In this document: piece by piece, positions 1-64,000 of the stretch
Layout: each line of letters starts with the position of its first letter
How positions within the stretch are numbered: the stretch's first letter is position 1
The notes under the pieces: model-generated
The model's database searches: none
Told to the model about the DNA's origin: nothing
Seen by the model: only the letters and a program-made list of their open reading frames with translations
Position numbers and translations under genes: made by a program
Assembly (NCBI GenBank): GCA_903898675.1
Contig: CAIUGM010000004.1
Coordinates: 1 to 64,000, forward strand
DNA: 64,000 nucleotides
Origin: an uncultured Verrucomicrobiota bacterium
GTDB lineage: Bacteria; Verrucomicrobiota; Verrucomicrobiia; Opitutales; Opitutaceae
Direction of reading: 5' to 3'

Positions 1-13
1 CGCACTACTTCCT

Positions 14-60
14 GCTGTCCCGACTCCGGTCGGCCTACGGCCTCCCTCCGTCGGGACAGC
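14..60. terminator. Palindromic hairpin upstream of the carrier-protein gene
   Basis: Perfect 11-bp arms (14-24 and 50-60, GCTGTCCCGAC and its complement) enclose a smaller hairpin, GGCC-TAC-GGCC at 32-42. It could terminate a gene lying before the window or be a member of the palindromic repeats seen further on. There is no T-tract, so terminator function is uncertain. The remainder of 61-157 holds no gene and no clear promoter. Confidence 0.4.
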
Positions 61-157
61 GCTAACGACAACCGATAGATCAACCCATAACAACATCCCG
101 GACTAACACACGGGGTGGCTCGAAAACTTGAGTCCGGTCACCATCTTATCTTAATGC

Positions 158-523
158 ATGAGCGAATCCTTCCCTGTCCCCGACAAGTTGCGCGAGATCC
201 TGCGGGGATTTCCGGAGGAAACAGTGCGGGATTGCGCCGAGTTCAAGGCCACCGGGGACAAGTCCGCTTTTGACCGGGCGCTTCTGGGCCTGCTCTATTA
301 CCACCTGAGCCCCAGGCCGCCGCGGCCCCTCTCCACTTACCCCGGCACCACCGCCCTGGTCGCCGAACTCGGCCTGGACTCCATCACCATGGTGGAACTC
401 GTGTTCATCTTCGAGGACCTCTTCCAGGCCAAACTGCCCCAGGAAAAACTCGTCGGCATCGTCACGATCGACGACCTGCGGGCCCTGCTCCACAGTTCGT
501 TGCCCGCGGCTCCGGCCGGATGA
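158..523 (+). CDS. Acyl carrier protein-like protein
   Basis: This 121-residue protein carries the carrier-protein motif GLDSITMVEL, with Ser75 as the expected 4'-phosphopantetheine attachment site, followed by the usual acidic helix. It is longer than a standalone FabC/AcpP (about 80 residues) because about 55 residues precede the carrier domain. Its stop overlaps the start of the ketosynthase gene by four bases (ATGA), so the two are translationally coupled. Seen: motif and coupling. Inferred: it carries the acyl or ketoacyl chain handled by that ketosynthase, perhaps supplying acyl groups to the lipid genes downstream. The native partner and chain length cannot be told. Confidence 0.85.
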   Translation: MSESFPVPDKLREILRGFPEETVRDCAEFKATGDKSAFDRALLGLLYYHLSPRPPRPLSTYPGTTALVAELGLDSITMVELVFIFEDLFQAKLPQEKLVGIVTIDDLRALLHSSLPAAPAG

Positions 524-1806
524 GCGCGCCCGCCGCCAACACGAATCGGGTGGTGATCAGCGGACTCGGCTTTGTCTCGAGCATCGGCAACGACGCCGCC
601 GAGGTGACCCGCAACCTGCGCGAACTCCGGCACGGCCTCGCGCCCCACCCGTTCCTGCCCGGGATCGACCTCCCGGTCAAGGTTGCGGGCACGATCAAGG
701 GCTTCGACACGCGGTCCACGCACCACGCCGAATGGCGCTGGCCCGAGCGGTACACCTTTACCCGCGACATGCTGCGCAGCCTGCCGCCGCACGGCCTGCA
801 CGCCTTCTGCGCCGTCGAGCAACTGTTGGCCGACGCCCGGCTGACGCCGGAGTTGCTCGCCGACGGTGCGACCGGGCTGTTCACCGCCTCGGCCGGCTCC
901 CCGTTCCTGCAGCGCCATTACCTCAATCAGTTGCATGAATCCGCCGGCGGCCGCATCCATCCCATGGGGGTGGTCAGCACGATCCCGGGCACGCTGAACT
1001 TCAACCTCGCGCCGCACTACCACATCCAGGGCGCGGTCTGCGGCTTTGTCTCCGCCTGCGCCTCCACCGCCCACGCAATCGGCTACGCCAGCGACGATAT
1101 CCGTCGCGGCCGCCAGCAACGCATCCTCATCGTGGGCGCCGAAGATCTCACCAGCGAGTCCACCTATTCGTTCCACGGCATGCGGGCCCTTTCGCGCAAC
1201 GCCGATCCGGCCACGGCCTCGCGGCCCTTCGACCGCGACCGCGACGGCTTCGTGGGCACGGGCGGCGCCGCCGCGCTCCTGCTCGAGGAGGCCGGCAGCG
1301 CCGCGGCCCGCGGCGCGCCGGTCTACGGCGAAGTGCTCGGCTGGGGCCAGGCGTCCGACGGCTACAACATGGCGATCGCCGAGCCGGAAGGCCGCGGTCT
1401 GGCCGAAGCCATGCGCCGGGCCCTCGCCGACGCCGGGGTCGCGCCGTCCGCAGTGGATTACCTCAACGCCCACGCCACCTCAACGCCCGGCGGCGATCTC
1501 GCGGAGCTGCGCGCCATCAAGACCGTCTTCACCGCCGCCGGCGCCCGCCCCGCGATCAGCAGCACCAAGGCCCTGACCGGCCACGCCCTCTCGATGGCGG
1601 CGGCGCTCGAGACCGGCTTCTGCGCCCTGGCCTTGCGCGAGGGATTCACCCCCGGTCAGGCGCACCTCGTGAACCCCGATCCGGAATGCGCGGGCCTGCA
1701 CCTGCCGAGCGCGACCCTCCCCGCCGCCCCGGACATCATCTTGAAAAACAGCAGCGGCTTCGGCGGCAGCAACGTGGCGCTCGTCCTGCGGCGCTGGCGC
1801 GAGTAA
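520..1806 (+). CDS. Beta-ketoacyl-ACP synthase (FabF/KAS II-like)
   Basis: A 428-residue thiolase-fold condensing enzyme with an intact catalytic set: Cys180 in VSACASTAHA, His318 in NAHATSTPGGD, Lys350 and His355 in STKALTGHA. Length matches FabF and type II polyketide ketosynthases. Known role of the family: decarboxylative Claisen condensation of malonyl-ACP with an acyl group. It starts inside the stop codon of the adjacent carrier-protein gene, which argues for a dedicated carrier-synthase pair rather than housekeeping fabF (which normally sits with acpP, fabD and fabG). Which chain it elongates is unknown; the lipid-type locus that follows makes a specialised acyl chain a reasonable guess. 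Confidence 0.92.
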   Translation: MSAPAANTNRVVISGLGFVSSIGNDAAEVTRNLRELRHGLAPHPFLPGIDLPVKVAGTIKGFDTRSTHHAEWRWPERYTFTRDMLRSLPPHGLHAFCAVEQLLADARLTPELLADGATGLFTASAGSPFLQRHYLNQLHESAGGRIHPMGVVSTIPGTLNFNLAPHYHIQGAVCGFVSACASTAHAIGYASDDIRRGRQQRILIVGAEDLTSESTYSFHGMRALSRNADPATASRPFDRDRDGFVGTGGAAALLLEEAGSAAARGAPVYGEVLGWGQASDGYNMAIAEPEGRGLAEAMRRALADAGVAPSAVDYLNAHATSTPGGDLAELRAIKTVFTAAGARPAISSTKALTGHALSMAAALETGFCALALREGFTPGQAHLVNPDPECAGLHLPSATLPAAPDIILKNSSGFGGSNVALVLRRWRE

Positions 1807-1840
1807 GCGGCGCGACCGCGGTTTAGAAAACATGTCGCAG

Positions 1841-1880
1841 GCGCGTTGGAGCGCAACGACAACGTGGACGGCCGCAGGCC
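1841..1880. repeat. Dispersed intergenic repeat (copy of the 55,750 element)
   Basis: GCGTTGGAGC followed by ACGACAACGTGG closely matches 55,751-55,777, between other genes on the far side of the window. It sits in the 150-bp gap between two convergent genes (1807-1956). The end GGCCGCAGGCC can fold as a small hairpin. No coding or other signal was seen in this gap. Confidence 0.5.
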
Positions 1881-1956
1881 GGTCATGAGGCGCGGGGCGG
1901 GACAAGACACCACGCTTTCGCTGCTGCTCAAGCGCGGCTGCACAAACACATCCGCC

Positions 1957-2691
1957 CTAGCCGCGGCGGCGCCACACGGCCCGCCCGAAACGCGGCAGCC
2001 ACAGCGTGAAGACACTCACCTGATAGACCGCGAGCCCGCCCAGGAAAAACCCGGTCCAGCCCCGGGCCCCGGCCAGCGCCAGACCGCCAAAGGCCAGGAG
2101 CTGCTCCGCGAGTTTCGCCACCTGCCGCAGTTCGAAGCCCGCGACCGCGGGCAGGGTCGGTTCCGTCCGCACGCGCTCGCCGAAGCAGTTATCGAAGGTG
2201 TCTTCCATCTCCCGCTGGGCGAGCAGCAGCGCCGCCAGGCCCAGCCCGATTTCCCGGCCGTGCCGGGCCACCCAGCCGGAGCCCTCGTGCTGCGCCAGGA
2301 TGCCCACGGTGAAAAAAAACAGCGCCCAGAACAGCATGGTGCACAGGCCGTCGAGCATGCCGCCCACCGGGCTGAAACGCCGCGTCACCCGCGCGATGTT
2401 ACCGTCGACGCAATCGAGCACCTGCAGCCCCAGCGCGATCGCCACCACGCCCAGATAAGCGTGCGCCCCACCCCACCAAGCGACCACCGGCAGGGCCGCG
2501 GCACCGGCGAACATCGCCAGAGTCACGGCGTCCGCCGAAAGTCCCGCCGCCAAAAACAACGGCGTGAGGAAAAACGACAACGGCCGGTAGATCAGGTAGG
2601 CGAGAAACTCGGAGCGCTTTTCCTCCGCCGCCTTCTCCGGGGAATAGGAGGCGCGGACTTCGGCGAGGAGGCGGCGGTAGCGGGCGATCAT
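1957..2691 (-). CDS. CDP-alcohol phosphatidyltransferase family protein, variant active site
   Basis: A 244-residue membrane protein with the CDP-alcohol phosphotransferase signature D93-x2-D96-G97-x2-A100-R101-x8-G110-x3-D114, but the fourth aspartate of the canonical motif is replaced by Thr118. Several hydrophobic helices follow. Family members move a phospho-alcohol between CMP and an acceptor; the fourth aspartate is generally taken as the catalytic base. The change may mean altered activity or a degenerate enzyme. It lies 12 bases downstream of the exostosin-like gene and probably shares its transcript. With two other family members in this window, a lipid or glycan head-group role is likely, but the substrate is unknown. 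Confidence 0.8.
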   Translation of the reverse strand: MIARYRRLLAEVRASYSPEKAAEEKRSEFLAYLIYRPLSFFLTPLFLAAGLSADAVTLAMFAGAAALPVVAWWGGAHAYLGVVAIALGLQVLDCVDGNIARVTRRFSPVGGMLDGLCTMLFWALFFFTVGILAQHEGSGWVARHGREIGLGLAALLLAQREMEDTFDNCFGERVRTEPTLPAVAGFELRQVAKLAEQLLAFGGLALAGARGWTGFFLGGLAVYQVSVFTLWLPRFGRAVWRRRG

Positions 2692-2703
2692 GGCGTAAAT
2701 CTT

Positions 2704-3861
2704 TCAGTGCCGCTCCGCCGACCGCGCGGCCTGCTGGATTTTGGCGACCCAGTAGCCGAGGCTCAGCTGCGCGTCGATCGCCGGGCCGAGCCGCGGCTGC
2801 AGCGCGGTGCGCCACCGGGCGAGGTTGCCCGGCGTGATTTCCGTCCAGTCCCGCACCACGACCACGGGCAGCGCCTCGTCCTCGAACAGCGGATCGAGCG
2901 TCGAGGTGCGCACGATGGGAATCGTGCCGAGCAGCAGCGCCTCCCAGGTGCGAAAGCAGTCGAGGCCGTTGCCCCGGGGCGAAACCTCGAAGGCAAAGGC
3001 CGCGTGCCGCGCCCAGCACTCGCGCTGCCGCAGCCGCCGCGTCACGAAATGACAGCCGGGATTGCCCGCCAGTTCGCGCTGAGCCCGGGCGCGGTCCGGG
3101 AGTTCCTGCAGGTCGGGCGCCACCAGTTTCTGGTTCTGATGAAACGTGCAGAGCGCCTGCACCGGCCGCTCCGCCGGTGCCGGCAATCCGGCGCGCACCC
3201 GCTGGAGGACCGCCTGGTCGCCCATGTCGTTGCGCCGGACCGAGGCATCGAGCGGGGTGCGCCCGAGGGCCATCGTCAGGGCGAACCCGAGCCGCTTCTC
3301 CAGCTTGGTGTAGACGGGATTGTCGAGTCCGATGGGCATCCGCGTCAGCCGCGGATGCCGTTCCGGGATATCGCAATTCTGGGCGAACCAGTGCGCCACG
3401 CGCGGATCGTCCAGCAGGGCGCGGTGCCGCGCGACCCCACCGGCGTCGGAATCCCCTGTCACCAGCACCACCGGGTGCCGCAAGGCCGGCAGCAGGTGGG
3501 TGACGAAATCGTCGAGCAGGTCCGTCTTCACGTGCACCGTCGCGCCCGGCCCCAGTTCCGCCAGGGCCGGCACCAGTCGCGCCGGCGGGACCGCCGGCCG
3601 GTGCGCACTGCGTACGTTGGTGCCGAAATCGACCACGAAGTCGCACGCCTCGCGCAGTCCTTCGCTGTGTAGGAAGTGCACCGGAGCGCCGGGGTCGCAA
3701 TGGCAGGTACCGCCGCGGAAGTCCGCCGCCCGGAAGATCCGGCGGTCGTGCCGCCACGCCGCCCAGCGTTCCCGCCCGGCCTGCACGCCCGCCTGCACGG
3801 CCGATTCGAGCCGGAAGACGAACCGGCGGCGCGCGGTCGAAGCGGGGGAGGTCGGCGGCAT
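2704..3861 (-). CDS. Exostosin-like glycosyltransferase (GT47-type C-terminal domain)
   Basis: A 385-residue protein whose C-terminal third contains SPRGNGLDCFRTWEA then LLGTIPIV, the pattern of exostosin-like domains in which a nucleotide sugar is bound near a conserved glycine-rich turn and a Trp-Glu pair. No signal peptide is evident, so it is probably cytoplasmic. A paralogue with the same block (SPHGNGLDCYRTW) lies at 22,951-24,048, and both end with a similar LSLGYW/LSLAYW helix. It is the first gene of a two-gene minus-strand unit with the CDP-alcohol phosphotransferase. Donor and acceptor sugars are unknown. Family call is by pattern, not by search. Confidence 0.6.
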   Translation of the reverse strand: MPPTSPASTARRRFVFRLESAVQAGVQAGRERWAAWRHDRRIFRAADFRGGTCHCDPGAPVHFLHSEGLREACDFVVDFGTNVRSAHRPAVPPARLVPALAELGPGATVHVKTDLLDDFVTHLLPALRHPVVLVTGDSDAGGVARHRALLDDPRVAHWFAQNCDIPERHPRLTRMPIGLDNPVYTKLEKRLGFALTMALGRTPLDASVRRNDMGDQAVLQRVRAGLPAPAERPVQALCTFHQNQKLVAPDLQELPDRARAQRELAGNPGCHFVTRRLRQRECWARHAAFAFEVSPRGNGLDCFRTWEALLLGTIPIVRTSTLDPLFEDEALPVVVVRDWTEITPGNLARWRTALQPRLGPAIDAQLSLGYWVAKIQQAARSAERH

Positions 3862-3963
3862 GGGTGGACCGCAACCTTGCCCGCCGCCCGCGGCCTGTCA
3901 ACGCGCCCACCGCCGACGAAAATCCGCTCGCCTCCGGGCGCGTCGGCCCGCCACGCTGCGGAG

Positions 3964-5622
3964 ATGCAGGTATGGCGCGTCCTCCTTCGTTACGCGGGCT
4001 GGCGCCTCGCGATCTCGGTCGGCGGGGGAGTCGCGGCCGGCGCGGCGCTGGCCGCGCTGATGCGGCTGATCCACCGCGCCCTGACGATCCCCGCGGCCGC
4101 CACGGGGGGCGCCGCCCTCCAGTTCGGGCTGCTGCTGGCGGTCTATTTCCTCGGCAACGTCGCCGCCCAGCACGCCCTCAGTGAGGCCGCCGAGCGGCTC
4201 CAGTGGCAGCTGCGGCTGAAACTGCTCCGGCAGGTGCTGGCCACGCCGCTGCGCCAGCTCGAGCGCACGGGTCAGCCGCGCCTGTTCAACCTGCTCGGCG
4301 CCGACGTGCGCGTCCTGTCCGACTATTTTTGCGACCTGCCGGACGCGATCGTCAACCTGACGATCGCGCTGGGTTGTTTCGGCTACATGGCCTGGCTTTC
4401 GCCCGCGGCCATGTTCTTCAACGTGCTGTTTGTCGCCCTGGCCGCGGCCTGTTACCTCGGGCCGGAGCGGCTGGCGCAGCGCCTGGGCCACGCGGCGGCC
4501 GCGGCGCAAGACCGGCACACCGGCCAGCTGCAATACGCGCTGCAGGCGGCCAAGGGACTGATCCTCAGCCGGCCGCGGCGCGCCGACTTTATCGACGGCC
4601 ATTTCGCCGCCACCGGCACGACCGTGCGCGCGCTCACGGTCCGCAGCCGCCTGATCCACCTGCTGGCGGAGCGCTTCGCGGAAGTGATGGTGCTCGGCAA
4701 CGTCGCCTGCCTGCTTTTCGTGCTCCCGCACTTCATCGACCTGCCGGCCGCCACCGCCACGGGCGTGCTGCTCGCGGCCATCTTTGTCCGGCAGCCGCTC
4801 AAGGATTCGCTGGCCATCTTGCCCCGGACCCAGCGCGCCCGCGTGGCGCTCCAGCGGATGGAGGCCGCCGGACTCGACCCCTTTGCCCCCGACGATCCGC
4901 CGCCCGCGGCGGCCCCGGCGGCGCCCGGCGGATTCCGCGAACTCAGCTTCCAGGACGTGCGCTTCCAGTATGAGCCCGACCACGACCAACCCGGATTTTC
5001 CAGCGGGCCGTTCTCCCTCCGGGTGCAGGCCGGCGAAATCGTCTTCATCGTCGGTGGCAACGGCGCCGGGAAGACGACGCTCGCGAAGCTGCTCTGCGGA
5101 CTTTATCCGCCGCACTCGGGCCGGGTCATGCTGGACGGCGGGCCCGTCACCGACGAGGCCGGACGCACCGCCCAGCGCGACCGGTTCACCGCGGTGTTCA
5201 TGGAGGATCCGCTTTTCGGGCACGTGCTCGGCCTGCCCGCCGCCGCCGCCGAGGAGCGCGGACGCGAACTGCTGGCCCTGCTCCAGCTCGACCGCAAGGT
5301 GAGCCTGGACGGCACCGCCTTCACGACAACCGATCTCTCCCAAGGCCAGCGCCGTCGTCTCATCCTGCTCGCCGCGCTCCTGGATGAGCGGCCCGTCGTG
5401 CTGCTGGACGAGTGGGCCGCCGACCAAGATCCGCCGTTCCGCGAGTTCTTCTACTGCGAGCTCCTCCCGCGGCTCAGGGCGCAGGGTAAGACCGTCATCG
5501 TGATCACCCACGACGACCGCTATTTCGACCGGGCGGACCGCGTCTTGAAAATCGAGAGCGGTTGCCTGGTCGGCCCGGCCGCCGGCGGCAGCGCGCACCG
5601 CCCGCGGCCGGTCGAGACATGA
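3964..5622 (+). CDS. ABC exporter, fused permease-ATPase (cyclic peptide/PvdE-SyrD type)
   Basis: A 552-residue half-size exporter: transmembrane domain roughly 1-290, ATPase about 325-540. Walker A is GGNGAGKTT (364-372), the signature is LSQGQRRR and Walker B is VVLLDEWAADQDP. The LSQGQ signature and DEWAADQDP block are typical of the siderophore/cyclic-lipopeptide exporter family (PvdE, SyrD). Start ATG 3964 was chosen because an earlier in-frame ATG would read into the divergent exostosin-like gene. Its stop overlaps the next start by four bases, so it is coupled to the GINT1-like gene. No peptide synthetase is present nearby; a lipid-linked or glycosylated product is a more likely cargo (inference). 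Confidence 0.85.
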   Translation: MQVWRVLLRYAGWRLAISVGGGVAAGAALAALMRLIHRALTIPAAATGGAALQFGLLLAVYFLGNVAAQHALSEAAERLQWQLRLKLLRQVLATPLRQLERTGQPRLFNLLGADVRVLSDYFCDLPDAIVNLTIALGCFGYMAWLSPAAMFFNVLFVALAAACYLGPERLAQRLGHAAAAAQDRHTGQLQYALQAAKGLILSRPRRADFIDGHFAATGTTVRALTVRSRLIHLLAERFAEVMVLGNVACLLFVLPHFIDLPAATATGVLLAAIFVRQPLKDSLAILPRTQRARVALQRMEAAGLDPFAPDDPPPAAAPAAPGGFRELSFQDVRFQYEPDHDQPGFSSGPFSLRVQAGEIVFIVGGNGAGKTTLAKLLCGLYPPHSGRVMLDGGPVTDEAGRTAQRDRFTAVFMEDPLFGHVLGLPAAAAEERGRELLALLQLDRKVSLDGTAFTTTDLSQGQRRRLILLAALLDERPVVLLDEWAADQDPPFREFFYCELLPRLRAQGKTVIVITHDDRYFDRADRVLKIESGCLVGPAAGGSAHRPRPVET

Positions 5623-7385
5623 TCCAGCCCGCCACGGCCGCCGCCGCCGCTCCGGCCGAACCGCTCTGCGTCGTGACCGCCGCGAACGAAGCGTACTCGC
5701 GGTGCCTCTGGCAGTTTCTGCGCGGGCTGGAACGCGTGGGCTGGGACGCCACGGTGCTGGTTTACGACCTGGGCCTGGGCGAACGCCGCGCCGGACTGGA
5801 GCGACGTTTTCCCCGCGCGGTTTTCCGGACCTTTGACTTCGCGCGCCACCCGCCCCACGTCGCCCGGATCGGCAACTACGCCTGGAAACCCATATTGATC
5901 GCCGAGGTGGTGGGCGAACGGACGGGGGACGTGCTCTGGCTCGACAGCGCCACGTTGCTCCGCGAATCCCCCGGCGCCATTCATCGCCGCCTCCGGCGCC
6001 GGCCGATCTTCACGCTCTCGGGGCAGTCGACCCTGGCCCAGCATTGCGCCCCGCAGGTCCTCGCGGCCCTGGCCGTGCCCGCCCCGGCCCGCGACCGCCG
6101 CGAACAGGTCAGCGGCGTGGTCGGGGTGTGCGGGGATTCGCCGCTCGCCCGGGAGCTGATCGCCGAATGGTGCGCCCTGGCGTTGCGGCCGGAGCTCATC
6201 GACCCCGCGCCGGCCTTCCCCGACCACAAATTCGACCAGGCCCTGCTCTCCATCGTGCTGCACCCGCGGGTGCTGGCGGGCGAACTCGCGCTGTCCGGCG
6301 AGGACATTGACCTCAGCTGCCCGGATCCGGCGCGCTGGTTCTCCTCGCGGAACAAGGTGAATCCGGCGGTGCCCGGCTGGGCCGACCCGCTTGTGCGCAC
6401 CGGGTATTGGCTCGGCAAAACCTTCGACCAGGCGCTGTGGCGGGTGAAGCGGTTCAAGGCCACCCGGGTGAACGGCCTGCACCGCTGGCCGAAGGAGAAG
6501 TTCCAGGTCTTCGTGCAACGCGCCGAGGAAAATCCTGTCGCGCTTCCGGCGCCCCGCTGGAGCTACTACGCCGACCCCTTCCTGGCGGAGCGTGACAGCC
6601 GGCGCGTGGTGTTCGTCGAGGAATTTCAGTATCTGGAACACCGCGGCCGGCTGGTCGCCGTGCCGCTCGACGCGGGGCTTCGCGCCGGAACGCCGCAGCC
6701 GCTCGAACTGCGCGGCGGGCCGCCGGGCCACCTCTCGTATCCGTTCGTCTTCCCGCACGCCGGCGCCCTGTATCTCCTGCCCGAGTCCTCGGCCAACCGG
6801 GCGGTCGATTTGTTCGTCTGCGAGGAATTTCCGCTGCGCTGGCGCTGGGTGCGCCGACTGTTGGAGAACATCGACGCGGTCGACTCAAACCTGCTGCACC
6901 ATGACGGCCGCTGGTGGCTGTTCACCTTCGCCCGCCCGGCCGCCGCAGACGCGCGCGCCCTGCTGATTTTCCATACCGACGAGCTGGAGCACGGGCGCTG
7001 GGAACCGCACCCGGTCAACCGCGAGCGTCGTCACGCCGCAGCGCCGTTCGGCTCCGGCCGCGGAGCGGGTGCCTTTCTCCCGCTGCCCGACGGCACCTGG
7101 CTGCGCCCGATCCAGGCCAGCACCCGCTACTATGGCGAAGGCGTCCGGTTCATGCGCATCGACACGCTCACGCCCGATCTTTTCAGCGAAAGCGAATTTA
7201 CCGGCACGCATCCCGCCGCCGACCTCGCCCGCAAATTTCCGCTGCACCACCTCGCCGCCCATGGGGACGTGACGGCCTATGATGCCCGGCTGCGCGTGAG
7301 CTACGGCCAGCATGTCCCGTGGCCCCGCCGCTGGGCCACGGTGCCCGATGCCCGGATCGCGCAGCTGCCCGCGCCGCCGCGCTAG
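5619..7385 (+). CDS. Two-domain protein: GT-A-like N-terminus and GINT1-type beta-propeller
   Basis: A 588-residue protein. Residues about 15-300 look like a nucleotide-diphosphosugar transferase fold (NYAWKP and DVLWLDSAT, resembling DUF1647-like proteins). About 310-580 matches the propeller found at the N-terminus of plant glucosamine inositolphosphorylceramide transferase: WSYYADPFL, then HLSYPFVF, LLPES, DSNLLHHDGRWWLF. That propeller is also common in bacterial glycan clusters, so it does not by itself prove action on inositol-phosphoceramide. Start ATG 5619 overlaps the ABC-exporter stop by four bases. The gene ends on a CTAG shared with the convergent neighbour. Likely a glycan-modifying enzyme of the surface-lipid locus; substrate unknown. 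Confidence 0.6.
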   Translation: MIQPATAAAAAPAEPLCVVTAANEAYSRCLWQFLRGLERVGWDATVLVYDLGLGERRAGLERRFPRAVFRTFDFARHPPHVARIGNYAWKPILIAEVVGERTGDVLWLDSATLLRESPGAIHRRLRRRPIFTLSGQSTLAQHCAPQVLAALAVPAPARDRREQVSGVVGVCGDSPLARELIAEWCALALRPELIDPAPAFPDHKFDQALLSIVLHPRVLAGELALSGEDIDLSCPDPARWFSSRNKVNPAVPGWADPLVRTGYWLGKTFDQALWRVKRFKATRVNGLHRWPKEKFQVFVQRAEENPVALPAPRWSYYADPFLAERDSRRVVFVEEFQYLEHRGRLVAVPLDAGLRAGTPQPLELRGGPPGHLSYPFVFPHAGALYLLPESSANRAVDLFVCEEFPLRWRWVRRLLENIDAVDSNLLHHDGRWWLFTFARPAAADARALLIFHTDELEHGRWEPHPVNRERRHAAAPFGSGRGAGAFLPLPDGTWLRPIQASTRYYGEGVRFMRIDTLTPDLFSESEFTGTHPAADLARKFPLHHLAAHGDVTAYDARLRVSYGQHVPWPRRWATVPDARIAQLPAPPR

Positions 7386-8332
7386 TCGCGCGCCGGCCGC
7401 CACCGGTCCGCAAAGAAACGCAGCGCCACCGAGTTGCCCCGCGCCTCGTCGCGGGCGGCGCGATTCACGTTGGCGCCCAGGCTGGTGCGGTCGTACCGCC
7501 GCCGGTGCTCCCAGGGTTTGTAGTCCGTGAAGGCGAGCGGCAGGGGGAAAATCCATTTCCCGGTGCGACAATGCGCACTCAGCCACACGTCGTCGACAAA
7601 CCGCACCGCGGGCGGCGCGCCCGAAAAATCCCCGAGCGCCGCGAGATCGAAAAACCGCGGCCGCACCAGGTAGGAATGAACCCCCTGCACAATGTCCGTG
7701 CGTTCGGGCCGGCGCACCCGGTTCGCCCGCCGCGGCACATACGCGGCGCCGGCCAACCGCGCGCGCAGCGTCGTCGGACGGTCCACCAAGTCGGCGGGCA
7801 CGCGCCAGCCCGCCGCCGCGATCACCCCGTCCGGGCGGCGCGACGCCAGCGCCGCGTAGTTTTCCAGCAGCCGCGGATGATAGATGCGGTCATCATCGAC
7901 CACCACGACCGCCTGGTCCGGCCCAACCGCCGCGAGCGTGGAGAGAAACTTGGTCGCCGGGCCCTCGTCGGCCACCTGCACCACCGTCACGCACCGCAGG
8001 GCGGTGATCCAAGCCGGCACCGGACAATCCCGCCGTTCGCGCTCGCTCCACGCCGGCACGCAAAGGCGGATTTGTTCCGGCGCCGCCGTCTGCCGCAGCA
8101 GGCTTTTCAAGGTTGGCGCGACGGCCTCGATCCGGCTCGGGATCGTCGTCAGCGTCACCACCAGGCCGGAGCGTCGCGGATTCGCGGCGCAAAATTCGTC
8201 CAGCCGGGCGGGCGATGTCCGGCGCAGGCACCACTCGTCCCACCACGTCGCGAGGAGGTTTTCGCCGGTGAAATAACACGCCAGGGCGTAACCGCCCGCC
8301 CCCACTCCCACGAGACACACCAGGGCAATCAT
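7382..8332 (-). CDS. Membrane-anchored GT-A type glycosyltransferase
   Basis: A 316-residue protein starting at ATG 8332 with an N-terminal hydrophobic segment (about residues 2-21), then VVTLTTIPSRI (a typical strand-turn of small GT-A enzymes) and a metal-binding run VVVVDDDRIYH. A later acidic pair sits in RFVDDVWLS. The upstream extension of its reading frame was rejected because it only shadows the neighbouring phosphotransferase gene. It converges on the propeller gene with a 4-base overlap that supplies both stop codons. It lies downstream of the EPT/CPT-like gene across a 131-bp gap. Donor and acceptor are unknown. Confidence 0.7.
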   Translation of the reverse strand: MIALVCLVGVGAGGYALACYFTGENLLATWWDEWCLRRTSPARLDEFCAANPRRSGLVVTLTTIPSRIEAVAPTLKSLLRQTAAPEQIRLCVPAWSERERRDCPVPAWITALRCVTVVQVADEGPATKFLSTLAAVGPDQAVVVVDDDRIYHPRLLENYAALASRRPDGVIAAAGWRVPADLVDRPTTLRARLAGAAYVPRRANRVRRPERTDIVQGVHSYLVRPRFFDLAALGDFSGAPPAVRFVDDVWLSAHCRTGKWIFPLPLAFTDYKPWEHRRRYDRTSLGANVNRAARDEARGNSVALRFFADRWRPARD

Positions 8333-8463
8333 GCGAGGGACCGCGCCATTGCGGCCGACAAACCCAACCCCCGGAGAAATCCCGGACGACTTGAGGCTGG
8401 GCCGGCGATGAACATCAAGGGACAATATCGGCGGGGCCGGCCGCGGTCGGCAAGTGCCAAGCG

Positions 8464-9534
8464 TCACCGCCCGGCCGCAGCGGCCCGGCTGGCGCCAACG
8501 ACGGCACCCGCGGGATTCCGCCAACGCCAGCAGCCGCCAAATACAGTCAGAAATCCGGCAACCAGGCTCACATTGCGCGCCAGCAGGTAGACCGCGGCGA
8601 CGCCCCCGGCCCACCGGAAGGGCAGGCCGGCGATGGCCGCGCCCGCCATGAGGGCCGGCGCCACCCAGTCGGGCTGCGGGCGCGGTTTGCCCCGCAGGTG
8701 CGACGCGATCACCCGCCCCGTGTAATCGGCGGCGTGCAAGGTGAGCAGCGGCGCGGTCTCCCACCAAAACGATCCGCGACACAAGCCCGGCCCGGCCAAC
8801 CCGGCCCCGGCGAGGGCAAACCACGCCAAGCCCGCGGGCACCCGCCCGATGCGGCGCACACATGACACTGCGGTCCACAAGCTGCCGGCGGCCGCGGCGA
8901 TCATCACCGCCTCGAACACCGAGCAGCCCCCGGCCAGGGGGGCGTGCCACCAGGCGGCATCGTGGCGGCACCAACTCGCGAAATACGCGATCGTCAGCAG
9001 CATGCCCTCCAGCGGCCCGATGAACCCGAAGTAAAGTTCCTTGCGCTCCCGCTCCTCCACCATGGTGGCCGCGCCCGCCAGCGCCACCACCCACAGCACC
9101 GGCACGAGCAGCGCCGAATCCCCGCGGCCCGCGACCAGAAACATCACCACGACCGCAATCGACCCGTGGAACACATCCGTGAAATGATCCAGGAATTCCC
9201 CCAGCGGGCTGCTCGTGCCCGTGCGGCGGGAGTGCAGGCCGTCCGCGTGGTCGTAGATCACATACCCGGCCATCAGGGCCAGGCACCACGGGGCGAGCGC
9301 CGTCGCGTTGGCCGCGGTGGTCGCGAGGCCCAGCATCACCCACATGCAGGCGGACGAGCCCAGCGTCAGCAGGTTCGCGGGCACGGCCGGCGGCATCCAC
9401 CACACAAACCAGCGCACCACATGGCGGCAGAACGGCCCCACCAGCGGCGAGCGATCCACACAGACATAGGTGTAGGCCGGAACTTCGGGGAGCATGCCGG
9501 CCAGTGGAATGACCGCGCCGCCGCGTGTCGCCAC
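8464..9534 (-). CDS. Choline/ethanolamine-phosphotransferase-like CDP-alcohol phosphotransferase
   Basis: A 356-residue polytopic membrane protein with an intact motif D95-x2-D98-G99-x2-S102-R103-x8-G112-x3-D116-x3-D120; only the usual Ala is Ser. The block RRTGTSSPLGEFLDH resembles eukaryotic choline/ethanolamine phosphotransferases (CPT1/EPT1), and the length is close to theirs rather than to 200-residue bacterial PgsA or PssA. Known role of that family: transfer of phosphocholine or phosphoethanolamine from the CDP-alcohol to a lipid hydroxyl. Because a CMP-AEP pathway is encoded about 1 kb away, CMP-AEP is a good candidate donor (inference). The start is GTG 9534 or ATG 9495; no clear ribosome-binding site decides it. 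Confidence 0.78.
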   Translation of the reverse strand: MATRGGAVIPLAGMLPEVPAYTYVCVDRSPLVGPFCRHVVRWFVWWMPPAVPANLLTLGSSACMWVMLGLATTAANATALAPWCLALMAGYVIYDHADGLHSRRTGTSSPLGEFLDHFTDVFHGSIAVVVMFLVAGRGDSALLVPVLWVVALAGAATMVEERERKELYFGFIGPLEGMLLTIAYFASWCRHDAAWWHAPLAGGCSVFEAVMIAAAAGSLWTAVSCVRRIGRVPAGLAWFALAGAGLAGPGLCRGSFWWETAPLLTLHAADYTGRVIASHLRGKPRPQPDWVAPALMAGAAIAGLPFRWAGGVAAVYLLARNVSLVAGFLTVFGGCWRWRNPAGAVVGASRAAAAGR

Positions 9535-9608
9535 AAAACTGCGCCACCGGCCCGCGAAGAATACGCTGGAGCGTCGCGCCGATTTGTGCCGGCCTTGGCC
9601 CGACCCCC

Positions 9609-10529
9609 ATGCCCGCCCCCTCCCCCGAAATCGACGCGGTCTACACTTGGGTCGACGGCGCCCACCCGGGTTACCTGGAAAAGCTCGGCCGTTATGCCCA
9701 GGGCGCGCGCGATCTCAATCCCGAGCGCTACCGCGACGCCTACGACTGCCTCCGCTACAGCCTGCGCTCGCTCGAGCAGCACGCACCCTGGGTGCGCAAC
9801 GTTTACCTCGTCACCAGCCGGCCGCAGGTTCCGGCCTGGCTCCGGCGCGATCACCCGCGCCTGCGCCTCGTGCATCACGACGAGATCATGCCGGCGGCGG
9901 TGGCCCAGCCCACGTTCAACAGCAACGTCATCGAGAGCTGCCTGCACCGGCTGCCGGGGGTTTCGCGGCGGTTTGTCTATTTCAACGACGACTATTTCCT
10001 GGGCGCCCCCGCCTCGCCCGCGGACTTCGTTACTCCCGCCGGCCACATCAGAGTTTTCGGCACCCTCGTGGGCGAGCGCGCCCGCTGGCTCGTGCGCGAA
10101 CGGCAACCCGTCTACTACGGCCTCGTCGAGCACGGCCCCATCCTCATCGACTGCGACGAGTGGGCCGAGATGCCGCGCCGCTTTGCGGAGGAGTGGGAGG
10201 ATTTCCTGCAGCACCGTTTCCGCCAGCCCGACGACTTCCGGCCGGAGCGGCTCTACCGCTGGCACCTGCTCACCCACCGCCGCGCCCGCACGCAGCTCGT
10301 GCCGTTCTGGGAATACCTGCGCCACGCCGTCTTCCACAAGATCAAGCCCGGCCCCGCCGCGCGCCAGCGTGCGCAGCTCGACCGCATCGCGCGCCGCCGG
10401 CCGCGCTTTATCTGCCTGAACGACGACCTCGGTTTCCCGGCCGATCCTGCGGTGATCGCCGAGGTGCGCGCCTTCCTTTCCCGGATGTTTCCTCAGCCTT
10501 CGTCATTCGAGACCGGCGCGCCCTCGTAG
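9609..10529 (+). CDS. Stealth-family sugar-phosphate transferase
   Basis: A 306-residue protein carrying the four Stealth conserved regions in order: IDAVYTWVDG near the N-terminus, the RDCLRYS-like stretch with NVYLVT, FVYFNDDYFLG, and a C-terminal CLNDDLGF. Stealth proteins are hexose-1-phosphate transferases of capsule synthesis, related to the human GlcNAc-1-phosphotransferase. Start ATG 9609 is the first in-frame start after the divergent gene. Its 3' end overlaps the convergent GT4 gene by 37 bases. With LicD and three CDP-alcohol phosphotransferases, it is one of five phospho-group transferases in the locus. It probably builds a phosphodiester-linked sugar on a surface polymer or lipid; substrate unknown. 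Confidence 0.85.
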   Translation: MPAPSPEIDAVYTWVDGAHPGYLEKLGRYAQGARDLNPERYRDAYDCLRYSLRSLEQHAPWVRNVYLVTSRPQVPAWLRRDHPRLRLVHHDEIMPAAVAQPTFNSNVIESCLHRLPGVSRRFVYFNDDYFLGAPASPADFVTPAGHIRVFGTLVGERARWLVRERQPVYYGLVEHGPILIDCDEWAEMPRRFAEEWEDFLQHRFRQPDDFRPERLYRWHLLTHRRARTQLVPFWEYLRHAVFHKIKPGPAARQRAQLDRIARRRPRFICLNDDLGFPADPAVIAEVRAFLSRMFPQPSSFETGAPS

Positions 10530-11569
10530 ATCCGGCGCAGCCGGCCGACCGTGCGCTCCCAGTCGTAACGCGCCGCCACCTCCCGCGCGCGCCGCGCGCA
10601 CTGCGCATGACCGGCGGCGTCGCCCGTCAGCCGTTGGATCGCCGCCGCCAGCGCCGCGGCGTCGCCCGGGGCCGTCAGCTCGCCCGCGCCCGTGCCGTCG
10701 AGCCAGTCCGCGTGGCCGCGGATGCGCGACGCCACGACCGGCACGCCGTGCGCCAGCGCCTCCAGCGCAACCAGGCCGAAACTTTCCCCGCCCAGCGACG
10801 GCACCACGCACACATCCGCCGCCGCGTAAGCGGCGGACAATTCCGCCGCACTCACCGCGCCGCGGGTCGTCGCCGGCCCCACCGCGTCGAAGGCAAAGGC
10901 CCCGGGGGCCGCCGTCTCCAGCCGGTGCAGCGCCCGGCGCAGCACGGCGAAACCCTTCCGGGGCTCATCGGCCCGCCCCACAAAGAGCACCCGCACGGGC
11001 CGGCCGACCGGCCGAGCCGACCGCCCCGCCCCGGCCGGCGGCAGGCGCACGCCGTTCGGCACCACGGTGAAATCCGCCGGATGGTAGCGCGTCGCGAAGT
11101 CGCGCGCCGCGGCCGACACGGCCACGCGCCGGTCCAGCTGCGCGTTGATCCAGCGGCACCACGGCCAGGTCCACAGGTAGCCGCGGCTGGTTTCCGAGTA
11201 GGTGTGGAACGTGCCGACCTTCAGCGCCCCGCCCGCATGCCGGAGCACGAAGGTGTTGAGCGTGGGCAGAAAGGGTTCCTGCAAGTGAATGACCGCGGGA
11301 CGGAACTCCTCGATCAACCGCCGCACCGCACCGCCGAGGCCCAGGTCCAGGGTCACGCGGCTGCGCGCCCCGTTGAGCGAGCCCACCTTGACCCCGCCGA
11401 GGCAAATGATGCGCGCATCGCCCGGGTGCACCGGGACCGAAGCCGGGCCGACCAGCCGCGCCTCCACGCCGCACCGCGTCAGGGTCTCGAGCAGGTCGAG
11501 TGCGTGGCGGTTCACGCCGCCGGGCACGGCGAGATCGTAGGGCGTCGTGAGCAGGACGCGCATGGTCAC
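10493..11569 (-). CDS. GT4 glycosyltransferase (PimA/PimB-like)
   Basis: A 358-residue GT-B enzyme. The N-terminal half has PGGVNRHA and HLQEPFLP, and the C-terminal half has VVPNGV, LFVGR and the nucleotide-binding EX7E motif in SLGGESFGLVALEAL. This layout is typical of GT4 enzymes such as mycobacterial phosphatidylinositol mannosyltransferases, although the exact acceptor cannot be told. It is the last gene of the AEP operon; its GTG start at 11,569 overlaps the decarboxylase stop by four bases (ATG 11,563 is an alternative). Its coupling to the AEP genes suggests that the acceptor of the phosphonate, or the lipid bearing it, is glycosylated by this enzyme. Confidence 0.85.
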   Translation of the reverse strand: MTMRVLLTTPYDLAVPGGVNRHALDLLETLTRCGVEARLVGPASVPVHPGDARIICLGGVKVGSLNGARSRVTLDLGLGGAVRRLIEEFRPAVIHLQEPFLPTLNTFVLRHAGGALKVGTFHTYSETSRGYLWTWPWCRWINAQLDRRVAVSAAARDFATRYHPADFTVVPNGVRLPPAGAGRSARPVGRPVRVLFVGRADEPRKGFAVLRRALHRLETAAPGAFAFDAVGPATTRGAVSAAELSAAYAAADVCVVPSLGGESFGLVALEALAHGVPVVASRIRGHADWLDGTGAGELTAPGDAAALAAAIQRLTGDAAGHAQCARRAREVAARYDWERTVGRLRRIYEGAPVSNDEG

Positions 11570-12723
11570 GACTGCGCGAGCCAGTGCTGGAGCCGGACAA
11601 ACACTTCCGCCGGCGTCACCTTGGGCCGCGGGAGTTTCTCCGGTGCGCCCGGCCGCAGCCGGAAATGCACAAAGCGCGGTCCGGCCGCCGCCGGGGCGCG
11701 CAGGGCGGCGGCCAGGGTGTCCGGCTCGTCCGTCGAGACCGCGTCGGCATAGCCGCAGGCCCGCGCCACCGCGGCGAGCATCACGCCGCGGCTCACGGTC
11801 GCCTGCCCGCCGGTCGAGTCGTGCGCCTCGTTGTCGAGGACCACGTGGGTCAGTTCCGCGGGGCCGTAGGCGCCGAGCGTGGCGAGATTACCCAGGCGCA
11901 TGAGCACCGCGCCGTCCCCCTCGATCACGGTCACGGGCCGGCCCGGCGAGGTGAGCGCCAGGCCCAGCCCGAAGGCGCTGGCCGAACCCATCGAGCCCAC
12001 GAGGTAGAGGTTCCAGGGATCGTCCCCCAGCGCGTAAAGCTCGCGGCCGGTATGGCCGGTCGTCGCGACCAGCACGCCCCGCGGCGCGCGGGCCGCCCGG
12101 ATCAGTTGCAGCGCCGCGGTGCGCGTGGCGCGCGCGGGCGTGGGCCGCGTCAGGTTTTCCGTGAAACTGAATTCCCGCCGCCCGAGCGGCGCCAGGCTGC
12201 GCGGTTGCGCGAGCGCGTGCGGCGCCACGGCGCCCTGGCGCATGACCAGCGCGTACGGCCGTCCGGTCGAGGTCATGTGGGCGAGAGCCGCCGCCACCGC
12301 CGGCTCCGCGGCCCCGGCCTCCGCGGGAAAATGCGCCCAGGCCACGCCCATCGTCTCGAGGAGGGCGGTCGTGATCCGGCCCATCAGCTCGTGCTGCGGC
12401 TCGTCGGCCGCGCCGCCCGGCTCGCCCCGGTGCGTGACGACCAGCAGCACCGGCACGCGGAAAGGATGACAAAGCGACGTGAGGGCGTTGACCGCGTTAC
12501 CGAGGCCGGAGTTCTGGAACATCACCAGGCTGCGCGTGCCGGTGAGCGCGGCGCCGGCGGCCAGCGCCACGGCGTCGCCCTCGTTGACCGCATCGCGGAA
12601 CAGGAAGCGGGCGTCGCCGATCGCCGCGTTGATCAGCGGCTGCAGGTAGGAGCAAGGCGTCCCGGTGACGAGCCGGAAGCCCTGGGCGTGGCACGCGTCG
12701 AGAAAACCGGCGGCGGGAATCAT
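11566..12723 (-). CDS. aepY: Phosphonopyruvate decarboxylase
   Basis: A 385-residue thiamine-diphosphate enzyme. The N-terminal Pyr domain shows GTPCSYLQPL and NEGDAVALAAG (catalytic Glu region); the C-terminal PP domain shows EGDGAVLMRLGN then VVLDN, the TPP/Mg motif. Length matches phosphonopyruvate decarboxylases (about 370-400 residues), shorter than acetolactate synthases. It converts phosphonopyruvate to phosphonoacetaldehyde and CO2, the step that makes phosphonate formation irreversible. Four bases separate it from the PEP mutase gene upstream, and the decarboxylation product is the substrate of the aminotransferase two genes upstream. Cytoplasmic. Confidence 0.93.
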   Translation of the reverse strand: MIPAAGFLDACHAQGFRLVTGTPCSYLQPLINAAIGDARFLFRDAVNEGDAVALAAGAALTGTRSLVMFQNSGLGNAVNALTSLCHPFRVPVLLVVTHRGEPGGAADEPQHELMGRITTALLETMGVAWAHFPAEAGAAEPAVAAALAHMTSTGRPYALVMRQGAVAPHALAQPRSLAPLGRREFSFTENLTRPTPARATRTAALQLIRAARAPRGVLVATTGHTGRELYALGDDPWNLYLVGSMGSASAFGLGLALTSPGRPVTVIEGDGAVLMRLGNLATLGAYGPAELTHVVLDNEAHDSTGGQATVSRGVMLAAVARACGYADAVSTDEPDTLAAALRAPAAAGPRFVHFRLRPGAPEKLPRPKVTPAEVFVRLQHWLAQS

Positions 12724-12727
12724 GGGC

Positions 12728-14359
12728 TCAGAGGTTGCTGGCCCCGGCGAGATCGTAGGCGGACTCGATCGTGGTCCAGTCGCCGGAGAACAGGTGCACC
12801 TTCACGCGCTGGCCGCGGGCGACCAGATCGGCCAGCAGGTCGACCATCGCCAGCCGGTTGAAATCCGGTCGCGCCCGGGCCTCCTCCAGCCACGCCCGCA
12901 CGAGCTGCGTCCCGCGGGCCGAGCACTGCAGCAGGCCGATCCACTCGGCGTCGTAGCCCGCGAAGTCGGCGGAATTGGCTGCGCCAACGAGCGCGGTCTC
13001 CGCATCCAGGAAGTCATGGGCCGGCGCCGCGGTGAGGCGCAGCAGATCGCGCGGCTGGGCCGCCGTCCCCACCGGCGTCCCGCGGATGCGGCGGTCCGCC
13101 GCAATCGCGAAGTCGGCCTCGTCGTCGAGCAGCACCTGCAGGAGGTGGCGCCGGCAGAGGATGTCACCAAAGGCAATCAGGCACGGCCCCTCCAGCGCCT
13201 CGGCCGCGCAGGCGAGCGAAGCGACCTCCCCGGTGGCGGCCCACGCCAGGTTGTCGAAGCGGCGCAGGCCCGTACGCGTGATCGTTTCGGCCCGGTAGCC
13301 CGCGACCGCGTTGAGCTGGCGCACGTTCAGGGCGGCCAGGTTGTCGCACAGCCGGTCCAGCAGCGTCACCCCGTCCACGCGCAGCAGGGTCTTGGGCACC
13401 TCGGTGGTCAGCGGGTGCAGCGCGCCGCTGCCCCGGGTCGCGGCGAGGATGATCGCGCTGCGCTGCGGAGCCGCCGCGAGGTAGCGGGCCTCGGCCGCGT
13501 GCAGTTCTTCGTCCCCCTGCAGCCGGAACACTTCCGCCAGCGGCGCCAGCGTTTCCTCGACGCCCGCCACGCTGCGTTCGCGGGCGATGCGCGCGGCGGC
13601 CTGCTGCATGGCCGGCAGCGCCGCCCGCAGCAGGTGGTTGCCCCAGATCAGCGCGGCCACCCGGCGCTGCGCGAAAACCTCCGCCGGCGTCGTGTAGTAC
13701 TTGGTGGGAATGAGCAGGACCGGATGGCGGTTGGCCCAGGCGTCGAGAAACGCGAGCACCTCGTCGGGCCGGGATTTTGCGCTGTGCACGATGATCGCAT
13801 CCGCGCCGGCGGCCCGGTAGGCCTCCGCCCGCCGCAGCGCCTCCGCCAGCCCCCACCCGGCGATCAGCGCCTCGGTGCGCGCCACGATCACGAAGTCGCC
13901 GTCGCGCTGCGCATCCTTGCCCGCCTTGAGCTTGCCGCAGAACTCGTCCACCGCGGCCAGCGGTTGCGCCGCGCCGCGCAGGAAGCTGTTGGTCTTCGGG
14001 AAAATCTTGTCCTCGATGCACACGCCCGCGATGCCGCGGGTCTCCAGCTTGCGCACGAAGCGCCGGAAATTGTTGAAGTTGCCGTGGCCGGTGTCGCCGT
14101 CGAGCAGGATGGGCGCCGGCGCGGCGTCGGCCATGAACTCCACCACCTCGAGCACCTGCGTCCAGCTGGCCTCGTTGTTGTCGCGCACCCCGAGCGCCGC
14201 GGCGATCGAGAGGCCGCTGGCCCAGAGCGCGGGAAAACCCGCCTCGCTGGCGATGCGGGCCGAGAGGCCGTCGTGGGCCTCCATGATGAAGTCGAGTTGC
14301 TCCGTGCCGAGCAGGGCGCGGAGCCGCGTGGTCGGGCGGAGCGTGGAATCAGAGGCCAT
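12728..14359 (-). CDS. aepX: Phosphoenolpyruvate mutase fused to a nucleotidyltransferase-like domain
   Basis: A 543-residue fusion. Residues 1 to about 290 are PEP mutase: DGDTGHGNFNN (87-97) and the diagnostic EDKIFPKTNS (116-125), which separates mutase from isocitrate-lyase-type relatives. It forms the C-P bond of phosphonopyruvate. About 305-543 resembles a sugar-nucleotidyltransferase, but its signature is degenerate: IILAATRGSGALHPLT in place of LAAGxGxRLxPLT, so the glycine of AAG and the phosphate-binding arginine are altered; PKTLL is kept. Start ATG 14,359 overlaps the aminotransferase stop; a start 24 bases earlier is possible. Fused mutase-nucleotidyltransferase proteins occur in other phosphonate clusters. 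The second domain may be inactive or changed in specificity. Confidence 0.95.
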   Translation of the reverse strand: MASDSTLRPTTRLRALLGTEQLDFIMEAHDGLSARIASEAGFPALWASGLSIAAALGVRDNNEASWTQVLEVVEFMADAAPAPILLDGDTGHGNFNNFRRFVRKLETRGIAGVCIEDKIFPKTNSFLRGAAQPLAAVDEFCGKLKAGKDAQRDGDFVIVARTEALIAGWGLAEALRRAEAYRAAGADAIIVHSAKSRPDEVLAFLDAWANRHPVLLIPTKYYTTPAEVFAQRRVAALIWGNHLLRAALPAMQQAAARIARERSVAGVEETLAPLAEVFRLQGDEELHAAEARYLAAAPQRSAIILAATRGSGALHPLTTEVPKTLLRVDGVTLLDRLCDNLAALNVRQLNAVAGYRAETITRTGLRRFDNLAWAATGEVASLACAAEALEGPCLIAFGDILCRRHLLQVLLDDEADFAIAADRRIRGTPVGTAAQPRDLLRLTAAPAHDFLDAETALVGAANSADFAGYDAEWIGLLQCSARGTQLVRAWLEEARARPDFNRLAMVDLLADLVARGQRVKVHLFSGDWTTIESAYDLAGASNL

Positions 14360-15446
14360 CGAGATAATCCTGCACGGCGGCAAGGAAGGTCCGCAAGTCC
14401 TCCGGGGTCAGCGCCCCGAGGTTGGCCACGCGAAAGGTGTCGGTGCCGGGGAGTTTGCCGGGGTAGAGCGTGATGCCGCGGGCGTAAAGGTGGTCATGCA
14501 GTCCGGAGAAGGAGAAACCCGGCCAGTCGGGCGTAAGGAAGGCGGTGAGCAAGCCCGAATGCAGCTCCCGCGGCAGGAGGGGCACGAAGCCCTGCGCCTC
14601 CAGGCCGGCCAGCATCACCTCGTAGCACTGCCGGTAGCGGGCGGCGCGCACCGGCACCGTCTCGGCCAGCGTTTCCCGGAGGGCCGCGGCCAGGGCATAG
14701 ACCACCGGCACCGGCGGGGTGAACGGAAACTGCCCGGTCGCCTGGCTCCGTTCATGCGTGTGGAGGTTCAGCGCCACGCTCCGGGCCACGCCCGCACTCG
14801 CGGCCAGCGCGGCGCGCCGGGCCAGCACAAAGCTGATCCCCGGCTGGCCCTCCAGGCATTTGTTGGCGCTGCTGATCAGGACATCGACCGGGGTCGTCCC
14901 GAGATGCAGCGGCCGGCCCGCGAACGAGGACATCGCATCGACGATGGAGGTCACGCCCCAGGCCCGGCAAACCGCGCCGAATTCCTCCAGCGGATTCAAC
15001 AGCCCCGTCGTGGTCTCGTGATGAACCCAAAACGCATGCGTGCAGGGTTCGCCGCCGGCCAGCTGCGCGGCGAATTCCGCCGCGGCCGGCCGCGCGGTCC
15101 AGGCGCAACGCCAGATGCGCGCCGGCACGCCGAGCGCCGCGGCGATCGCGCCGGCGCGTTCCCCGTAGGCGCCGTTGTCGAGAATCAGGACGCGGCCGGC
15201 CGGCGGCACGAGCGAACCCAGCGCCGCTTCCATCGCGGCCGTGCCCGGACCCGCGACCAAAATGGCCGTGTGCGTGGCCGGATCGGCCCCGGCCACCGCC
15301 AGCAGGTCGCGACGGATGCCGGCGACCACGGCGGCAAACTCCGCCTCCCGCGGACAGATGTCCGACACGAGCATCGCCGCCTTCACGCCCTCGGTCGTGG
15401 TGGCCGGACCGGGGTTGAGCAGGATCTTGCGCGGGGGAAACGTCAT
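14349..15446 (-). CDS. aepZ: 2-aminoethylphosphonate aminotransferase
   Basis: A 365-residue class V PLP enzyme beginning with ILLNPGPATTT, the typical start of 2-AEP:pyruvate and serine-glyoxylate-type aminotransferases. The PLP lysine lies in SSANKCLEGQPG, and the DAMSSFAG aspartate should contact the PLP nitrogen. In this context it runs in the biosynthetic direction, phosphonoacetaldehyde to AEP. It overlaps pntC upstream by four bases (ATGA) and the PEP mutase gene downstream by about 11, so all are made from one transcript. Cytoplasmic homodimer by family knowledge. Confidence 0.92.
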   Translation of the reverse strand: MTFPPRKILLNPGPATTTEGVKAAMLVSDICPREAEFAAVVAGIRRDLLAVAGADPATHTAILVAGPGTAAMEAALGSLVPPAGRVLILDNGAYGERAGAIAAALGVPARIWRCAWTARPAAAEFAAQLAGGEPCTHAFWVHHETTTGLLNPLEEFGAVCRAWGVTSIVDAMSSFAGRPLHLGTTPVDVLISSANKCLEGQPGISFVLARRAALAASAGVARSVALNLHTHERSQATGQFPFTPPVPVVYALAAALRETLAETVPVRAARYRQCYEVMLAGLEAQGFVPLLPRELHSGLLTAFLTPDWPGFSFSGLHDHLYARGITLYPGKLPGTDTFRVANLGALTPEDLRTFLAAVQDYLDGL

Positions 15447-16192
15447 GGCTGCGGGTCCGGAGTCTGATCCCGAACCTGGATGCGGGGCCAGACTTGTTCG
15501 CGCGCCCGCCGCAAATGCTCCGGCGTATCGATCTCGCACCACTGCAAATCCTCGACCAGGCACACGTCGATCGGGTGCGCGTCGCAGATGGCGTTGAGTC
15601 CGTCCTCGTAATGCGCGCCGGGCGGCAGCGTCGCTTCGACCGCCAGCAGGCGGGTCAGCGCCGGCCGGGACAGGCGGGTGAGCCCGACGAGTTCGCCGCA
15701 ACGCGGCGCGCCCGTCCAGGGACGCTTGCTGAGGTGCGCGAGCCTGCTGCCCCGGGCGTGCACCCACACCTCGTCGTCGCTGGCGGTGAACCCGCTCGCC
15801 AGCAGCGTGTCGCGCCCCGGCGCGGCGAGGAGCCGGGCGGGCGCGCGCCTCTCATAGAGCAAATCGGATTCAACCACCAGGACGTCGCCCGCCGTCGCCC
15901 GGGCCGCGATCAGCAACGAGGCCAGGCTGCCCGTGCCGGAAAAGTCGGGATTTTCCAGCACCCGCACGGCCGGGAATTGCGCCGCGAGATAGGCCCGGTA
16001 GGCTTCCTGCCGCCAGCCGACCACGATGACGATCTCGGTCACGCCCGCGGCGTGCAGCAGCGCCAGCGAGCGACCGAGGATGGGGCGGTCGCCGATCTCG
16101 ACGAGGCCCTTGGGGCGGTCGGCCTGCAGTCGCGACCCCAGGCCCGCGGCCAGAATCACAGCGCATGGAGGGAGGGAGACGACCGGAGACAT
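15443..16192 (-). CDS. pntC: Nucleotidyltransferase, probable CTP:AEP cytidylyltransferase
   Basis: A 249-residue nucleotidyltransferase with a canonical signature AVILAAGLGSRLQ followed by RPKGLVEIG, and an acidic metal site near VVESDL. It is LicC/PntC-like in length. In bacterial phosphonate clusters such enzymes activate AEP with CTP to CMP-AEP, the analogue of CDP-ethanolamine. It is the first gene of the five-gene operon, and its intact signature contrasts with the degenerate copy fused to the mutase. Substrate is inferred from context; a sugar-1-phosphate nucleotidyltransferase is the main alternative. Confidence 0.8.
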   Translation of the reverse strand: MSPVVSLPPCAVILAAGLGSRLQADRPKGLVEIGDRPILGRSLALLHAAGVTEIVIVVGWRQEAYRAYLAAQFPAVRVLENPDFSGTGSLASLLIAARATAGDVLVVESDLLYERRAPARLLAAPGRDTLLASGFTASDDEVWVHARGSRLAHLSKRPWTGAPRCGELVGLTRLSRPALTRLLAVEATLPPGAHYEDGLNAICDAHPIDVCLVEDLQWCEIDTPEHLRRAREQVWPRIQVRDQTPDPQP

Positions 16193-16236
16193 CGGAAGAA
16201 ACGGGTGCAGCCACTTAAAAACCCGCCGGCCCGCAG

Positions 16237-16251
16237 GTCAATGTCATTGAC
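16237..16251. promoter_or_regulatory. Perfect palindrome in the divergent pntC/phyH control region
   Basis: GTCAATG-T-CATTGAC has perfect 7-bp arms around a single base and sits in the 97-bp gap between two divergent operons, 39 bases from the plus-strand start. The symmetry and position fit a dimeric regulator's operator. No regulator gene lies next to it, so its protein is unknown. Confidence 0.4.
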
Positions 16252-16289
16252 TCCACAAGTCGTCTCTTAGGTGATGCTCCTAGGCTCTT

Positions 16290-17042
16290 ATGCTCTCTCC
16301 GACGCAGCACCACGATTTCGAACGGGATGGCTTTCTCATCCTCCGCGGGTTTTTCCCTCCAGCCCGCATGGCCGCCGTGGGCGAGGCGGTCGCCGCCCTG
16401 GCCGCCCGGCCGGCCCGGATCGGCCATGAAATGGCTTACTATGAGAACAGCGTGACCGCGCCGGAGCAACGGGTGCTCTCGCGCATCGAGCGGTTCATTG
16501 AAGAGGATGCGACGCTCGCGGATTTCATCCTGCGCTCCGGCCTCACCGAACTCGCCGCCGAGGTGCTGCAGGCGCCCGCGGTGTTGTTCAAGGAGAAGAT
16601 AAATTTCAAGCTCCCCAACGGCCAGGGCTTCACGCCGCATCAGGACATCCAGCCGGGCTGGGACACTTACGCCGGCTACTTCATTTCGGTCCTCGTCACC
16701 ATCGACCCGAGCACCGAGGAGAACGGCTGCATCGAGCTCGCCGCCGGCCACCACCAGCGCGGCTGGCTGGGCGAGCGCATGAAGCCGCTCACGCCGGAGC
16801 AGTTGGTCGGGGTCAAATTCACCAAGTATCCCACCGCGCCCGGCGACATTGTGATCTTCGACTGTTTCGCCCCGCACCAGTCCGCGCCGAACCTGACGAC
16901 CAGCGCGCGGCGCAATCTTTACCTGACTTACAACCGGGCGGCCGAGGGTGATTTTCGCGCCCGTTACTTTGCCGACAAGCGGGCGGCGTTTCCGCCCGAC
17001 GCCGAGCGCAAGCCCGGCCAGCGCCTTGAATTCAAAGTCTGA
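16290..17042 (+). CDS. PhyH-family Fe(II)/2-oxoglutarate dioxygenase, possible AEP hydroxylase
   Basis: A 250-residue dioxygenase with the metal triad visible: HQDIQPGW supplies His and Asp, and APHQS supplies the distal His, followed by RRNLYLTY whose Arg should bind 2-oxoglutarate. The family includes PhnY, which hydroxylates AEP at C1. The gene diverges from the AEP operon across 97 bp and leads the export operon, so hydroxylation of AEP or of the finished lipid is the best guess. The family is clear; the substrate is inference. Other PhyH members act on fatty acids or antibiotics, so a lipid-chain hydroxylase is a real alternative. Confidence 0.7.
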   Translation: MLSPTQHHDFERDGFLILRGFFPPARMAAVGEAVAALAARPARIGHEMAYYENSVTAPEQRVLSRIERFIEEDATLADFILRSGLTELAAEVLQAPAVLFKEKINFKLPNGQGFTPHQDIQPGWDTYAGYFISVLVTIDPSTEENGCIELAAGHHQRGWLGERMKPLTPEQLVGVKFTKYPTAPGDIVIFDCFAPHQSAPNLTTSARRNLYLTYNRAAEGDFRARYFADKRAAFPPDAERKPGQRLEFKV

Positions 17043-17049
17043 TCCCACC

Positions 17050-18603
17050 GTGACCACATTCGCCGCCGGCCTCCGCCGCCCGGCCCGCCGCTGGTTGCGC
17101 GGGCTGGGCAGCAGCACCCTCCTCCTGTCCGCCCGCCTCGCCTGGGGCGGCGAATCCCCGGCCGCCACGATTTCCCTGCGCGACGCCCTGGGCTCCACCC
17201 TCGAACACAGCCCCGCGCTGCGCGTGCAAAAGTCCGTCATCGAGCAGAAGTCCGGCCTGCTCGACCAGGCCAGCGGGGCCTTTGACTGGACGGGCACCGG
17301 CGGGGTCAGCTTTAACCGCGACCGCACGCCCGTGCCCGGCCTGCCCGGCACGGAGCCGGTCAACCGCACGAACAGCACCGCCTACAACGTGGGGGTCGAC
17401 CATCTCTTCCGGAACGGCGTCTCGGTGCGCCCCTCCGTTAACATCGGCGTGGATGAAAACCTCTTCCCGGCCAGCCCGACCTACGGGGCCTCGCAACTGA
17501 GCGTGGAAATCATTGTCCCGCTGCTGCGCGGACTCGGTCACGACAGCACGGGGGCGGCCGAGGCCGCGGCCCGCGGCGACATCGCGGTGGCGCGCCTGCT
17601 TTACCAGCACGCCCTCTCCGCGCAGGCCTTCGCCACCGCCGCCAACTACTGGACCTGCCGCCGGGCCGACGACACGCTCGTGGTGCAGCGCGATGTCGAG
17701 CAGGCGGCCGGACGCCTCGTCGAATCCACCAAGGTCCTGGTGAAGAGCGGCGTTTTCCCGCCGGCCTACCTCCTGCAGGCCGAGGCCAATCTCCGCGACA
17801 AGCGCACCGTGCGCATCAATGCCGAACTCGACGCCCTCAACGCCCGCTTCACCCTCGGCCAGTCGCTGGGCCTGGCGCCCGAAGCCATCGCCGCCACGCC
17901 GGCCCCCGTGGATCCCTTTCCCCGCCTCGCGAGCGCCATCGCGCCGTTCGATGCCGCGACCCGCAGCGCGCTGATCGTGCGCGCCCTGCATCATCGCGCC
18001 GACTATCGCGCCTCCCAGCAAAGCCTCGTGCCGCTGAACATTCTCGCCCGGCAGGCCGAGCTCAACCTCAAGCCCGAGGTCAACCTCTCCGCCTCGACCG
18101 GCTACAAGGGCCTCGGCGCCGGCAGTTCGCCCCTCACGGCACTGGACCAGCGCGTGACCGGACTCAACGGCCAGTTGGGCGTCTCCTTCGCCTGGCCGTT
18201 CCACAACAGCTACCAGCGCGGGCTCCTGCGCGAGCGCCGGGCCAACCAGGACCAGGCCGAGGCCGAGACCGTGCAACTCGCCCAGGGCGTCGCCGGCGAG
18301 GTGCTCATCGCCCTGGAGCAACTGCGCCTGCGCGCCGATACCGTGCGCTCCGCGGCGGAGACGGTCGACATCGCCAAGCGGGCCGTCGCCGCCCAATACG
18401 ACCAGCTCAAGACCGGCGACGGCACGATCCTCGACGTGATCACGCTGGAGAACCTCTATTCGTCCGCCCGCATCAGCTATATCGGGGCCGACGCCTCGTA
18501 TGCGATCGCCGTCGCCCAGTTGCGCTATGCGCTCGGGGACGTTTTCGACGACACCGCCCCGAGCCTCACCCTGACCGACCTCACCACCGCGCCGGCCCTT
18601 TGA
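17050..18603 (+). CDS. TolC-type outer-membrane efflux protein
   Basis: A 517-residue outer-membrane factor. From GTG 17,050, 7 bases after the dioxygenase stop, it has a basic N-terminus and a hydrophobic signal sequence ending near residue 32. It then shows the two-fold helical repeat of TolC-like proteins: SLRDALGSTLEHSPALRVQ at the N-terminus and matching coiled-coil stretches near the C-terminus. An earlier in-frame ATG (16,948) lies inside the dioxygenase gene and was rejected. It forms the outer-membrane channel for the HlyD-permease-ATPase system encoded directly downstream. Confidence 0.87.
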   Translation: MTTFAAGLRRPARRWLRGLGSSTLLLSARLAWGGESPAATISLRDALGSTLEHSPALRVQKSVIEQKSGLLDQASGAFDWTGTGGVSFNRDRTPVPGLPGTEPVNRTNSTAYNVGVDHLFRNGVSVRPSVNIGVDENLFPASPTYGASQLSVEIIVPLLRGLGHDSTGAAEAAARGDIAVARLLYQHALSAQAFATAANYWTCRRADDTLVVQRDVEQAAGRLVESTKVLVKSGVFPPAYLLQAEANLRDKRTVRINAELDALNARFTLGQSLGLAPEAIAATPAPVDPFPRLASAIAPFDAATRSALIVRALHHRADYRASQQSLVPLNILARQAELNLKPEVNLSASTGYKGLGAGSSPLTALDQRVTGLNGQLGVSFAWPFHNSYQRGLLRERRANQDQAEAETVQLAQGVAGEVLIALEQLRLRADTVRSAAETVDIAKRAVAAQYDQLKTGDGTILDVITLENLYSSARISYIGADASYAIAVAQLRYALGDVFDDTAPSLTLTDLTTAPAL

Positions 18604-18629
18604 CCCGTCCGGCCCAGTTATCTCGTCCG

Positions 18630-19550
18630 ATGAAATCCCGCCCATTCCTCCGCCTCGCGTTCCTGAGCCTCCTGCTCCTGCCCCTCGGCGCCACCGCCGA
18701 CACGCTCTCGGCCCTCGGCCGCGTGCTGCCCCGCTCCGGCATTGTCGAACTCTACGGCCCGGCGGCCGACACCGTGCAGTCCGTCAACGCCCGGGAGGGC
18801 GACTGGGTGGAGCCCGGCCAATCGCTGGCCACCCTCAGCTCGGCCCCCGCCGCCCGGACGCGCCTGCAGCAAGCCGAGGCCGAGCTCGCGGCGACCCGGG
18901 TCAGCAACGACCGGGACCTGGAGATCGCCCGGTCCCAGATCGCCACGGCCGAACTGGAAATGAAGTATGCGCTCAACCGCTTCGACCGCATCATGGCCGC
19001 CGGCAACAGCGAGTTCATCTCCCCCGACCAGATCGAGTCGCGCACGCTCGGCAAGCAGCAGGCCGAGCTGAAGCTCGCCCAGGCCACGCAAAACCTGGCC
19101 CGCCTCAAGTCCGACGCCGGCCGCAGCCTGCGCGCGGCCGAGGCCGAGGTCGAGGCCGCCCGCGCCGTCGTCGCCACCGCCGAGGTGCGGGCGCCGCTCA
19201 AGGCCCAGCTGCTGAAGGTCCGCGCCCGCCCCGGCGCGCCGGCCGGCCGCGGGAGCCTCTTCCAACTCGGCGACACCGCCGGGATGATCGTGGTCGCCGA
19301 GGTTTACGAGGCCGACGTCCTGAAGGTAAAGGCCGGCCAGAAGGTGACCGTCAGCTCGGCCGCGCTCCCGAAGAAAATGACCGGGATCGTCACCAGCGTC
19401 AGCAGCATGATCGCCCGCAATGCCCTCGAGAGCATCGATCCCAACGAGAACAGCCAGAGCCGCATCGTCGAGGTCACCGTGCAAATGGATGAGACGGCCC
19501 CCCTCGACCGGCTCGTGCTGCTGCAGGTCGACGTGACGATCACGCTGTAG
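18630..19550 (+). CDS. HlyD/DevB-type periplasmic adaptor
   Basis: A 306-residue membrane-fusion protein with a cleavable-looking signal sequence (about residues 1-23). A split biotinyl-lipoyl-like domain starts near GIVELYGPAADTVQSV, then comes a long alpha-hairpin rich in Ala and Glu (about 75-180) and a beta-barrel domain (about 190-300). This matches the DevB adaptor of cyanobacterial DevBCA glycolipid exporters. The gap to the TolC gene is 26 bases and to the first permease 28, so this is one operon. It should link the inner-membrane ABC complex to the TolC-type channel. Confidence 0.88.
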   Translation: MKSRPFLRLAFLSLLLLPLGATADTLSALGRVLPRSGIVELYGPAADTVQSVNAREGDWVEPGQSLATLSSAPAARTRLQQAEAELAATRVSNDRDLEIARSQIATAELEMKYALNRFDRIMAAGNSEFISPDQIESRTLGKQQAELKLAQATQNLARLKSDAGRSLRAAEAEVEAARAVVATAEVRAPLKAQLLKVRARPGAPAGRGSLFQLGDTAGMIVVAEVYEADVLKVKAGQKVTVSSAALPKKMTGIVTSVSSMIARNALESIDPNENSQSRIVEVTVQMDETAPLDRLVLLQVDVTITL

Positions 19551-19578
19551 CCGCCCCACCCGACCCGCTTTCCCGCAG

Positions 19579-20709
19579 ATGCGAACGCCCCTGGCTTGGT
19601 GCAACTCGATCGAGCAGCCGCGGCGCACCGCCGCCGCCGTCGGCGGCATCAGCTTCGCCCTGCTGCTCATCTTCATGCAGGCCGGTTTCCTCGGGGCGGC
19701 CCGGGTCAACGTTTCCATCATCTACCAAGCCCTCGATTTCGACCTCGTCATCCACTCGCGCGCCTACCTGACGCTCCCGCGCAGCGATCCGTTTGACCGC
19801 CTGCGCCTGCTCCAGGCGGTGTCGGTCCCGGGCGTCGGCCGCGTCACGCGCCTGCTGACCGATTCCTACGGCTGGCGCAACCCGCGCACCGGGCAGACCG
19901 CGGGGGGCATGATGATCGGCGTGCCGGCCGATTCGTCCGCCTTCGTCGACGGGGAGATCAACCGCCAGCTCGTCACCGTCCGGCCGACGCTGACGGCCTT
20001 GATCGACCGCCGGTCGCGCCCGAGCTACGGGCCGTGGGCGGTCGGGGAGAAATGCCTGATCAACGACCAGCCGACGCTCATCACGGGTTCGTTCGCGCTC
20101 GGCATGGGCCTGCTGTCCGACGGTTGCGCCATCGTCAGTGACGAGACCTACGAGCGGCTCATGGGGCCGGGAAACACCCGCTTCGCCAATCTCGGCCTGG
20201 TCAAGGTCGCCCCCGGCGCCGATCCCGCGCAAGTCGCCGCGGCGCTGCGGCAGCGGTTGCCCGGCGATGTGGTGATCGCGACCAAGGCGGACATCATCCG
20301 GCGCGAGCAAAACTATTTCATCAGCGTCAAGCCCGTCGGGATCATGTTCCAGGTCGGCGTGATCGTCGCCTTTGCCGCCGGCGCCGCGATTCTCTACCAG
20401 ATCCTCGCCAGCGAAATGAACAACCGCCTGGGCGAGTTCGCCACCCTCAAGGCACTCGGCTATCCGTCCGCCACGATCTACGGCGTCGGCATCCAGCAGG
20501 GCCTCATCTACGCGCTGCTCGCCTACGGGCCCGCCCTCGGGCTCGCCACGCTTCTCTACCGGCTGGCGCGGCATCTCTCCGGCTTCCCCCTCTACATGGA
20601 CCTGGCGCGGGCCGGCTTCGTGCTCGGGCTCGCCCTCGCCATGTGCGCCTTCGCCGCCGTGCTCTCGCTGGGGAAGATCCGCCGCGCGGACCCGGCCGCC
20701 CTTTTCTGA
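19579..20709 (+). CDS. DevC-type ABC permease (MacB/FtsX fold), first copy
   Basis: A 376-residue permease with one N-terminal membrane helix (about 20-40), a large periplasmic domain and three C-terminal helices, the FtsX/MacB arrangement. LGEFATLKALGYPSATIYGV is the coupling-helix region, and the protein ends at KIRRADPAALF. It lies five bases before a second, related permease, so the two probably form a heterodimer served by one ATPase. DevC of heterocyst glycolipid export is the closest functional model; cargo here is inferred to be lipid. Confidence 0.88.
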   Translation: MRTPLAWCNSIEQPRRTAAAVGGISFALLLIFMQAGFLGAARVNVSIIYQALDFDLVIHSRAYLTLPRSDPFDRLRLLQAVSVPGVGRVTRLLTDSYGWRNPRTGQTAGGMMIGVPADSSAFVDGEINRQLVTVRPTLTALIDRRSRPSYGPWAVGEKCLINDQPTLITGSFALGMGLLSDGCAIVSDETYERLMGPGNTRFANLGLVKVAPGADPAQVAAALRQRLPGDVVIATKADIIRREQNYFISVKPVGIMFQVGVIVAFAAGAAILYQILASEMNNRLGEFATLKALGYPSATIYGVGIQQGLIYALLAYGPALGLATLLYRLARHLSGFPLYMDLARAGFVLGLALAMCAFAAVLSLGKIRRADPAALF

Positions 20710-20714
20710 GCGCC

Positions 20715-21854
20715 ATGTGGTTCTGCCGCCAATTCCTGCTCGCCTGGCGCCTCCTCGCCGACCGCCCCGGCCGCTTCGTGCTCTCGATGACCGGCGTCGC
20801 CTTCGCCGTCGTGATCATGTTCACGGAACTCGGCTTCCTCAACGGCGTCACCGACAGCTCGATCAACTTTGCCCTGCGCCTCGACGGCGACCTCGTGATC
20901 GTGCATCCGCAGCAGGAGCACCTGAAGTCCGGCGTCGAGTTTCCCCTGTTCTACCTGCAGCAGATCCGCGACGTGCCCGGGGTCGCGCTGGCTCTGCCCG
21001 TCTATACTAGCGCCAACTACTGGGCGAATCCCCAGGACGGCAGCCGCAACCGCGTGCTCATCATTGGCGCCGACCTCGACCAGCCCATGCTGCGTTTCCC
21101 CGAGATCGCCGCCTACCGGGAGGAGCTGCGCGGCACCGACACCATGCTGTTCGACCGGCGCGCCCGCGCGGAACTCGGCCAGGTCGCCCCCGGGGTGCGG
21201 TCGCGGCTGGCCGGTCACCCCGAGCGCGTCGTGGGGCTGTTTGCCCTCGGGCCCAACTTCGCCTACGAGGGGCACGTGTTCATGAGCACGCGCAACTTCC
21301 TGCGCCTGCCCGACCAGCGGCCGGAAGACGTGGATATCGGACTGGTGCGCGTCGCCCCCGGCGAAAACATCGAGGCCGTCCGCCAGCGGATCCAGGCCCG
21401 GCTGCCGACCCAGGTCACCGTGCTGACCGCCCGGGAGATCGCGCAGCGCGAGCGCGACGTCACCACGCGCAAGGCGCCGGTCGGCATCGTCTTCGGCCTC
21501 GGGTTGATCGTGGGCTTCGCCATCGGGACCGTCGTGTGCTACCAGATTCTGTTCAACGAGGTCAGCGACCACCTGCCCCAGTTCGCGATGCTCAAGGCGA
21601 TCGGGCATCCGCCGCGCACCCTCACCGCGCTCGTGCTGCACGAGGCGCTCATCCTCTCGCTCGGCGGTTTCGCGGTCGGCCTGGCCGCCGGCGCCCTGCT
21701 CTACGCGCTGCTGGAGCACCAGACGGCGCTGCAGATGGACCTGACCCCGCCGCGCGCCCTCCTCGTCCTCGTCCTCACCAGCGGCATGTGTCTGCTCGCC
21801 GGCCGCTTTGCCCTGAAAAAAGTCCAGGCCGCCGATCCGGCGGACCTGTTCTGA
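20715..21854 (+). CDS. DevC-type ABC permease, second copy
   Basis: A 379-residue permease of the same fold as its neighbour: a single N-terminal helix, a periplasmic domain, then three helices after KAPVGIVFGLGLIVGFAIG, ending AADPADLF. Start ATG 20,715 is five bases after the previous stop; the upstream extension of the frame shadows the first permease and was rejected. The two copies share the coupling pattern (MLKAIGHPPRT here, TLKALGYPSAT there) but otherwise differ, as expected for a heterodimer rather than a recent duplication. Confidence 0.88.
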   Translation: MWFCRQFLLAWRLLADRPGRFVLSMTGVAFAVVIMFTELGFLNGVTDSSINFALRLDGDLVIVHPQQEHLKSGVEFPLFYLQQIRDVPGVALALPVYTSANYWANPQDGSRNRVLIIGADLDQPMLRFPEIAAYREELRGTDTMLFDRRARAELGQVAPGVRSRLAGHPERVVGLFALGPNFAYEGHVFMSTRNFLRLPDQRPEDVDIGLVRVAPGENIEAVRQRIQARLPTQVTVLTAREIAQRERDVTTRKAPVGIVFGLGLIVGFAIGTVVCYQILFNEVSDHLPQFAMLKAIGHPPRTLTALVLHEALILSLGGFAVGLAAGALLYALLEHQTALQMDLTPPRALLVLVLTSGMCLLAGRFALKKVQAADPADLF

Positions 21855-21881
21855 AGCCGGCCCTTTTCCTCCCCTTTCATC

Positions 21882-22991
21882 ATGAGCCTTCCTCCTCCCC
21901 GCGAAGTCGCGATCCAAGTCTCCGGCCTGAACCATCACTTCGGCAAGGGCGAAGCCCGCAAGCAGGTGCTCTTCGACAACAACCTCGTGGTCCGGCGCGG
22001 CGAGATTGTCATCATGACCGGCCCTTCCGGCTCGGGCAAAACCACCCTGCTCACCCTGATCGGCACGCTCCGCGCCATCCAGGAGGGCAGCATCCGCATC
22101 AACGGGCAGGAACTCGCGGGTCTGCCGCCCCCCGCGCAGGTGCTGATGCGGCGCGACATCGGGTTCATCTTTCAGGCGCACAATCTCCTCAACGCCCTGA
22201 GCGCACGGCAGAACGTCCGGATGGCCGTTGAGCTCACCGCCACGCCCCGGGGCGACTACGACCGGGTCGCCGACGCCATGCTGGACGCGGTGGGGCTGTC
22301 TGATCGCGCCGCCTACAAGCCGCGCAACCTCTCCGGCGGCCAGCGCCAGCGCGTCGCCATTGCGCGCGCCCTCGTCAACCGGCCGCGCCTCGTGCTCGCC
22401 GACGAGCCCACCGCGGCCCTCGACAAGGACTCCGGCGCCAACGTCGTGCACCTGCTCCGCGAACTCGCGAACAACCACGGCACCACGGTCATGATCGTCA
22501 CGCACGACAGCCGCATCATCAGCGTGGCCGACCGGATCGTGAACATGGTCGACGGCCAGATCGTCTCCGACGTGCGCATCAAGGAAACGATGGTGATCTG
22601 CGCCATCCTCAGGAAATGCTCCGTGTTCAAGGAAATGAGCCCGTCGGACCTGACCGACATCGCCCAGAAGATGACGGAGGAGCATTTCGCGGAAAACGAG
22701 GACATCGTCCGCGCCGGCGACACCGGCGACAAGTTCTACGTCATCGCCCGCGGCACCACCAACATCATCATCGAGTCCGCCGGCACCACCCGGGCCGTGG
22801 CCAAGCTCGGGGAGGGGGATTTCTTCGGCGAAGTCGCCCTCCTGCGCGACCAGCCCCGCAACGCCACCGTCACCTGCCGCGAGCCGGTCGTCGTCTATTC
22901 GCTTTCCAAGGAAAATTTCCTCGCCGCGATGAAAAGCCACAAGACCTTCGATGACCAGATGTCGAACATGCTCTTCACCCGCGGGGGCTGA
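21882..22991 (+). CDS. DevA-type ABC ATPase fused to a cyclic-nucleotide-binding domain
   Basis: A 369-residue fusion. Residues 1 to about 225 are a MacB/LolD/DevA-type ATPase with Walker A GPSGSGKTT, signature LSGGQRQR, Walker B LVLADEPTAALD and a switch His in VTHDSR. About 240-365 is a Crp-type cyclic-nucleotide-binding domain with the phosphate-binding cassette FGEVALLRDQPRNAT, which keeps the Glu and Arg that hold the ligand. Normal DevA is about 230-250 residues, so this gene carries an added sensor. It implies that export is gated by a nucleotide such as cAMP or cGMP, though the ligand may differ. It ends the permease operon and overlaps the exostosin-like gene. Confidence 0.9.
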   Translation: MSLPPPREVAIQVSGLNHHFGKGEARKQVLFDNNLVVRRGEIVIMTGPSGSGKTTLLTLIGTLRAIQEGSIRINGQELAGLPPPAQVLMRRDIGFIFQAHNLLNALSARQNVRMAVELTATPRGDYDRVADAMLDAVGLSDRAAYKPRNLSGGQRQRVAIARALVNRPRLVLADEPTAALDKDSGANVVHLLRELANNHGTTVMIVTHDSRIISVADRIVNMVDGQIVSDVRIKETMVICAILRKCSVFKEMSPSDLTDIAQKMTEEHFAENEDIVRAGDTGDKFYVIARGTTNIIIESAGTTRAVAKLGEGDFFGEVALLRDQPRNATVTCREPVVVYSLSKENFLAAMKSHKTFDDQMSNMLFTRGG

Positions 22992-24048
22992 TTCGCCGGT
23001 TAGTCACGCGGACTCCCGCCTGACTCCCTGGGAGTGGCCGGCGGCGCTGTTTCGCGTGGCGCGCGACCGCGCCTACGAGTCGTTCGGCACCCTGCCGGCG
23101 GCGCGCGACACGCCGGCGGGCCGTTATTTTTCCAGCAAGCTGCTCGGGCTGGGCTGCCGCCACAACGGAAGCCGCGGGTATGTCCTGTATCACGGCAATT
23201 TCTTCGACCCCCGCACTTACGCCGGCTTGGAGCAGGGCGGCATCGCGTGGATTCGCGCTGACGAACTCGCCCGCTTCAACCGCGAGATCCTGCCGCGCCT
23301 CGAGCGCCCCATCGTGCTCGTCACCGCCGAGTGCGACTGGTCGGTGCCGCGCGACACGCCGGCCGAGTGCGAGACGCTGGCGCGCAGCGGCCGGATCCGC
23401 CGGTGGTTTGCGAACAACCCCAGCGACGACACCTACGGCGACCTGCTCACCCCGCTGCCGATCGGCGTGAACTACAGCCTCAAGCACACGCTCTCGCGAA
23501 CCGGCGACCGGCCGGACGACCACTATTACCGGGACGACGCCATCGCTCCCGTGGCGCAGGACGCGATCTGGGCCGCCGCGGCCGCCGTGCCGCTCGCCGC
23601 GCGCCGGCCGCTCGCCTTCGGGGATTTCTGCCTGAACAATTCCTCCCGGAGCCGGCGTTTCGGCGAGTCCCGCGCCGATATCCACGCCGCGCTCCGGCCG
23701 AGCGGCTGCGTCGTGTTTCCCGAGCGGCGGCTGCCGCCCGGCCAGCTGGTCGCCGCCTACGGCCGCCACGCCTTTGTCGTCAGCCCGCATGGCAACGGGC
23801 TCGACTGTTACCGCACGTGGCTGGCACTGATCTGCGGGTGCATCGTCATCGTCAAGCGCTCGCCCCTTGACCGGCTCTACGCCAACCTGCCGGTCGTCAT
23901 CGTCGAGCGCTGGGACGAGGTCACCCCCGCGAACCTCGGCCACTGGCTCGGGCGTTTTGGCCCGCAGTTTGACCGCACCCGCCTGCAGCAGGTGCTGTCG
24001 CTCGCCTATTGGCAGGCGGAGCTGGCGCGCGTGGCCGCCGGTCCCTGA
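22951..24048 (+). CDS. Exostosin-like glycosyltransferase, second copy
   Basis: A 365-residue protein with the block VVSPHGNGLDCYRTW then LICGCIVIV, matching the paralogue at 2704-3861. The first half is soluble and carries no signal peptide. Start ATG 22,951 lies 41 bases inside the ATPase-CNB gene. No nearer ATG follows; GTG 23,056 would shorten it by 35 residues. Its 3' end overlaps the convergent PAP2 gene by 43 bases. It is the last gene of the export operon, which suggests that glycosylation and export of the product are co-regulated. Donor and acceptor are unknown. Confidence 0.58.
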   Translation: MTRCRTCSSPAGADSPVSHADSRLTPWEWPAALFRVARDRAYESFGTLPAARDTPAGRYFSSKLLGLGCRHNGSRGYVLYHGNFFDPRTYAGLEQGGIAWIRADELARFNREILPRLERPIVLVTAECDWSVPRDTPAECETLARSGRIRRWFANNPSDDTYGDLLTPLPIGVNYSLKHTLSRTGDRPDDHYYRDDAIAPVAQDAIWAAAAAVPLAARRPLAFGDFCLNNSSRSRRFGESRADIHAALRPSGCVVFPERRLPPGQLVAAYGRHAFVVSPHGNGLDCYRTWLALICGCIVIVKRSPLDRLYANLPVVIVERWDEVTPANLGHWLGRFGPQFDRTRLQQVLSLAYWQAELARVAAGP

Positions 24049-24959
24049 CGCCCAACCGGCCGGCGCAAGACCGCCCACACCCCGAGCGCCAGGGCCATGC
24101 CCGCCAGTCCGTCGACCACGTAATGGTGGTTGAGGTAGACCGAGGAGAAAAACACCAGCAGCCAGAAACCGGTGGCAAAGCCGCGCAGCGAGCGGAACTG
24201 CCAGGCATAGAGGACCGCGAGAAAGGTCTGCCCCACATGCAGCGAGGGAATGGCGCCGAAGACATTGGCGTTTCGCCCGTAATAACCGGCAAACCAGTGC
24301 ACCCCCAGGAGCGCGTCGAAGCGGGCCGCGCCCGCCGCCTCCGGTGCGGCCGAGAGGACCGCCGGCCCCAGTCCGTAGTGGTCCACATACCAGGGGGGCG
24401 CCGCCGGATAGGCGAGATACACCGCGTAGGCGATCAGGTTGAGCCAGAGCATCGCCCACATCACCAGGTCGGACCCGGGGAGCTTCGCCTTGAAGCACCA
24501 CCAGCCGGACACGGCAAAGAAGACCGGGATGAAAAGCAGGTAGGCCGCCCCGCACACGAGGTCCAACCCCGCGTACGTGTGACCCTGCAGCCACCGGGCG
24601 GGCGTCACCAGATGATCGCCCGCGAAAATACCGAACCAGCTCAGTTCCCAGCGGTACGGCTCCGCCACCCGCACGCCGGCCCGCAGGGCCCCGGCCCAAT
24701 ACCGCTGCGCATCATAGACCGAGCCCACGATGAGGATCGGGAGGAAAAAAAGAAACAGCGGGCGGGCGCGCGGTCCGGCATAGTAGCCCGCCAACACCAC
24801 CCCGGCCAGCCAGCCGTGGTCCGGGCGCAAGCCGCCGAGAACGGCGTGCGCCGTCAAAAAGCCCAGCGCGCCCAGGCCCGGCCACCAGCGCGCCGCCGCG
24901 CCCAGACCGTGCCACCAATCCCGCCACTCCCTGCCCAGCGCCGCTCCCGTGGTGGTCAT
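24006..24959 (-). CDS. Aur1-like PAP2 protein, probable inositol-phosphoceramide synthase
   Basis: A 317-residue polytopic membrane protein of the PAP2 superfamily, inositol-phosphoceramide-synthase branch. The motifs GAIPSLHVGQTF and NHHYVVDGLAG give the catalytic His-His-Asp set, and the preceding stretch (HYGLGPAVL through FDALLGVHWF) resembles fungal Aur1 and bacterial IPC synthases. Known role of that branch: transfer of phosphoinositol from phosphatidylinositol to ceramide. Start ATG 24,959 overlaps the GNAT-gene stop by four bases; the longer upstream frame shadows that gene. Being in one operon with a sphingoid-base synthase supports this role. A plain lipid phosphatase is the main alternative. 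Confidence 0.75.
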   Translation of the reverse strand: MTTTGAALGREWRDWWHGLGAAARWWPGLGALGFLTAHAVLGGLRPDHGWLAGVVLAGYYAGPRARPLFLFFLPILIVGSVYDAQRYWAGALRAGVRVAEPYRWELSWFGIFAGDHLVTPARWLQGHTYAGLDLVCGAAYLLFIPVFFAVSGWWCFKAKLPGSDLVMWAMLWLNLIAYAVYLAYPAAPPWYVDHYGLGPAVLSAAPEAAGAARFDALLGVHWFAGYYGRNANVFGAIPSLHVGQTFLAVLYAWQFRSLRGFATGFWLLVFFSSVYLNHHYVVDGLAGMALALGVWAVLRRPVGRQGPAATRASSACQ

Positions 24960-26083
24960 AGCGCCTTTTCGTAGAGCCGCAGGGTTTGCGCGCGCCAGCC
25001 CCCGATCCGCTCGATCAGCGCGATGGTCTCGTGATTGTCCTCCAGGATCCACGAGAACTCCATCTGCCGCAGGTGGGGCGCCCGGATTAGCAGCTGATGA
25101 TAGCGCCGGATGAAAAGGATCGGCAGCCCCATGCGCCGCGATTCCTTGCGCACGCCCAGCAGGAAGAGCCGCAGGCCGGTCACGCGCTTGCGCTGCGTGA
25201 GCAGCGCCCACCAGCCCAGGGGCCACAACCGGCCGCCGATGCGCTGGATGATCTCGTTCATGTTGGGAATCGCCACCATCATGCCGAGGGGTTCCCCGTC
25301 GCGTTCCGCGAACAGGATGAGCTCGGGATCGATGAACAGCCGGTAAGCCGAGGCATACTTCAGGAATTCCGCCTGCGTGATCGGCTGTGCGCCCCAGTTG
25401 TCCCGCCAGGCCTCGGCAAAGATCCGCGCCATCCGGCCCGCCTCGGCGGGCAGGTCGCGCATGTTAAGCGGGCGCACCGTCACCCCCTGGGCCGCCCGGT
25501 CCGCCACGGCACACATGCGGTCGAACGGCTCGGACTTGAAATCGGCGGCGCCGAGCCGGAAGACGAACAGGTCCTTCGCCTTGCCGTAGGCCGCCGCCTC
25601 CAGCAGGCCCCGGTAGTACGGCGGCGTGTAGCCCATGCCCGCCATCGGGGCATGCTCAAAGCCGTCGAGCAAAATGCCGGCCTCGTCCTGCACGCTGAAA
25701 TTGGCCGGACCCCGCGCCACCTTGAGGCCCTGGTCCCGCAGCCAGACCTCCGCCGCACCCAGGAGCGCGGCGGCCGTGGCCGGATCGTTCTCGCATTCAA
25801 AGAAACCAAAAAAGCCCGCGCCGTCCGCGTGCGCGGCGAGATGACGCCGGTTGTGCAGGGCGGCGATCCGCCCCACCGGCTCGGCCCCGCGGTAGGCGAG
25901 GAAGAACTCGCCGGTGGAGTGCTGGAAAAAATCGCCCTTCGCCGGATCCAGTTGCGGCCGCACGTCCTCCAGGAGCGGCGGCACCCAGGCCGGCAGCCCG
26001 CGGTAGAACCGCGCCGGCAGCCGCAAAAAAACCTCCCGCGCCGACCGGTCCCGCACCGGCACAATCCGCACCGGCCCGCTCAT
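24956..26083 (-). CDS. GNAT-fold acyltransferase-like protein, candidate ceramide synthase
   Basis: A 375-residue protein with an N-terminal domain (FLRLPARFYRGLPAWVPPLL, FFECENDPA) and a C-terminal GNAT-like half (ILFAERDGEPLGMMVAIPN, FSWILEDN). It belongs to a widespread family often annotated only as GNAT or hypothetical, which to my recollection includes the bacterial ceramide synthase of Caulobacter. I could not check that. Its position between the sphingoid-base synthase and the Aur1-like gene, with ATGA overlaps on both sides, strongly suggests the N-acylation step from sphingoid base to (dihydro)ceramide. Cytoplasmic; no signal or transmembrane helix seen. Confidence 0.6.
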   Translation of the reverse strand: MSGPVRIVPVRDRSAREVFLRLPARFYRGLPAWVPPLLEDVRPQLDPAKGDFFQHSTGEFFLAYRGAEPVGRIAALHNRRHLAAHADGAGFFGFFECENDPATAAALLGAAEVWLRDQGLKVARGPANFSVQDEAGILLDGFEHAPMAGMGYTPPYYRGLLEAAAYGKAKDLFVFRLGAADFKSEPFDRMCAVADRAAQGVTVRPLNMRDLPAEAGRMARIFAEAWRDNWGAQPITQAEFLKYASAYRLFIDPELILFAERDGEPLGMMVAIPNMNEIIQRIGGRLWPLGWWALLTQRKRVTGLRLFLLGVRKESRRMGLPILFIRRYHQLLIRAPHLRQMEFSWILEDNHETIALIERIGGWRAQTLRLYEKAL

Positions 26084-29000
26084 ACGCGCGCCTCCCGCCC
26101 CTGGGCCATGATCTCGGCCAGGGCGTCGGCCGTCGCCCGCAATTGCCCCTCGGTGTGTTCCGCCGTGACGAAGAAACGCAGGCGGGCCTTCCCCTCCTCC
26201 ACCGCGGGATGGAAGATCGGTTGCACGTTGATGCCGCGCCGGCCGAGGGCCTGGCTCACATGCAGGGCCAGATCGGACGAACCCGTCACGCAGGGCACCA
26301 CGGCAGAGTGCCGGCTCAAGCCGGTGTCGAGGCCGCGCGCCCGGCACAGCTCGCGAAAATAATCGCTGCGTGCCTGCAGGCGTTGCGGCAGCTCCGGGTG
26401 GGCCGCGAGGAGCCTGAGCGCGGCCAGGGCCGCGGCCGCATTGGCCGGCGGCAGGCCCACGCTGTAAATGAAACCGGGCAGCGTGTAGCGCAGGTAATCG
26501 ATCAGCGCCCCCTCGCCCGCCACGTAGCCGCCGCAACTCGCCAGGGTTTTCGAGAGCGTCCCCATCCACAGGTCCACGGCCGCGCGCGGCGTGCGAAAAT
26601 GCTCCCCGGCTCCGCGCCCGGCCGCCCCGAGCACCCCCAGCGAGTGCGCCTCGTCGACGAGGAGCATCGCGTCATGCCGCTCCTTCAGCGCAATCAACTC
26701 GTCCAAGGGCGCGAGGTCGCCGTCCATGCTGTAGACGCCCTCGATGGCGATCAGCACCCGGCGCGCCTTCCATCGCTCGGCTTCGAGCAGCCGGGCGAGC
26801 GCCGCGACATCGTTGTGCGGAAAGGACAACCGGCGCGCCCCCGAAAGACGCGCCCCGCTCACGATGCAGTCATGCGCGAGGCTGTCGTGGATGACGAGGT
26901 CCTCCGGCCCGAACAGGTGACCGATCAGGGTGACGTTGGTCGCGTGCCCGCTGACCAGGGTGAGGGCGTCGTCACAGCCGAGGAAATCCGCGAGCGCGCG
27001 TTCCAACTCGCCGTGCAACGGCCGCTCGCCCGACGCCACCCGGCTCGCCGAGGCCGAGGTGCCGTAGGACTGCACCGCGTCCGCCGCCGCCCGGTTGACC
27101 GCCGGATGACCCGCGAGACCGAGGTAATTGTAGGAGGAGAAATTGATAAACTCCCGGCCCGCCATCCGTGTGGTCGCGCCCGCCACACCCTCATGCTGCT
27201 GAAAATACGGCATCGTGAAACCCGCCGCCGTCAGGGCGGCCTTGCGGGCGGCGAGCTCCTTCACTTCGGGCCAGGCCGCCGCGCCCGGCCGGGCCTCGGC
27301 CACGGCGCCCAGCACCCGCGCCGCCACGCCCCGCCATTGCGCCACGAGCGCGCCTTGCGCATCGCGCAGGTCGAAATCCCCCCGCAACCGGTCCGCCGTG
27401 GTTTCGCTGAGACGGCCCGTGCAGGACAAATCCCCCGCCGTCGGCCACGGTGCCAACTGACGGAATTCGGCAAAACCCGTCGCAATCGCCGACTCGCCGC
27501 GCGTTACCGCCAGCCAGTAAAGCGCCAGTTGCAGCATCCCGTCGATCAGCACCACGGGATCAGCCCGGCCCGCAATCCGCCCGCTCACCTGGGTCGCGCC
27601 CACGTCGGGAACCTCCGCCAGCGCCTGCAGCGAGGGTCCGTGAAAACCAAATTCGTCGTAGAATTGCCCGAGCGTGAGCCGGCCGCGCACCAGCGGTTCC
27701 CCGGCGAGGATCGCCAAAGGCCCGGTGGCGGCTTCCACCGCCCCGCTGGCGAGCACGGCTCCCCCGGTGCGCAAAACAAATCCGCCCGCGGCGTCGTCCA
27801 CGCGCTCCACGGTGACGCCAACGGCCGGCACTTCACCCGGCGCCAACACCTGGCCGCGCACCAGACGCACCGGCACGGGCCGTTCCATCAGCGCCACGGT
27901 GACCAGCGCCGCGAGCGGCAGCAGGGCGCGCCCACCGGGGCGGTGTTCCGGCAGCCAGGCATGCGTGGGGGCCGCAAACGTATGGCTGACCACGGGGGCC
28001 GGGGCGGGGGGCGCGGCCTGCTCCAGGAACGCCGCAAGTTCCCGCACGGTCAGGGCGGGGGTAAAAAGCGAACGGGGCGGAGTGAGGCCAGGCAATTTGT
28101 GGCCGAGCACGGTGATCAGCTCCAGGGTGGTCAGTGAATCGAAGCCCAGGTCAGCGAAAAATCGCTGGCCGGGTCGCACTTCCGTGGCCTCTCGCGCCGT
28201 AACTTCCGCGATGGCCGCGATCAGGAAATCCATGCGGCGCGACGAACCCGGAGCGGCGACCGCCGGTGGCAGCCCGGGCCGCGGCGCCGCGGGAACCGCC
28301 CGCCGCGTCAGGCTCTCGTCGATCAGCCAGAAGGGCCGGGTCACCAGCGGCGAAGGCGGCAGCGTGACGAGCCGGCCCCCGGTCGTCCCGCCGCCCGCCG
28401 GCACCGGGGGGATTTCGCCCCGACCCAAGGCTTCGCGGGCGACGGCGAGGCGCGTGAGCAAGTCTGCGGTGGAAGCCCCCAGCACGACCACTTGCACCGG
28501 CTCGCGCCGCCGTTGCGCGAGCGTGAAAGCCACGTCCTCAACCGGGGCCGGGGTCGCCCGCAGGGCCGCGACCAGTTCCCCGCAATAGGCCGCGAGCAAT
28601 TCGACGTTCGGCGCCGAGAGTTCGCAACGCCAGGGGCCGGCGGACGGCGCCGCGGGGCGCCCGGCCGCCGGGGGCGCCTCTTCCAGGACCACATGCACAT
28701 TGGTGCCGCCAAAACCAAAGGCGCTGACGCCCGCGCGCCGCAACGTTCCCGCCGGACTCGTCCACGCTTCGGCTTGGGTCGGCACGCGCAACCAGGCCGC
28801 GGCACCGGCAAACTCCGCGCGCAGCCCGCCGGCCAGCGGCTGCGGCGGAATGACGCCGTCGCGCACGGCCAGCACCGCCTTGAGGAGCGAGGCCATGCCC
28901 GCCGACGCGAGCCCGTGGCCGATGTTGGCCTTGATGGAGGTGACGGGCACCGGCTCACGCACATGCGGGCCGAAGACCTTCGTCAGCGCCTCAAGCTCGA

Positions 29001-30036
29001 TGCGGTCGCCGGCCTGCGTCGCGGTGGCATGCGCCTCAAGCAGGCCGACCGTGCCGGGGTCGAACCCGGCCGCCTGCCAGGCCTGCGCGATCGCCGCACC
29101 CTGCCCGGCGGCCTGCGGCGTCAACGGACCCGCCCCGCCGCCGTCGTTGTTCATCGCGATGCCGCGGATCACCGCGACGATGCGATCACCGTCGCGCTGC
29201 GCGTCGGCCAGCCGCTTGAGCACGACCGCGCCGACGCCCTCGCCGAGGACAAAGCCGTCCGCCTCCGCCTGGAACGGCCGGCATGAGTCGGTGAAAGACA
29301 GCGCGCCGATCCGGCTGAAACACACCATCATGATCGGATCAAGCTGCACATAGACGCCGCCCACGAGCGCCGCGTCCACGGTGCCGGCGCGCAGGTGCAG
29401 GACGGCCTCGTGCAGGGCCGCCAGCGCGGAGCTGCAAGCGGTGTCGAGCGCGAAGGCCGGCCCCGTGAAATCGAAGGCCTGGCTCACGTTGGCCGCGATC
29501 ATGTTGAGCTGCTGGCCGACGATCGAATAGGCCTGGATAGGCGCGAGGGCCGCCGTGAGCTCCGCAAGCTGCGCCGCAGTCAGCGGGGGCGCGATCCCGC
29601 TGCGACCCTGGGCGTCCAGGGGGATGTTCACCGCCCCCGCCACCAGCGTGCGGTGGTCCGAACTGCTCGCGCCCACATATACGCCGACGCGCCCGCCGGC
29701 GAGGCGGCGGCTCGCGTAGCCCGCGTCCTCCAGCGCCTGCCGGGAGATTTCCAGCATCAGCCGCTGCTGCGGATCCATGACCTTCGCGCGCTTGGGGGAT
29801 AAGCCGAAGAACTCCGGGGCAAACCGGTCGATGTCATCCATGAACGCCGCGGCTTGCGCCGGCGTGCGGTTGGCCAGGCGCAGGTTTGGACTGTAAACCA
29901 GCGAGTGATCCCAACGCCGGCCGGGCACCGGCCCCGCCTGCACCGCCCCGGCCAGGATCATTCGCTGAAAAGCCGGGGCGTCGGCCGCGCCGGGAAAACG
30001 GGCTCCCACGCCGAGAATTGCCACCGGTTCATGCAT
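26080..30036 (-). CDS. KS-ACP-DH-alpha-oxoamine synthase megasynthase (sphingoid base synthase-like)
   Basis: A 1318-residue fusion. Domains: ketosynthase 1 to about 455 (Cys201 in DTACSSA, His336 in EAHATATQ, His374 in NIGHG); carrier protein about 600-675 (Ser634 in GFDSLTTLEL); dehydratase-like double hot-dog about 685-910 (His698 in HRPGGRALLP, Asp832 and Gln836 in IDGMLQ); PLP-dependent alpha-oxoamine synthase about 935-1318 (DEAHSLGVLG, Lys1163 in LSKTLAS). All catalytic residues of these four domains are visible. There is no acyltransferase, ketoreductase or enoylreductase domain, so malonyl loading must come in trans. The last domain condenses an acyl thioester with an amino acid, as serine palmitoyltransferase does. 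Start ATG 30,036 preferred over 30,090. Confidence 0.9.
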   Translation of the reverse strand: MHEPVAILGVGARFPGAADAPAFQRMILAGAVQAGPVPGRRWDHSLVYSPNLRLANRTPAQAAAFMDDIDRFAPEFFGLSPKRAKVMDPQQRLMLEISRQALEDAGYASRRLAGGRVGVYVGASSSDHRTLVAGAVNIPLDAQGRSGIAPPLTAAQLAELTAALAPIQAYSIVGQQLNMIAANVSQAFDFTGPAFALDTACSSALAALHEAVLHLRAGTVDAALVGGVYVQLDPIMMVCFSRIGALSFTDSCRPFQAEADGFVLGEGVGAVVLKRLADAQRDGDRIVAVIRGIAMNNDGGGAGPLTPQAAGQGAAIAQAWQAAGFDPGTVGLLEAHATATQAGDRIELEALTKVFGPHVREPVPVTSIKANIGHGLASAGMASLLKAVLAVRDGVIPPQPLAGGLRAEFAGAAAWLRVPTQAEAWTSPAGTLRRAGVSAFGFGGTNVHVVLEEAPPAAGRPAAPSAGPWRCELSAPNVELLAAYCGELVAALRATPAPVEDVAFTLAQRRREPVQVVVLGASTADLLTRLAVAREALGRGEIPPVPAGGGTTGGRLVTLPPSPLVTRPFWLIDESLTRRAVPAAPRPGLPPAVAAPGSSRRMDFLIAAIAEVTAREATEVRPGQRFFADLGFDSLTTLELITVLGHKLPGLTPPRSLFTPALTVRELAAFLEQAAPPAPAPVVSHTFAAPTHAWLPEHRPGGRALLPLAALVTVALMERPVPVRLVRGQVLAPGEVPAVGVTVERVDDAAGGFVLRTGGAVLASGAVEAATGPLAILAGEPLVRGRLTLGQFYDEFGFHGPSLQALAEVPDVGATQVSGRIAGRADPVVLIDGMLQLALYWLAVTRGESAIATGFAEFRQLAPWPTAGDLSCTGRLSETTADRLRGDFDLRDAQGALVAQWRGVAARVLGAVAEARPGAAAWPEVKELAARKAALTAAGFTMPYFQQHEGVAGATTRMAGREFINFSSYNYLGLAGHPAVNRAAADAVQSYGTSASASRVASGERPLHGELERALADFLGCDDALTLVSGHATNVTLIGHLFGPEDLVIHDSLAHDCIVSGARLSGARRLSFPHNDVAALARLLEAERWKARRVLIAIEGVYSMDGDLAPLDELIALKERHDAMLLVDEAHSLGVLGAAGRGAGEHFRTPRAAVDLWMGTLSKTLASCGGYVAGEGALIDYLRYTLPGFIYSVGLPPANAAAALAALRLLAAHPELPQRLQARSDYFRELCRARGLDTGLSRHSAVVPCVTGSSDLALHVSQALGRRGINVQPIFHPAVEEGKARLRFFVTAEHTEGQLRATADALAEIMAQGREARV

Positions 30037-30174
30037 GAATATTGAAACTAATAACCGGGGCGAAGGCCCACCACGGCAAGCGATTTCCAACAGCCGCGGG
30101 GAACACCGCCAGTTGACGCGGCGCCTTTCTTTGTGCCACGCTCGCCCGCACGGACGCTCCGCCGCGTTTCCCCG

Positions 30175-31005
30175 ATGACTTTACAAGATCAACACGTGCT
30201 CATTACCGGCGGATCCAGCGGCATCGGCTTGGAATTGGGCCGGCAAGCCGCGGCCGCCGGGGCCCGGGTGAGCCTCGTCGCCCGTGATTCGGCCAAGCTC
30301 GCCGCGGCGCGCGCCGCCATCCACGCGGCTCAGCCCGCGGCCGCCGACGTGGTGATCGTGTCCGCTGATGTCGCGATCGAGGCGGAAATTCTGGCCGCGC
30401 TGCAGGCGGCGGAGCGGGTGCACGGCCCGGTGGACGTCCTCATCACCTCGGCCGGCATCGCCCGCCCGGGTTATTTCGAGGAAGTTCCCGTGGCCGTCTT
30501 CGAGCGCACAATGGCGGTGAACTATTTTGGGACCCTGTATCCCCTCAAGGCCGTCGTGCCGGGCATGCGCCGGCGCGGCCGCGGTGCCGTGGTGCTCATT
30601 TCCTCCGGGGCCGGCCTGGTCGGGCTCTTCGGCTACACGCCCTACGCCCCGAGCAAGTTCGCCCTCCGCGGCCTCGCCGAGGCCCTGCGCGGCGAGCTGA
30701 AGTCAACCGGCGTGAGCGTGACGATTGTCTATCCGCCGGACACCGACACTCCGCAGCTCGTCGAGGAGAATCTTACCAAGCCGGTGGAGACCAAGGCCCT
30801 CACCGCGGGCGGCGGCCTCTGGACCGCCGAGGCGGTGGCCCGGGTGACGCTCGCCGGCGTGCAGCGCGGCCGATTTGCCATTACTCCGGGGTTCCAGCTC
30901 ACCGCCCTCGCCTGGCTGCACAGTGTGATCGCGCCGGTGCTCAACTGGAGTTTCGACCGCATCGCCCGCAAGGCGCGGCGCGGCGCGGCGACCGGATCCC
31001 CATGA
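30175..31005 (+). CDS. SDR, probable 3-ketosphinganine reductase
   Basis: A 276-residue short-chain dehydrogenase. The NADP site is TGGSSGIG and the catalytic Tyr/Lys are in YTPYAPSKFALRG. It carries the YPPDTDTPQ stretch characteristic of 3-ketodihydrosphingosine reductases (human KDSR, yeast Tsc10), with a C-terminal hydrophobic segment. Start ATG 30,175 fits the Rossmann-fold N-terminus; ATG 30,133 would only add 14 residues of unusual composition. It diverges from the megasynthase gene across 138 bp and supplies the expected next step, reduction of the 3-keto group. Its stop overlaps the CDP-alcohol phosphotransferase start (ATGA). Confidence 0.83.
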   Translation: MTLQDQHVLITGGSSGIGLELGRQAAAAGARVSLVARDSAKLAAARAAIHAAQPAAADVVIVSADVAIEAEILAALQAAERVHGPVDVLITSAGIARPGYFEEVPVAVFERTMAVNYFGTLYPLKAVVPGMRRRGRGAVVLISSGAGLVGLFGYTPYAPSKFALRGLAEALRGELKSTGVSVTIVYPPDTDTPQLVEENLTKPVETKALTAGGGLWTAEAVARVTLAGVQRGRFAITPGFQLTALAWLHSVIAPVLNWSFDRIARKARRGAATGSP

Positions 31006-31730
31006 GCGCTTTCGATGCGTGGGCCGGGCTGGCCCTGCCGGTCGTCTGCGCCCTGCTGGTGATGGTGGCGGCGCTCTCGGCTCCGCACGAACGCCACGCC
31101 CGCGTCACCCGCGAGGGCGGCACGGCGTTTCTGGGCGAAAATATCATGCACCGGGGCTACGCCTGGGTGGACCGGCTGGCGCGCCTCGCCCTGCGCCTCG
31201 GGCTGGGACCGAATACCGTCTCCTGGCTTTCCCTTCTCCTGGGACTGGCGGCGGGGTTCGGACTCGCGGGCGGACACTTCGGCCTGGCCGCCTGGCTGCT
31301 GGCCCTGAGCGGCCTGGGCGACGGCATGGACGGGGCGATGGCCCGGCGGCAGGGCGGCGGCTCCCGCGGGGGTGCCGTCCTCGACTCGGCGCTCGACCGC
31401 TACGTGGAATTTTTCTGCTTCGCCGGCCTGGTCTGGTTTTTTCGTGGAACGGCCGCGCTGCAACTGCTCACGCTGGCCGCGCTCCTCGGCAGTTTCATGA
31501 TCACCTACTCGACGGCGAAGGCCGAGGCCCTGCAGGTCACCCCGCCCCGCGGCTGGATGAAGCGCGCCGAGCGGATCGTCTGGCTCGTCGCGGGCACCGC
31601 CCTCGCGGCGGCCCTGCCGCTGGGCGGATATCCGGGTCACCTCGTGCTCGTCGGGGTGCTGGCCGTGATCGCCCTCTTCGCCAACCTGTCGGCCATCCTG
31701 CGGCTGCACGCGCTGAGCCGGGCGGCGTGA
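31002..31730 (+). CDS. CDP-alcohol phosphatidyltransferase, candidate phosphatidylinositol-phosphate synthase
   Basis: A 242-residue polytopic enzyme with a fully canonical motif D107-x2-D110-G111-x2-A114-R115-x8-G124-x3-D128-x3-D132. Known family reaction: transfer of a phosphatidyl or phospho-alcohol group from a CDP substrate. The gene is coupled to the ketosphinganine reductase and lies close to inositol-3-phosphate synthase. In Bacteroides a similar neighbourhood encodes phosphatidylinositol-phosphate synthase, which feeds inositol-phosphoceramide synthesis. That role is inferred here; no phosphatidylinositol-phosphate phosphatase was recognised in the window. Confidence 0.8.
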   Translation: MSAFDAWAGLALPVVCALLVMVAALSAPHERHARVTREGGTAFLGENIMHRGYAWVDRLARLALRLGLGPNTVSWLSLLLGLAAGFGLAGGHFGLAAWLLALSGLGDGMDGAMARRQGGGSRGGAVLDSALDRYVEFFCFAGLVWFFRGTAALQLLTLAALLGSFMITYSTAKAEALQVTPPRGWMKRAERIVWLVAGTALAAALPLGGYPGHLVLVGVLAVIALFANLSAILRLHALSRAA

Positions 31731-32380
31731 TTGACCCGGAGCCCGCCCGCATGTCGCTCGTCCACACCTGGGATTATTGCCGCCGCCAGGGCCGCGTGCT
31801 GGTGCGTCACCTGCGCTACGCCGACGCCGCCTGGAGCGAGTCCGGCCGGCGCGCGCGCGCCGAGGCGCTGGCCACGCTGTTCCGCACGGTCAACGCCTGG
31901 CTGCGCGAGAGCGGCGCCGAGCATTGGATCTGCTACGGCACCCTCCTCGGCTGGTGGCGGGAAAAACAAATCCTGCCGCATGACCGGGACGTGGATTTTG
32001 CCGCGCCTGGCCCTGCCTTTGCCCAGTTGAAGGCCGCCGCCGGGCGGCTGCCCCGGGGCTTTGTGCTGCACGACACCTCGCACCGGCACGGCGGCCCCAA
32101 GCTCTATGTCAGTTTCCGGGGCTGGGAAGCGGACATCTACTTTCTGGCGGAACACGAGGGTAAGCTCAGCACAATCCTACGCAGCCCCAATCCCGGCGAC
32201 ACCGCCCCGTTTCCCCGCGAGTGGTTTTACCCGGCGCGCACGGTGGATTTCCTCGGCGAACCAACGCAGGTGCCGGCCGAGCCGGAATCGTACCTGAAGC
32301 ACACCTACGGCTACACGGGACCGGACGCGGAGCTGGACCCGGTCACGCGTTATTTCCGCCCGGTCAGGCGCCGCGAATGA
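31727..32380 (+). CDS. LicD/fukutin-family phospho-group transferase
   Basis: A 217-residue LicD-domain protein. The diagnostic block [22 protein letters not shown] holds the metal-binding DxD-type residues, and a second conserved part is [14 protein letters not shown]. LicD moves phosphocholine from CDP-choline to cell-surface sugars. Because CMP-AEP should be made by this organism, AEP is a plausible group here (inference). GTG 31,727 overlaps the previous stop by four bases and is preferred; ATG 31,751 is the alternative. The 3' end overlaps the convergent inositol-phosphate synthase by 17 bases. Confidence 0.83.
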
Positions 32381-33473
32381 AAGCCCCCATGCGTTCCCGC
32401 GCCTCGTGGTCGGGGTACTGGACCGGCGGCGACTTCATCAAATAACTCGAGGGACCGTCAAGCTGGCCGGCCAGCCCGCGGTCCAGTGCGAGCTTGATGC
32501 AGCGGACCGCATCGATCACCACCCCGGCTGAGTTGGGCGAGTCCCAGACCTCGAGCTTCACCTCGCACTTCAGGGGCACGTTGCCGAAGGTCGTTCCCTC
32601 CATGTAAATGTGGCACCACTTGCGGTCCTGCAGCCAGGGCACGTAATCGCTCGGGCCCACGTGCACGTTCTCGGCCGGCAGCGGCGCGCCGAGCTGGCTG
32701 GTCACGGCGTTGGTCTTGGAGATTTTCTTGGATTCAAGCCGCTCGCGCTCGAGCATGTTGAGGAAGTCGGTGTTGCCGCCGAAATTGAGCTGGTAGGTCT
32801 TGTCGAGGCGCACGCCGCGCTCGTGAAACAGGTTCACCAGCGCCCGGTGCGTGATGGTGGCGCCGACCTGGGACTTGATGTCATCGCCGATGATCGGGAG
32901 CCCGCGGTCCTTGAAGCGCTGCTGCCACTGCGGCTGGGAGGCAATGAACACCGGGATGCAATTGACCAGGCCGCAGCCGGCCGCCAGCACCTGCTCGACA
33001 TACCACCGGCTCGCTTGCTCCGAACCCACCGGCAGGTAATTCACCACGACGTCCGTGCCGGTCTCCCGGAGAATGCGCGCCACGTCGACGGCCGGACCGG
33101 AGTCCTCAGTGATCCGCTCGCGCAGGTATTTGCCGAGCCCGTCGAGCGTGGGGCCGCGCTGCACGGTGACGCCGGTGGCGGGGACCGTTGCAAACTGGAT
33201 CGTGTTGTTCGGGGCGGCGACAATGGCCTCGGCCAGGTCCTTGCCGACCTTGTTCGCGTCTACGTCAAAGGCCGCGCTGAACTCGACGTCGCCGACATGG
33301 TAGCCGCCCAGGTTGACGTGCATGAGTCCGGGCACCGCCTCCCCCTCGGGAGCCGCGCGGTAAAAGTGGACGCCCTGCACCAGGGCAGAGGCGCAATTGC
33401 CCACGCCGATCAGGGCGACCCGGATTTTGCGCCGTCCGGAGGGGGACGGCACAGGTGAGGAAACAGAAGCCAT
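32364..33473 (-). CDS. ino1: Inositol-3-phosphate synthase
   Basis: A 369-residue NAD-dependent myo-inositol-1-phosphate synthase of the short bacterial/archaeal type. The dinucleotide site is [16 protein letters not shown] and conserved active-site stretches are [16 protein letters not shown] and [14 protein letters not shown]. It turns glucose 6-phosphate into inositol 3-phosphate, the head-group precursor for inositol lipids. ATG 33,473 precedes the NAD site by a normal distance; ATG 33,527 would add a low-complexity tail. Transcribed toward the sphingolipid genes, it supplies the inositol expected for phosphatidylinositol and inositol-phosphoceramide. An osmolyte role is possible but less likely here. 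Confidence 0.92.
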
Positions 33474-33532
33474 GGGTGAAGGGGGAAAGATCCCGGTGAG
33501 CGTGCTGGCCACCCGCTCGCCCATCAAGCGCC

Positions 33533-33545
33533 TAATGGTCCATTA
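33533..33545. promoter_or_regulatory. Perfect palindrome upstream of inositol-phosphate synthase
   Basis: TAATGG-T-CCATTA has 6-bp arms and lies 60 bases before the ATG of ino1, in the 188-bp gap that separates the lipid locus from the GH3 gene. Position fits an operator or part of a promoter. No other gene signal was seen in 33,474-33,661. Confidence 0.35.
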
Positions 33546-33661
33546 TGTAGCGCTCCCTCACAACCTGTGCGGCGAGTTCGTCGCCCCGTCCGTGGGTGGC
33601 GGCTTCGGGCCGACCCAACGCGGATCTCTCAATCTAGAACTTACGCCTGTCGGCCCAAGGC

Positions 33662-36031
33662 TTATCGCCCGACAGTCGTCGTCGTGAGCTGGTAGTTGGC
33701 CTCGAGGCGCAGGTCGCGGGAGGAGCCGCCGACTTGGATCGTGTAGGCACCGGCTTCGGCGCTCCACGCGGACTGGGCCGGGTCGTAGAACGCGAAGGCG
33801 CGTGAGGTGAGCGGGATCGTAACCGTCTTGGTTTCACCGGGCTTCAGGGCAACCTTGGCGAAACCCTTCAGCTCCTTCTCGGGCCGGGCGAGGCGCGGGT
33901 GGGCGGAATGGACGTAAACCTGCGCAACCTCCGCTCCTTCGCGAGTGCCGGTGTTGGTGAGGTCGAACTGCACGGTGGCCGTGGCCGCCGCGGTCCCGGA
34001 CACAACCTTCAGGTTCGTGTAGGCAAACTGGGTGTACGACAGACCGTAGCCGAACGGAAACAGCGGCTCGATCTGCTTGGTGTCGAACCAGCGGTAGCCG
34101 ACGAGCAGGCCCTCGTCGTAGTGCTCGGTGCCGTTTTCGCCGGGGAACTGACGCGCCAGACCGGCCGCGTGCGCGGGTGAATCCTTGAGCGACTTCGGGA
34201 AGGTGCACGGGAGCTTGCCCGAGGGGTTGACGTCACCGAACAGCACGGCCGCGAGCGCGGTGCCGGCCTCGGAGCCACCGTACCACGCCTGCAAGACCGC
34301 GGGAACCTTCGCGAGCCAGGGATCCATGACGACCGGCGAACCGGTGATGAGTGCGACCACGGTGCGGGGATTCACCGCCACAATCCGGGCGATGAGCTCG
34401 TCCTGGTGTGCCGTCAGCGACAGGTCGCGGCGGTCCGTGCCCTCGTCGTCGCCGAAGGTCTGGTGCGACAATCCGCCGACAAAGATGACCACGTCGGCCT
34501 CCTGCGCCGCGCGCACGGCGCGGACCGCGAGGGACTCGATCTCCTCGGGCTTGGCCGGCGACAGCTCGCTGCCGCGCACGCCGGCGGCGTCAACCTGGTA
34601 GACCGAGCGGCGGACCGGCTGGCGGTAGCCGGTCGAGAAAGTGACGTTCGCCTGCGCGCCGGCGCGGGCGACGATGCCCTCGAAGGCGGTGATTTCGCGG
34701 AACGCCTTCACGCCCGCGGAATTCCCGCCCGCGGCGAACTTGCGGACGGCATTTTCGCCGATGACGGCGATGGTCGTCACCTTCGCCGGGTCGAGCGGCA
34801 GCAGGCCACCGGTGTTCTTGAGCAGCACGATCCCCTCCTCCGCCACGCGCCGGGCCGTGGCGAGGTGCTCGGCCGTGTTGATCGAGCCGGGCCGGCGCTG
34901 GTCGAGCGCACCGGTCGCGATCAGCATGCGCAGGTTGCGCCGCACCTTGTCGTCGAGCAGCGCCACGGGGTACGTGCCGGCCTTGATCCCCTCGCGGAAC
35001 GGCTTCGCCAGAAAGAAATCATCGTAGGCGCCGTTGGTTCCCATCTCGAGGTCGAGACCGTTGAGCACGGCCTGCCGGGTGTCGTGCGTGCCGCTCCAGT
35101 CGGAGATCACCGCGCCGGTGAAGCCCCATTCCTTTTTCAAAATCTGGTTCAGCAGGTAGTCGTTGTGGCAGCAGTGCTCGCCGCGGAACTGGTTGTACGC
35201 GCCCATGACCGCCAGTGCGCCGCCCTCCTTCACGCCGGCCTCGAAGGCCGGGAGATAGATCTCGCGCAGCGTGCGCTCGTCCATCTCCACGTTGATCCGG
35301 CCGCGCTCCTGCTCCTGGTTGTTCGCCGCGAAATGCTTGATGCAGGCGATGACCTGCTCGGCTTGCATGCCGCGGACGTAGCCGACCGTCATGCGGCCCG
35401 CGAGCCAGGGATCCTCGCCAAAGTAGTCGTAGTTCCGGCCGCCGAGGGGCGTCCGCATGATGTTCAGCCCGGGCCCGAGCATCACCTGTTTGTTGCGCAT
35501 GCGCGCCTCCTCGCCGATCACACGCCCGGTGGCGACGGCGAGTTCGGGGTTCCAGGTAGCGGCGAGCCCGATGCCCGGCGGCATGGCCGTGGCAAAGTCA
35601 TTCGTCCAGCCGGCCGAGGCCCAGGTGTCGGGACCGATTTCCTCGCGCACGCCCTGCGGACCGTCGGCGAGCCAGAGGCGCGGAATCCCGAGGCGCTCGA
35701 CGCCCCCGGCGGAGAACTTCGAGTTCGCGTGCACGAAACCGAGTTTTTCCTCGAGGGTCAGGCGCGGGAGCAGATCGTCGATGCGGGCCTCGATCGATTG
35801 CGTCGCGTCAAGGTAGAGCGGTCGCGGGGCGACGTCGGCGCGCAGGGCACCGACGAACATGGCGCCGGCCAGAGCCGCCGCGGCGAGAAGGCGGGCGTCA
35901 CGTAGCCACAAGACTCCGTGCCTGTGGGATTGTGTAGGGGCGCAGACTTGCTGCGCCCTCGGAGGTGATGGAATGTTCGCAGGGCGCAGCAAGTCTGCGC
36001 CCCTACGGGCTGAAGCAATGCGGGCGCTCAT
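33662..36031 (-). CDS. GH3 beta-glycosidase (exported)
   Basis: Glycoside hydrolase family 3 with N-terminal TIM-barrel domain, alpha/beta sandwich and a C-terminal fibronectin-III-like domain. The nucleophile Asp is in AVISDWSGTHD; KHFAANNQE is the family's conserved KHF block. Up to 789 residues. The ATG at 36,031 overlaps the GH31 stop (ATGA), but the reading frame then crosses a 73-bp palindromic repeat before a signal-like sequence (LLAAAALAGAMFVGALRA). The real start may instead be TTG 35,911, giving 749 residues. Probable periplasmic beta-glucosidase or beta-xylosidase, working after GH31 on xyloglucan or mixed oligosaccharides; exact specificity unknown. Confidence 0.9.
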   Translation of the reverse strand: MSARIASARRGADLLRPANIPSPPRAQQVCAPTQSHRHGVLWLRDARLLAAAALAGAMFVGALRADVAPRPLYLDATQSIEARIDDLLPRLTLEEKLGFVHANSKFSAGGVERLGIPRLWLADGPQGVREEIGPDTWASAGWTNDFATAMPPGIGLAATWNPELAVATGRVIGEEARMRNKQVMLGPGLNIMRTPLGGRNYDYFGEDPWLAGRMTVGYVRGMQAEQVIACIKHFAANNQEQERGRINVEMDERTLREIYLPAFEAGVKEGGALAVMGAYNQFRGEHCCHNDYLLNQILKKEWGFTGAVISDWSGTHDTRQAVLNGLDLEMGTNGAYDDFFLAKPFREGIKAGTYPVALLDDKVRRNLRMLIATGALDQRRPGSINTAEHLATARRVAEEGIVLLKNTGGLLPLDPAKVTTIAVIGENAVRKFAAGGNSAGVKAFREITAFEGIVARAGAQANVTFSTGYRQPVRRSVYQVDAAGVRGSELSPAKPEEIESLAVRAVRAAQEADVVIFVGGLSHQTFGDDEGTDRRDLSLTAHQDELIARIVAVNPRTVVALITGSPVVMDPWLAKVPAVLQAWYGGSEAGTALAAVLFGDVNPSGKLPCTFPKSLKDSPAHAAGLARQFPGENGTEHYDEGLLVGYRWFDTKQIEPLFPFGYGLSYTQFAYTNLKVVSGTAAATATVQFDLTNTGTREGAEVAQVYVHSAHPRLARPEKELKGFAKVALKPGETKTVTIPLTSRAFAFYDPAQSAWSAEAGAYTIQVGGSSRDLRLEANYQLTTTTVGR
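35934..36006. repeat. 73-bp palindromic repeat (family A), perfect 26-bp arms
   Basis: Arms 35,934-35,959 and 35,981-36,006 are exact reverse complements, starting GTAGGGGCGCAGACTTGC. Related copies lie at 39,003-39,027, 42,639-42,668 and 44,106-44,178. Here the element lies between the GH31 stop and the signal sequence of the GH3 gene, inside its longest reading frame. Confidence 0.9.
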
Positions 36032-38880
36032 TTGACCACGAGCTCCGCCGGGCTGCCGTTGTAGCTCAGGCGCGTTTGCGGGATGGGCGTGAAGGAGAAG
36101 CCAACGGGGTTAACCGCGGACACCACGATCACGTCAAAGAGGCGCTCCTTCAGCATCCCGGGGAACGAGCCCGCGCGCGCCCCGAGGGTAAGCGTGTGGG
36201 TGGCGTCATTCCAATGGAGGGGAATCTTGGTGAAGGCACCCTGCTCATAGCCGTAGGTCGCGCCGTCATCCTCGTAGAGGCTGAAGTCCCCGTCAGCACC
36301 GGCGTAAACATAGAGCGTGATCTTGTCGGCCGGTTTTTCGCCAACGTACTGCAGCTCGGGTCCGACCGGGATGATCGAGCCGGCCCTAACGAAGATCGGG
36401 ATCTGGTCGAACGGCGCCGCTGCCTCAATGGTCTGGCCGCCCTTGCGAACGGCACCAGTCGAGAAATCATACCACGTGCCGGGGCCAGGCAGGTAGACGT
36501 TACGGCTGCGCGCCTGATAAGCTGTAACCGGGTTCACGAGCAGCGCCGGGCCGAACATATACTGATCGCGGACATCGCGGGCCTGCGGGTCGGCCGGGAA
36601 GTCCATCACGAGCGGACGCATGAACACCCCGTTCTCCTGGTGCACGGCGCCGGCGAGCGAGTAGATGTAGGGCAGCAGGCGGTAGCGGAGGCGGTCGTAC
36701 TTCAGCTCGGCCTGATAGGCGGGGCTGGTCTCGCCGCCGAGTTCCCACATCTCGCGGAAGGGAAACTGGCCATGCGCGCGCAGGAGCGGGACAAAGGTGG
36801 CGAACTCGAACCAGCGCGTGTTGAGCTCGCGCCATTCCGCGGTGTCCGCGGGCGCGGGTTCCTTGAGCGAGAAGCGCGTCGGCACCGAGAAGCCGCCCGA
36901 ATCCATCGTCCAGTACGGCAGGCCGGAGATGCTGAAGCCGAGGCCGGCGGTGATCTGCTTCTTCATGGCGGTCCAGGTCGTCGAGATGTCACCCGACCAC
37001 GTTGTCGCGCCGTAGCGCTGCTGGCCGGCGAAGCCCGAGCGCGTCAGGACAAACACGCGCTGGTCCGGTTCTGAGCCGCGCTGGCCCTCGTAGATCGCGG
37101 CGCTGTTCACCAGCGGGTAGGCGTTGAGTACGCGCGAGCCCGGCCCGAGTGCGGTTGGGTTCACGTAGTCGCGCTGGCCGTCGAGCGTGGGCGTGGGCCG
37201 GAGGTCGGGCTCGGTGGCGTCCATCCACCAGGCGTCGATGCCGCGGCGGAACAGCTGCTGATCCATCTGCGCCCAGAGCATCTTCCGCGCGCCGGGGTTG
37301 AAGGCGTCGTAGAACGTGTACGGCTGGTCGAGCCAGTCGCGCGTGTCCTCCTTGAGGTTGCGCTCGTAGAGATAGCCGGCGTCGTGCAGCGCCTTGAAGT
37401 TCTTCGTGCCGGGGTTGAACTTGCCCCAGACGGAAATCATGAGGTGCGCGTGCTGCTCGTGGATCGCCTTGATCCAGCCTTCCGGATCGGGGAAGCGCAC
37501 GGGGTCGAAGTCATGCGAACCCCAGGTGCCCTCGGGCCAGTAGCGCCAGTCCTGGACGATGTTGTCGAACGGGATGTGGCGGCTGCGGAAGCCTTTTACC
37601 ACGTCGAGGCTGGCCTGCGCGGTCTCGTAGCGCTCGCGCGACTGCCAGAAACCGAACGCCCACGCGGGCAGCATCGGGGCGGCGCCGGTCAGTCGCCGGT
37701 AGCCGTCGATCACGCGGTCGAGCTTCGGACCGTAGACAAAGTAGTAGTCGGTCCCCTCGCCCACCTCGGACCAGAGCGACGTCGCAGTTTCCTTGGTCGG
37801 CGTCTTCCAGCGCAGGCGCACGGTCGGCATGGATTCATCGCGGGACCACTCGAGCTTCAGCTTGTGGCGGCGGCCGGCCTCGAGCGGGACCTTCGCGACC
37901 TCGAACCACGGCAGCCAGCCCTGGCGCCAGTGGTTCATGACGAGATGGTCGTCGACCCAGAGCTTGATGTCGTTGTTGGAGTAGGTCTCGAAGGTGTGGA
38001 TGCCGCTCTCGGCGGGCTCGACGGAGCCTTCCCAGCGGACGCTGATGCCGCCCTCGGCCGGGAGCGCGGGGTCGATGGTGTGATTCGGGAACTTGACGGA
38101 ATCGGGAATCGCGATGTCGACCTTCGCCTCAACGCGTTGCGCGACGAGTTGGCCGAACGCGGGGTCGCCAAAATAGGAGGCGGTCAGGCCGCCGGCCTTG
38201 CCGCTCGCATCGAACAACCGGGCGGGGGGCATCGGCTCGGTGAGGCGCAGGTCGCCAAAGCGGGTGTAGGAGTTGTTGTCCCAGAGGACGCCGTAGCCGC
38301 GGCTCGAGACGAGGAAGGGCACGGCCACCGAGGTGTTGTGCTGCCAGAGGTCGAGGTCGTAGCCCTTGATGTCGAGCAGGCCGAGCTGCTGCTGGCCGAG
38401 GCCGTAGAGGGATTCGTCGGCGTTGGCGTTCCAAGCCTGGCGCACGTGAAAGGTTTTAACGCCCTGGACTTCGACCGGCTCGAGCGTGCGTGCGCCGGCC
38501 TGCTCGGCCAAAATCGGCTGGCCCTGCAGGTCGAGGAAGGCGACCTGGCCCGTCGCGAGATCGAGGCGCGCCTGGAGCTTCGCGGTGCGAATCGTGGCGG
38601 ACTTCTCGTCGGTCGTAAGCGCCCACGCGGCGGTGGCCGGGGCGCGGTGCGGATCCAGCATCAGGCTCGCGTGGGTGAAGAAGCGGCGATCATGCGAGGT
38701 GGCGACGCGGATGATGTCATCGGCGCACACCTCGACCTTGAAGAAGGTGTCACCGCGGGTGAGCACGATGCCGTCCGACTGTTTCTCCAAGCCGGGCGGC
38801 AGGCCGGCGGCGCGGAGCGACGGAGCCGTCGCGCAAAGCAGTGAAACCAAGAACAGGGAGGCAGAGACGAGGTGTTTCAT
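36028..38880 (-). CDS. GH31 alpha-glycosidase with PA14 insert, probable alpha-xylosidase
   Basis: A 950-residue exported GH31 enzyme. Signal peptide about 1-25 from ATG 38,880; N-terminal beta-sandwich; a PA14 insertion (WEGSVEPAESGIHTF, DHLVMNHWRQGW) within it; catalytic barrel with nucleophile Asp in WWMDATEPD; C-terminal beta domains. GH31 with a PA14 insert is the layout of alpha-xylosidases of xyloglucan utilisation such as Cellvibrio Xyl31A and Bacteroides BoGH31A. Upstream in-frame residues before the signal peptide were dropped. It lies immediately before the GH3 gene and likely removes terminal xylose so that GH3 can act on the glucan chain. Confidence 0.9.
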   Translation of the reverse strand: MKHLVSASLFLVSLLCATAPSLRAAGLPPGLEKQSDGIVLTRGDTFFKVEVCADDIIRVATSHDRRFFTHASLMLDPHRAPATAAWALTTDEKSATIRTAKLQARLDLATGQVAFLDLQGQPILAEQAGARTLEPVEVQGVKTFHVRQAWNANADESLYGLGQQQLGLLDIKGYDLDLWQHNTSVAVPFLVSSRGYGVLWDNNSYTRFGDLRLTEPMPPARLFDASGKAGGLTASYFGDPAFGQLVAQRVEAKVDIAIPDSVKFPNHTIDPALPAEGGISVRWEGSVEPAESGIHTFETYSNNDIKLWVDDHLVMNHWRQGWLPWFEVAKVPLEAGRRHKLKLEWSRDESMPTVRLRWKTPTKETATSLWSEVGEGTDYYFVYGPKLDRVIDGYRRLTGAAPMLPAWAFGFWQSRERYETAQASLDVVKGFRSRHIPFDNIVQDWRYWPEGTWGSHDFDPVRFPDPEGWIKAIHEQHAHLMISVWGKFNPGTKNFKALHDAGYLYERNLKEDTRDWLDQPYTFYDAFNPGARKMLWAQMDQQLFRRGIDAWWMDATEPDLRPTPTLDGQRDYVNPTALGPGSRVLNAYPLVNSAAIYEGQRGSEPDQRVFVLTRSGFAGQQRYGATTWSGDISTTWTAMKKQITAGLGFSISGLPYWTMDSGGFSVPTRFSLKEPAPADTAEWRELNTRWFEFATFVPLLRAHGQFPFREMWELGGETSPAYQAELKYDRLRYRLLPYIYSLAGAVHQENGVFMRPLVMDFPADPQARDVRDQYMFGPALLVNPVTAYQARSRNVYLPGPGTWYDFSTGAVRKGGQTIEAAAPFDQIPIFVRAGSIIPVGPELQYVGEKPADKITLYVYAGADGDFSLYEDDGATYGYEQGAFTKIPLHWNDATHTLTLGARAGSFPGMLKERLFDVIVVSAVNPVGFSFTPIPQTRLSYNGSPAELVVK

Positions 38881-39002
38881 GGGAGGAACGCGATCAGGGG
38901 CCGGGCCGGCGGCGGGGGAAGATGCCGCCGGTTCAATCCCAGAGGGTGGCCACGGACATTGCGGTGGCAAGTTTTTGGTGGGGCGGAGGGGACAGTTCGG
39001 GC

Positions 39003-39075
39003 AGGGGCGCAGACTTGCTGCGCCCCTACCAATGGAACAGACACGGAACGGCACGTCGACAAGCGACGGCCCTAC
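39003..39075. repeat. Repeat family A hairpin followed by a dispersed GAACGGCACG repeat
   Basis: 39,003-39,027 folds as AGGGGCGCAG-loop-CTGCGCCCCT (family A). 39,046-39,075 (GAACGGCACGTCGACAAGCG and ten more bases) matches 61,272-61,301 with about five differences. Both fill the gap between GH31 and the SBP-PCD gene. Confidence 0.75.
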
Positions 39076-39084
39076 ATTTCGACC

Positions 39085-40455
39085 CTACGGTTTTGGCGGG
39101 GAGGCCAGTTTCGGGATGAGCGCCTCAATCCGTTCGGCCAGCAGGATGTCGTAGCTGGAAATGCGCTGGCCGGCGGCGAACGTGGTCAGCGTGAGGTTAA
39201 CCTTGTTATAGACGGTGAAGATCTCCGCATGGTGGTCGAGCCGCTCGCATTCCGGGGCGAAGGCATTGATGAACGCGATCGCGCCGGCAAAATCCTTGAA
39301 CGCATAGCTCTTCATGATCCGGCCTTCTTCCGCCTTCCAGCCGGGCAACCGGGTCAGTGCCGCGGCGATTTCCGCCGGGCTAAGCAGCACGCGCACCGGA
39401 TTGCCCGGGTCAGAGCGCGGCCCCGTCGATCCGTCGGCCGCAGCGCCATCCGCACCCGTCGTGGCGGCTTCGTCCGCAACGGTGAAATCCACCCATTCCT
39501 CCAGCGGCGGCAACTGCACGCCGGGCCGCGTGTGCCGGAACGCCCGGGCGTTCTCCTCCCAGGTCGCGCGCTTCATGGTGCCCATCAGCAGACTTTCCCT
39601 GGTGAGAAACGGCGCGATCTGCCGGAGCGACTCCGTCTGGTAGGCCAGGCCGAGCGACGGCTCGTAGCGCGCGATGATCATCTTCGCCGTGGCGGCGGGA
39701 TCGGCCACGGCCGTGCGCCAGCCGCGGTTGCTCACCGCGAGGAATTTCACCAGCGCCGCCCGGTTTTTCGCGAGAAAGGCCTGCGACACAAACATGACCT
39801 GGGAGTAAGCCACGTTGCCGTAGTCGCTGAGCAGGATGGCGCTCACGTCGTGGCCGGCGGTGCGCAACGCGACATACTCGTCGATCAGATAACCCTGCTT
39901 GGAATCGTAGCGGCCATCGAGCAGGGGCGCGTTGTCGTAGTCGGCATCGAGCAGGGTGAGCTGGGCGTGGGTCAGCCCGGCTTTCGCCAGCACGGCGTCG
40001 ATCGCCTCGTGGCCGTCGGCCCCGACCGCGATTTTTTTGCCGACCCAGTCGGCGGGTGTCCGGATGCCTTTCGCCGTCAGGCTGATCTGGCTGAGGGGCG
40101 ACGCCTGAAACATCGTGCCGATCGCCACGATCGGCAGGTGGCGCGCCCGGCCCGCCAGAAAAAGCCCGCTCTCGATCGAGCCGAGCGTGTGGTCCGACGC
40201 GGCCACCACGGCGGCGACATCGGTCGTGTCGGCCGCCTTGACCAGGGCCACGTCGAGGCCGGCCTCGCGATACCAGCCGCGCTGTTCCGCCACGAGCAGG
40301 CCGGCGAACTGGGCGTTCTTCACGCCGAGGTCCATCTGCACGACCAGCTGAACGGGCGATGGGCCGGGAGCGATCTCGGCCCCGACGCGCCCGGCCACGG
40401 CGAGGAACAGGCCGGCCAACAGCAGTAAAGATCCCCGGGGCAAGCTCCGGGACAT
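39085..40455 (-). CDS. Exported NMT1/ThiY-like substrate-binding protein fused to a pterin-dehydratase-like domain
   Basis: A 456-residue fusion from ATG 40,455 with a signal peptide (about 1-27). Residues about 35-330 are an NMT1/THI5-type periplasmic binding protein (GLLVAEQRGWYREAGLDV, then ADWVGKKIAVG). About 365-456 resembles pterin-4a-carbinolamine dehydratase: LSPAEIAAALTRLPGW, then DHHAEIFTVYNKVNLTLTTF. The catalytic pair HH is kept, but the usual HHP is HHA and the third His (TTH) is Phe. The dehydratase is normally cytoplasmic and standalone (about 100 residues). No permease or ATPase gene is adjacent. The fused domain may bind a pterin rather than catalyse. Confidence 0.8.
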   Translation of the reverse strand: MSRSLPRGSLLLLAGLFLAVAGRVGAEIAPGPSPVQLVVQMDLGVKNAQFAGLLVAEQRGWYREAGLDVALVKAADTTDVAAVVAASDHTLGSIESGLFLAGRARHLPIVAIGTMFQASPLSQISLTAKGIRTPADWVGKKIAVGADGHEAIDAVLAKAGLTHAQLTLLDADYDNAPLLDGRYDSKQGYLIDEYVALRTAGHDVSAILLSDYGNVAYSQVMFVSQAFLAKNRAALVKFLAVSNRGWRTAVADPAATAKMIIARYEPSLGLAYQTESLRQIAPFLTRESLLMGTMKRATWEENARAFRHTRPGVQLPPLEEWVDFTVADEAATTGADGAAADGSTGPRSDPGNPVRVLLSPAEIAAALTRLPGWKAEEGRIMKSYAFKDFAGAIAFINAFAPECERLDHHAEIFTVYNKVNLTLTTFAAGQRISSYDILLAERIEALIPKLASPPKP

Positions 40456-40493
40456 TTGAGCAAGAGCACTGGCGCAGATCGCGTATTTCTTTG

Positions 40494-40547
40494 TAGCAGC
40501 CGTCGTCAGACGGCTGGCGCCAGCGGCCTCACGGCCGCTGCTACATC
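40494..40547. repeat. Compound palindrome TGTAGCAGC...GCTGCTACA
   Basis: Outer arms TGTAGCAGC and its near complement enclose two smaller hairpins (CCGTC-GTCA-GACGG and CGGCC-TCA-CGGCCG). It lies in the gap between the SBP-PCD gene and the small exported-protein gene, where it may act as an mRNA processing or termination structure. Confidence 0.7.
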
Positions 40548-40598
40548 CGGGCCGGAACAGGCCATAGGGTGGCAGACCCAAGGTGAATGAAACCGCCT

Positions 40599-41039
40599 TC
40601 ATCGGCTGGCGGTGCAGTGCGAGGTCTGCGCGTAGGGCACCGTCATGGTCGGATACACCCGGATGTCCACCGCCACGGCGCCGAGCACCGGGTAGCGTTT
40701 CAGAATCTCAAGGCAGAGGTTTTTGTTCACGACCTCCAGGTAGTCCTGCTTGTTGGGATAGGTGGCGAGGTACGCCTTGATCTCCCGCTGGATCACCTCG
40801 AAATCGGGGATGTCCTTTTGCGCGATACCCTCGGCGTAGGTCATCCGGTAAAGCACGTCGATCACCTGCGGCCCCTGGTGATCGAAGGGCAGGCCGATGA
40901 TTTCCAGGCTGAGTGCCTCCACCACTTTCGGCTCGGCGGCGGTCAGCGCGGCCGGCGACATCGCGGCGAGCGCACCGGCGACGAGCAGGAACCGCAGGAA
41001 ATTCAAGGGAGACGAATGGCTTTGAGGTGATGATTTCAT
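40599..41039 (-). CDS. Small exported protein, possible tunnelling-fold (FolB-like) protein
   Basis: A 146-residue protein from ATG 41,039 with a signal peptide (about 1-35). The mature part (IPDFEVIQREIKAYLATYP, YLEVVNKNLCLEILKRYP, VAVDIRVYPT) has the helix-strand order of dihydroneopterin aldolase/tunnelling-fold proteins. The resemblance is weak and rests on pattern, not on catalytic residues. Its neighbour on the same strand carries a pterin-dehydratase-like domain and is also exported, which makes a pterin link worth testing. If not, it is an uncharacterised exported protein. Confidence 0.5.
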   Translation of the reverse strand: MKSSPQSHSSPLNFLRFLLVAGALAAMSPAALTAAEPKVVEALSLEIIGLPFDHQGPQVIDVLYRMTYAEGIAQKDIPDFEVIQREIKAYLATYPNKQDYLEVVNKNLCLEILKRYPVLGAVAVDIRVYPTMTVPYAQTSHCTASR

Positions 41040-41193
41040 GGCAAAGGGTGACCCGGGGGCGAGGTTCCCCAGCACTTCGGGTGCCACGGCCATTATCCCG
41101 GGCTTGATTTCCAAGGCTTCTGCGCGCTCCTTAGGGAAAGCTCCTGCGTGTTCCCGGCGCAAGAACCCGACCCCGGCCCCACGGCCAACCCCC

Positions 41194-42546
41194 ATGAGTA
41201 AATCCCCCTGGCTGCTGCTTCCCCTGTTGCTCTCCGTCACGCTGGCGGCCGAACCGGACGTCCTCCCGCCCCTGCAGGTGCCCGCCAATCCCCCCGCGCG
41301 ACCGGGCGTGGCTCCCGCCCGGCTGCAGGAATATGCCCAGCAGGCCGAGCAGGAATTGCGCGGCAACATCCTGCCCTTCTGGCTGAACAATGCGCGCGAC
41401 CGGGAACGCGGCGGGTTTCACTCGTACATCGGCGAGGACCTGAGCGTGCGTGACGACCTGCCGCGCGGCGCGCTGCTCACCAGCCGGATCCTGTGGACGT
41501 TCTCTTCCGCCTACCGGCACTACCCGCAGCCGGAATACCTCGAGATGGCGCGCTGGGCGTACCGCGACCTGATGGAGCATTTCGTGGACAAGCAGTCCGG
41601 CGGGATTTTCTGGAGCGTCAGCGCCGACGGCACGCCGGTCGACGCCCACAAGCAGGTCTACGGACAGGTCTTCGGCATCTACGCGCTGACCGAGTACTAC
41701 CGGGTGACCAAGGAGCAGGGCGCGCTCGACGAGGCGATCGCGATCTACCGGCTGCTCGAGTCGCACGCGTACGACCCGAAGAACGGCGGTTACTACGACG
41801 CGCTCAACCGCGAGTGGCAGCTCGAGAGCGGCGCGAAGGCCAACCTGCTCGGCGCGGCGCCCAAGTCCCAGAATTCACACATCCACATCCTCGAGGGCTT
41901 CACGAACCTGCTGCGGGTCTGGCCCGACGCGGGCCTGCACCAGCGGCAGCGCGAGCTGATCGAGCTGACGATGACGCACATCATCGACCAGCGGACGCAC
42001 CACCTGGTGCTCTTCATGAAGAACGACTGGACGCCGATCGGCGACGAGATCTCCTACGGCCACGACATCGAGCTCAGCTGGCTGCTGGTCGAGGCCGCGG
42101 AGGTGCTCGGCGATCCGGCGATCCTCGCCCGGGCGAAGACGGAGGCCCTGGCGATCGCGCTGGCCACCAACGCCGAGGGCGTGGACACCGACGGCGGCGT
42201 GTACAACGAGGGCAACCCCAAGGGCCCGACCAACACGAACAAGGAATGGTGGGAGCAGGCCGAGGCGACGGTCGGGTTCCTCAACGCCTACCAGATTTCC
42301 GGCGACCCGAGGTATTTTGCGTGGTCGCGGCGCAGCTGGGCTTTCATCCAGGACAAGTTCGTCGACCGGCAGCACGGCGACTGGCACAACACGCTGCTAC
42401 GCGACGGCACGCCGATTTTGGTGCTGAAGGGCCGCTTCGGCCGCGCGATGCCCAACGCAAAACTCAGCATCTGGAAATGCCCCTACCACAACAGCCGCGC
42501 GTGCCTGGAGGTGATTGATCGGGCTAAGGAACTGGGGAAGGAGTGA
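41194..42546 (+). CDS. AGE-family 2-epimerase-like protein, exported
   Basis: A 450-residue (alpha/alpha)6-barrel protein of the N-acylglucosamine/cellobiose 2-epimerase family. It has a hydrophobic signal sequence (about 1-19, AAEPD at the cleavage region) and the conserved KSQNSHIHILEGFTNLLRVWPD-type segment with catalytic-type His residues; WKCPYHNSR closes the C-terminus. Cellobiose/mannobiose 2-epimerases are normally cytoplasmic; the cytoplasmic paralogue here is 57,253-58,476. The exported one may epimerise oligosaccharides in the periplasm, or have changed activity. It diverges from the small exported-protein gene; its stop codon touches the edge of a repeat element. Confidence 0.82.
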   Translation: MSKSPWLLLPLLLSVTLAAEPDVLPPLQVPANPPARPGVAPARLQEYAQQAEQELRGNILPFWLNNARDRERGGFHSYIGEDLSVRDDLPRGALLTSRILWTFSSAYRHYPQPEYLEMARWAYRDLMEHFVDKQSGGIFWSVSADGTPVDAHKQVYGQVFGIYALTEYYRVTKEQGALDEAIAIYRLLESHAYDPKNGGYYDALNREWQLESGAKANLLGAAPKSQNSHIHILEGFTNLLRVWPDAGLHQRQRELIELTMTHIIDQRTHHLVLFMKNDWTPIGDEISYGHDIELSWLLVEAAEVLGDPAILARAKTEALAIALATNAEGVDTDGGVYNEGNPKGPTNTNKEWWEQAEATVGFLNAYQISGDPRYFAWSRRSWAFIQDKFVDRQHGDWHNTLLRDGTPILVLKGRFGRAMPNAKLSIWKCPYHNSRACLEVIDRAKELGKE

Positions 42547-42776
42547 ACCGCTGATTTGCGCTAATCCGGAAAAGGCGGTCGGAGTTTTTTGACCACGGAT
42601 TACGCGGATGAACACGGATGAAGGCATTTGCTTTGCAGGTAGGGGCGCAGACTTGCTGCGGCCCTACCACCAGAAGAAAACGGCCCTTCAGAACATCCGT
42701 GATAATCCGTGTGATCCGTGGTCAAACCGTCTGCTGCTGGGCTTCGGCGATTTCCCATCAGCAAGGATTAGCGGTT
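42546..42776. repeat. 231-bp nested palindromic element, copy 1 flanking GH5
   Basis: Terminal inverted repeats begin AACCGCTGAT...GCTAATCC and end GGATTAGCGGTT. Inside is a second palindrome (GACCACGGATTACGCGGATG 42,591-42,610, complement near 42,704-42,723) and inside that a family-A hairpin at 42,639-42,668. A related element sits on the other side of the GH5 gene (43,995-44,291). No coding sequence in it. Confidence 0.85.
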
Positions 42777-42791
42777 TAAAAATTCCGTCCC

Positions 42792-43892
42792 TCAATTCGC
42801 CAGCAGCAGCTCGAGCATCTGGCGGTCGAGCTTGTGGCCGCGGAAGTCCTCGTACTTCACGTCGGCGCGGCCGCTGTCGACGATGCCGAAGCCGCCGCGG
42901 AGGTTCCACATCGACCAGCCCCAGCCGGCTTCCTTCCACAGGCTCATCATGTCGGTCATCCACGCGAGGCAGACCGCGTGGGGCGTCTGCGGGACGCAGC
43001 CCCACTCGCCGACATGCACCGGGGCGCCGCGGGCGGTCAGCGGCTGCCACTTCGCGATGAGCTCGGTGCGGAGCTTCTCCTTGTTCCAGGTGATGCCGTG
43101 CTTGTCGACCATCGGCCAGGTGGGTTTCTCCAACGACTCGAATTCGGCCGGCGGGACCCACTTGGCGGTGTAATGGCTGACCATCTTCGGCTGGTAGCCG
43201 CGGGTACTCTGCACGATGCCCTCGTCAATCAGCCCGAGCACGGGTGTCTGGCCGATGTCGGCACCGTCAGCGGTGATCAGGCGGTCGGGGCTGACCTCGC
43301 GAATCGCGGCGATCAACGCCTTGGCGACCTCCACGTAGCGCGACTGGTCGGGCATGAAGGGCGGCTCGTTGAAGAGATCAAAGCTGAGCCGTGACGCCGG
43401 CACATCCTTGAACCGACGGGCCAGGTAGCTCCAGTGATGGACCGCGGCCTCGAGGGCGCGCTGCATGGAGTCGCGCGGGCTGTCGAACAGCAGGTACGGC
43501 TCGAGCTCGCGGCCGTTGACGCAGTAGCCGGGGATGCGGTGCAGGCCGAGGTTGATGTGGGTGCCGTGGGCCTGGCCGAACGCGAGGGCCTGGTCGATCG
43601 GGTTGATCGCGGCGTCGTCGATCTTCAGCCAGTCCTTCGGGCTGGACCACGCCCAGTAGGAGCAAGGGAGGCGGGCGAAGTCGAAGCCCCATTCCTGCAT
43701 CCAGGCGAAATCGGATTCCTTGTAGGTGTTGCCGCGCCGGCCGCCGGTCAGCTCGGTGAGGTTGAAGCCGCGCCAGCGCGGGATCTTCGGTTGCGGCCGC
43801 GCCGTGACGGGTGACTGGGCGCGGAGCTTGGAAGAAAGGAGCAGGCCGGCGGTCGCGGCGGAGGAGACACCGATAAATTGACGACGATTCAT
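42792..43892 (-). CDS. GH5 endo-glycanase (exported)
   Basis: A 366-residue GH5 enzyme with a Tat-like N-terminus (NRRQFIGVSSAATAGLLLSS). The acid/base Glu is in FDLFNEPP and the nucleophile Glu in VHVGEWGC. The RGFNLTEL start and LHRIPGY stretch are typical of clan A cellulase-type enzymes. It could be an endo-glucanase, a mannanase or a xyloglucanase; with GH130 and epimerase genes nearby, mannan is plausible but not shown by the sequence. The gene is bracketed on both sides by copies of one palindromic element, in a region otherwise free of genes. Confidence 0.88.
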   Translation of the reverse strand: MNRRQFIGVSSAATAGLLLSSKLRAQSPVTARPQPKIPRWRGFNLTELTGGRRGNTYKESDFAWMQEWGFDFARLPCSYWAWSSPKDWLKIDDAAINPIDQALAFGQAHGTHINLGLHRIPGYCVNGRELEPYLLFDSPRDSMQRALEAAVHHWSYLARRFKDVPASRLSFDLFNEPPFMPDQSRYVEVAKALIAAIREVSPDRLITADGADIGQTPVLGLIDEGIVQSTRGYQPKMVSHYTAKWVPPAEFESLEKPTWPMVDKHGITWNKEKLRTELIAKWQPLTARGAPVHVGEWGCVPQTPHAVCLAWMTDMMSLWKEAGWGWSMWNLRGGFGIVDSGRADVKYEDFRGHKLDRQMLELLLAN

Positions 43893-44305
43893 GGGGGATG
43901 GGGGTGGGAAGCTGAGCGATGATCGGACAAACAGAGGTCACCACTAAACACACAAAACACACGAAAGAAATAAAACGGACTCCGGAAAGGAGTTAACCGC
44001 TCATCTGCGCTGATAAACGCTAATGGGAAATCCCCGAAGCCCGGAAGCAGAAGGTTTGACCACGGATTAAACGGATTATCACGGATAAAGGCATTTGGTT
44101 TGTCGGTAGGGGCGCAGAATTGCTGTGCCCTCGAGCGTGACGCCGCCCACGAAGGGCGCAGCAAGTCTGCGCCCCTACCACCGAAAAGAAAACCGGCCTT
44201 CAGAACATCTGTGATAATCCGTTTAATCTGTGGTCAAAAACTCCGACCGCCTTTTCCTTGGATTAGCTCAGATCAGCGAAGATGAGCGGTTTTTCATTCC
44301 GTGGT
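43893..44305. other. Gene-free gap between GH5 and GH28, filled by repeats
   Basis: The 413-bp gap contains a CACAAAACACACGAAAG stretch at about 43,950, then the second nested palindromic element (43,995-44,291). No open frame with a usable start, RNA gene or operator was recognised. Confidence 0.75.
43995..44291. repeat. 297-bp nested palindromic element, copy 2 flanking GH5
   Basis: Ends AACCGC and GCGGTT. It contains GACCACGGATTAAACGG (from about 44,056), a family-A palindrome with 26-bp arms (44,106-44,131 and 44,153-44,178; three mismatches in the left arm) and the complement TCTGTGGTC at about 44,235. Its outer flanks match copy 1 in inverted order, while the central core runs in the same direction as in copy 1. 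Confidence 0.85.
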
Positions 44306-45886
44306 TTAAAACTTCTCCCGCTCGACGGCGGCTTCGCGTTTCGTGTCGGGGATGAAGCGGCTGGCGGTCACGGAAAAATCCGTCACCTGCCGCAGGTCGA
44401 AGAGCGGGGCGTGGTCCGTGCCGCGCATCACATTGAGGTGGTCGAAGTACGCGTCCGACACATCGTCGAGCACGAAGGCGGGGCGGGCCTCGGGCTTGGC
44501 GTAGTCGAGCTTGATGTGGCTGAGCTCGATGCCGGTCACATGGCGGAAGAAGAATCCATAAGACGGCATCGAGCCGAACATGCCGGGCTCGGGGTATTTG
44601 TTCTCTTCCTCGGGCGGCACGCGGTCACCGAGTTCCCTGGTCCCCCCGCCCTGCTGGACGAGGCGGACGTTGCTGATGCGGATATCCTCGACCGGGTGGC
44701 CGGGGATGCCGCTGATGACGTTGCCGAGCGTCCAGTTCACATCCGAGGCGACCAGATTGTCGATGGAGATGCGGCGGATCGTGCCGACCACCGTGCCGGC
44801 GGGTCCGCGCAGGCGGCGGCCGAGGCGGATGAAGATCGGGGCGTTCTGGACGTGCCGCATCGTGATGTTTGAGATGGCGATATCCTCGATGTGCGAACCG
44901 TCCACGCTCTCGATGGCGATGCCGCGCGAGCCGTCGAAGACGCAGTTGGTGATCGCGATGTTCCTGAAGTCGCCGTTCGACTCCGTACCGAGCTTGATCC
45001 GGCCGACGCCATCGGATTTGTACGCCGGCTCGCTTCGCTGGAACGTGCCGTCGAGCAGCGTGCCCTCGTCGAAGCCGCCGGCGAGGAAGCAGTCCGAGAT
45101 CGTGAGGTTTTCGCAGTGGCGCAGCGCACCAAGGCCGTACGAGGCCTTGAGGCAGATGCCGTCGTCCCAGGGCGAATTAACGCTGCAGCGGGTGATGCGG
45201 ACGTTCTGGCACGCGTCGATGTCCATGCCGTCGCGGTTGGTGTCGATCCGGAGGTTGTCGACGACGAGGTTGTTGACGCCGGTGGCGAGAATCCCGAACC
45301 AGCCGCCGTGCAAAATGGCGAAGTCGCGGAGGACGACGTTGCGGCAGTCGCGCAGGGCAATCGCCTTGTTGCCGCTGCCCGGCGGGTTGGCGTGGTAGCG
45401 CTTGTCCCACTCCGCGAAGCGGTCGAAGCCGTTGTCGAGTCCCTTGCCATGGATGAGGCCGGAGCCGAGAATCGAGACATCGTGGAGGCCGATGCCCCAG
45501 ATGAGGCTGTTCTGCCAGTGGCTGTGGCCGAAGTCCTGGTAGTGGAGCTTGTCGCCCCAGTCATTGGGTTCGGGCGCATCGAACTGTGCGGTCTTCTCAT
45601 CCGCCGCCTCGATCGTGGAGCCGGCCTCCAGGTAAAGTGTAATGTTGCTCTTCAGCCGGATGGACGCGGACAGGTAAGTGCCGGGCGAAAACAACACGGT
45701 GCCGCCGCCCGCGGCCTCGGCCGCGAGGATGGCGCGGTTGATCGCGTCGGTGTCGAGGGCATGACCGTCGCCCTTCGCGCCGTACGAGCGGACGTCGAAG
45801 CTGCGGGCGGTGACGGGCGCGGGCTGCGCCGCCAGGGAGGCGGCCGCGAACAAGGCGCCAAGGATGACGGGAAAGCGTAAGTTCAT
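44306..45886 (-). CDS. GH28 polygalacturonase-like protein (exported)
   Basis: A 526-residue right-handed beta-helix protein with signal peptide (about 1-21) from ATG 45,886. It starts SFDVRSYGAKGDG, as GH28 enzymes do. Catalytic-type residues are visible: the Asp of NRDGMDID, the Asp pair of DDGICLK and the GSRGIAIE region in place of the classic GHG. The missing His of GHG suggests a variant specificity, for example toward rhamnogalacturonan or another uronate polymer. It diverges from the LacI-family regulator and shares a control region with a GTTAC-type palindrome. Confidence 0.8.
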   Translation of the reverse strand: MNLRFPVILGALFAAASLAAQPAPVTARSFDVRSYGAKGDGHALDTDAINRAILAAEAAGGGTVLFSPGTYLSASIRLKSNITLYLEAGSTIEAADEKTAQFDAPEPNDWGDKLHYQDFGHSHWQNSLIWGIGLHDVSILGSGLIHGKGLDNGFDRFAEWDKRYHANPPGSGNKAIALRDCRNVVLRDFAILHGGWFGILATGVNNLVVDNLRIDTNRDGMDIDACQNVRITRCSVNSPWDDGICLKASYGLGALRHCENLTISDCFLAGGFDEGTLLDGTFQRSEPAYKSDGVGRIKLGTESNGDFRNIAITNCVFDGSRGIAIESVDGSHIEDIAISNITMRHVQNAPIFIRLGRRLRGPAGTVVGTIRRISIDNLVASDVNWTLGNVISGIPGHPVEDIRISNVRLVQQGGGTRELGDRVPPEEENKYPEPGMFGSMPSYGFFFRHVTGIELSHIKLDYAKPEARPAFVLDDVSDAYFDHLNVMRGTDHAPLFDLRQVTDFSVTASRFIPDTKREAAVEREKF

Positions 45887-46004
45887 TCGGGGTGGAAGCA
45901 GACTGGGGGTTTCGAGGCAGCGGGGCGGGCGGTCCCGGTCAAACCATAATCGGGGCGACACCGGAGGATGGACGCAACGATTTGGATTGGAATTTACTTT
46001 ATTC

Positions 46005-46016
46005 GTTACCAGTAAC
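46005..46016. promoter_or_regulatory. LacI-type operator candidate GTTACCAGTAAC
   Basis: A near-symmetric site with GTTAC/GTAAC arms lies 11 bases before the lacI-family start and about 120 before the divergent GH28 start. Related sites GTTACTGATAAC (47,099) and GTTACCTGTAAC (53,371) occur in other intergenic regions of this locus. The repeated match and the position next to the regulator support an operator. Confidence 0.5.
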
Positions 46017-46027
46017 CGTCGCACGGC

Positions 46028-47083
46028 ATGGGGATCAAAAAACAGCACCACACCATGCGGACGCTGGCCGCGAAGCTGGGCCTGAGCACCATGACGGTTT
46101 CCCGGGCCCTGCGCAACGCACCTGGCGTCAGTGCCACCACCCGCAAGCTGGTCACCGCCGCCGCCCGAAACCTGGGCTACCGGCCGGATCCCGCGCTGGC
46201 GGTGCTGAATGCGTACCGTCACCGCCGCCGCCTGCGCACACCGGCGGAGCGAATCGCGTTCATCACGAATTTCGCCACGCCGGACGGCTGGAAGGATTCC
46301 TTCACCTTCGTCCGGTATTTCACCGGGGTCCAGCGCCGGGCGCAGCAGCTCGGCTACGAGGTGGAGCATTTCTGGGTGGGCGATCCCGCGGCCACCCCGC
46401 GCCGCAACTCGCAGATTCTCCGCAGCCGGGGCATCCAGGGCCTCATCGTCGGCCCGCTCGTGGCGGGCCGCACCACCCTCGAACTGGATTGGGATTTGTT
46501 CAGCACCGTCGCGGTCGGGCGCAGCCTCGTCGCACCCGAGCTGACGACGGTGTCGACCAACCACGCCCAGGCCGTGGAGCTGGCCTGGCGGCAGGCCCGC
46601 GGGCGCGAGCGCAGGCGCATCGGCCTGGTGCTGACGGAGGGCGAGGACGGGCGCACCCTGGGCATGCTCCGGGCCTCGCATCTGCTCCAGCAACTGCAGG
46701 GCCGGGAGGAAGCCCTGCCCATCCTGCTCGTCCCCAATTTCTCGGCCGCCGCGCTGGCGGCCTGGACCCGGGCGCACCGCCCGGACCTGATCCTCAGCAG
46801 CGAGCAGGCGCACTACGACCTGCTGTTGAAAAGCAAGGCGGTCGACCGCCGCCAAACCGGCTTTCTTCATCTCAACGTCCACCCGGCCACCGGGCTGGGG
46901 GGCATCGACCAGGGCCATGACCAGGTGGGGGAACACGCCGCCGTCCAACTGCACCTCAAGCTGAGCCAGCGCGAAACCGGGATTCCGCGACCGCGGGAGC
47001 TGCTGTTGATCGACGGACGCTGGCAGGAAGGCCGCGGCGTCTGGCGCCTGGTTCCCCGCCCGGTCGCACCAACCGGGCGTTGA
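46028..47083 (+). CDS. LacI-family transcriptional regulator
   Basis: A 351-residue regulator. The N-terminal helix-turn-helix TLAAKLGLSTMTVSRALRN and hinge-region GYRPDPAL are typical of LacI/GalR repressors; a periplasmic-binding-protein-like effector domain follows (about 75-330). It is placed between GH28 and the exported propeller-protein gene, with GTTAC-type palindromes on both sides of it. Effector unknown, probably a sugar released by the surrounding hydrolases. Confidence 0.92.
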   Translation: MGIKKQHHTMRTLAAKLGLSTMTVSRALRNAPGVSATTRKLVTAAARNLGYRPDPALAVLNAYRHRRRLRTPAERIAFITNFATPDGWKDSFTFVRYFTGVQRRAQQLGYEVEHFWVGDPAATPRRNSQILRSRGIQGLIVGPLVAGRTTLELDWDLFSTVAVGRSLVAPELTTVSTNHAQAVELAWRQARGRERRRIGLVLTEGEDGRTLGMLRASHLLQQLQGREEALPILLVPNFSAAALAAWTRAHRPDLILSSEQAHYDLLLKSKAVDRRQTGFLHLNVHPATGLGGIDQGHDQVGEHAAVQLHLKLSQRETGIPRPRELLLIDGRWQEGRGVWRLVPRPVAPTGR

Positions 47084-47098
47084 GCCCGCGGCCTGCCT

Positions 47099-47110
47099 GT
47101 TACTGATAAC
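47099..47110. promoter_or_regulatory. LacI-type operator candidate GTTACTGATAAC
   Basis: Resembles the site at 46,005 (10 of 12 positions when read symmetrically). It lies 103 bases upstream of the propeller-protein start, after the regulator stop, where it could control the downstream pair. Confidence 0.45.
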
Positions 47111-47213
47111 GAGAATCACTGGTTTCAAAGCCGCGTGATTTCTTACACCCTCGTTGCGTTCTACCCCTGAGTGCAACCCCGCCACCTCCCGGCGACTTAT
47201 CACCACCCCGATC

Positions 47214-48284
47214 ATGCATCTACCCCGCCTTTGTTTTTGCTCCGTTGCCCTGGCCGCAATCCTCGCCGGCCCGGCGCCCGCCGCCCGCGGCGCACCCGCC
47301 CCGCTGCTCCGGGTACTGCCGCGATTCACCGCCGCCGCCGTGCCCGCCTGGGGCCCCTCCGAGGTTGCAGTCGATCCACCAACCTGGACCGACGTACCCA
47401 CGGCAGCCGACGCCCACCTGCCGGGCGCCGGGATCCGGCAGCACCCGATGCTCTACATCGGGGAAGGCTGCAACACGATGTTCGTCGTCCAGGACGGCAA
47501 GGTAATCTGGACCTACTCCACCGGCAAAGGCTGGGAGTTCGACGACATCTGGATGCTGACCAACGGAAACATTCTCTTTTCCCGCATGAGCTATGCCGAA
47601 GAGGTCACGCCGGAGAAAAAGGTCGTCTGGCACCTCGACGCGCCCAAGGGCACCGAGATCCATACCTTGCAGCCGCTCGGCCTGGACAAGGTCATGCTGG
47701 TCCGGAACGGCCTGCCGGCGCATCTCATGATCATCGACAAGCGGACCGGTGCGGTCGAAGCCGACCACGTCCTCCCGGATACCAGCCTGACCGACCCGAA
47801 GACCGTGCACGGGCAATTCCGCCGGACCCGCGTGACCGCGCAGGGCACCTACCTCGTCCCGTACCTGACGATGAACAAGGTGGTCGAGTACGACAAGGAC
47901 CTCAAAGAGGTCTGGTCCTACAAGGTCCGCTCGCCCTGGGCCGCGGTGCGGCTCCACAACGGCAACACCCTGATCACCGACGAGCACGACAACCTGACGC
48001 TGGAGGTGAACCCGAAGGGCGAGACGGTGTGGCAGTTCAACCTGGCCGAGCTGCCGCCGGAAATCGTTTTCCCCGGTTCGCAGAGCTGTGTGCGCCTCGC
48101 GAACGGCAACACCATCCTCTGCTCGCGCGGCGACGGCGGGAAAGGCTGCCAGTTGGTCGAGATCACGCCCGACAAGAAACTCGCGTGGGCGCTCAAGGAC
48201 TGGAAAACCTTCGGCCCCGCCACGGCGGTGCAGATTCTCGATGAACCCGGTGTGCCGGAAATCCCGGGCGATTTGCAGCGCTGA
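47214..48284 (+). CDS. Exported PQQ-like beta-propeller protein
   Basis: A 356-residue protein with signal peptide (about 1-25) and repeated propeller blades (DGKVIWTYSTGKGWEFDD, LTNGNILFSR, HNGNTLITDE, ANGNTILCSR), each of the N-G-N-T/I-L-type turn seen in arylsulfotransferase-like and PQQ-like propellers. No catalytic His/Arg set was recognised. Start ATG 47,214 lies after the GTTAC-type palindrome. The DUF1080-type gene follows after 19 bases. Function unknown; may be a sugar-binding or sensing protein of the polysaccharide locus. Confidence 0.7.
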   Translation: MHLPRLCFCSVALAAILAGPAPAARGAPAPLLRVLPRFTAAAVPAWGPSEVAVDPPTWTDVPTAADAHLPGAGIRQHPMLYIGEGCNTMFVVQDGKVIWTYSTGKGWEFDDIWMLTNGNILFSRMSYAEEVTPEKKVVWHLDAPKGTEIHTLQPLGLDKVMLVRNGLPAHLMIIDKRTGAVEADHVLPDTSLTDPKTVHGQFRRTRVTAQGTYLVPYLTMNKVVEYDKDLKEVWSYKVRSPWAAVRLHNGNTLITDEHDNLTLEVNPKGETVWQFNLAELPPEIVFPGSQSCVRLANGNTILCSRGDGGKGCQLVEITPDKKLAWALKDWKTFGPATAVQILDEPGVPEIPGDLQR

Positions 48285-48303
48285 ACCCGGCGCCTCCCCC
48301 GCG

Positions 48304-49059
48304 ATGAACCCGCCTGCCGCCCGCTTGCCCCGCCTGACCGTCGTGATCATTTGCGCCTGGTTGCCCGCCTGGTCCGCCCTGCTGGCGGCCGCTGCCGAGA
48401 CTGCCGTGACGGAGGCGAAGGCCATCGTGGCGCCGACGGTGAAGGTGCCGGCCTACCATCCTCCCTTTGATGCGGCGGCGGCCGGGCTGACGCCCCTGTT
48501 CGACGGCCGCACGCTGACCGGCTGGGTGGGTGATCCCGATGGCTGGAAAGTGGTCGACGGTGCGATCGTCGGGGTGAAGGGCGGCCAGAACCTGATGACC
48601 GAGGGCTACTATGACGACTTCCGGCTGATCGTCTCGACCATCCAGGTCGACTCGCCTACCAACCACCAGGGAATCGGCTTCTGGGGCGAGGCCATGCCCC
48701 CCGGAAAATACGGCTACGGCGGGTGCATCGATATCATGCCGCCGATGAACTGGACCTGGGACTATACCATCAACCGCGGCGCCCCGGGGGATTTGAGTGT
48801 CAGCCGCGACCTGGACAAGGAACTCGGTCTCAAGCGATCCGAGTGGACCCAGGCGGAGATCCTGGTGAACCGCACCAAGGGGACGATCCGCATGGCGGTG
48901 AACGGCATCGAGGTGCTGGCGTACACGGACCGCAACCCGGCGCGCCTCAAGCGCGGCCCGATCGGCCTGCAGGCCCACGGCGGCAATCATGACGTCCGCT
49001 ACAAGGACATCTTCATCGAGGTGGCCCCGAAAAATGACCGCCTGATTACAACCAAATAA
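48304..49059 (+). CDS. Exported DUF1080 (3-keto-disaccharide hydrolase-like) protein
   Basis: A 251-residue protein with signal peptide (about 1-31). The mature part begins AGLTPLFDGRTLTGWVG and contains GWKVVDGAIVG, the family's typical start, then a jelly-roll/LamG-like beta-sandwich (GIGFWGE, TQAEILVN, GPIGLQAHGGNHDVRYKDI). The family includes 3-keto-disaccharide hydrolases and proteins of unknown function in Planctomycetes and Verrucomicrobia. It follows the propeller gene and probably shares its transcript; substrate unknown. Confidence 0.75.
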   Translation: MNPPAARLPRLTVVIICAWLPAWSALLAAAAETAVTEAKAIVAPTVKVPAYHPPFDAAAAGLTPLFDGRTLTGWVGDPDGWKVVDGAIVGVKGGQNLMTEGYYDDFRLIVSTIQVDSPTNHQGIGFWGEAMPPGKYGYGGCIDIMPPMNWTWDYTINRGAPGDLSVSRDLDKELGLKRSEWTQAEILVNRTKGTIRMAVNGIEVLAYTDRNPARLKRGPIGLQAHGGNHDVRYKDIFIEVAPKNDRLITTK

Positions 49060-49100
49060 GCCACCGGGACCGGCCGGACTGGAGCGCTTTAGGCAAAAGT

Positions 49101-49177
49101 GTAGCCGGGGTCGCCGACCTCGGGCTTGGCGACTACGAATCAAGAAAGGCGGAACCGGGGTCAACGACCCCGGCTAC
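49101..49177. repeat. Palindromic repeat with perfect 13-bp arms
   Basis: GTAGCCGGGGTCG (49,101-49,113) and its complement (49,165-49,177) enclose 51 bases. It lies between the convergent DUF1080 and cytochrome-propeller genes and could also end transcription in both directions. Confidence 0.8.
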
Positions 49178-49195
49178 AGTATGTTTGAAAGCGCG

Positions 49196-51094
49196 CTAGG
49201 GAACAGTCGGCTCCGGCAGCAGCCCATAAACGTACAGCGCGCCGGTACCGACGGGCAGCGCCCCGAAGCTCGCCAGGTAGACCTTGCCGTTTGCCACCGT
49301 GGGCGCGGCATTCTTGGAGACGCGGCCGGGCGTGTCCCGCTCCGGCGCCAGGTTGGAGTTCCACAGCTCGTGGGTGATGTCGTTGGCATCGTACGCGCGG
49401 AGGACGCCGGGGCCGTTGATGTGGTCGTTGCCGTGTTCCGACAGCGCGGCGTTGGCCCAGAGGATCCCGTTGGAGTCACCGTGAGCCGAAAGGGAAAGAA
49501 TCCCGCCCGGATACGCGCTCGTCTGCCCGCCAACTGCAAGCGGCTCGGGATTGAAGCGACCGTCCTTGAAGGCATAGACGTGCAGCGCGTCGTCCTGCCC
49601 CCAGAGATAAACCAGGCCGCCGCGCGCCGCACTTTGCCAAAACACGGCACCGACATTGACCTCCCCCTTGGCCGCGGGGAAATGCTGGACCGCATGCTCG
49701 TCGCCCAGGTGCCCGAAATGGTCGGTGTCGACCAGGTAGACCACGCCCTGCTTGCCCGCGCCCATGACCCGATGGGCCCCGGGCAGCAGCATGGCGCCGG
49801 AGGAATTCAGGTCGGCGTCGCGCTTGTCGAGCTCCGGGTAATTGGTCGGCGTGAACCAATCCAGCACGCGCAGGTCGGGCGACACCTTGAGGAAGCTGTC
49901 GCTGAGATTCTGTCCGCCGTCCCAGGTGCCGTTGGACGTGACGAAGTAGATCGCGCCCTGCTCGTCCGCCGCCGGGCCCTGACCCGACTGCCAGATGCTG
50001 TTGCCCACGGCCCCGGGGCTCAGGTTCAGGACGCCCTGTTGCCGCAGGGTGCCCGCGTCGAAGCGAAAAAGAAACCCATGGTACGGCTCCACATCGCAGT
50101 GGGAACTGTAGCCGACGTACACGCTACCCCGCGACAAAAGCAGCGCCGGGCGCTGGTTCTCCAGGATGGGATCGAAGCTGTCGGCCGTGATCACCACGGG
50201 ACTGTGGGGCCGCTCCGAGCCGCTGGTGAGATCCAGCGCGTGCAGCCGTTGCACCCAGCCGCCGCCCTCGTGGGTAAGAGCGACCACGTACAGGGTTTGG
50301 GTGGCGGCATCGATGACAGGCGTGCCGATGATGCCCATGTTGCCGAGGATGTCGTGGCACCAGAAGGGGTGCTGCTGCACGCTGCCGGGCGCGCCAAGAT
50401 TGACCTGCCAGTAGGGCGCGGCGTCCGCGTCGGCGTCGAAGGCATACACCGTGTTCGCGGCCGAGGCGACGATGACGACGTTGTGCCGGCCGCCCGCGAG
50501 GGCGAGGTCGGGCACGAACAGCGGCTGGGCGAACACCTGGTCGTCGACGACGTGGCGGAAGAGCAGCCCGAACTGGCGCGGATTGACGTTGGCGGGGGTC
50601 AGCGTCGCCTCGTCGAGATTGGCGCCGGTGCGGGCATTGTTGTTGTGCTGGGTGTAAACCCCGCGCGACCCGAGGACGACCGGCCCCGCACCATGGCCGG
50701 GAGGAGCGAGCGTGGGCTCGACGGCCACCGGAATCGCTTCCTGCAGATGCGGGGTTTTGCTTTCGAGTCCGCGGACATGGGCGACGAGCGCCTCGATCTC
50801 GTCAGCCGGCAGAATCGCCCCGAACGCCGGCATGCGGTCGGTGACGCCGTTGCGAATCACCAGGGCGCGCTCGGCATCGGGGTGCGCCGCCTGCCACTGC
50901 GGATCGGTGAAGTTGGGCAGGCCGAGATTGGCGTAACCGCTGCCGTCCCCGTTGTGGCAGCGGGCGCAGGTGTTGGTGAACTCGGCCAGCGCGGCGGCCT
51001 GGACGGCCGGAGCCGGCACGGCGAGTGCGGAAGAACCCGCGGCCAGCAAACCGAGCAAGAGCCGAAGGGCGCGCGAGGGAAACCGGTGGTTCAT
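49196..51094 (-). CDS. Exported cytochrome c-PQQ-like propeller protein
   Basis: A 632-residue protein. Signal peptide about 1-33, then a cytochrome c domain with heme motif CARCH and axial-type Met in DRMPAFGA. About 150-625 is a PQQ-enzyme-like beta-propeller (YTQHNNNARTGANLD, VYAFDADADAAPYW, DSFLKVSPDL). This order (heme first, propeller after) differs from many quinohaemoprotein alcohol dehydrogenases, where the cytochrome follows. The usual PQQ-dehydrogenase catalytic Asp/Glu set was not recognised, so oxidation of sugars or alcohols is only a guess. Minus strand, downstream of the first GH97 gene, with a 43-bp gap. Confidence 0.7.
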   Translation of the reverse strand: MNHRFPSRALRLLLGLLAAGSSALAVPAPAVQAAALAEFTNTCARCHNGDGSGYANLGLPNFTDPQWQAAHPDAERALVIRNGVTDRMPAFGAILPADEIEALVAHVRGLESKTPHLQEAIPVAVEPTLAPPGHGAGPVVLGSRGVYTQHNNNARTGANLDEATLTPANVNPRQFGLLFRHVVDDQVFAQPLFVPDLALAGGRHNVVIVASAANTVYAFDADADAAPYWQVNLGAPGSVQQHPFWCHDILGNMGIIGTPVIDAATQTLYVVALTHEGGGWVQRLHALDLTSGSERPHSPVVITADSFDPILENQRPALLLSRGSVYVGYSSHCDVEPYHGFLFRFDAGTLRQQGVLNLSPGAVGNSIWQSGQGPAADEQGAIYFVTSNGTWDGGQNLSDSFLKVSPDLRVLDWFTPTNYPELDKRDADLNSSGAMLLPGAHRVMGAGKQGVVYLVDTDHFGHLGDEHAVQHFPAAKGEVNVGAVFWQSAARGGLVYLWGQDDALHVYAFKDGRFNPEPLAVGGQTSAYPGGILSLSAHGDSNGILWANAALSEHGNDHINGPGVLRAYDANDITHELWNSNLAPERDTPGRVSKNAAPTVANGKVYLASFGALPVGTGALYVYGLLPEPTVP

Positions 51095-51137
51095 AATGAC
51101 GTTGGATCCGACTTCGGTCGGGCCGGAGCAGCGGGCA

Positions 51138-53165
51138 CTATTTCCTGGTGAGCACGGCCGCCCAGCCGCCGCCCGGGGCGAGATGAACGTGCAGTTGGTC
51201 GCCCGCGGTGATCGTGGCGACGGTCTTCCTGTAGTCGGTGGCCTCGCGATCGGCGTTGAGGCCGTCGGCGAAGATCACGGCCTCATACTTCCCGGGCGGC
51301 AGGAAGCGGAAGTCGATGGTCAGGTCCCGGGGCGTCCAGCTGGTCATCGCCCCGACATACCAGTTGTCGCCCTTCCGCCGTGAGGTCACGACGTACTCGG
51401 CCAGCTGGCCGTCGAGCGGGATCGTTTCGTCAAAGGTGGTCGGGATGCTGGTGATGAAGTCGGTCGACTCCTGCTCCCGCATGTAGAGCGACGGACTGTC
51501 GGAGAGCATCTGGTTGGGGACTTCAAAGACGATGTACTGGGCGAGCTGGTTGCAGCGCGTGCCCTTCGCCATCGGAGCGTGATTGCGGGCCTTGAAGCCG
51601 GCCTGCGTCGAGTTGAGCAGGGCCCCCGAGGTGTAGTCCATCGGGCCCGCGACATTGCGGATGAACGGAATGGTGACGGCGTAGCGGGGGGAATCGCGAT
51701 CGGCCCACTTGAAGTTCTCCAGGCCATAGACGCCTTCGTAGCCGACGACATTGGGGTAGGTCCGCTGCAGGCCGGTGGGCTTGAAGACGCCATGGTAGTC
51801 GACGAACATCTGGTACTGGGCCGCCAGCCTGGCGATGTCGTACGTGGATTCGACGGCGAGTTGGTCGTCGCGGTCGATGAAGTCGATCTTCCAGCCCTTC
51901 ACGCCCAGCGCGGCGTACTTGGGGAAGACCTCCTGCATCTGCCGGGTGATCGTGTACCACGACGCCCACAGGATGACGCCGACGTTGTGCTTTTTGGCGT
52001 AGGCCAGGATCTCCGGCAGATCGACGTCGGGATTGACCTTGTTGAGATCGAAGGTGTCGGACCAGCCGCCGTCCATGATGATGTATTTGGCATGATTCTT
52101 GGCGGCGAAATCGATGTAGTATCTGTAGGTGGGCGTATTCATGCCCGCCTTGAAGTCGACGCCGGTCAGGTTCCGGTCGCTCCACCAGTCCCAGGCCACC
52201 TGCCCGACGCTCACCCACGAGCTGTCGATGCGCGGCGGCGACGCCAGGCGCTGGACGAGGTCGTTGCTCAGAAAATCGGTGTCCTGCTCACTGATGATGA
52301 CCGCGCGCCAGGGGTAGCTGCGCGTGCCGGCGGTCTTGGCGATGTAGTCGGCGCGCTTGGTCGGAATGAGGTTCATCCCGTGGAAGCCGCCGAGTTTCGT
52401 CTCGAGCGGATACTGGGGGAAGACGGCTTTCAGACCCCGGCCGGACTCATTGGGGCAGAGATACATTCCGGGATAGCTCTCCAGGTCGGCCTCCAGGATT
52501 TCCACTTTCCGGGCATCGCCAGCGGTGACGAGCATCGGCAGGATCGAGTAGGAGTCCTGCTTCCATTCCGAGAGCTTGGTCTCGGTGTAGGGCGACTCGA
52601 ACGACGCATTGAAGACCAGGCCGCCGCGGTAATCCCACAGGTAGGGAATGAAGGCCGGGCTGTCCGCGGTAAAGTTGAAGTTGGCCTCTTCGTTCTTGAT
52701 CAGGAGCTCGCCCTTCCTCGTGGTGAAAAACCGGTAGGCCACCGCGTCGTCATAGGCGCGGAAGATCACGCCGAAGTCGTTTTCGAACGTGAGGGTGATC
52801 TGGTTGCAGCGATCGGGCACGAGCGAACGCACATAGTTGATGGCCTTGATCTGGGCGTCGATCCGCTCGACCTTGTCCGTGATCACCTTCGCCGTGGCCC
52901 CGAGGACGGTGCCATCGGCCAGTTGCAGCGAGATCGCGGACGGTTCGATGACCTGCTGGTCGCCTTTTTTGGCGGACCAGGTGAGCTTGGCGCCGATCTC
53001 GATCTGCACAGTCAGCGCCCCGTTGGGCGATTTGAGCTGATAGCGGCCGGGCTGTCCCCAGGCCGTTGTCAGGCCGCCGAGGAACAGGGCCGCGATGACC
53101 AGTACGCGTCCACACGGGATGCCCACACGTTTTCCACCGGCTGGTTTGTTTGGGCTGCATTTCAT
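51138..53165 (-). CDS. GH97 glycosidase (retaining-type residues)
   Basis: A 675-residue exported GH97 enzyme: N-terminal beta-sandwich, (beta/alpha)8 barrel (about 320-560), C-terminal beta domain. GWKIDFIDRDDQ carries an Asp at the nucleophile position, as in retaining alpha-galactosidases of Bacteroides, rather than the Glu of inverting SusB-type alpha-glucosidases; a Glu follows in GYEGVYGLE as acid/base. Signal sequence about 17-38. It has a close paralogue at 53,508-55,514, but the two are not recent copies. Alpha-galactosidase activity would fit galactomannan breakdown. Confidence 0.88.
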   Translation of the reverse strand: MKCSPNKPAGGKRVGIPCGRVLVIAALFLGGLTTAWGQPGRYQLKSPNGALTVQIEIGAKLTWSAKKGDQQVIEPSAISLQLADGTVLGATAKVITDKVERIDAQIKAINYVRSLVPDRCNQITLTFENDFGVIFRAYDDAVAYRFFTTRKGELLIKNEEANFNFTADSPAFIPYLWDYRGGLVFNASFESPYTETKLSEWKQDSYSILPMLVTAGDARKVEILEADLESYPGMYLCPNESGRGLKAVFPQYPLETKLGGFHGMNLIPTKRADYIAKTAGTRSYPWRAVIISEQDTDFLSNDLVQRLASPPRIDSSWVSVGQVAWDWWSDRNLTGVDFKAGMNTPTYRYYIDFAAKNHAKYIIMDGGWSDTFDLNKVNPDVDLPEILAYAKKHNVGVILWASWYTITRQMQEVFPKYAALGVKGWKIDFIDRDDQLAVESTYDIARLAAQYQMFVDYHGVFKPTGLQRTYPNVVGYEGVYGLENFKWADRDSPRYAVTIPFIRNVAGPMDYTSGALLNSTQAGFKARNHAPMAKGTRCNQLAQYIVFEVPNQMLSDSPSLYMREQESTDFITSIPTTFDETIPLDGQLAEYVVTSRRKGDNWYVGAMTSWTPRDLTIDFRFLPPGKYEAVIFADGLNADREATDYRKTVATITAGDQLHVHLAPGGGWAAVLTRK

Positions 53166-53507
53166 GGGAGCTGCTGGATTGAGGTTGGGGAGCGGGCGAC
53201 GGGGGGATCTTTGATTCTCCGGCCGCGGAGGGATCGGCCGGACAAAAACGTGGGGGGATGGCGGAGTGAGGGTAAAGGCCGGGCAGTCGCGACCGGCACG
53301 CTATGCCCGGGCAGAGGGCAACGCTTCATTTGGTAAAGGAGGTGGGGCCCCGGCTAAAGCCTGCCGATTAGTTACCTGTAACACGTTCCGTCAGCGCGCG
53401 GCGATCCGTTGGGATAGTCTGGACGGCATTTATCGCCAATTCACCAGGGGGAAACCCCTTGGGCCCGGGGGTGAATCGTGGCCGGCTCCGCTGGCGGGCG
53501 GCGGGGG
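53166..53507. other. Gap between the two GH97 genes
   Basis: The 342-bp gap contains the GTTACCTGTAAC palindrome (53,371-53,382) and otherwise no open frame with a credible start, no RNA gene and none of the palindromic repeats that fill other gaps here. It is the only long gap in this region that lacks them, consistent with a true promoter region. Confidence 0.6.
53371..53382. promoter_or_regulatory. LacI-type operator candidate GTTACCTGTAAC
   Basis: Has perfect GTTAC/GTAAC arms around CT and resembles the two sites flanking the LacI gene. It lies 206 bases before the GH97 start, so the 51,138-53,165 gene (and the cytochrome-propeller gene after it) may belong to the same regulon. Confidence 0.5.
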
Positions 53508-55514
53508 TCAAGATTTCACCGGGGTGAAGTGCGCCACCGTCCCGCCCGCCGGGGCGAGGCGGAGGTCGAGGGCATCCTTCGCGGTCACGGTGCGCTCCTC
53601 GGCCTCGAGGTGCTCGGCGTTGTCCCCGCTGTCGGCCGCGTCGTGCCACCAGCGGAGTTTCCATGCGCCGGCGCCGAGGAAGTCGAGTTTGACCGGGATC
53701 GTGCGGCCGTCGCTGTTCGTCAGTGCGCCAAGGAACCAATCGCCGCCCGAGCGGCGCACCGTCACGATGTGCTCGCCGACGGCGCCGTCGAGCACGCGCG
53801 TCTCGTCCCAGACGGTCGGCACCACCTTGAGAAAATCCGCGCCGGGCTGGCCGCGGATATTGTCGGGGTGATCGCAAACACAGCCGATGGGACTGTCGTA
53901 GACCACGAAGAGCGCGAGCTCCGAGGCCCGCGTGCCCTGCACCTGCGTGGGCGAGACCTTGGTCTGGAACTTCGCGGGGGAACGGTTGAGGAAACCGCCC
54001 GGCGTGAAATCCGCGGGGCCGGCCAGGAAGCGCGTGAAGGGCAGCGTGACCTTGTGCTCGGGCGTGACGCGCGTGCTCCATTTGTTGTACTCGTTGCCCA
54101 TGACGCCCTCGCGGGTGATCTGGTTGGGCCAGGTGCGGTTGAGTCCGGTCGGCTTGAAGGCGCCGTGGAAGTTGATCATCAGGTGCGAGGCGGCGGCGGC
54201 GCGCGTCATCTTCTCGTACCAGTTCACCATCACCTGGTCGTCGCGGTCCATGAAGTCGATCTTCACGCCGGCGATCCCCCATTGCTCGTACAGCGGGAAG
54301 GCCTTCAGGTAGGCGTCGTGCTGGTCGGCATCGGTCCAGTAAAGCCAGAGCCACAGGCGCACATTGCGCTCGGCCGCGAACCGGCGCACCTCGTCCATGT
54401 CGATCGCCGGATCGATCTTGGTGATGTCGGAATCGGTGCGCTTGGGTTCGCCGTACCAGTGCCAGTCGATCAGCTGATAGGGCCAGCCCATGTCGGCCGC
54501 GAGCTGGATGTACTGCTTGATGGTGGCGGTATCGACCTTGGTGTCGCCCGACCACCAGTGATCCCAGGCCATGAGGCCGGGCTTGATCCACGAGGGGTCC
54601 TCGATCTGCGAAGGCGTGCTCAGGTTCAAGACGAGGTTGCTCTCAACCAGCCGGCCCGGCTCGCGGCCGATCATCAGCACGCGCCACGGCGTAGAGTGCG
54701 GGAGCGTGGCCTTGACGAGGCCCTGGCCATCGAGGCTCGGCGCCAGCCGCGCGTACATCGTCACGCCCGTCGCGCCGGGCTTGGCCGGCGCGCGGCTCAG
54801 CCACATGCCGGACCAATCGAGCAGGTCGGCCTCCGTCACCGCCACCCAGGCGGCGGGCGTCTGCGTGAGGAGCGGCAAACCGGTCACGGTGTCTTCGGGC
54901 AGGTCGGCGAGCCGGCGCCGCCGGAATTCCCATTCCTGCGAACCGGCAAAGCCGCCGTGCAGATCGTGATCAGGCGGGGTTTGGAAGTGATCGCCGGCGA
55001 AACACACATTATTTCCCGTGAAGGCAAATTCGGTCAGCTCATCCTCGACCACCACTTCTCCCGCGTCCTTGGTCATGGGCAGGATGTACCGGAAGGCCAC
55101 ACCGTCGTCGAAGGCACTGAGCAGGACCTTGAACATGCGGCCGCCGGCGCTGGTCTCGTGAAACGTGAGCAGGAGTTCGGCGTGGTGATCGCGGACCTTG
55201 CTGAATTTGCCGAACGGATTTTCCCAGGTCGAATCGACCTCGGCGTGCTCCGCCTTCACGAAAGCAACATCACGTCCGAGCTCGACGCCGCCGGCCAGGC
55301 GCAGGCCGAGCCGCGAATCGGCCAGCACGGGCTGGCCGTCGACGGTGACATGGTAGGACAAACGTCCGCCCGTGGAGACGGTCACCACAATCGTGCCGTC
55401 CGGTGAAGCGAGGGTTTCGGTTGGCGCACCCGCCGCCGCGAGGGTGCAACCGAGCGAAAAACAAACCGCGGCCAGGGCGGCGACAAACCGAAGGAAACGA
55501 GGGGTAGTTTTCAT
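53508..55514 (-). CDS. GH97 glycosidase, second copy
   Basis: A 668-residue exported GH97 with the same plan as its neighbour: signal sequence about 1-28, beta-sandwich, barrel with KIDFMDRDDQ (retaining-type Asp) and a Glu in TREGVMGNE, and C-terminal beta domain. The two GH97 proteins differ clearly in sequence between motifs, so they probably have different aglycone preferences. It is downstream of GH130 across a repeat-filled 313-bp gap. Confidence 0.88.
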   Translation of the reverse strand: MKTTPRFLRFVAALAAVCFSLGCTLAAAGAPTETLASPDGTIVVTVSTGGRLSYHVTVDGQPVLADSRLGLRLAGGVELGRDVAFVKAEHAEVDSTWENPFGKFSKVRDHHAELLLTFHETSAGGRMFKVLLSAFDDGVAFRYILPMTKDAGEVVVEDELTEFAFTGNNVCFAGDHFQTPPDHDLHGGFAGSQEWEFRRRRLADLPEDTVTGLPLLTQTPAAWVAVTEADLLDWSGMWLSRAPAKPGATGVTMYARLAPSLDGQGLVKATLPHSTPWRVLMIGREPGRLVESNLVLNLSTPSQIEDPSWIKPGLMAWDHWWSGDTKVDTATIKQYIQLAADMGWPYQLIDWHWYGEPKRTDSDITKIDPAIDMDEVRRFAAERNVRLWLWLYWTDADQHDAYLKAFPLYEQWGIAGVKIDFMDRDDQVMVNWYEKMTRAAAASHLMINFHGAFKPTGLNRTWPNQITREGVMGNEYNKWSTRVTPEHKVTLPFTRFLAGPADFTPGGFLNRSPAKFQTKVSPTQVQGTRASELALFVVYDSPIGCVCDHPDNIRGQPGADFLKVVPTVWDETRVLDGAVGEHIVTVRRSGGDWFLGALTNSDGRTIPVKLDFLGAGAWKLRWWHDAADSGDNAEHLEAEERTVTAKDALDLRLAPAGGTVAHFTPVKS

Positions 55515-55827
55515 GACGGGGGTAAGGGGTTACCAAGCGCGCCGTAAAACCAACCGGCCCGCCTTTTGCTGTCAGTGAATCGTAGCCGAAATCCCTTTTT
55601 TCGCGAGTCATATCATGACCGCGAAGCAGCGGGTGGAACGCGGCCTCCCGGACGCGTTTGCCCTGCGAACGTCCAATCAACGTGACCGGCCTGTCCGTCA
55701 AAGCCTTGGCGACGGCGGAAGGCCGCGTTCCACCCCGGGCAATCAGGTAGCCGCGTTGGAGCTAAGCGACAACGTGGTCCGCGCGCGGCGCCAACCACGT
55801 TTTCCGGGCCTGGCCCTCCAAACGCGG
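55515..55827. other. Gap between GH97 and GH130 filled by two palindromic repeats
   Basis: The 313-bp gap contains the palindromes at 55,631-55,735 and 55,747-55,831 and no other recognisable element. Frames within it shadow the repeats or the flanking genes. Confidence 0.75.
55631..55735. repeat. 105-bp palindromic repeat with perfect 16-bp arms
   Basis: GGGTGGAACGCGGCCT (55,631-55,646) pairs exactly with AGGCCGCGTTCCACCC (55,720-55,735). The 73-bp centre has no open gene. It is one of two tandemly placed palindromes in this gap. Confidence 0.85.
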
Positions 55828-55831
55828 CTAC
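55747..55831. repeat. 85-bp palindromic repeat that supplies the GH130 stop codon
   Basis: GTAGCCGCGTT (55,747-55,757) pairs with AACGCGGCTAC (55,821-55,831). The right arm contains the TAG stop of the minus-strand GH130 gene (55,828-55,830). The inner sequence GCGTTGGAGC...CAACGTGG also occurs at 1841-1867, so this is a dispersed family. Confidence 0.8.
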
Positions 55832-57045
55832 TGGAGCAGCGCCTTGTTCGCGCGGATGAGGGCGAGGCGCTGGTCGACGGCGCGGCGGGTGGTAAGCGCG
55901 TCTTCCGGCGTGTGCAGGCACCAGTCGATGAGCCGAGCCACGCTCGTGCGCGCGACGTAGCAGCGCGTGTCGGAGCCGCCATAGTAGATCATCACGGTCT
56001 TCTGCTTGTCGGGCAGCTCGACCCAGCCGTTGGTGAACGTGACGTTCGAGACGTCGCCGAACCCTTCGCCGCCATACGGCGCGAGGAAGTGGCCGCCCGG
56101 CCGGGCGATGACCTTGGTCGGGTCCTCGAGCGAGGTCATGAACATGTAGAGCACGTAGCGCAGGCCGGCGGCGCAGTTGCGCACGCCGTGGGCGAGGTGC
56201 AGCCAGCCCTGGGGCGTCTTGATCGGGACGGGGCCCTGGCCGTTCTTCACTTCCTTGATCGTGTGATAGGCGCGGCCGTCGATGATCTTCTCGGGTCCGG
56301 TGACGCCGGTCGTGATGTCCGGGCACAGCGTCCAGCCGATGCCGCCGCCGGAGCCGACGTCGATGAAACCGTCCATCGGCCGCGTGTAGAACGCGTACTG
56401 GCCGTCGACAAACTCCGGGTGAAGCACGACGTTGCGCTGCTGCGAGGCCGGCGTCTTGAGGTTGGGGAGCCGGTCCCATTTTTTAAAATCCTTGGTGCGG
56501 ACCATGCCGGCGACGGCCACGGCGCTCGAGAGATCGCCCGGCTTCGCATTCGGGTCCTTCGACTCCGCGCAGAACACGCCGTAGATCCAGCCGTCCTGGT
56601 GGAACGTGATGCGCATGTCGTAGACATTGGTCTCGGGCTTGATCTCGGGCAGGTCGACGGGCTCGTCCCAGAAGCGCCAGCCGTCGATGCCGTTGGCGCT
56701 CTCGGCGATGGCGAAGAGGCTCTTGCGGTCGTAGCCCTCGAAGCGGACCACCATGTGGACCTTGCCCTTCCAGTAAAACGCGCCCGGGTTGAGCGTCGCG
56801 TTGACGCCGAGGCGCTCCATGAGGAACGGGTTGGTCGCCGGGTTGAGGTCGAAGCGCCACTCGATCGGGGCGTGGCGGTAGGTGATCGCCGGGTAGGTGA
56901 AGCGGTCGAACACCCCGTTGTCCCACTCGGGGTCCACCGGGTTCTTGCGCGCGAGAAACTTCTCGTGCTTGGCGCGGAGCTGCTTGAGCCGCGCGGTCCA
57001 GGCGGCGGGTGCTTTGATTTTGGCGGAGGAGGTTTTCTTTTTCAT
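55828..57045 (-). CDS. GH130 mannosylglucose phosphorylase-like protein
   Basis: A 405-residue five-bladed beta-propeller glycoside phosphorylase of GH130. FRFEGYDRKSLFAIAES-like spacing is seen as RFEGYDRKSLFAIAES, with a catalytic-type Asp in YDMRITFHQDGW and phosphate-binding residues near NVVLHPEF. The length and start resemble 4-O-beta-mannosyl-glucose phosphorylase. No signal peptide, so cytoplasmic. Next to a 2-epimerase and a symporter, it fits the mannobiose route: mannobiose to mannosylglucose (epimerase), then phosphorolysis to mannose 1-phosphate and glucose. Its stop codon lies in the arm of a palindromic repeat. Confidence 0.85.
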   Translation of the reverse strand: MKKKTSSAKIKAPAAWTARLKQLRAKHEKFLARKNPVDPEWDNGVFDRFTYPAITYRHAPIEWRFDLNPATNPFLMERLGVNATLNPGAFYWKGKVHMVVRFEGYDRKSLFAIAESANGIDGWRFWDEPVDLPEIKPETNVYDMRITFHQDGWIYGVFCAESKDPNAKPGDLSSAVAVAGMVRTKDFKKWDRLPNLKTPASQQRNVVLHPEFVDGQYAFYTRPMDGFIDVGSGGGIGWTLCPDITTGVTGPEKIIDGRAYHTIKEVKNGQGPVPIKTPQGWLHLAHGVRNCAAGLRYVLYMFMTSLEDPTKVIARPGGHFLAPYGGEGFGDVSNVTFTNGWVELPDKQKTVMIYYGGSDTRCYVARTSVARLIDWCLHTPEDALTTRRAVDQRLALIRANKALLQ

Positions 57046-57070
57046 GAGTGGAAAGGCGAAGAAGTTGGTT

Positions 57071-57247
57071 TAACCACGGATTACACGGATCGGCACGGAT
57101 AAAAAATGCCCTTGGCCTGTCATTCTGAGCGTAGCGAAGAATCCAGAACGATTCACGCTGCCAGTGGCATCATCACTGGATCCTTCACTTCGTTCAGGAT
57201 GACAGTTCTCGTGTCTCATCCGTGTTCATCCGTGTAATCCGTGGTTA
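57071..57247. repeat. 177-bp composite palindrome (family B) with a second hairpin nested inside
   Basis: Outer arms TAACCACGGATTACACGGAT (57,071-57,090) and its complement (57,228-57,247) resemble the arms of the elements near GH5 and at 63,059-63,209. Within it lies a different palindrome, CTGTCATTCTGAGCG... to ...TTCAGGATGACAG (57,117-57,205). It fills the gap between GH130 and the epimerase gene. Confidence 0.85.
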
Positions 57248-57252
57248 AAAAC

Positions 57253-58476
57253 TCAGGCTTGGGTGTCCGCGGCGATCGCCCGCAGGCGGCTCACGGCCTC
57301 GAGCCCCAGCCGGCCGTTGTGGTAGGGGCATTTCCAGAAACTCACCTTGAGTTCCTTCGCCAGGAGCTGGCCGTCGCGCGTGACGCCGCGAAACCACTCC
57401 CCGTTCTGCCGGTCGATGAGGTGCGACTCGATAAAGGCCCAGGCGCGCCCGGCCGCCGCGAGAAACCGCTCCTCCCCGGAAATCTGGTAGGCGTTCAAAA
57501 ACCCGATGACAGCCTCGGATTGCTGCCACCATTCCTTGTTGGTGTCGGTGTAGCCGGCGGGGCTGCCTTCATTGAGGACGGCGCCATCGGCGTCGATGCC
57601 CTCGGCCAAGGTGACTTCCGCGATCCGCACCGCCAGCGTCCGGATACGGGCCGTGAGCCCGGGATCGCCCAGCCCTTCGGCCGCCTGGGTCAGGAGCCAG
57701 GCCGCCTCGATGTCGTGGCCGTAGGAAATCCGGTCGGAGCGCAGCGTCCAGTCCTCGGCGAAGAAAAGCCCGAGGTGGCCGGTCGCGGGGTTCACGATCC
57801 GGTCGAGCATGATGCCCAGCAACTCCGTCTGCGCCTGCCGCAAGGCCGCGTCGGGCCAGACCCGCAGGAGGTTGGTGTAAGCCTCCATGATGTGCAGGTG
57901 GGTGTTCTGCGACTTGGGCTCGTTGAGGTCGACCGGGCTGAGCCGCATGTCGGCGATGGGCGCCCAATCGCGGCCGAAGGCCTCAAGGTAGCCGCCATGC
58001 CGGGGCTCGCGCGCGTGGGCCTCGATCAGCCGGAAGGTGGCGATGGCCTGGTCGAGCGGCTCGCGGCGGCCGGTGGCGGCGTGGTATTCCGCCAGGGCGT
58101 AAATGGCGAAGGCCTGCTCGTAGACCTGCTTGCGCTCGCGGCGCACCGAGCCGTCCGCGTTGATGGACCAGTAGAACCCGCCGTGCCGGGCATCGTGGAA
58201 CCGCGTCATCAGGTCGGCGTACGCGTGGTCGGCCATCGCGAGGTACGCCGGGTCGGCGTACTGCCGGTAGACGGCCGCGAAGGTCCAGAGGATGCGCGAG
58301 GTCAGCAGCGCGCCGCGCTCGGCGGACGGATCAACCCGGAGGTCGTTGGTCAGCGCGCCGTAAAACGTGCCGCCGGCCCGGTCCACCACGCGGTCGATCC
58401 AGAAAGGCAGGACATTCCGGCGCAGGTCTTCCTCGATGCGTTGGGCAAGGTCGGGGAGGGAGAAGGAGGGATTCAC
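57253..58476 (-). CDS. AGE-family cellobiose/mannobiose 2-epimerase, cytoplasmic
   Basis: A 407-residue (alpha/alpha)6-barrel enzyme without a signal peptide. Conserved segments KSQNTHLHIMEAYTNLLRVWPD and SYGHDIEAAWLL hold the catalytic His residues of the family; WKCPYHNGR is at the end. It is about 400 residues, as for cellobiose 2-epimerases. Converts mannobiose to mannosylglucose (or cellobiose to glucosylmannose) for the adjacent GH130 phosphorylase. The exported paralogue is at 41,194-42,546. Confidence 0.9.
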   Translation of the reverse strand: MNPSFSLPDLAQRIEEDLRRNVLPFWIDRVVDRAGGTFYGALTNDLRVDPSAERGALLTSRILWTFAAVYRQYADPAYLAMADHAYADLMTRFHDARHGGFYWSINADGSVRRERKQVYEQAFAIYALAEYHAATGRREPLDQAIATFRLIEAHAREPRHGGYLEAFGRDWAPIADMRLSPVDLNEPKSQNTHLHIMEAYTNLLRVWPDAALRQAQTELLGIMLDRIVNPATGHLGLFFAEDWTLRSDRISYGHDIEAAWLLTQAAEGLGDPGLTARIRTLAVRIAEVTLAEGIDADGAVLNEGSPAGYTDTNKEWWQQSEAVIGFLNAYQISGEERFLAAAGRAWAFIESHLIDRQNGEWFRGVTRDGQLLAKELKVSFWKCPYHNGRLGLEAVSRLRAIAADTQA

Positions 58477-58522
58477 GGTCGGAGAAAGTCGGAATCAACC
58501 GGATTTGTCCGGTCGGAGGCCA

Positions 58523-58621
58523 CCACGAAATACACGAAAAACACGAAAGGAATACCCGGACGGAAGCAGCCTGGTCCTTTTTCAGATTTTCCCTCTTTCG
58601 TGTGTTTCGTGTTTTTCGTGG
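58523..58621. repeat. Palindromic repeat with CACGAAA-type arms
   Basis: CCACGAAATACACGAAAAAC (58,523-58,542) and the near-complement ending TTTTTCGTGG (58,621) flank about 45 bases. It occupies the gap between the epimerase and symporter genes. The arms are repeats of CACGAAA, as family B arms are repeats of CACGGAT. Confidence 0.8.
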
Positions 58622-58646
58622 TTAAATCCGGCCGAGTTGTGCCGGG

Positions 58647-60095
58647 TCACGCCCCGACTCCGGCGGGCGTGTCGCCGGCCGCGGCCCGGCGGGCCTTCAG
58701 GTCGGCGGAGATCTGCTCGATCTTGGCCTCGTTGAGCGGGTAGAAGATCACGAGGATCAAGATGGCGAGGATACCGAAGGCCGCCGGGAAGATGCTCATC
58801 AGCTTGACCAGGCCGTGCAGGGCTTCCGGCGTCTGGACCTGGTTGGCGACGAAGCCGACGCCGTTCAGCATGACCAGCGAAAGGCCGCCGCCCCAGCCCC
58901 AGCCGAATTTCTGGGAGAAGATGGAGGCCGAGAAGATGAGGCCCGTGGCCCGGCGGCCGGTCTTCCACTCGGCGTAATCCGCCGTGTCGGCATACATCGC
59001 CCAGAGCACCGCGCTCAGCGGGCCGCCGGTGATCGAGCCGATCGCGTTCACCGCGAAGATCAGCCAGAGCTGCTCGGGCTGCAGGAAGTAGAACGCCGCG
59101 GTGGACAGGATCGCGATGACGAAGAGGATGACGAAGGCCGGCTTGCTGCCGACCCTCCGCACGAGGATGGGCACCAGCATGGCGCCGATGAGCGACAGCA
59201 CCTGGTTGGTGGTGTTGAACATTGATACCAGGGTTTCCCAGCCCCACGTCTGCGTGCCCCCGATTTTTGGCACCCACGACGGCAGGGTGATCGTCTGCGT
59301 CCCAACGTAGTATTTGAAATAGTGGGCGATGGCGTTGCCGCGCAGCGCCACGAAGAAAATGAAGGTGATGGTGGTCGCCAGCAGCACCAGCCAGGGCCGG
59401 TTCGTGACGAGGTCGCCCAGATCCTTGAGCACCGAGGTTTGCTGCGCCTTGGGCGGGAGGACGCGCTCGCGGGTGTTGAAGAACACGATGAGGAAGGAGA
59501 TGATGGCGGCGATGCCGATGATCACGAAGGACATTTGCCAGCCCTGCTTCGCCGAGGTCGCGCCCAGCCAGCCGCCCACCTTGGCCATGGGCAGCAGGGT
59601 GGCCGAAATGACAATGCCGCCGGCAAAGGCCCCCACGAACTTGATCGAGGAGAGCGCCGTCCGCTCCACGGGGTTGGGGGTGATCACCCCGAGCATCGCC
59701 GTGTAGGGGATGTTGATCGTGGTGTAGATGAGCATCAGGGAATTGAAGGTCACATAGGCCCAGATCAGCTTTCCCTTGTCGCTGAAGTCAGGCACCGTGA
59801 AGGTGAGCAACCCGACCACCGCCATCGGCACGCAGGTGTAGAGCAAATAGGGGCGAAACTTGCCCCAGCGGGACTTCGTGCGGTCGGCGAGCATGCCGAT
59901 GACCACGTCAAAGATGGCGTCAAAGGACCGGCTGAGTCCGATCATCGTGCCCGCGGCGAGGGCGCTGATCCCGAAGATGTCCGTATAAAAGATCGCGAGG
60001 TAGACCGAAATGGTCTGCCAGTAGAGGCAGGAGGCGAAATCGCCAAGGCCGTAGGAAAATTTCTCTGTAATCCGGAGTTTTTGTTGCTCGGTCAT
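58647..60095 (-). CDS. GPH-family sugar:cation symporter
   Basis: A 482-residue 12-helix carrier of the glycoside-pentoside-hexuronide family. Conserved parts include GDFASCLYWQTISVYLAIFY, the FDAIFDVVIGMLADRTKSRWGKFRPY block between helices 2 and 3 and NIPYTAMLGVITPN. It should bring oligosaccharides with Na+ or H+ into the cytoplasm for the epimerase and GH130 encoded downstream. It starts the minus-strand unit; 229 bp separate it from the divergent purC. Confidence 0.92.
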   Translation of the reverse strand: MTEQQKLRITEKFSYGLGDFASCLYWQTISVYLAIFYTDIFGISALAAGTMIGLSRSFDAIFDVVIGMLADRTKSRWGKFRPYLLYTCVPMAVVGLLTFTVPDFSDKGKLIWAYVTFNSLMLIYTTINIPYTAMLGVITPNPVERTALSSIKFVGAFAGGIVISATLLPMAKVGGWLGATSAKQGWQMSFVIIGIAAIISFLIVFFNTRERVLPPKAQQTSVLKDLGDLVTNRPWLVLLATTITFIFFVALRGNAIAHYFKYYVGTQTITLPSWVPKIGGTQTWGWETLVSMFNTTNQVLSLIGAMLVPILVRRVGSKPAFVILFVIAILSTAAFYFLQPEQLWLIFAVNAIGSITGGPLSAVLWAMYADTADYAEWKTGRRATGLIFSASIFSQKFGWGWGGGLSLVMLNGVGFVANQVQTPEALHGLVKLMSIFPAAFGILAILILVIFYPLNEAKIEQISADLKARRAAAGDTPAGVGA

Positions 60096-60193
60096 GGGGG
60101 GTATGGTTCGCGCCCCGGAACCGGGACGCGTGGGGAATCTCTACTAAGAACAGCTCCCCACCCAAATGCAGCTTGGAACGGAGGCAAGGATAA

Positions 60194-60211
60194 CACTTCT
60201 CAATAGAAGTG
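60194..60211. promoter_or_regulatory. Inverted repeat CACTTCT-CAAT-AGAAGTG
   Basis: Perfect 7-bp arms around four bases lie in the gap between the symporter gene and purC. It could be an operator for the symporter operon or part of the purC leader; a weak hairpin is also possible. No matching second copy was seen. Confidence 0.35.
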
Positions 60212-60311
60212 CGCGGAATAGCAATCGGAGGCGCGGATGGTCGGGCAACCGTCCCACCAACCCGGCCCGCTGCCCCCGGCTTTACTTTCCCGCGCACCCT
60301 GCCTTAACAAC

Positions 60312-60315
60312 GGAG
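60312..60315 (+). promoter_or_regulatory. Shine-Dalgarno GGAG before purC
   Basis: GGAG is 9 bases before ATG 60,325. It supports this start; longer upstream extension of the frame lacks a ribosome-binding site. Few genes in this window show such a clear one. Confidence 0.55.
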
Positions 60316-60324
60316 CAGCCCAGC

Positions 60325-61236
60325 ATGAGTTTCGCCGCCATCACCGCCGCCCTGCCCCCTGCCGCCGTCACCCGCTTCGACGGCCTGCCCTACCCGCACC
60401 TCGCCTCGGGCAAGGTGCGCGAGATCTTTGACCTGGGCGACGCCCTCCTGCTGGTCGCCAGTGACCGGCTGTCGGCCTTTGACGTGATCCTTCCGGACGG
60501 AATTCCCGGCAAGGGGATCGTGCTGACGCAGATGAGCAACTGGTGGTTCGCGCAGACAAAGGATCTCATCGCCAACCACCTGCTGCCGGACCAGCCGGGT
60601 GAATTTCTCCGCCGGGGCATCTCGGATCGCGACCTGCAGCTGCGCAGCATGATCGTCCGCAAACTCCGGCCCCTCGCCATCGAGTGCGTGGCCCGCGGCT
60701 ACCTGATCGGCAGCGGCTGGAGTTCCTACCAGCAGACCGGCGAGGTCTGCGGCAACCGGCTGCCGCCCGGCCTGCGGCAGGCCGACCGGCTCCCTTCGCC
60801 CATTTTCACGCCCACAACCAAGGCGCCGAAGGGCTCGCACGATGAACCCATCAACGACGCGCAGGCCGCCGCCATCATCGGCGAAAAGCTCTACGCGCAA
60901 GTGAAGGCGCTGAGCCTGGCGCTTTACCAGTTCGGCCACGATCGCGCGAAGCAGGCTGGCATGATTCTGGCCGACACCAAATTTGAGTTCGGCACCGACG
61001 CGGTGGGGAACCTGGTCCTGATCGACGAGGTGCTGACGCCGGATTCCTCCCGCTACTGGCCGGCCGACAGCTACGCGCCCGGCCAGTCGCCGCCCAGTTA
61101 CGACAAGCAGTTTGTCCGCGACCACCTGCTGGCGATCCACTGGAACCAGCAGCCACCCGCACCTTTGCTCCCGGCCGACGTCATCCGCCGCACCCAGGAA
61201 AAATACCTGGCCGCGCTGAAAAATCTGATCGGGTGA
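60325..61236 (+). CDS. purC: Phosphoribosylaminoimidazole-succinocarboxamide synthase
   Basis: A 303-residue SAICAR synthase of the longer eukaryote/bacterial type. GKVREIFDLGDALLLVASDRLSAFD is the diagnostic ATP-binding start, and conserved blocks RGYLIGSGW and LADTKFEFG follow. It catalyses the eighth step of IMP biosynthesis. It is housekeeping and not linked to the neighbouring operons. Confidence 0.97.
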   Translation: MSFAAITAALPPAAVTRFDGLPYPHLASGKVREIFDLGDALLLVASDRLSAFDVILPDGIPGKGIVLTQMSNWWFAQTKDLIANHLLPDQPGEFLRRGISDRDLQLRSMIVRKLRPLAIECVARGYLIGSGWSSYQQTGEVCGNRLPPGLRQADRLPSPIFTPTTKAPKGSHDEPINDAQAAAIIGEKLYAQVKALSLALYQFGHDRAKQAGMILADTKFEFGTDAVGNLVLIDEVLTPDSSRYWPADSYAPGQSPPSYDKQFVRDHLLAIHWNQQPPAPLLPADVIRRTQEKYLAALKNLIG

Positions 61237-61271
61237 GAAACGCCGTCGGGCGGCGCCTGACTTCGACCACA

Positions 61272-61301
61272 GAACGGCACGGCGGCAAGCGCCGGCCCCA
61301 C
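61272..61301. repeat. Second copy of the GAACGGCACG dispersed repeat
   Basis: Matches 39,046-39,075 with about five differences over 30 bases. It lies between purC and the next gene; nothing else was seen in 61,237-61,352. Confidence 0.6.
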
Positions 61302-61352
61302 CCCGCGGCGTGCGGGCTTGCAGCCTGAACTTCATTACTTACGTTTTCCCCT

Positions 61353-61832
61353 GTGCTCTCCGCTCCTCGCTTCCTCCTTTCTTTCCTCCTGGCCGCCCTG
61401 ACCGCGGTCACCGCCACGGCCCGGCTGGGCGAGACCCTGGACCAGATCAAGGGCCGCTTCGGTTCGCCCGCCGGATCGCCGCGCACGAGTGTCTGGGTTT
61501 GGTATTTCGAGGTCCAGGACGGGGAAGTCCTCTACACGGTGACGTTTGACGAAAAGGGGAAGTCCATCGCCGAGGGACTGAAGCCCGTGAAGCAGGCCCT
61601 CTTTAGCCGTGAGCTCGCCGACAGCTTCATCGGCTCGGAGACCGAGCCGTACAAGGACTCGAAGACGCTGCGCACCCTCACGGCCGGCGACAAATACACG
61701 TTTGGCGGCAAGGAATTTGTCTGCGGCAAACTGGAGTACGTGGTGGTCGACGACCCCAATCGCTTTCTCCTCGTGCTGTCACGCGAGGGTATTCCCTCGA
61801 TCATCGTGGTGCGGCCCGAGATCCTGCGGTAG
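61353..61832 (+). CDS. Small exported protein of unknown function
   Basis: A 159-residue protein beginning at GTG with a signal peptide (about 1-23). The mature part is short and polar with a regular strand pattern (SVWVWYFEVQDGEVLYTVTF, KYTFGGKEFVCGKLEYVV). No family was recognised. It ends immediately before a perfect hairpin that also serves the convergent GT2 gene. Confidence 0.7.
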   Translation: MLSAPRFLLSFLLAALTAVTATARLGETLDQIKGRFGSPAGSPRTSVWVWYFEVQDGEVLYTVTFDEKGKSIAEGLKPVKQALFSRELADSFIGSETEPYKDSKTLRTLTAGDKYTFGGKEFVCGKLEYVVVDDPNRFLLVLSREGIPSIIVVRPEILR

Positions 61833-61864
61833 TGAGTGATTTGCAGGAGCCTGCCATCACTCAC
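61832..61864. terminator. Bidirectional terminator-like hairpin
   Basis: GTGAGTGAT (61,832-61,840) pairs exactly with ATCACTCAC (61,856-61,864), with an inner GCAGG-AG-CCTGC hairpin. It sits between two convergent genes and overlaps the stop codons of both, so it can end transcription from either side. Confidence 0.7.
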
Positions 61865-63018
61865 AGCCGGTTGGCCTTCAGTTCGTGCAATGGATAGTGC
61901 GTGCCGCGCCAGGTGATGCCGCGCGTCCAGCACGTGACCACCATCGAGCGCAGCATTACATAGGACAGGACCGCGACGCCAAGGGGCAGGGTGAAGGCGT
62001 GCCACCAGGTGCCGCCGTTGTACCGGGCGGCATCGCCGGCCGCGACGAGCAGCAGGGCGACCGCCGCCAAGTCCAGCCACCAGGCCGGCCCGGTGAACCA
62101 CAGCAGCCCGAGGAACGGACCCTGGAAGAGCAGGATCTGCAGCGCGACGCCGGCCAGCGTGAGCCCGATGCGGTAGTCGAGCGCCGCGAAGGAATTCTTG
62201 GTGAGGCCGCGGATCATCGCCCGTGTCGAGGGATACCAGGCCACCGAAAGCGCGCCCGCGCCGTGCATCATCTCGCAGCGAGCGCCGTGAAGCTTGAAGA
62301 GCCGGCCGAGCTTGATGTCGTCGTCGGGCCGCAGCCGCAGCGGCTCGTGGCCGCCCAGCCGCCGGTAGGTCGAGGCCCGGACCAGATTGAAGGCCCCGAC
62401 GCCGCCGTGCGCCCGGCTGCGGGGATGAGGGATCCGCCACGGGCAAAGAAACAGCGCAAACAGCAGGCCGAACGCACTGACACACAGGCCGAGCAACGGT
62501 CCATGGCCGTGCAACTCCGGCACGGCCGCGAGCTGGTCGAGCCGCTGTGCCTCGGCGTAGGCGATCGCCTGGCGCAACGTCGCAGGTTCAAAATGAATGT
62601 CCGCGTCGGTGAACAAAATCCATTCGCCGGTCGCACGGGCCGCGGCGTGATGCAATGCATGGTTTTTTCCCAGCCAGCCGCACGGCAGCTCGCGGAGGTG
62701 CACCACCCGCAGGCGCGGATCGAGCGCGGCGATCTTATCCAACACCTCGCCGGTGTCGTCCTCCGAGCGGTCGTTGACGGCGATCAGCTCGAGGTCGGGA
62801 TAATCGAGCGCCAGCATCGTGGGCACCGCCGCGCCGAGGGTCGCGCCCTCGTTGCGCGCCGCGAAGATAACGGAAACCCGCGGCCAGTCGGCCGGCACCG
62901 GGGAATTAAGCGTCGCGAGCCGCCGCATCCGGCGATGCCCGCGGCCCACCTCAACCGCCACCGCGAGCCAGAACACCAGCACCGCCGCGGCGAGGAGGAC
63001 GGAGAGTAAATTGTTCAT
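61861..63018 (-). CDS. Membrane GT2-family glycosyltransferase
   Basis: A 385-residue protein with an N-terminal helix, a GT-A domain (VSVIFAARNEGATL, FTDADIHF, then RPDDDIKLG) and several C-terminal helices. It resembles hopanoid/HpnB-type and other polyprenyl or lipid glycosyltransferases. The metal-binding DAD and acidic motifs are present; the QxxRW of processive enzymes is absent. It is probably a lipid-sugar transferase, with no pathway link visible to its neighbours. Confidence 0.85.
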   Translation of the reverse strand: MNNLLSVLLAAAVLVFWLAVAVEVGRGHRRMRRLATLNSPVPADWPRVSVIFAARNEGATLGAAVPTMLALDYPDLELIAVNDRSEDDTGEVLDKIAALDPRLRVVHLRELPCGWLGKNHALHHAAARATGEWILFTDADIHFEPATLRQAIAYAEAQRLDQLAAVPELHGHGPLLGLCVSAFGLLFALFLCPWRIPHPRSRAHGGVGAFNLVRASTYRRLGGHEPLRLRPDDDIKLGRLFKLHGARCEMMHGAGALSVAWYPSTRAMIRGLTKNSFAALDYRIGLTLAGVALQILLFQGPFLGLLWFTGPAWWLDLAAVALLLVAAGDAARYNGGTWWHAFTLPLGVAVLSYVMLRSMVVTCWTRGITWRGTHYPLHELKANRL

Positions 63019-63058
63019 TGGTCAGTGTTCATCACCTCAACCGAGACCAAGGCAGTTT

Positions 63059-63209
63059 GACCACGGATTTCACGGATGAACACGGATATTCCTGTTCTGA
63101 GAAAGATGAATTGACCACTAAACCACCCTGAATGCTCACTAATTAGTGGCCCTTGGAGGTTCAAAAACGCCCCTGTATTTATCCGTGGTCATCCGTGAAA
63201 TCCGTGGTC
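63059..63209. repeat. 151-bp composite palindrome (family B)
   Basis: GACCACGGATTTCACGGATG (63,059-63,078) and its complement ending CCGTGGTC (63,209) flank about 70 bases with no gene. The same arm pattern is at 42,591, 44,056 and 57,071. It fills the gap between the GT2 and CorC-type genes; the rest of that gap is empty. Confidence 0.85.
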
Positions 63210-63270
63210 AACCCCGTTCCGTCTCCGCCCCTCCGGGGATTGATGGATTCGAAATCCGCGGTTCCCCGCT

Positions 63271-64000
63271 TCACGCGACGAGGCTCTTGCCTTCGCTGCT
63301 GATGCGCTCGATGCGGACGCGGCGGGGGCGCTCGGCGTTGGCCTCGAGGACGGTCAGGCGGTAGTCGCCCGTGACCATGGCCTCGTCGCGCCGGGGCACG
63401 TGGCCGAAAAGCCGCAGCGACCAGGTGGCCACGGTTTCGCGCGGCTGCCAGTCGAGCGGCCAGCCGGTCTCGGCCTGCAGCTCGCGCATGGTGAGCGAGC
63501 TGCTCACGACGATCGCGTACTCCGTGCGCTTGTAGATGGGACCGTGCTCGATGTCGAATTCGTCGCGGATGTCGCCGACGATCTCCTCCAGCACATCCTC
63601 AAAGGTGACGATGCCCATGAACGCCCGCTTGTCATCAAGCACGACGGCGAGGTGGCTGCGCGCCGTGCGGAAGCGCTCGATCATCGTGTGGAGCGGGGTG
63701 CCGAGCTCGAACTCCACCGCCGGCCGCACGAGCGGCTCGAACGGGGTGTCGGAGCCGAGCGCCTGGATCTGCCAGAGCCACTCGCGGACGAGGAGCAGGC
63801 CCTCGACCTTGTCGAGCGAGCCCGAGCAGACCGGGAAACGGCTGTGGCCGCTCGTCTGGGCGATGCGGAGATTCTCCGCGACCGGCCGGTCGAGCCAGAG
63901 GGCGATGACCTGGTCGCGCGGCCGCATGATCATGTACGCCTTGGTCTGGCGGGCCCGGAGGGATTGCACCATCAGCCGGTTGATCAGGGCGTCGCCCGGA
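63271..64000 (-). CDS. CorC/HlyC-family CBS-domain protein (partial)
   Basis: The gene runs off the window edge; at least 243 residues of the C-terminal part are visible. RPRDQVIALWLDRP and FRTARSHLAVVLDDKRAFMGIVTFEDVLEEIVGDI are the tandem CBS domains, followed by a CorC_HlyC C-terminal domain (VVSSSLTMRELQAETG, ETVATWSLRLFGHVPRR). The N-terminal DUF21/CNNM membrane domain, if present, lies beyond 64,000. A frame start at 63,972 is internal, not the gene start. Family role: magnesium/cobalt efflux or unknown. Confidence 0.88.
   Translation of the reverse strand, partial: PGDALINRLMVQSLRARQTKAYMIMRPRDQVIALWLDRPVAENLRIAQTSGHSRFPVCSGSLDKVEGLLLVREWLWQIQALGSDTPFEPLVRPAVEFELGTPLHTMIERFRTARSHLAVVLDDKRAFMGIVTFEDVLEEIVGDIRDEFDIEHGPIYKRTEYAIVVSSSLTMRELQAETGWPLDWQPRETVATWSLRLFGHVPRRDEAMVTGDYRLTVLEANAERPRRVRIERISSEGKSLVA

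Follow-up and report, generated by a model that had tools for sequence, protein, structure and literature searches.

A fused ketosynthase-ACP-dehydratase-alpha-oxoamine synthase of Opitutaceae, a candidate long-chain base synthase in an inositol-sphingolipid-type locus

The window analysed is a stretch of 64,000 nucleotides from an uncultured Verrucomicrobiota bacterium and carries on its minus strand one long reading frame (26080-30090, 1336 aa counted from TTG) which, read from the ATG at 30036, encodes a fusion protein of 1318 aa (26080-30036), hereafter FUS, with its sole stop at the end. Pfam analysis detected a ketosynthase (KS, residues ~3-490; ketoacyl-synt N 5.3e-76 and C 7.4e-35, KAsynt_C_assoc 2.3e-9), followed by an acyl carrier protein (ACP, ~604-671; PP-binding 1.1e-8), a dehydratase (DH, ~690-925; PS-DH 2.6e-7) and an alpha-oxoamine synthase (AOS, ~943-1312; Aminotran_1_2 1e-46), and no acyltransferase (AT), ketoreductase (KR) or enoylreductase (ER) was found in FUS at E<=1e-3. 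The catalytic residues (1318 numbering) are C201/H336/H374 in the KS, S634 in the ACP, H698 (HxxxGxxxxP) and D832 in the DH and H1055/D1128/K1163/R1287 in the AOS. In the homologue alignment, those checked were invariant in 8/8 rows for KS and ACP and in 9/9 rows for DH and AOS, one row (L034) ending at a contig edge; each is thus kept in all homologues reaching its position. The domain order in one chain, the intact catalytic residues and the lack of AT and KR domains, all described in the first-pass annotation, are therefore borne out by Pfam, the alignment and the single frame.

The DH region was also examined as an AlphaFold model (260 aa, mean pLDDT 89.3), whose top 20 matches in the PDB were all PKS dehydratase domains (best 7tzl, 3.5e-13). 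Some of these 20 are dehydratase-cyclases or mutant variants. The HxxxGxxxxP histidine and the aspartate presumably represent the catalytic signature of PKS dehydratases, which have a double-hotdog fold. By its modelled fold and this His/Asp pair, both kept in 9/9 rows, the region is assigned as a PKS dehydratase domain.

The stop of FUS overlaps (ATGA) the start of a 375-aa protein (24956-26083, minus strand) with no Pfam or NCBIfam match at E<=1e-3, for which a structure model of limited reliability (mean pLDDT 66) gave hits to tandem GNAT proteins, at the level of fold only; an N-acyltransferase (ceramide-synthase) role is proposed for it as a guess. Its own stop overlaps, again by ATGA, the likely start codon at 24959 of a PAP2_3 protein (24006-24959, minus strand; the ORF extends to 25226), an arrangement at both junctions as in coupled translation. 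At E<=0.1 this PAP2 protein matched two AUR1 sequences only in the PDB (best 1.5e-15), it scored 162.7 bits on NF052609 (phosphoinositol dihydroceramide synthase) without reaching the cut-off of 480, and it contains IPSLH and NHHYVVD, which we take to be catalytic motifs; it is annotated as a putative AUR1/BT_1522-like inositol-phosphorylceramide synthase. The match to AUR1, the fungal inositol-phosphorylceramide synthase, concerns a partner gene and not FUS itself. Divergently from FUS lies an SDR gene (30133-31005, plus strand, likely ATG 30175), whose product is 46% identical to Sinorhizobium meliloti RkpH and has the 3-ketodihydrosphingosine reductase TSC10 as its second-ranked PDB match, and which is proposed to be a 3-keto-sphingoid reductase.

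Genes for a head group follow. A CDP-alcohol phosphatidyltransferase recognised by Pfam (31002-31730, plus strand) is PI-phosphate-synthase-like, its best NCBIfam scores of 106.6 and 90.9 bits lying under the cut-offs of 180 and 170, and Ino1, a myo-inositol-1-phosphate synthase (32364-33527, minus strand), was identified by Pfam with an NCBIfam score of 540 bits (cut-off 638). A BT_1525-like PIP phosphatase was not found among the locus ORFs scanned with Pfam, which counts against the reading favoured below. The lipid setting claimed for FUS in the first-pass annotation is supported by these two genes together with those for the GNAT-fold and AUR1-like PAP2 proteins. A second CDP-alcohol phosphatidyltransferase (8464-9534, minus strand) and a PhyH dioxygenase, possibly a chain hydroxylase (16290-17042, plus strand), both recognised by Pfam, also lie in the window. 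Between them lies a 2-aminoethylphosphonate set (11566-15767, minus strand; Pfam, NCBIfam), also present in L037 and made up of a TPP decarboxylase-like protein (11566-12723), a PEP mutase with NTP transferase (12728-14383) and a PhnW-type aminotransferase (14349-15767, by ORF limits).

On the plus strand, a proposed lipid export system comprises OEP (16948-18603), HlyD (18600-19550) and two MacB/FtsX permeases (19579-20709 and 20643-21854), spanning 16948-21854, and an ABC ATPase with a cNMP-binding domain detected by Pfam (21882-22991); both parts were matched in 8/8 other loci, the OEP of L034 running up to the contig end. A stand-alone ACP (158-523) and a FabF-like KAS (520-1806), identified on the plus strand by Pfam and NCBIfam, share the locus with FUS. 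A similar ACP-KAS pair adjoins the PAP2 gene in genome G026, where the DH-region search gave no fusion; the pair at 158-1806, suggested in the first-pass annotation as partner of FUS in trans, is a candidate for that role. Next to this pair, the simple gene caller picked a 608-aa ORF (1846-3672, plus strand) with no Pfam match, likely a wrong call; on the opposite strand there, 1957-2691 gave a CDP-OH_P_transf match (5.1e-6).

The search for the same domain order proposed in the first-pass annotation returned eight further genomes with the identical fused arrangement, as seven whole frames and one cut at the contig end (L034), so that the fused frame is present in nine genomes including the window, all of Opitutaceae/Opitutae/Verrucomicrobia. 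Verrucomicrobia bacterium IMCC26134 (CP011265.1) is among the carriers. A chance fusion or a misassembly is therefore unlikely. In the other loci FUS is accompanied by GNAT (8/8), PAP2 (8/8) and SDR (7/8). Among 223 order-level genomes, searching with the FUS DH region found the fusion in five; PAP2 at E<=1e-90 occurred in six, the five with FUS and G026, and GNAT at E<=1e-60 likewise in six, the five with FUS and G216. The DH search also gave three weak matches (L018-L020).

The AOS domain had been taken in the first-pass annotation for a serine palmitoyltransferase (SPT)-type domain, which was not borne out. In the tree it falls, with support of 100/99, inside the RkpG clade of 17 rows (nine FUS, five of RkpG type, two fused and one from Nocardia), and a constrained grouping of FUS with SPT was rejected (p-AU 9.3e-6) against four SPT or SPT-like references, of which three carry an SPT label assigned in this analysis and not taken from their records. 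The grouping with 8-amino-7-oxononanoate or KBL enzymes, which that annotation had set against its own proposal, did not occur either, with p-AU of 4.7e-11 for BioF (two references, on long branches) and 7.9e-5 for KBL (two references). The NCBIfam models for these three families stayed below cut-off on this domain, those for SPT at 294.7, 271.6 and 199.8 bits (cut-offs 640, 500 and 670), bioF at 362.1 (426.45) and KBL at 304.2 (460). By HMM score alone the bioF model thus ranks above the SPT models, which counts against the reading of FUS favoured below. With 49-60% identity to RkpG-type proteins, the FUS AOS is by sequence of RkpG type, its closest kin being the RkpG-type AOS of capsule loci. 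These adjoin an RkpA-type PKS and an SDR; the companions at FUS are the RkpH-like SDR and a type I KS fused in the same chain.

A likeness to the Sinorhizobium rkp-1 system (RkpA/RkpG/RkpH) and to WcbR-type capsule loci is thus apparent in the AOS, the SDR and the type I KS partner. In S. meliloti, the RkpG/RkpH pair adjoins the PKS; RkpA is a separate protein of 2502 aa (KS-AT-DH-ER-KR-ACP) and RkpG a separate AOS, whereas FUS is a single chain that lacks the AT, ER and KR of this RkpA/WcbR architecture, places its ACP before the DH and has inositol-sphingolipid-type neighbours. In the part of the source available (PMC4881576), rkp-1 products are said to take part in the synthesis of a specific lipid carrier. 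FUS might make a sphingoid-like lipid to which a surface glycan is anchored, in the manner supposed for rkp-1 and K antigen, and not ceramide for a bulk inositol sphingolipid. The RkpG/RkpH-type AOS and SDR would fit such an anchor, as would the glycan genes of the locus (GT4, Stealth, GT2-like, LicD and a glycosyltransferase-like protein with a GINT1_N domain, Pfam 5.1e-24, ORF limits 5562-7385, plus strand), several of which were matched in other loci. However, the AUR1-like PAP2, PI-phosphate-synthase-like and Ino1 proteins fit inositol phosphorylceramide, the GNAT gene had no match among 16 rkp-like proteins compared (a short GNAT of the Pseudomonas locus did not match it either), and beside the MacB-type exporter no KpsMT-type capsule exporter was seen among the annotated locus genes, so that the anchor is considered rather unlikely.

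PKS-like chains that end in an AOS also occur in Planktothrix (KS-AT-DH-ER-KR-ACP-AOS) and in two Streptomyces. The Planktothrix chain and KS-AT-ACP-AOS of Streptomyces anthocyanicus are the nearest fused relatives with KS and AOS in one chain, the latter being the closest in both the AOS and KS trees. This kinship would suit an AOS-released PKS giving a secondary-metabolite aminoketone unrelated to membrane lipids, a reading judged very improbable for FUS, whose neighbours matched across the other eight loci are of lipid/envelope type and which overlaps the GNAT gene. The S. anthocyanicus and Planktothrix fusions keep an AT, their DH, where found, precedes the ACP, and inositol-lipid genes are absent among their annotated neighbours.

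A further AOS in the genome (C5:98432) is placed by the tree on the SPT side with the references (100/98), together with eight C5-type rows of relatives, and scores higher than the FUS AOS on the SPT models (371 and 335 bits), yet below cut-off. The sphingoid bases could in fact come from this enzyme, FUS then giving a different, accessory aminoketone lipid. In this respect, PAP2, an Ino1-like gene (29%), ACP-KAS and two CDP-alcohol transferases are all present in G026, where searches with the DH region and GNAT gave no match, hence the head-group set does not depend on FUS. But it is FUS and not the C5 AOS that overlaps GNAT, is conserved alongside it and PAP2, and adjoins the SDR, and at least one relative bearing a C5-type AOS (G018, tree row L012) gave no match to PAP2 or GNAT; this source is accordingly held to be quite doubtful.

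FUS is thus probably an aminoketone synthase in fused form which extends the chain, has no AT of its own and would provide an inositol-sphingolipid locus with its long-chain base. In other organisms the backbone-forming step is known from a separate, smaller enzyme. Domain order, intact active sites, the kinship of AOS, SDR and PAP2 and co-conservation are read from the sequences; from them we infer the reactions, the amino acid, the AT and KR acting in trans and what becomes of the double bond. An acyl chain would be loaded onto the KS and extended by two carbons from malonyl-ACP, the ACP being charged in trans, and a trans-acting reductase would give 3-hydroxyacyl-ACP, from which the DH would remove water to yield 2-enoyl-ACP. 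The C-terminal PLP domain would then join the acyl group to an amino acid, most likely serine as the AUR1-like neighbour needs a C1 hydroxyl, and release a 3-keto long-chain base. For RkpG no assayed amino-acid preference was found, which weighs against this scheme. The RkpH-like SDR would reduce the 3-keto group, the GNAT-fold protein would N-acylate the amine, the AUR1-like PAP2 protein would transfer phosphoinositol made via Ino1 and the PI-phosphate synthase, and the MacB/HlyD/OEP system would export the finished lipid. The DH directly precedes the AOS, and an unsaturated long-chain base, as suggested in the first-pass annotation, is therefore plausible; FUS is best read as an RkpA/RkpG-like fused synthase whose product is possibly 4,5-unsaturated.

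Other sphingolipid systems offer partial parallels. The partial text available for the Bacteroides thetaiotaomicron BT_1522-1526 cluster describes an AUR1-like synthase, a PI-phosphate synthase and Ino1 in one locus, as here, but places the SPT, BT_0870, outside it (PMC9246714), whereas FUS, SDR and GNAT lie inside the Opitutaceae locus. For the SPT and AcpR of Rhodobacteria, the available part of the report (PMC9386255) describes an ACP that supplies the PLP enzyme with the acyl group, as the scheme proposes for FUS; there, by the same partial text, the ACP is free and no KS or DH is on the same chain, and the AOS clade, judged from the four SPT references, differs from that of FUS. Spt-like genes in 22 Verrucomicrobiota MAGs from metagenomes are mentioned in the part of PMC11334938 available. 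No description of a bacterial KS-ACP-DH-AOS sphingolipid synthase was recognised in the open-access literature searched, by titles and abstract openings.

A bolder and less likely reading is that FUS makes sphingosine-type (4,5-unsaturated) bases with no need of a desaturase, the DH of the chain introducing the double bond at the acyl-ACP stage, immediately ahead of serine addition by the PLP domain of the same chain, and that, by kinship, the rhizobial and Burkholderiales RkpA/G/H-type lipid carrier would be a sphingoid base too. If true, a single polypeptide would extend the chain, dehydrate it and condense it with the amino acid to give the sphingolipid backbone, and a 4,5-unsaturated base could arise independently of oxygen; the identity of the rkp-1 lipid would become directly testable as sphingoid bases, and Verrucomicrobiota would gain a candidate pathway that includes the head-group genes.

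The FUS gene (26080-30036, reverse strand), whose open frame reaches 30090 with a TTG start, encodes 1318 residues. The ketosynthase (KS), carrier, dehydratase (DH) and serine palmitoyltransferase (SPT)-homologous fold attributed to one chain by the first-pass annotation were recovered by Pfam in the order KS, ACP, DH and alpha-oxoamine synthase (AOS)-type aminotransferase fold, and no Pfam match to an acyltransferase (AT), ketoreductase (KR) or enoylreductase (ER) was obtained in this chain at E<=1e-3. The predicted model of the 260-aa DH region (mean pLDDT 89.3) gave PKS dehydratases as top PDB matches. The catalytic residues, also said to be visible, are indeed retained: KS C201, H336 and H374 and ACP S634 are kept in 8/8 rows of the FUS alignment reaching them, the ninth row (locus L034) ending at a contig end, and DH H698 and D832 together with AOS H1055, D1128, K1163 and R1287 are kept in 9/9. 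These are the residues regarded as catalytic in the KS, ACP, DH and AOS families; PMC6148460 also names the His, Asp and Arg of SPT.

The DH region used as query matched 5/223 order-level genomes at E<=1e-3, the window's genome included, all five matches sitting in open frames of 1325-1372 aa, and 8/387 genomes at phylum level, namely the same five and three weaker matches with E between 4e-5 and 7e-4. Two strict peptide patterns, which would miss diverged fusions elsewhere, found 56 stretches in the genome collection (84,980 species), seven of them encoding a relative; by title, four of these are Opitutaceae, two Verrucomicrobia and one Opitutae, and three of the seven coincide with genomes already matched by the DH query (G014, of the same genus as the window's genome, G193 and G134). 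The fusion was found in nine distinct genomes, the window's included, and the KS-ACP-DH-AOS order was not found in the open-access literature searched by titles and abstract starts. An AOS as close as E<=1e-75 is present in 13/387 Verrucomicrobiota genomes, five of these being FUS; two of the other eight were read and correspond to an AMP-binding-ACP-AOS chain (G338) and an RkpA/RkpG-like (PKS/AOS) pair (G445). In another Verrucomicrobiota family, AMP-binding, ACP and AOS form one 1119-aa chain adjoining a type I PKS (L090, 9824-13180).

The AOS domain had been regarded as an SPT homologue in kind; the phylogeny places FUS with RkpG types instead, and a FUS+SPT constraint was rejected. In the 44-row AOS tree, the nine FUS domains form one group (100/99) with the Streptomyces fusion as sister (96/95), and FUS and RkpG types share a 17-row clade (100/99) apart from the SPT side, KBL, BioF and ALAS, in a midpoint-rooted tree without Sphingomonas or eukaryotic SPT and with BioF and ALAS rows on long branches. 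The four SPT references were S. multivorum (solved), B. finegoldii and Prevotella, labelled from 56-59% identity to S. multivorum SPT, and Roseomonas, labelled SPT-like from its ACP and lipid-gene neighbours. Trees constrained to group FUS with BioF or KBL were also rejected. In the KS tree (19 rows) the Streptomyces fusion again adjoins FUS, with lower support (88/88). In the plasmid collection, the FUS AOS matched Caballeronia and Paraburkholderia at 59-60%, a Pseudomonas at 54%, Sinorhizobium and Shinella at 49-51%, and the fused proteins of Streptomyces anthocyanicus and Planktothrix at 59% and 52%; the two other AOS enzymes of the window's genome, at 35-36%, are far below these. Counter to the RkpG placement, the highest HMM score of the FUS AOS was to the bioF model, but bioF is also the top-scoring model, at 335-360 bits, for a pair of RkpG-type proteins and for the Streptomyces AOS, so HMM scores are unable to separate these families.

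A type I PKS of 2464-2541 aa adjoins the AOS, or stands one gene away from it, in four annotated loci of Proteobacteria, which also carry an SDR and capsule or polysaccharide-export genes. The S. meliloti pSymB locus is the RkpA/RkpG/RkpH arrangement, these names being used in PMC3908369 and PMC4881576 and absent from the record. The S. meliloti PKS is KS-AT-DH-ER-KR-ACP and that of Caballeronia has a methyltransferase in addition; the Planktothrix chain continues into the AOS (KS-AT-DH-ER-KR-ACP-AOS) and that of S. anthocyanicus is KS-AT-ACP-AOS. A further AOS-terminated PKS, DH-KR-ACP-AOS in a single 1345-aa chain, is encoded on a Streptomyces sp. NBC_00158 plasmid (L064, 3085-7122).

Downstream of FUS lie a GNAT-fold protein and then a PAP2 protein, with an ATGA overlap at both junctions; upstream, an SDR and a CDP-alcohol phosphatidyltransferase are divergent from FUS and are followed by Ino1 on the opposite strand, an ORF ending in a LicD match (4.7e-12; 31019-32377, forward strand) standing between the transferase and Ino1. 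The PAP2 protein has AUR1 as its sole PDB match at E<=0.1 and matches the phosphoinositol dihydroceramide synthase model with a score under the cut-off. In Bacteroides, this synthase is encoded in a cluster with PI-phosphate synthase and Ino1, and the three were examined through deletions (PMC9246714). FUS, GNAT, PAP2 and an ABC ATPase were matched in 8/8 other loci and the SDR in 7/8, L034 beginning inside FUS. Over the 223 order-level genomes, PAP2 was matched in 9 at E<=1e-3 (6 at E<=1e-90) and GNAT in 12 (6 at E<=1e-60), the strong sets being the five FUS genomes plus G026 for PAP2 or G216 for GNAT, an occurrence that agrees with the co-conservation seen at the loci. Genes for 2-aminoethylphosphonate synthesis (11566-15767: a PEP mutase with a fused nucleotidyltransferase domain, a TPP decarboxylase-like protein and a PhnW-type aminotransferase) stand in the window's locus and also beside the fusion in L037, and the lipid may carry a phosphonate head group. 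A GINT1_N domain protein (glucosamine inositolphosphorylceramide transferase 1; 5562-7385, 5.1e-24) suggests, by its domain match, a glycosylated inositol sphingolipid. One ORF at 39085-40602 (reverse strand) carries NMT1/THI5-like and pterin-4a-carbinolamine dehydratase domains.

Evidence against the proposed role of FUS includes the two further AOS genes of the window's genome, C14 and C5; the former groups with E. coli KBL in the AOS tree and the latter falls on the SPT side, near ACP-FabA, KAS and SDR genes. At G000:C5:90001-108000 (L029), an ACP-FabA fusion, a KAS, an SDR, glycosyltransferases and the SPT-side AOS are found, FUS-like parts standing on separate genes. In G026, a PAP2 occurs with ACP-KAS, two CDP-alcohol transferases and an Ino1-like gene (29%), and DH-region and GNAT searches gave no match in this genome. 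Therefore, the genes for the inositol head group can occur without FUS, perhaps alongside a C5-type enzyme.

An indirect argument points to serine as the FUS substrate: an AUR1-like enzyme adds phosphoinositol to the C1 hydroxyl, which is present in a serine-derived base and absent from an alanine- or glycine-derived one. The SDR would reduce the 3-keto base and not act as KR, since RkpA has its own KR while RkpH stays a separate SDR. As the DH is intact and the chain without ER, a double bond may be left in the acyl chain, although a trans-acting ER could remove it. The domain order of FUS is real and conserved, and stands in a coherent lipid locus. Its chemistry is predicted from sequence; FUS represents a variation on the RkpA/RkpG type that apparently serves sphingolipid synthesis.
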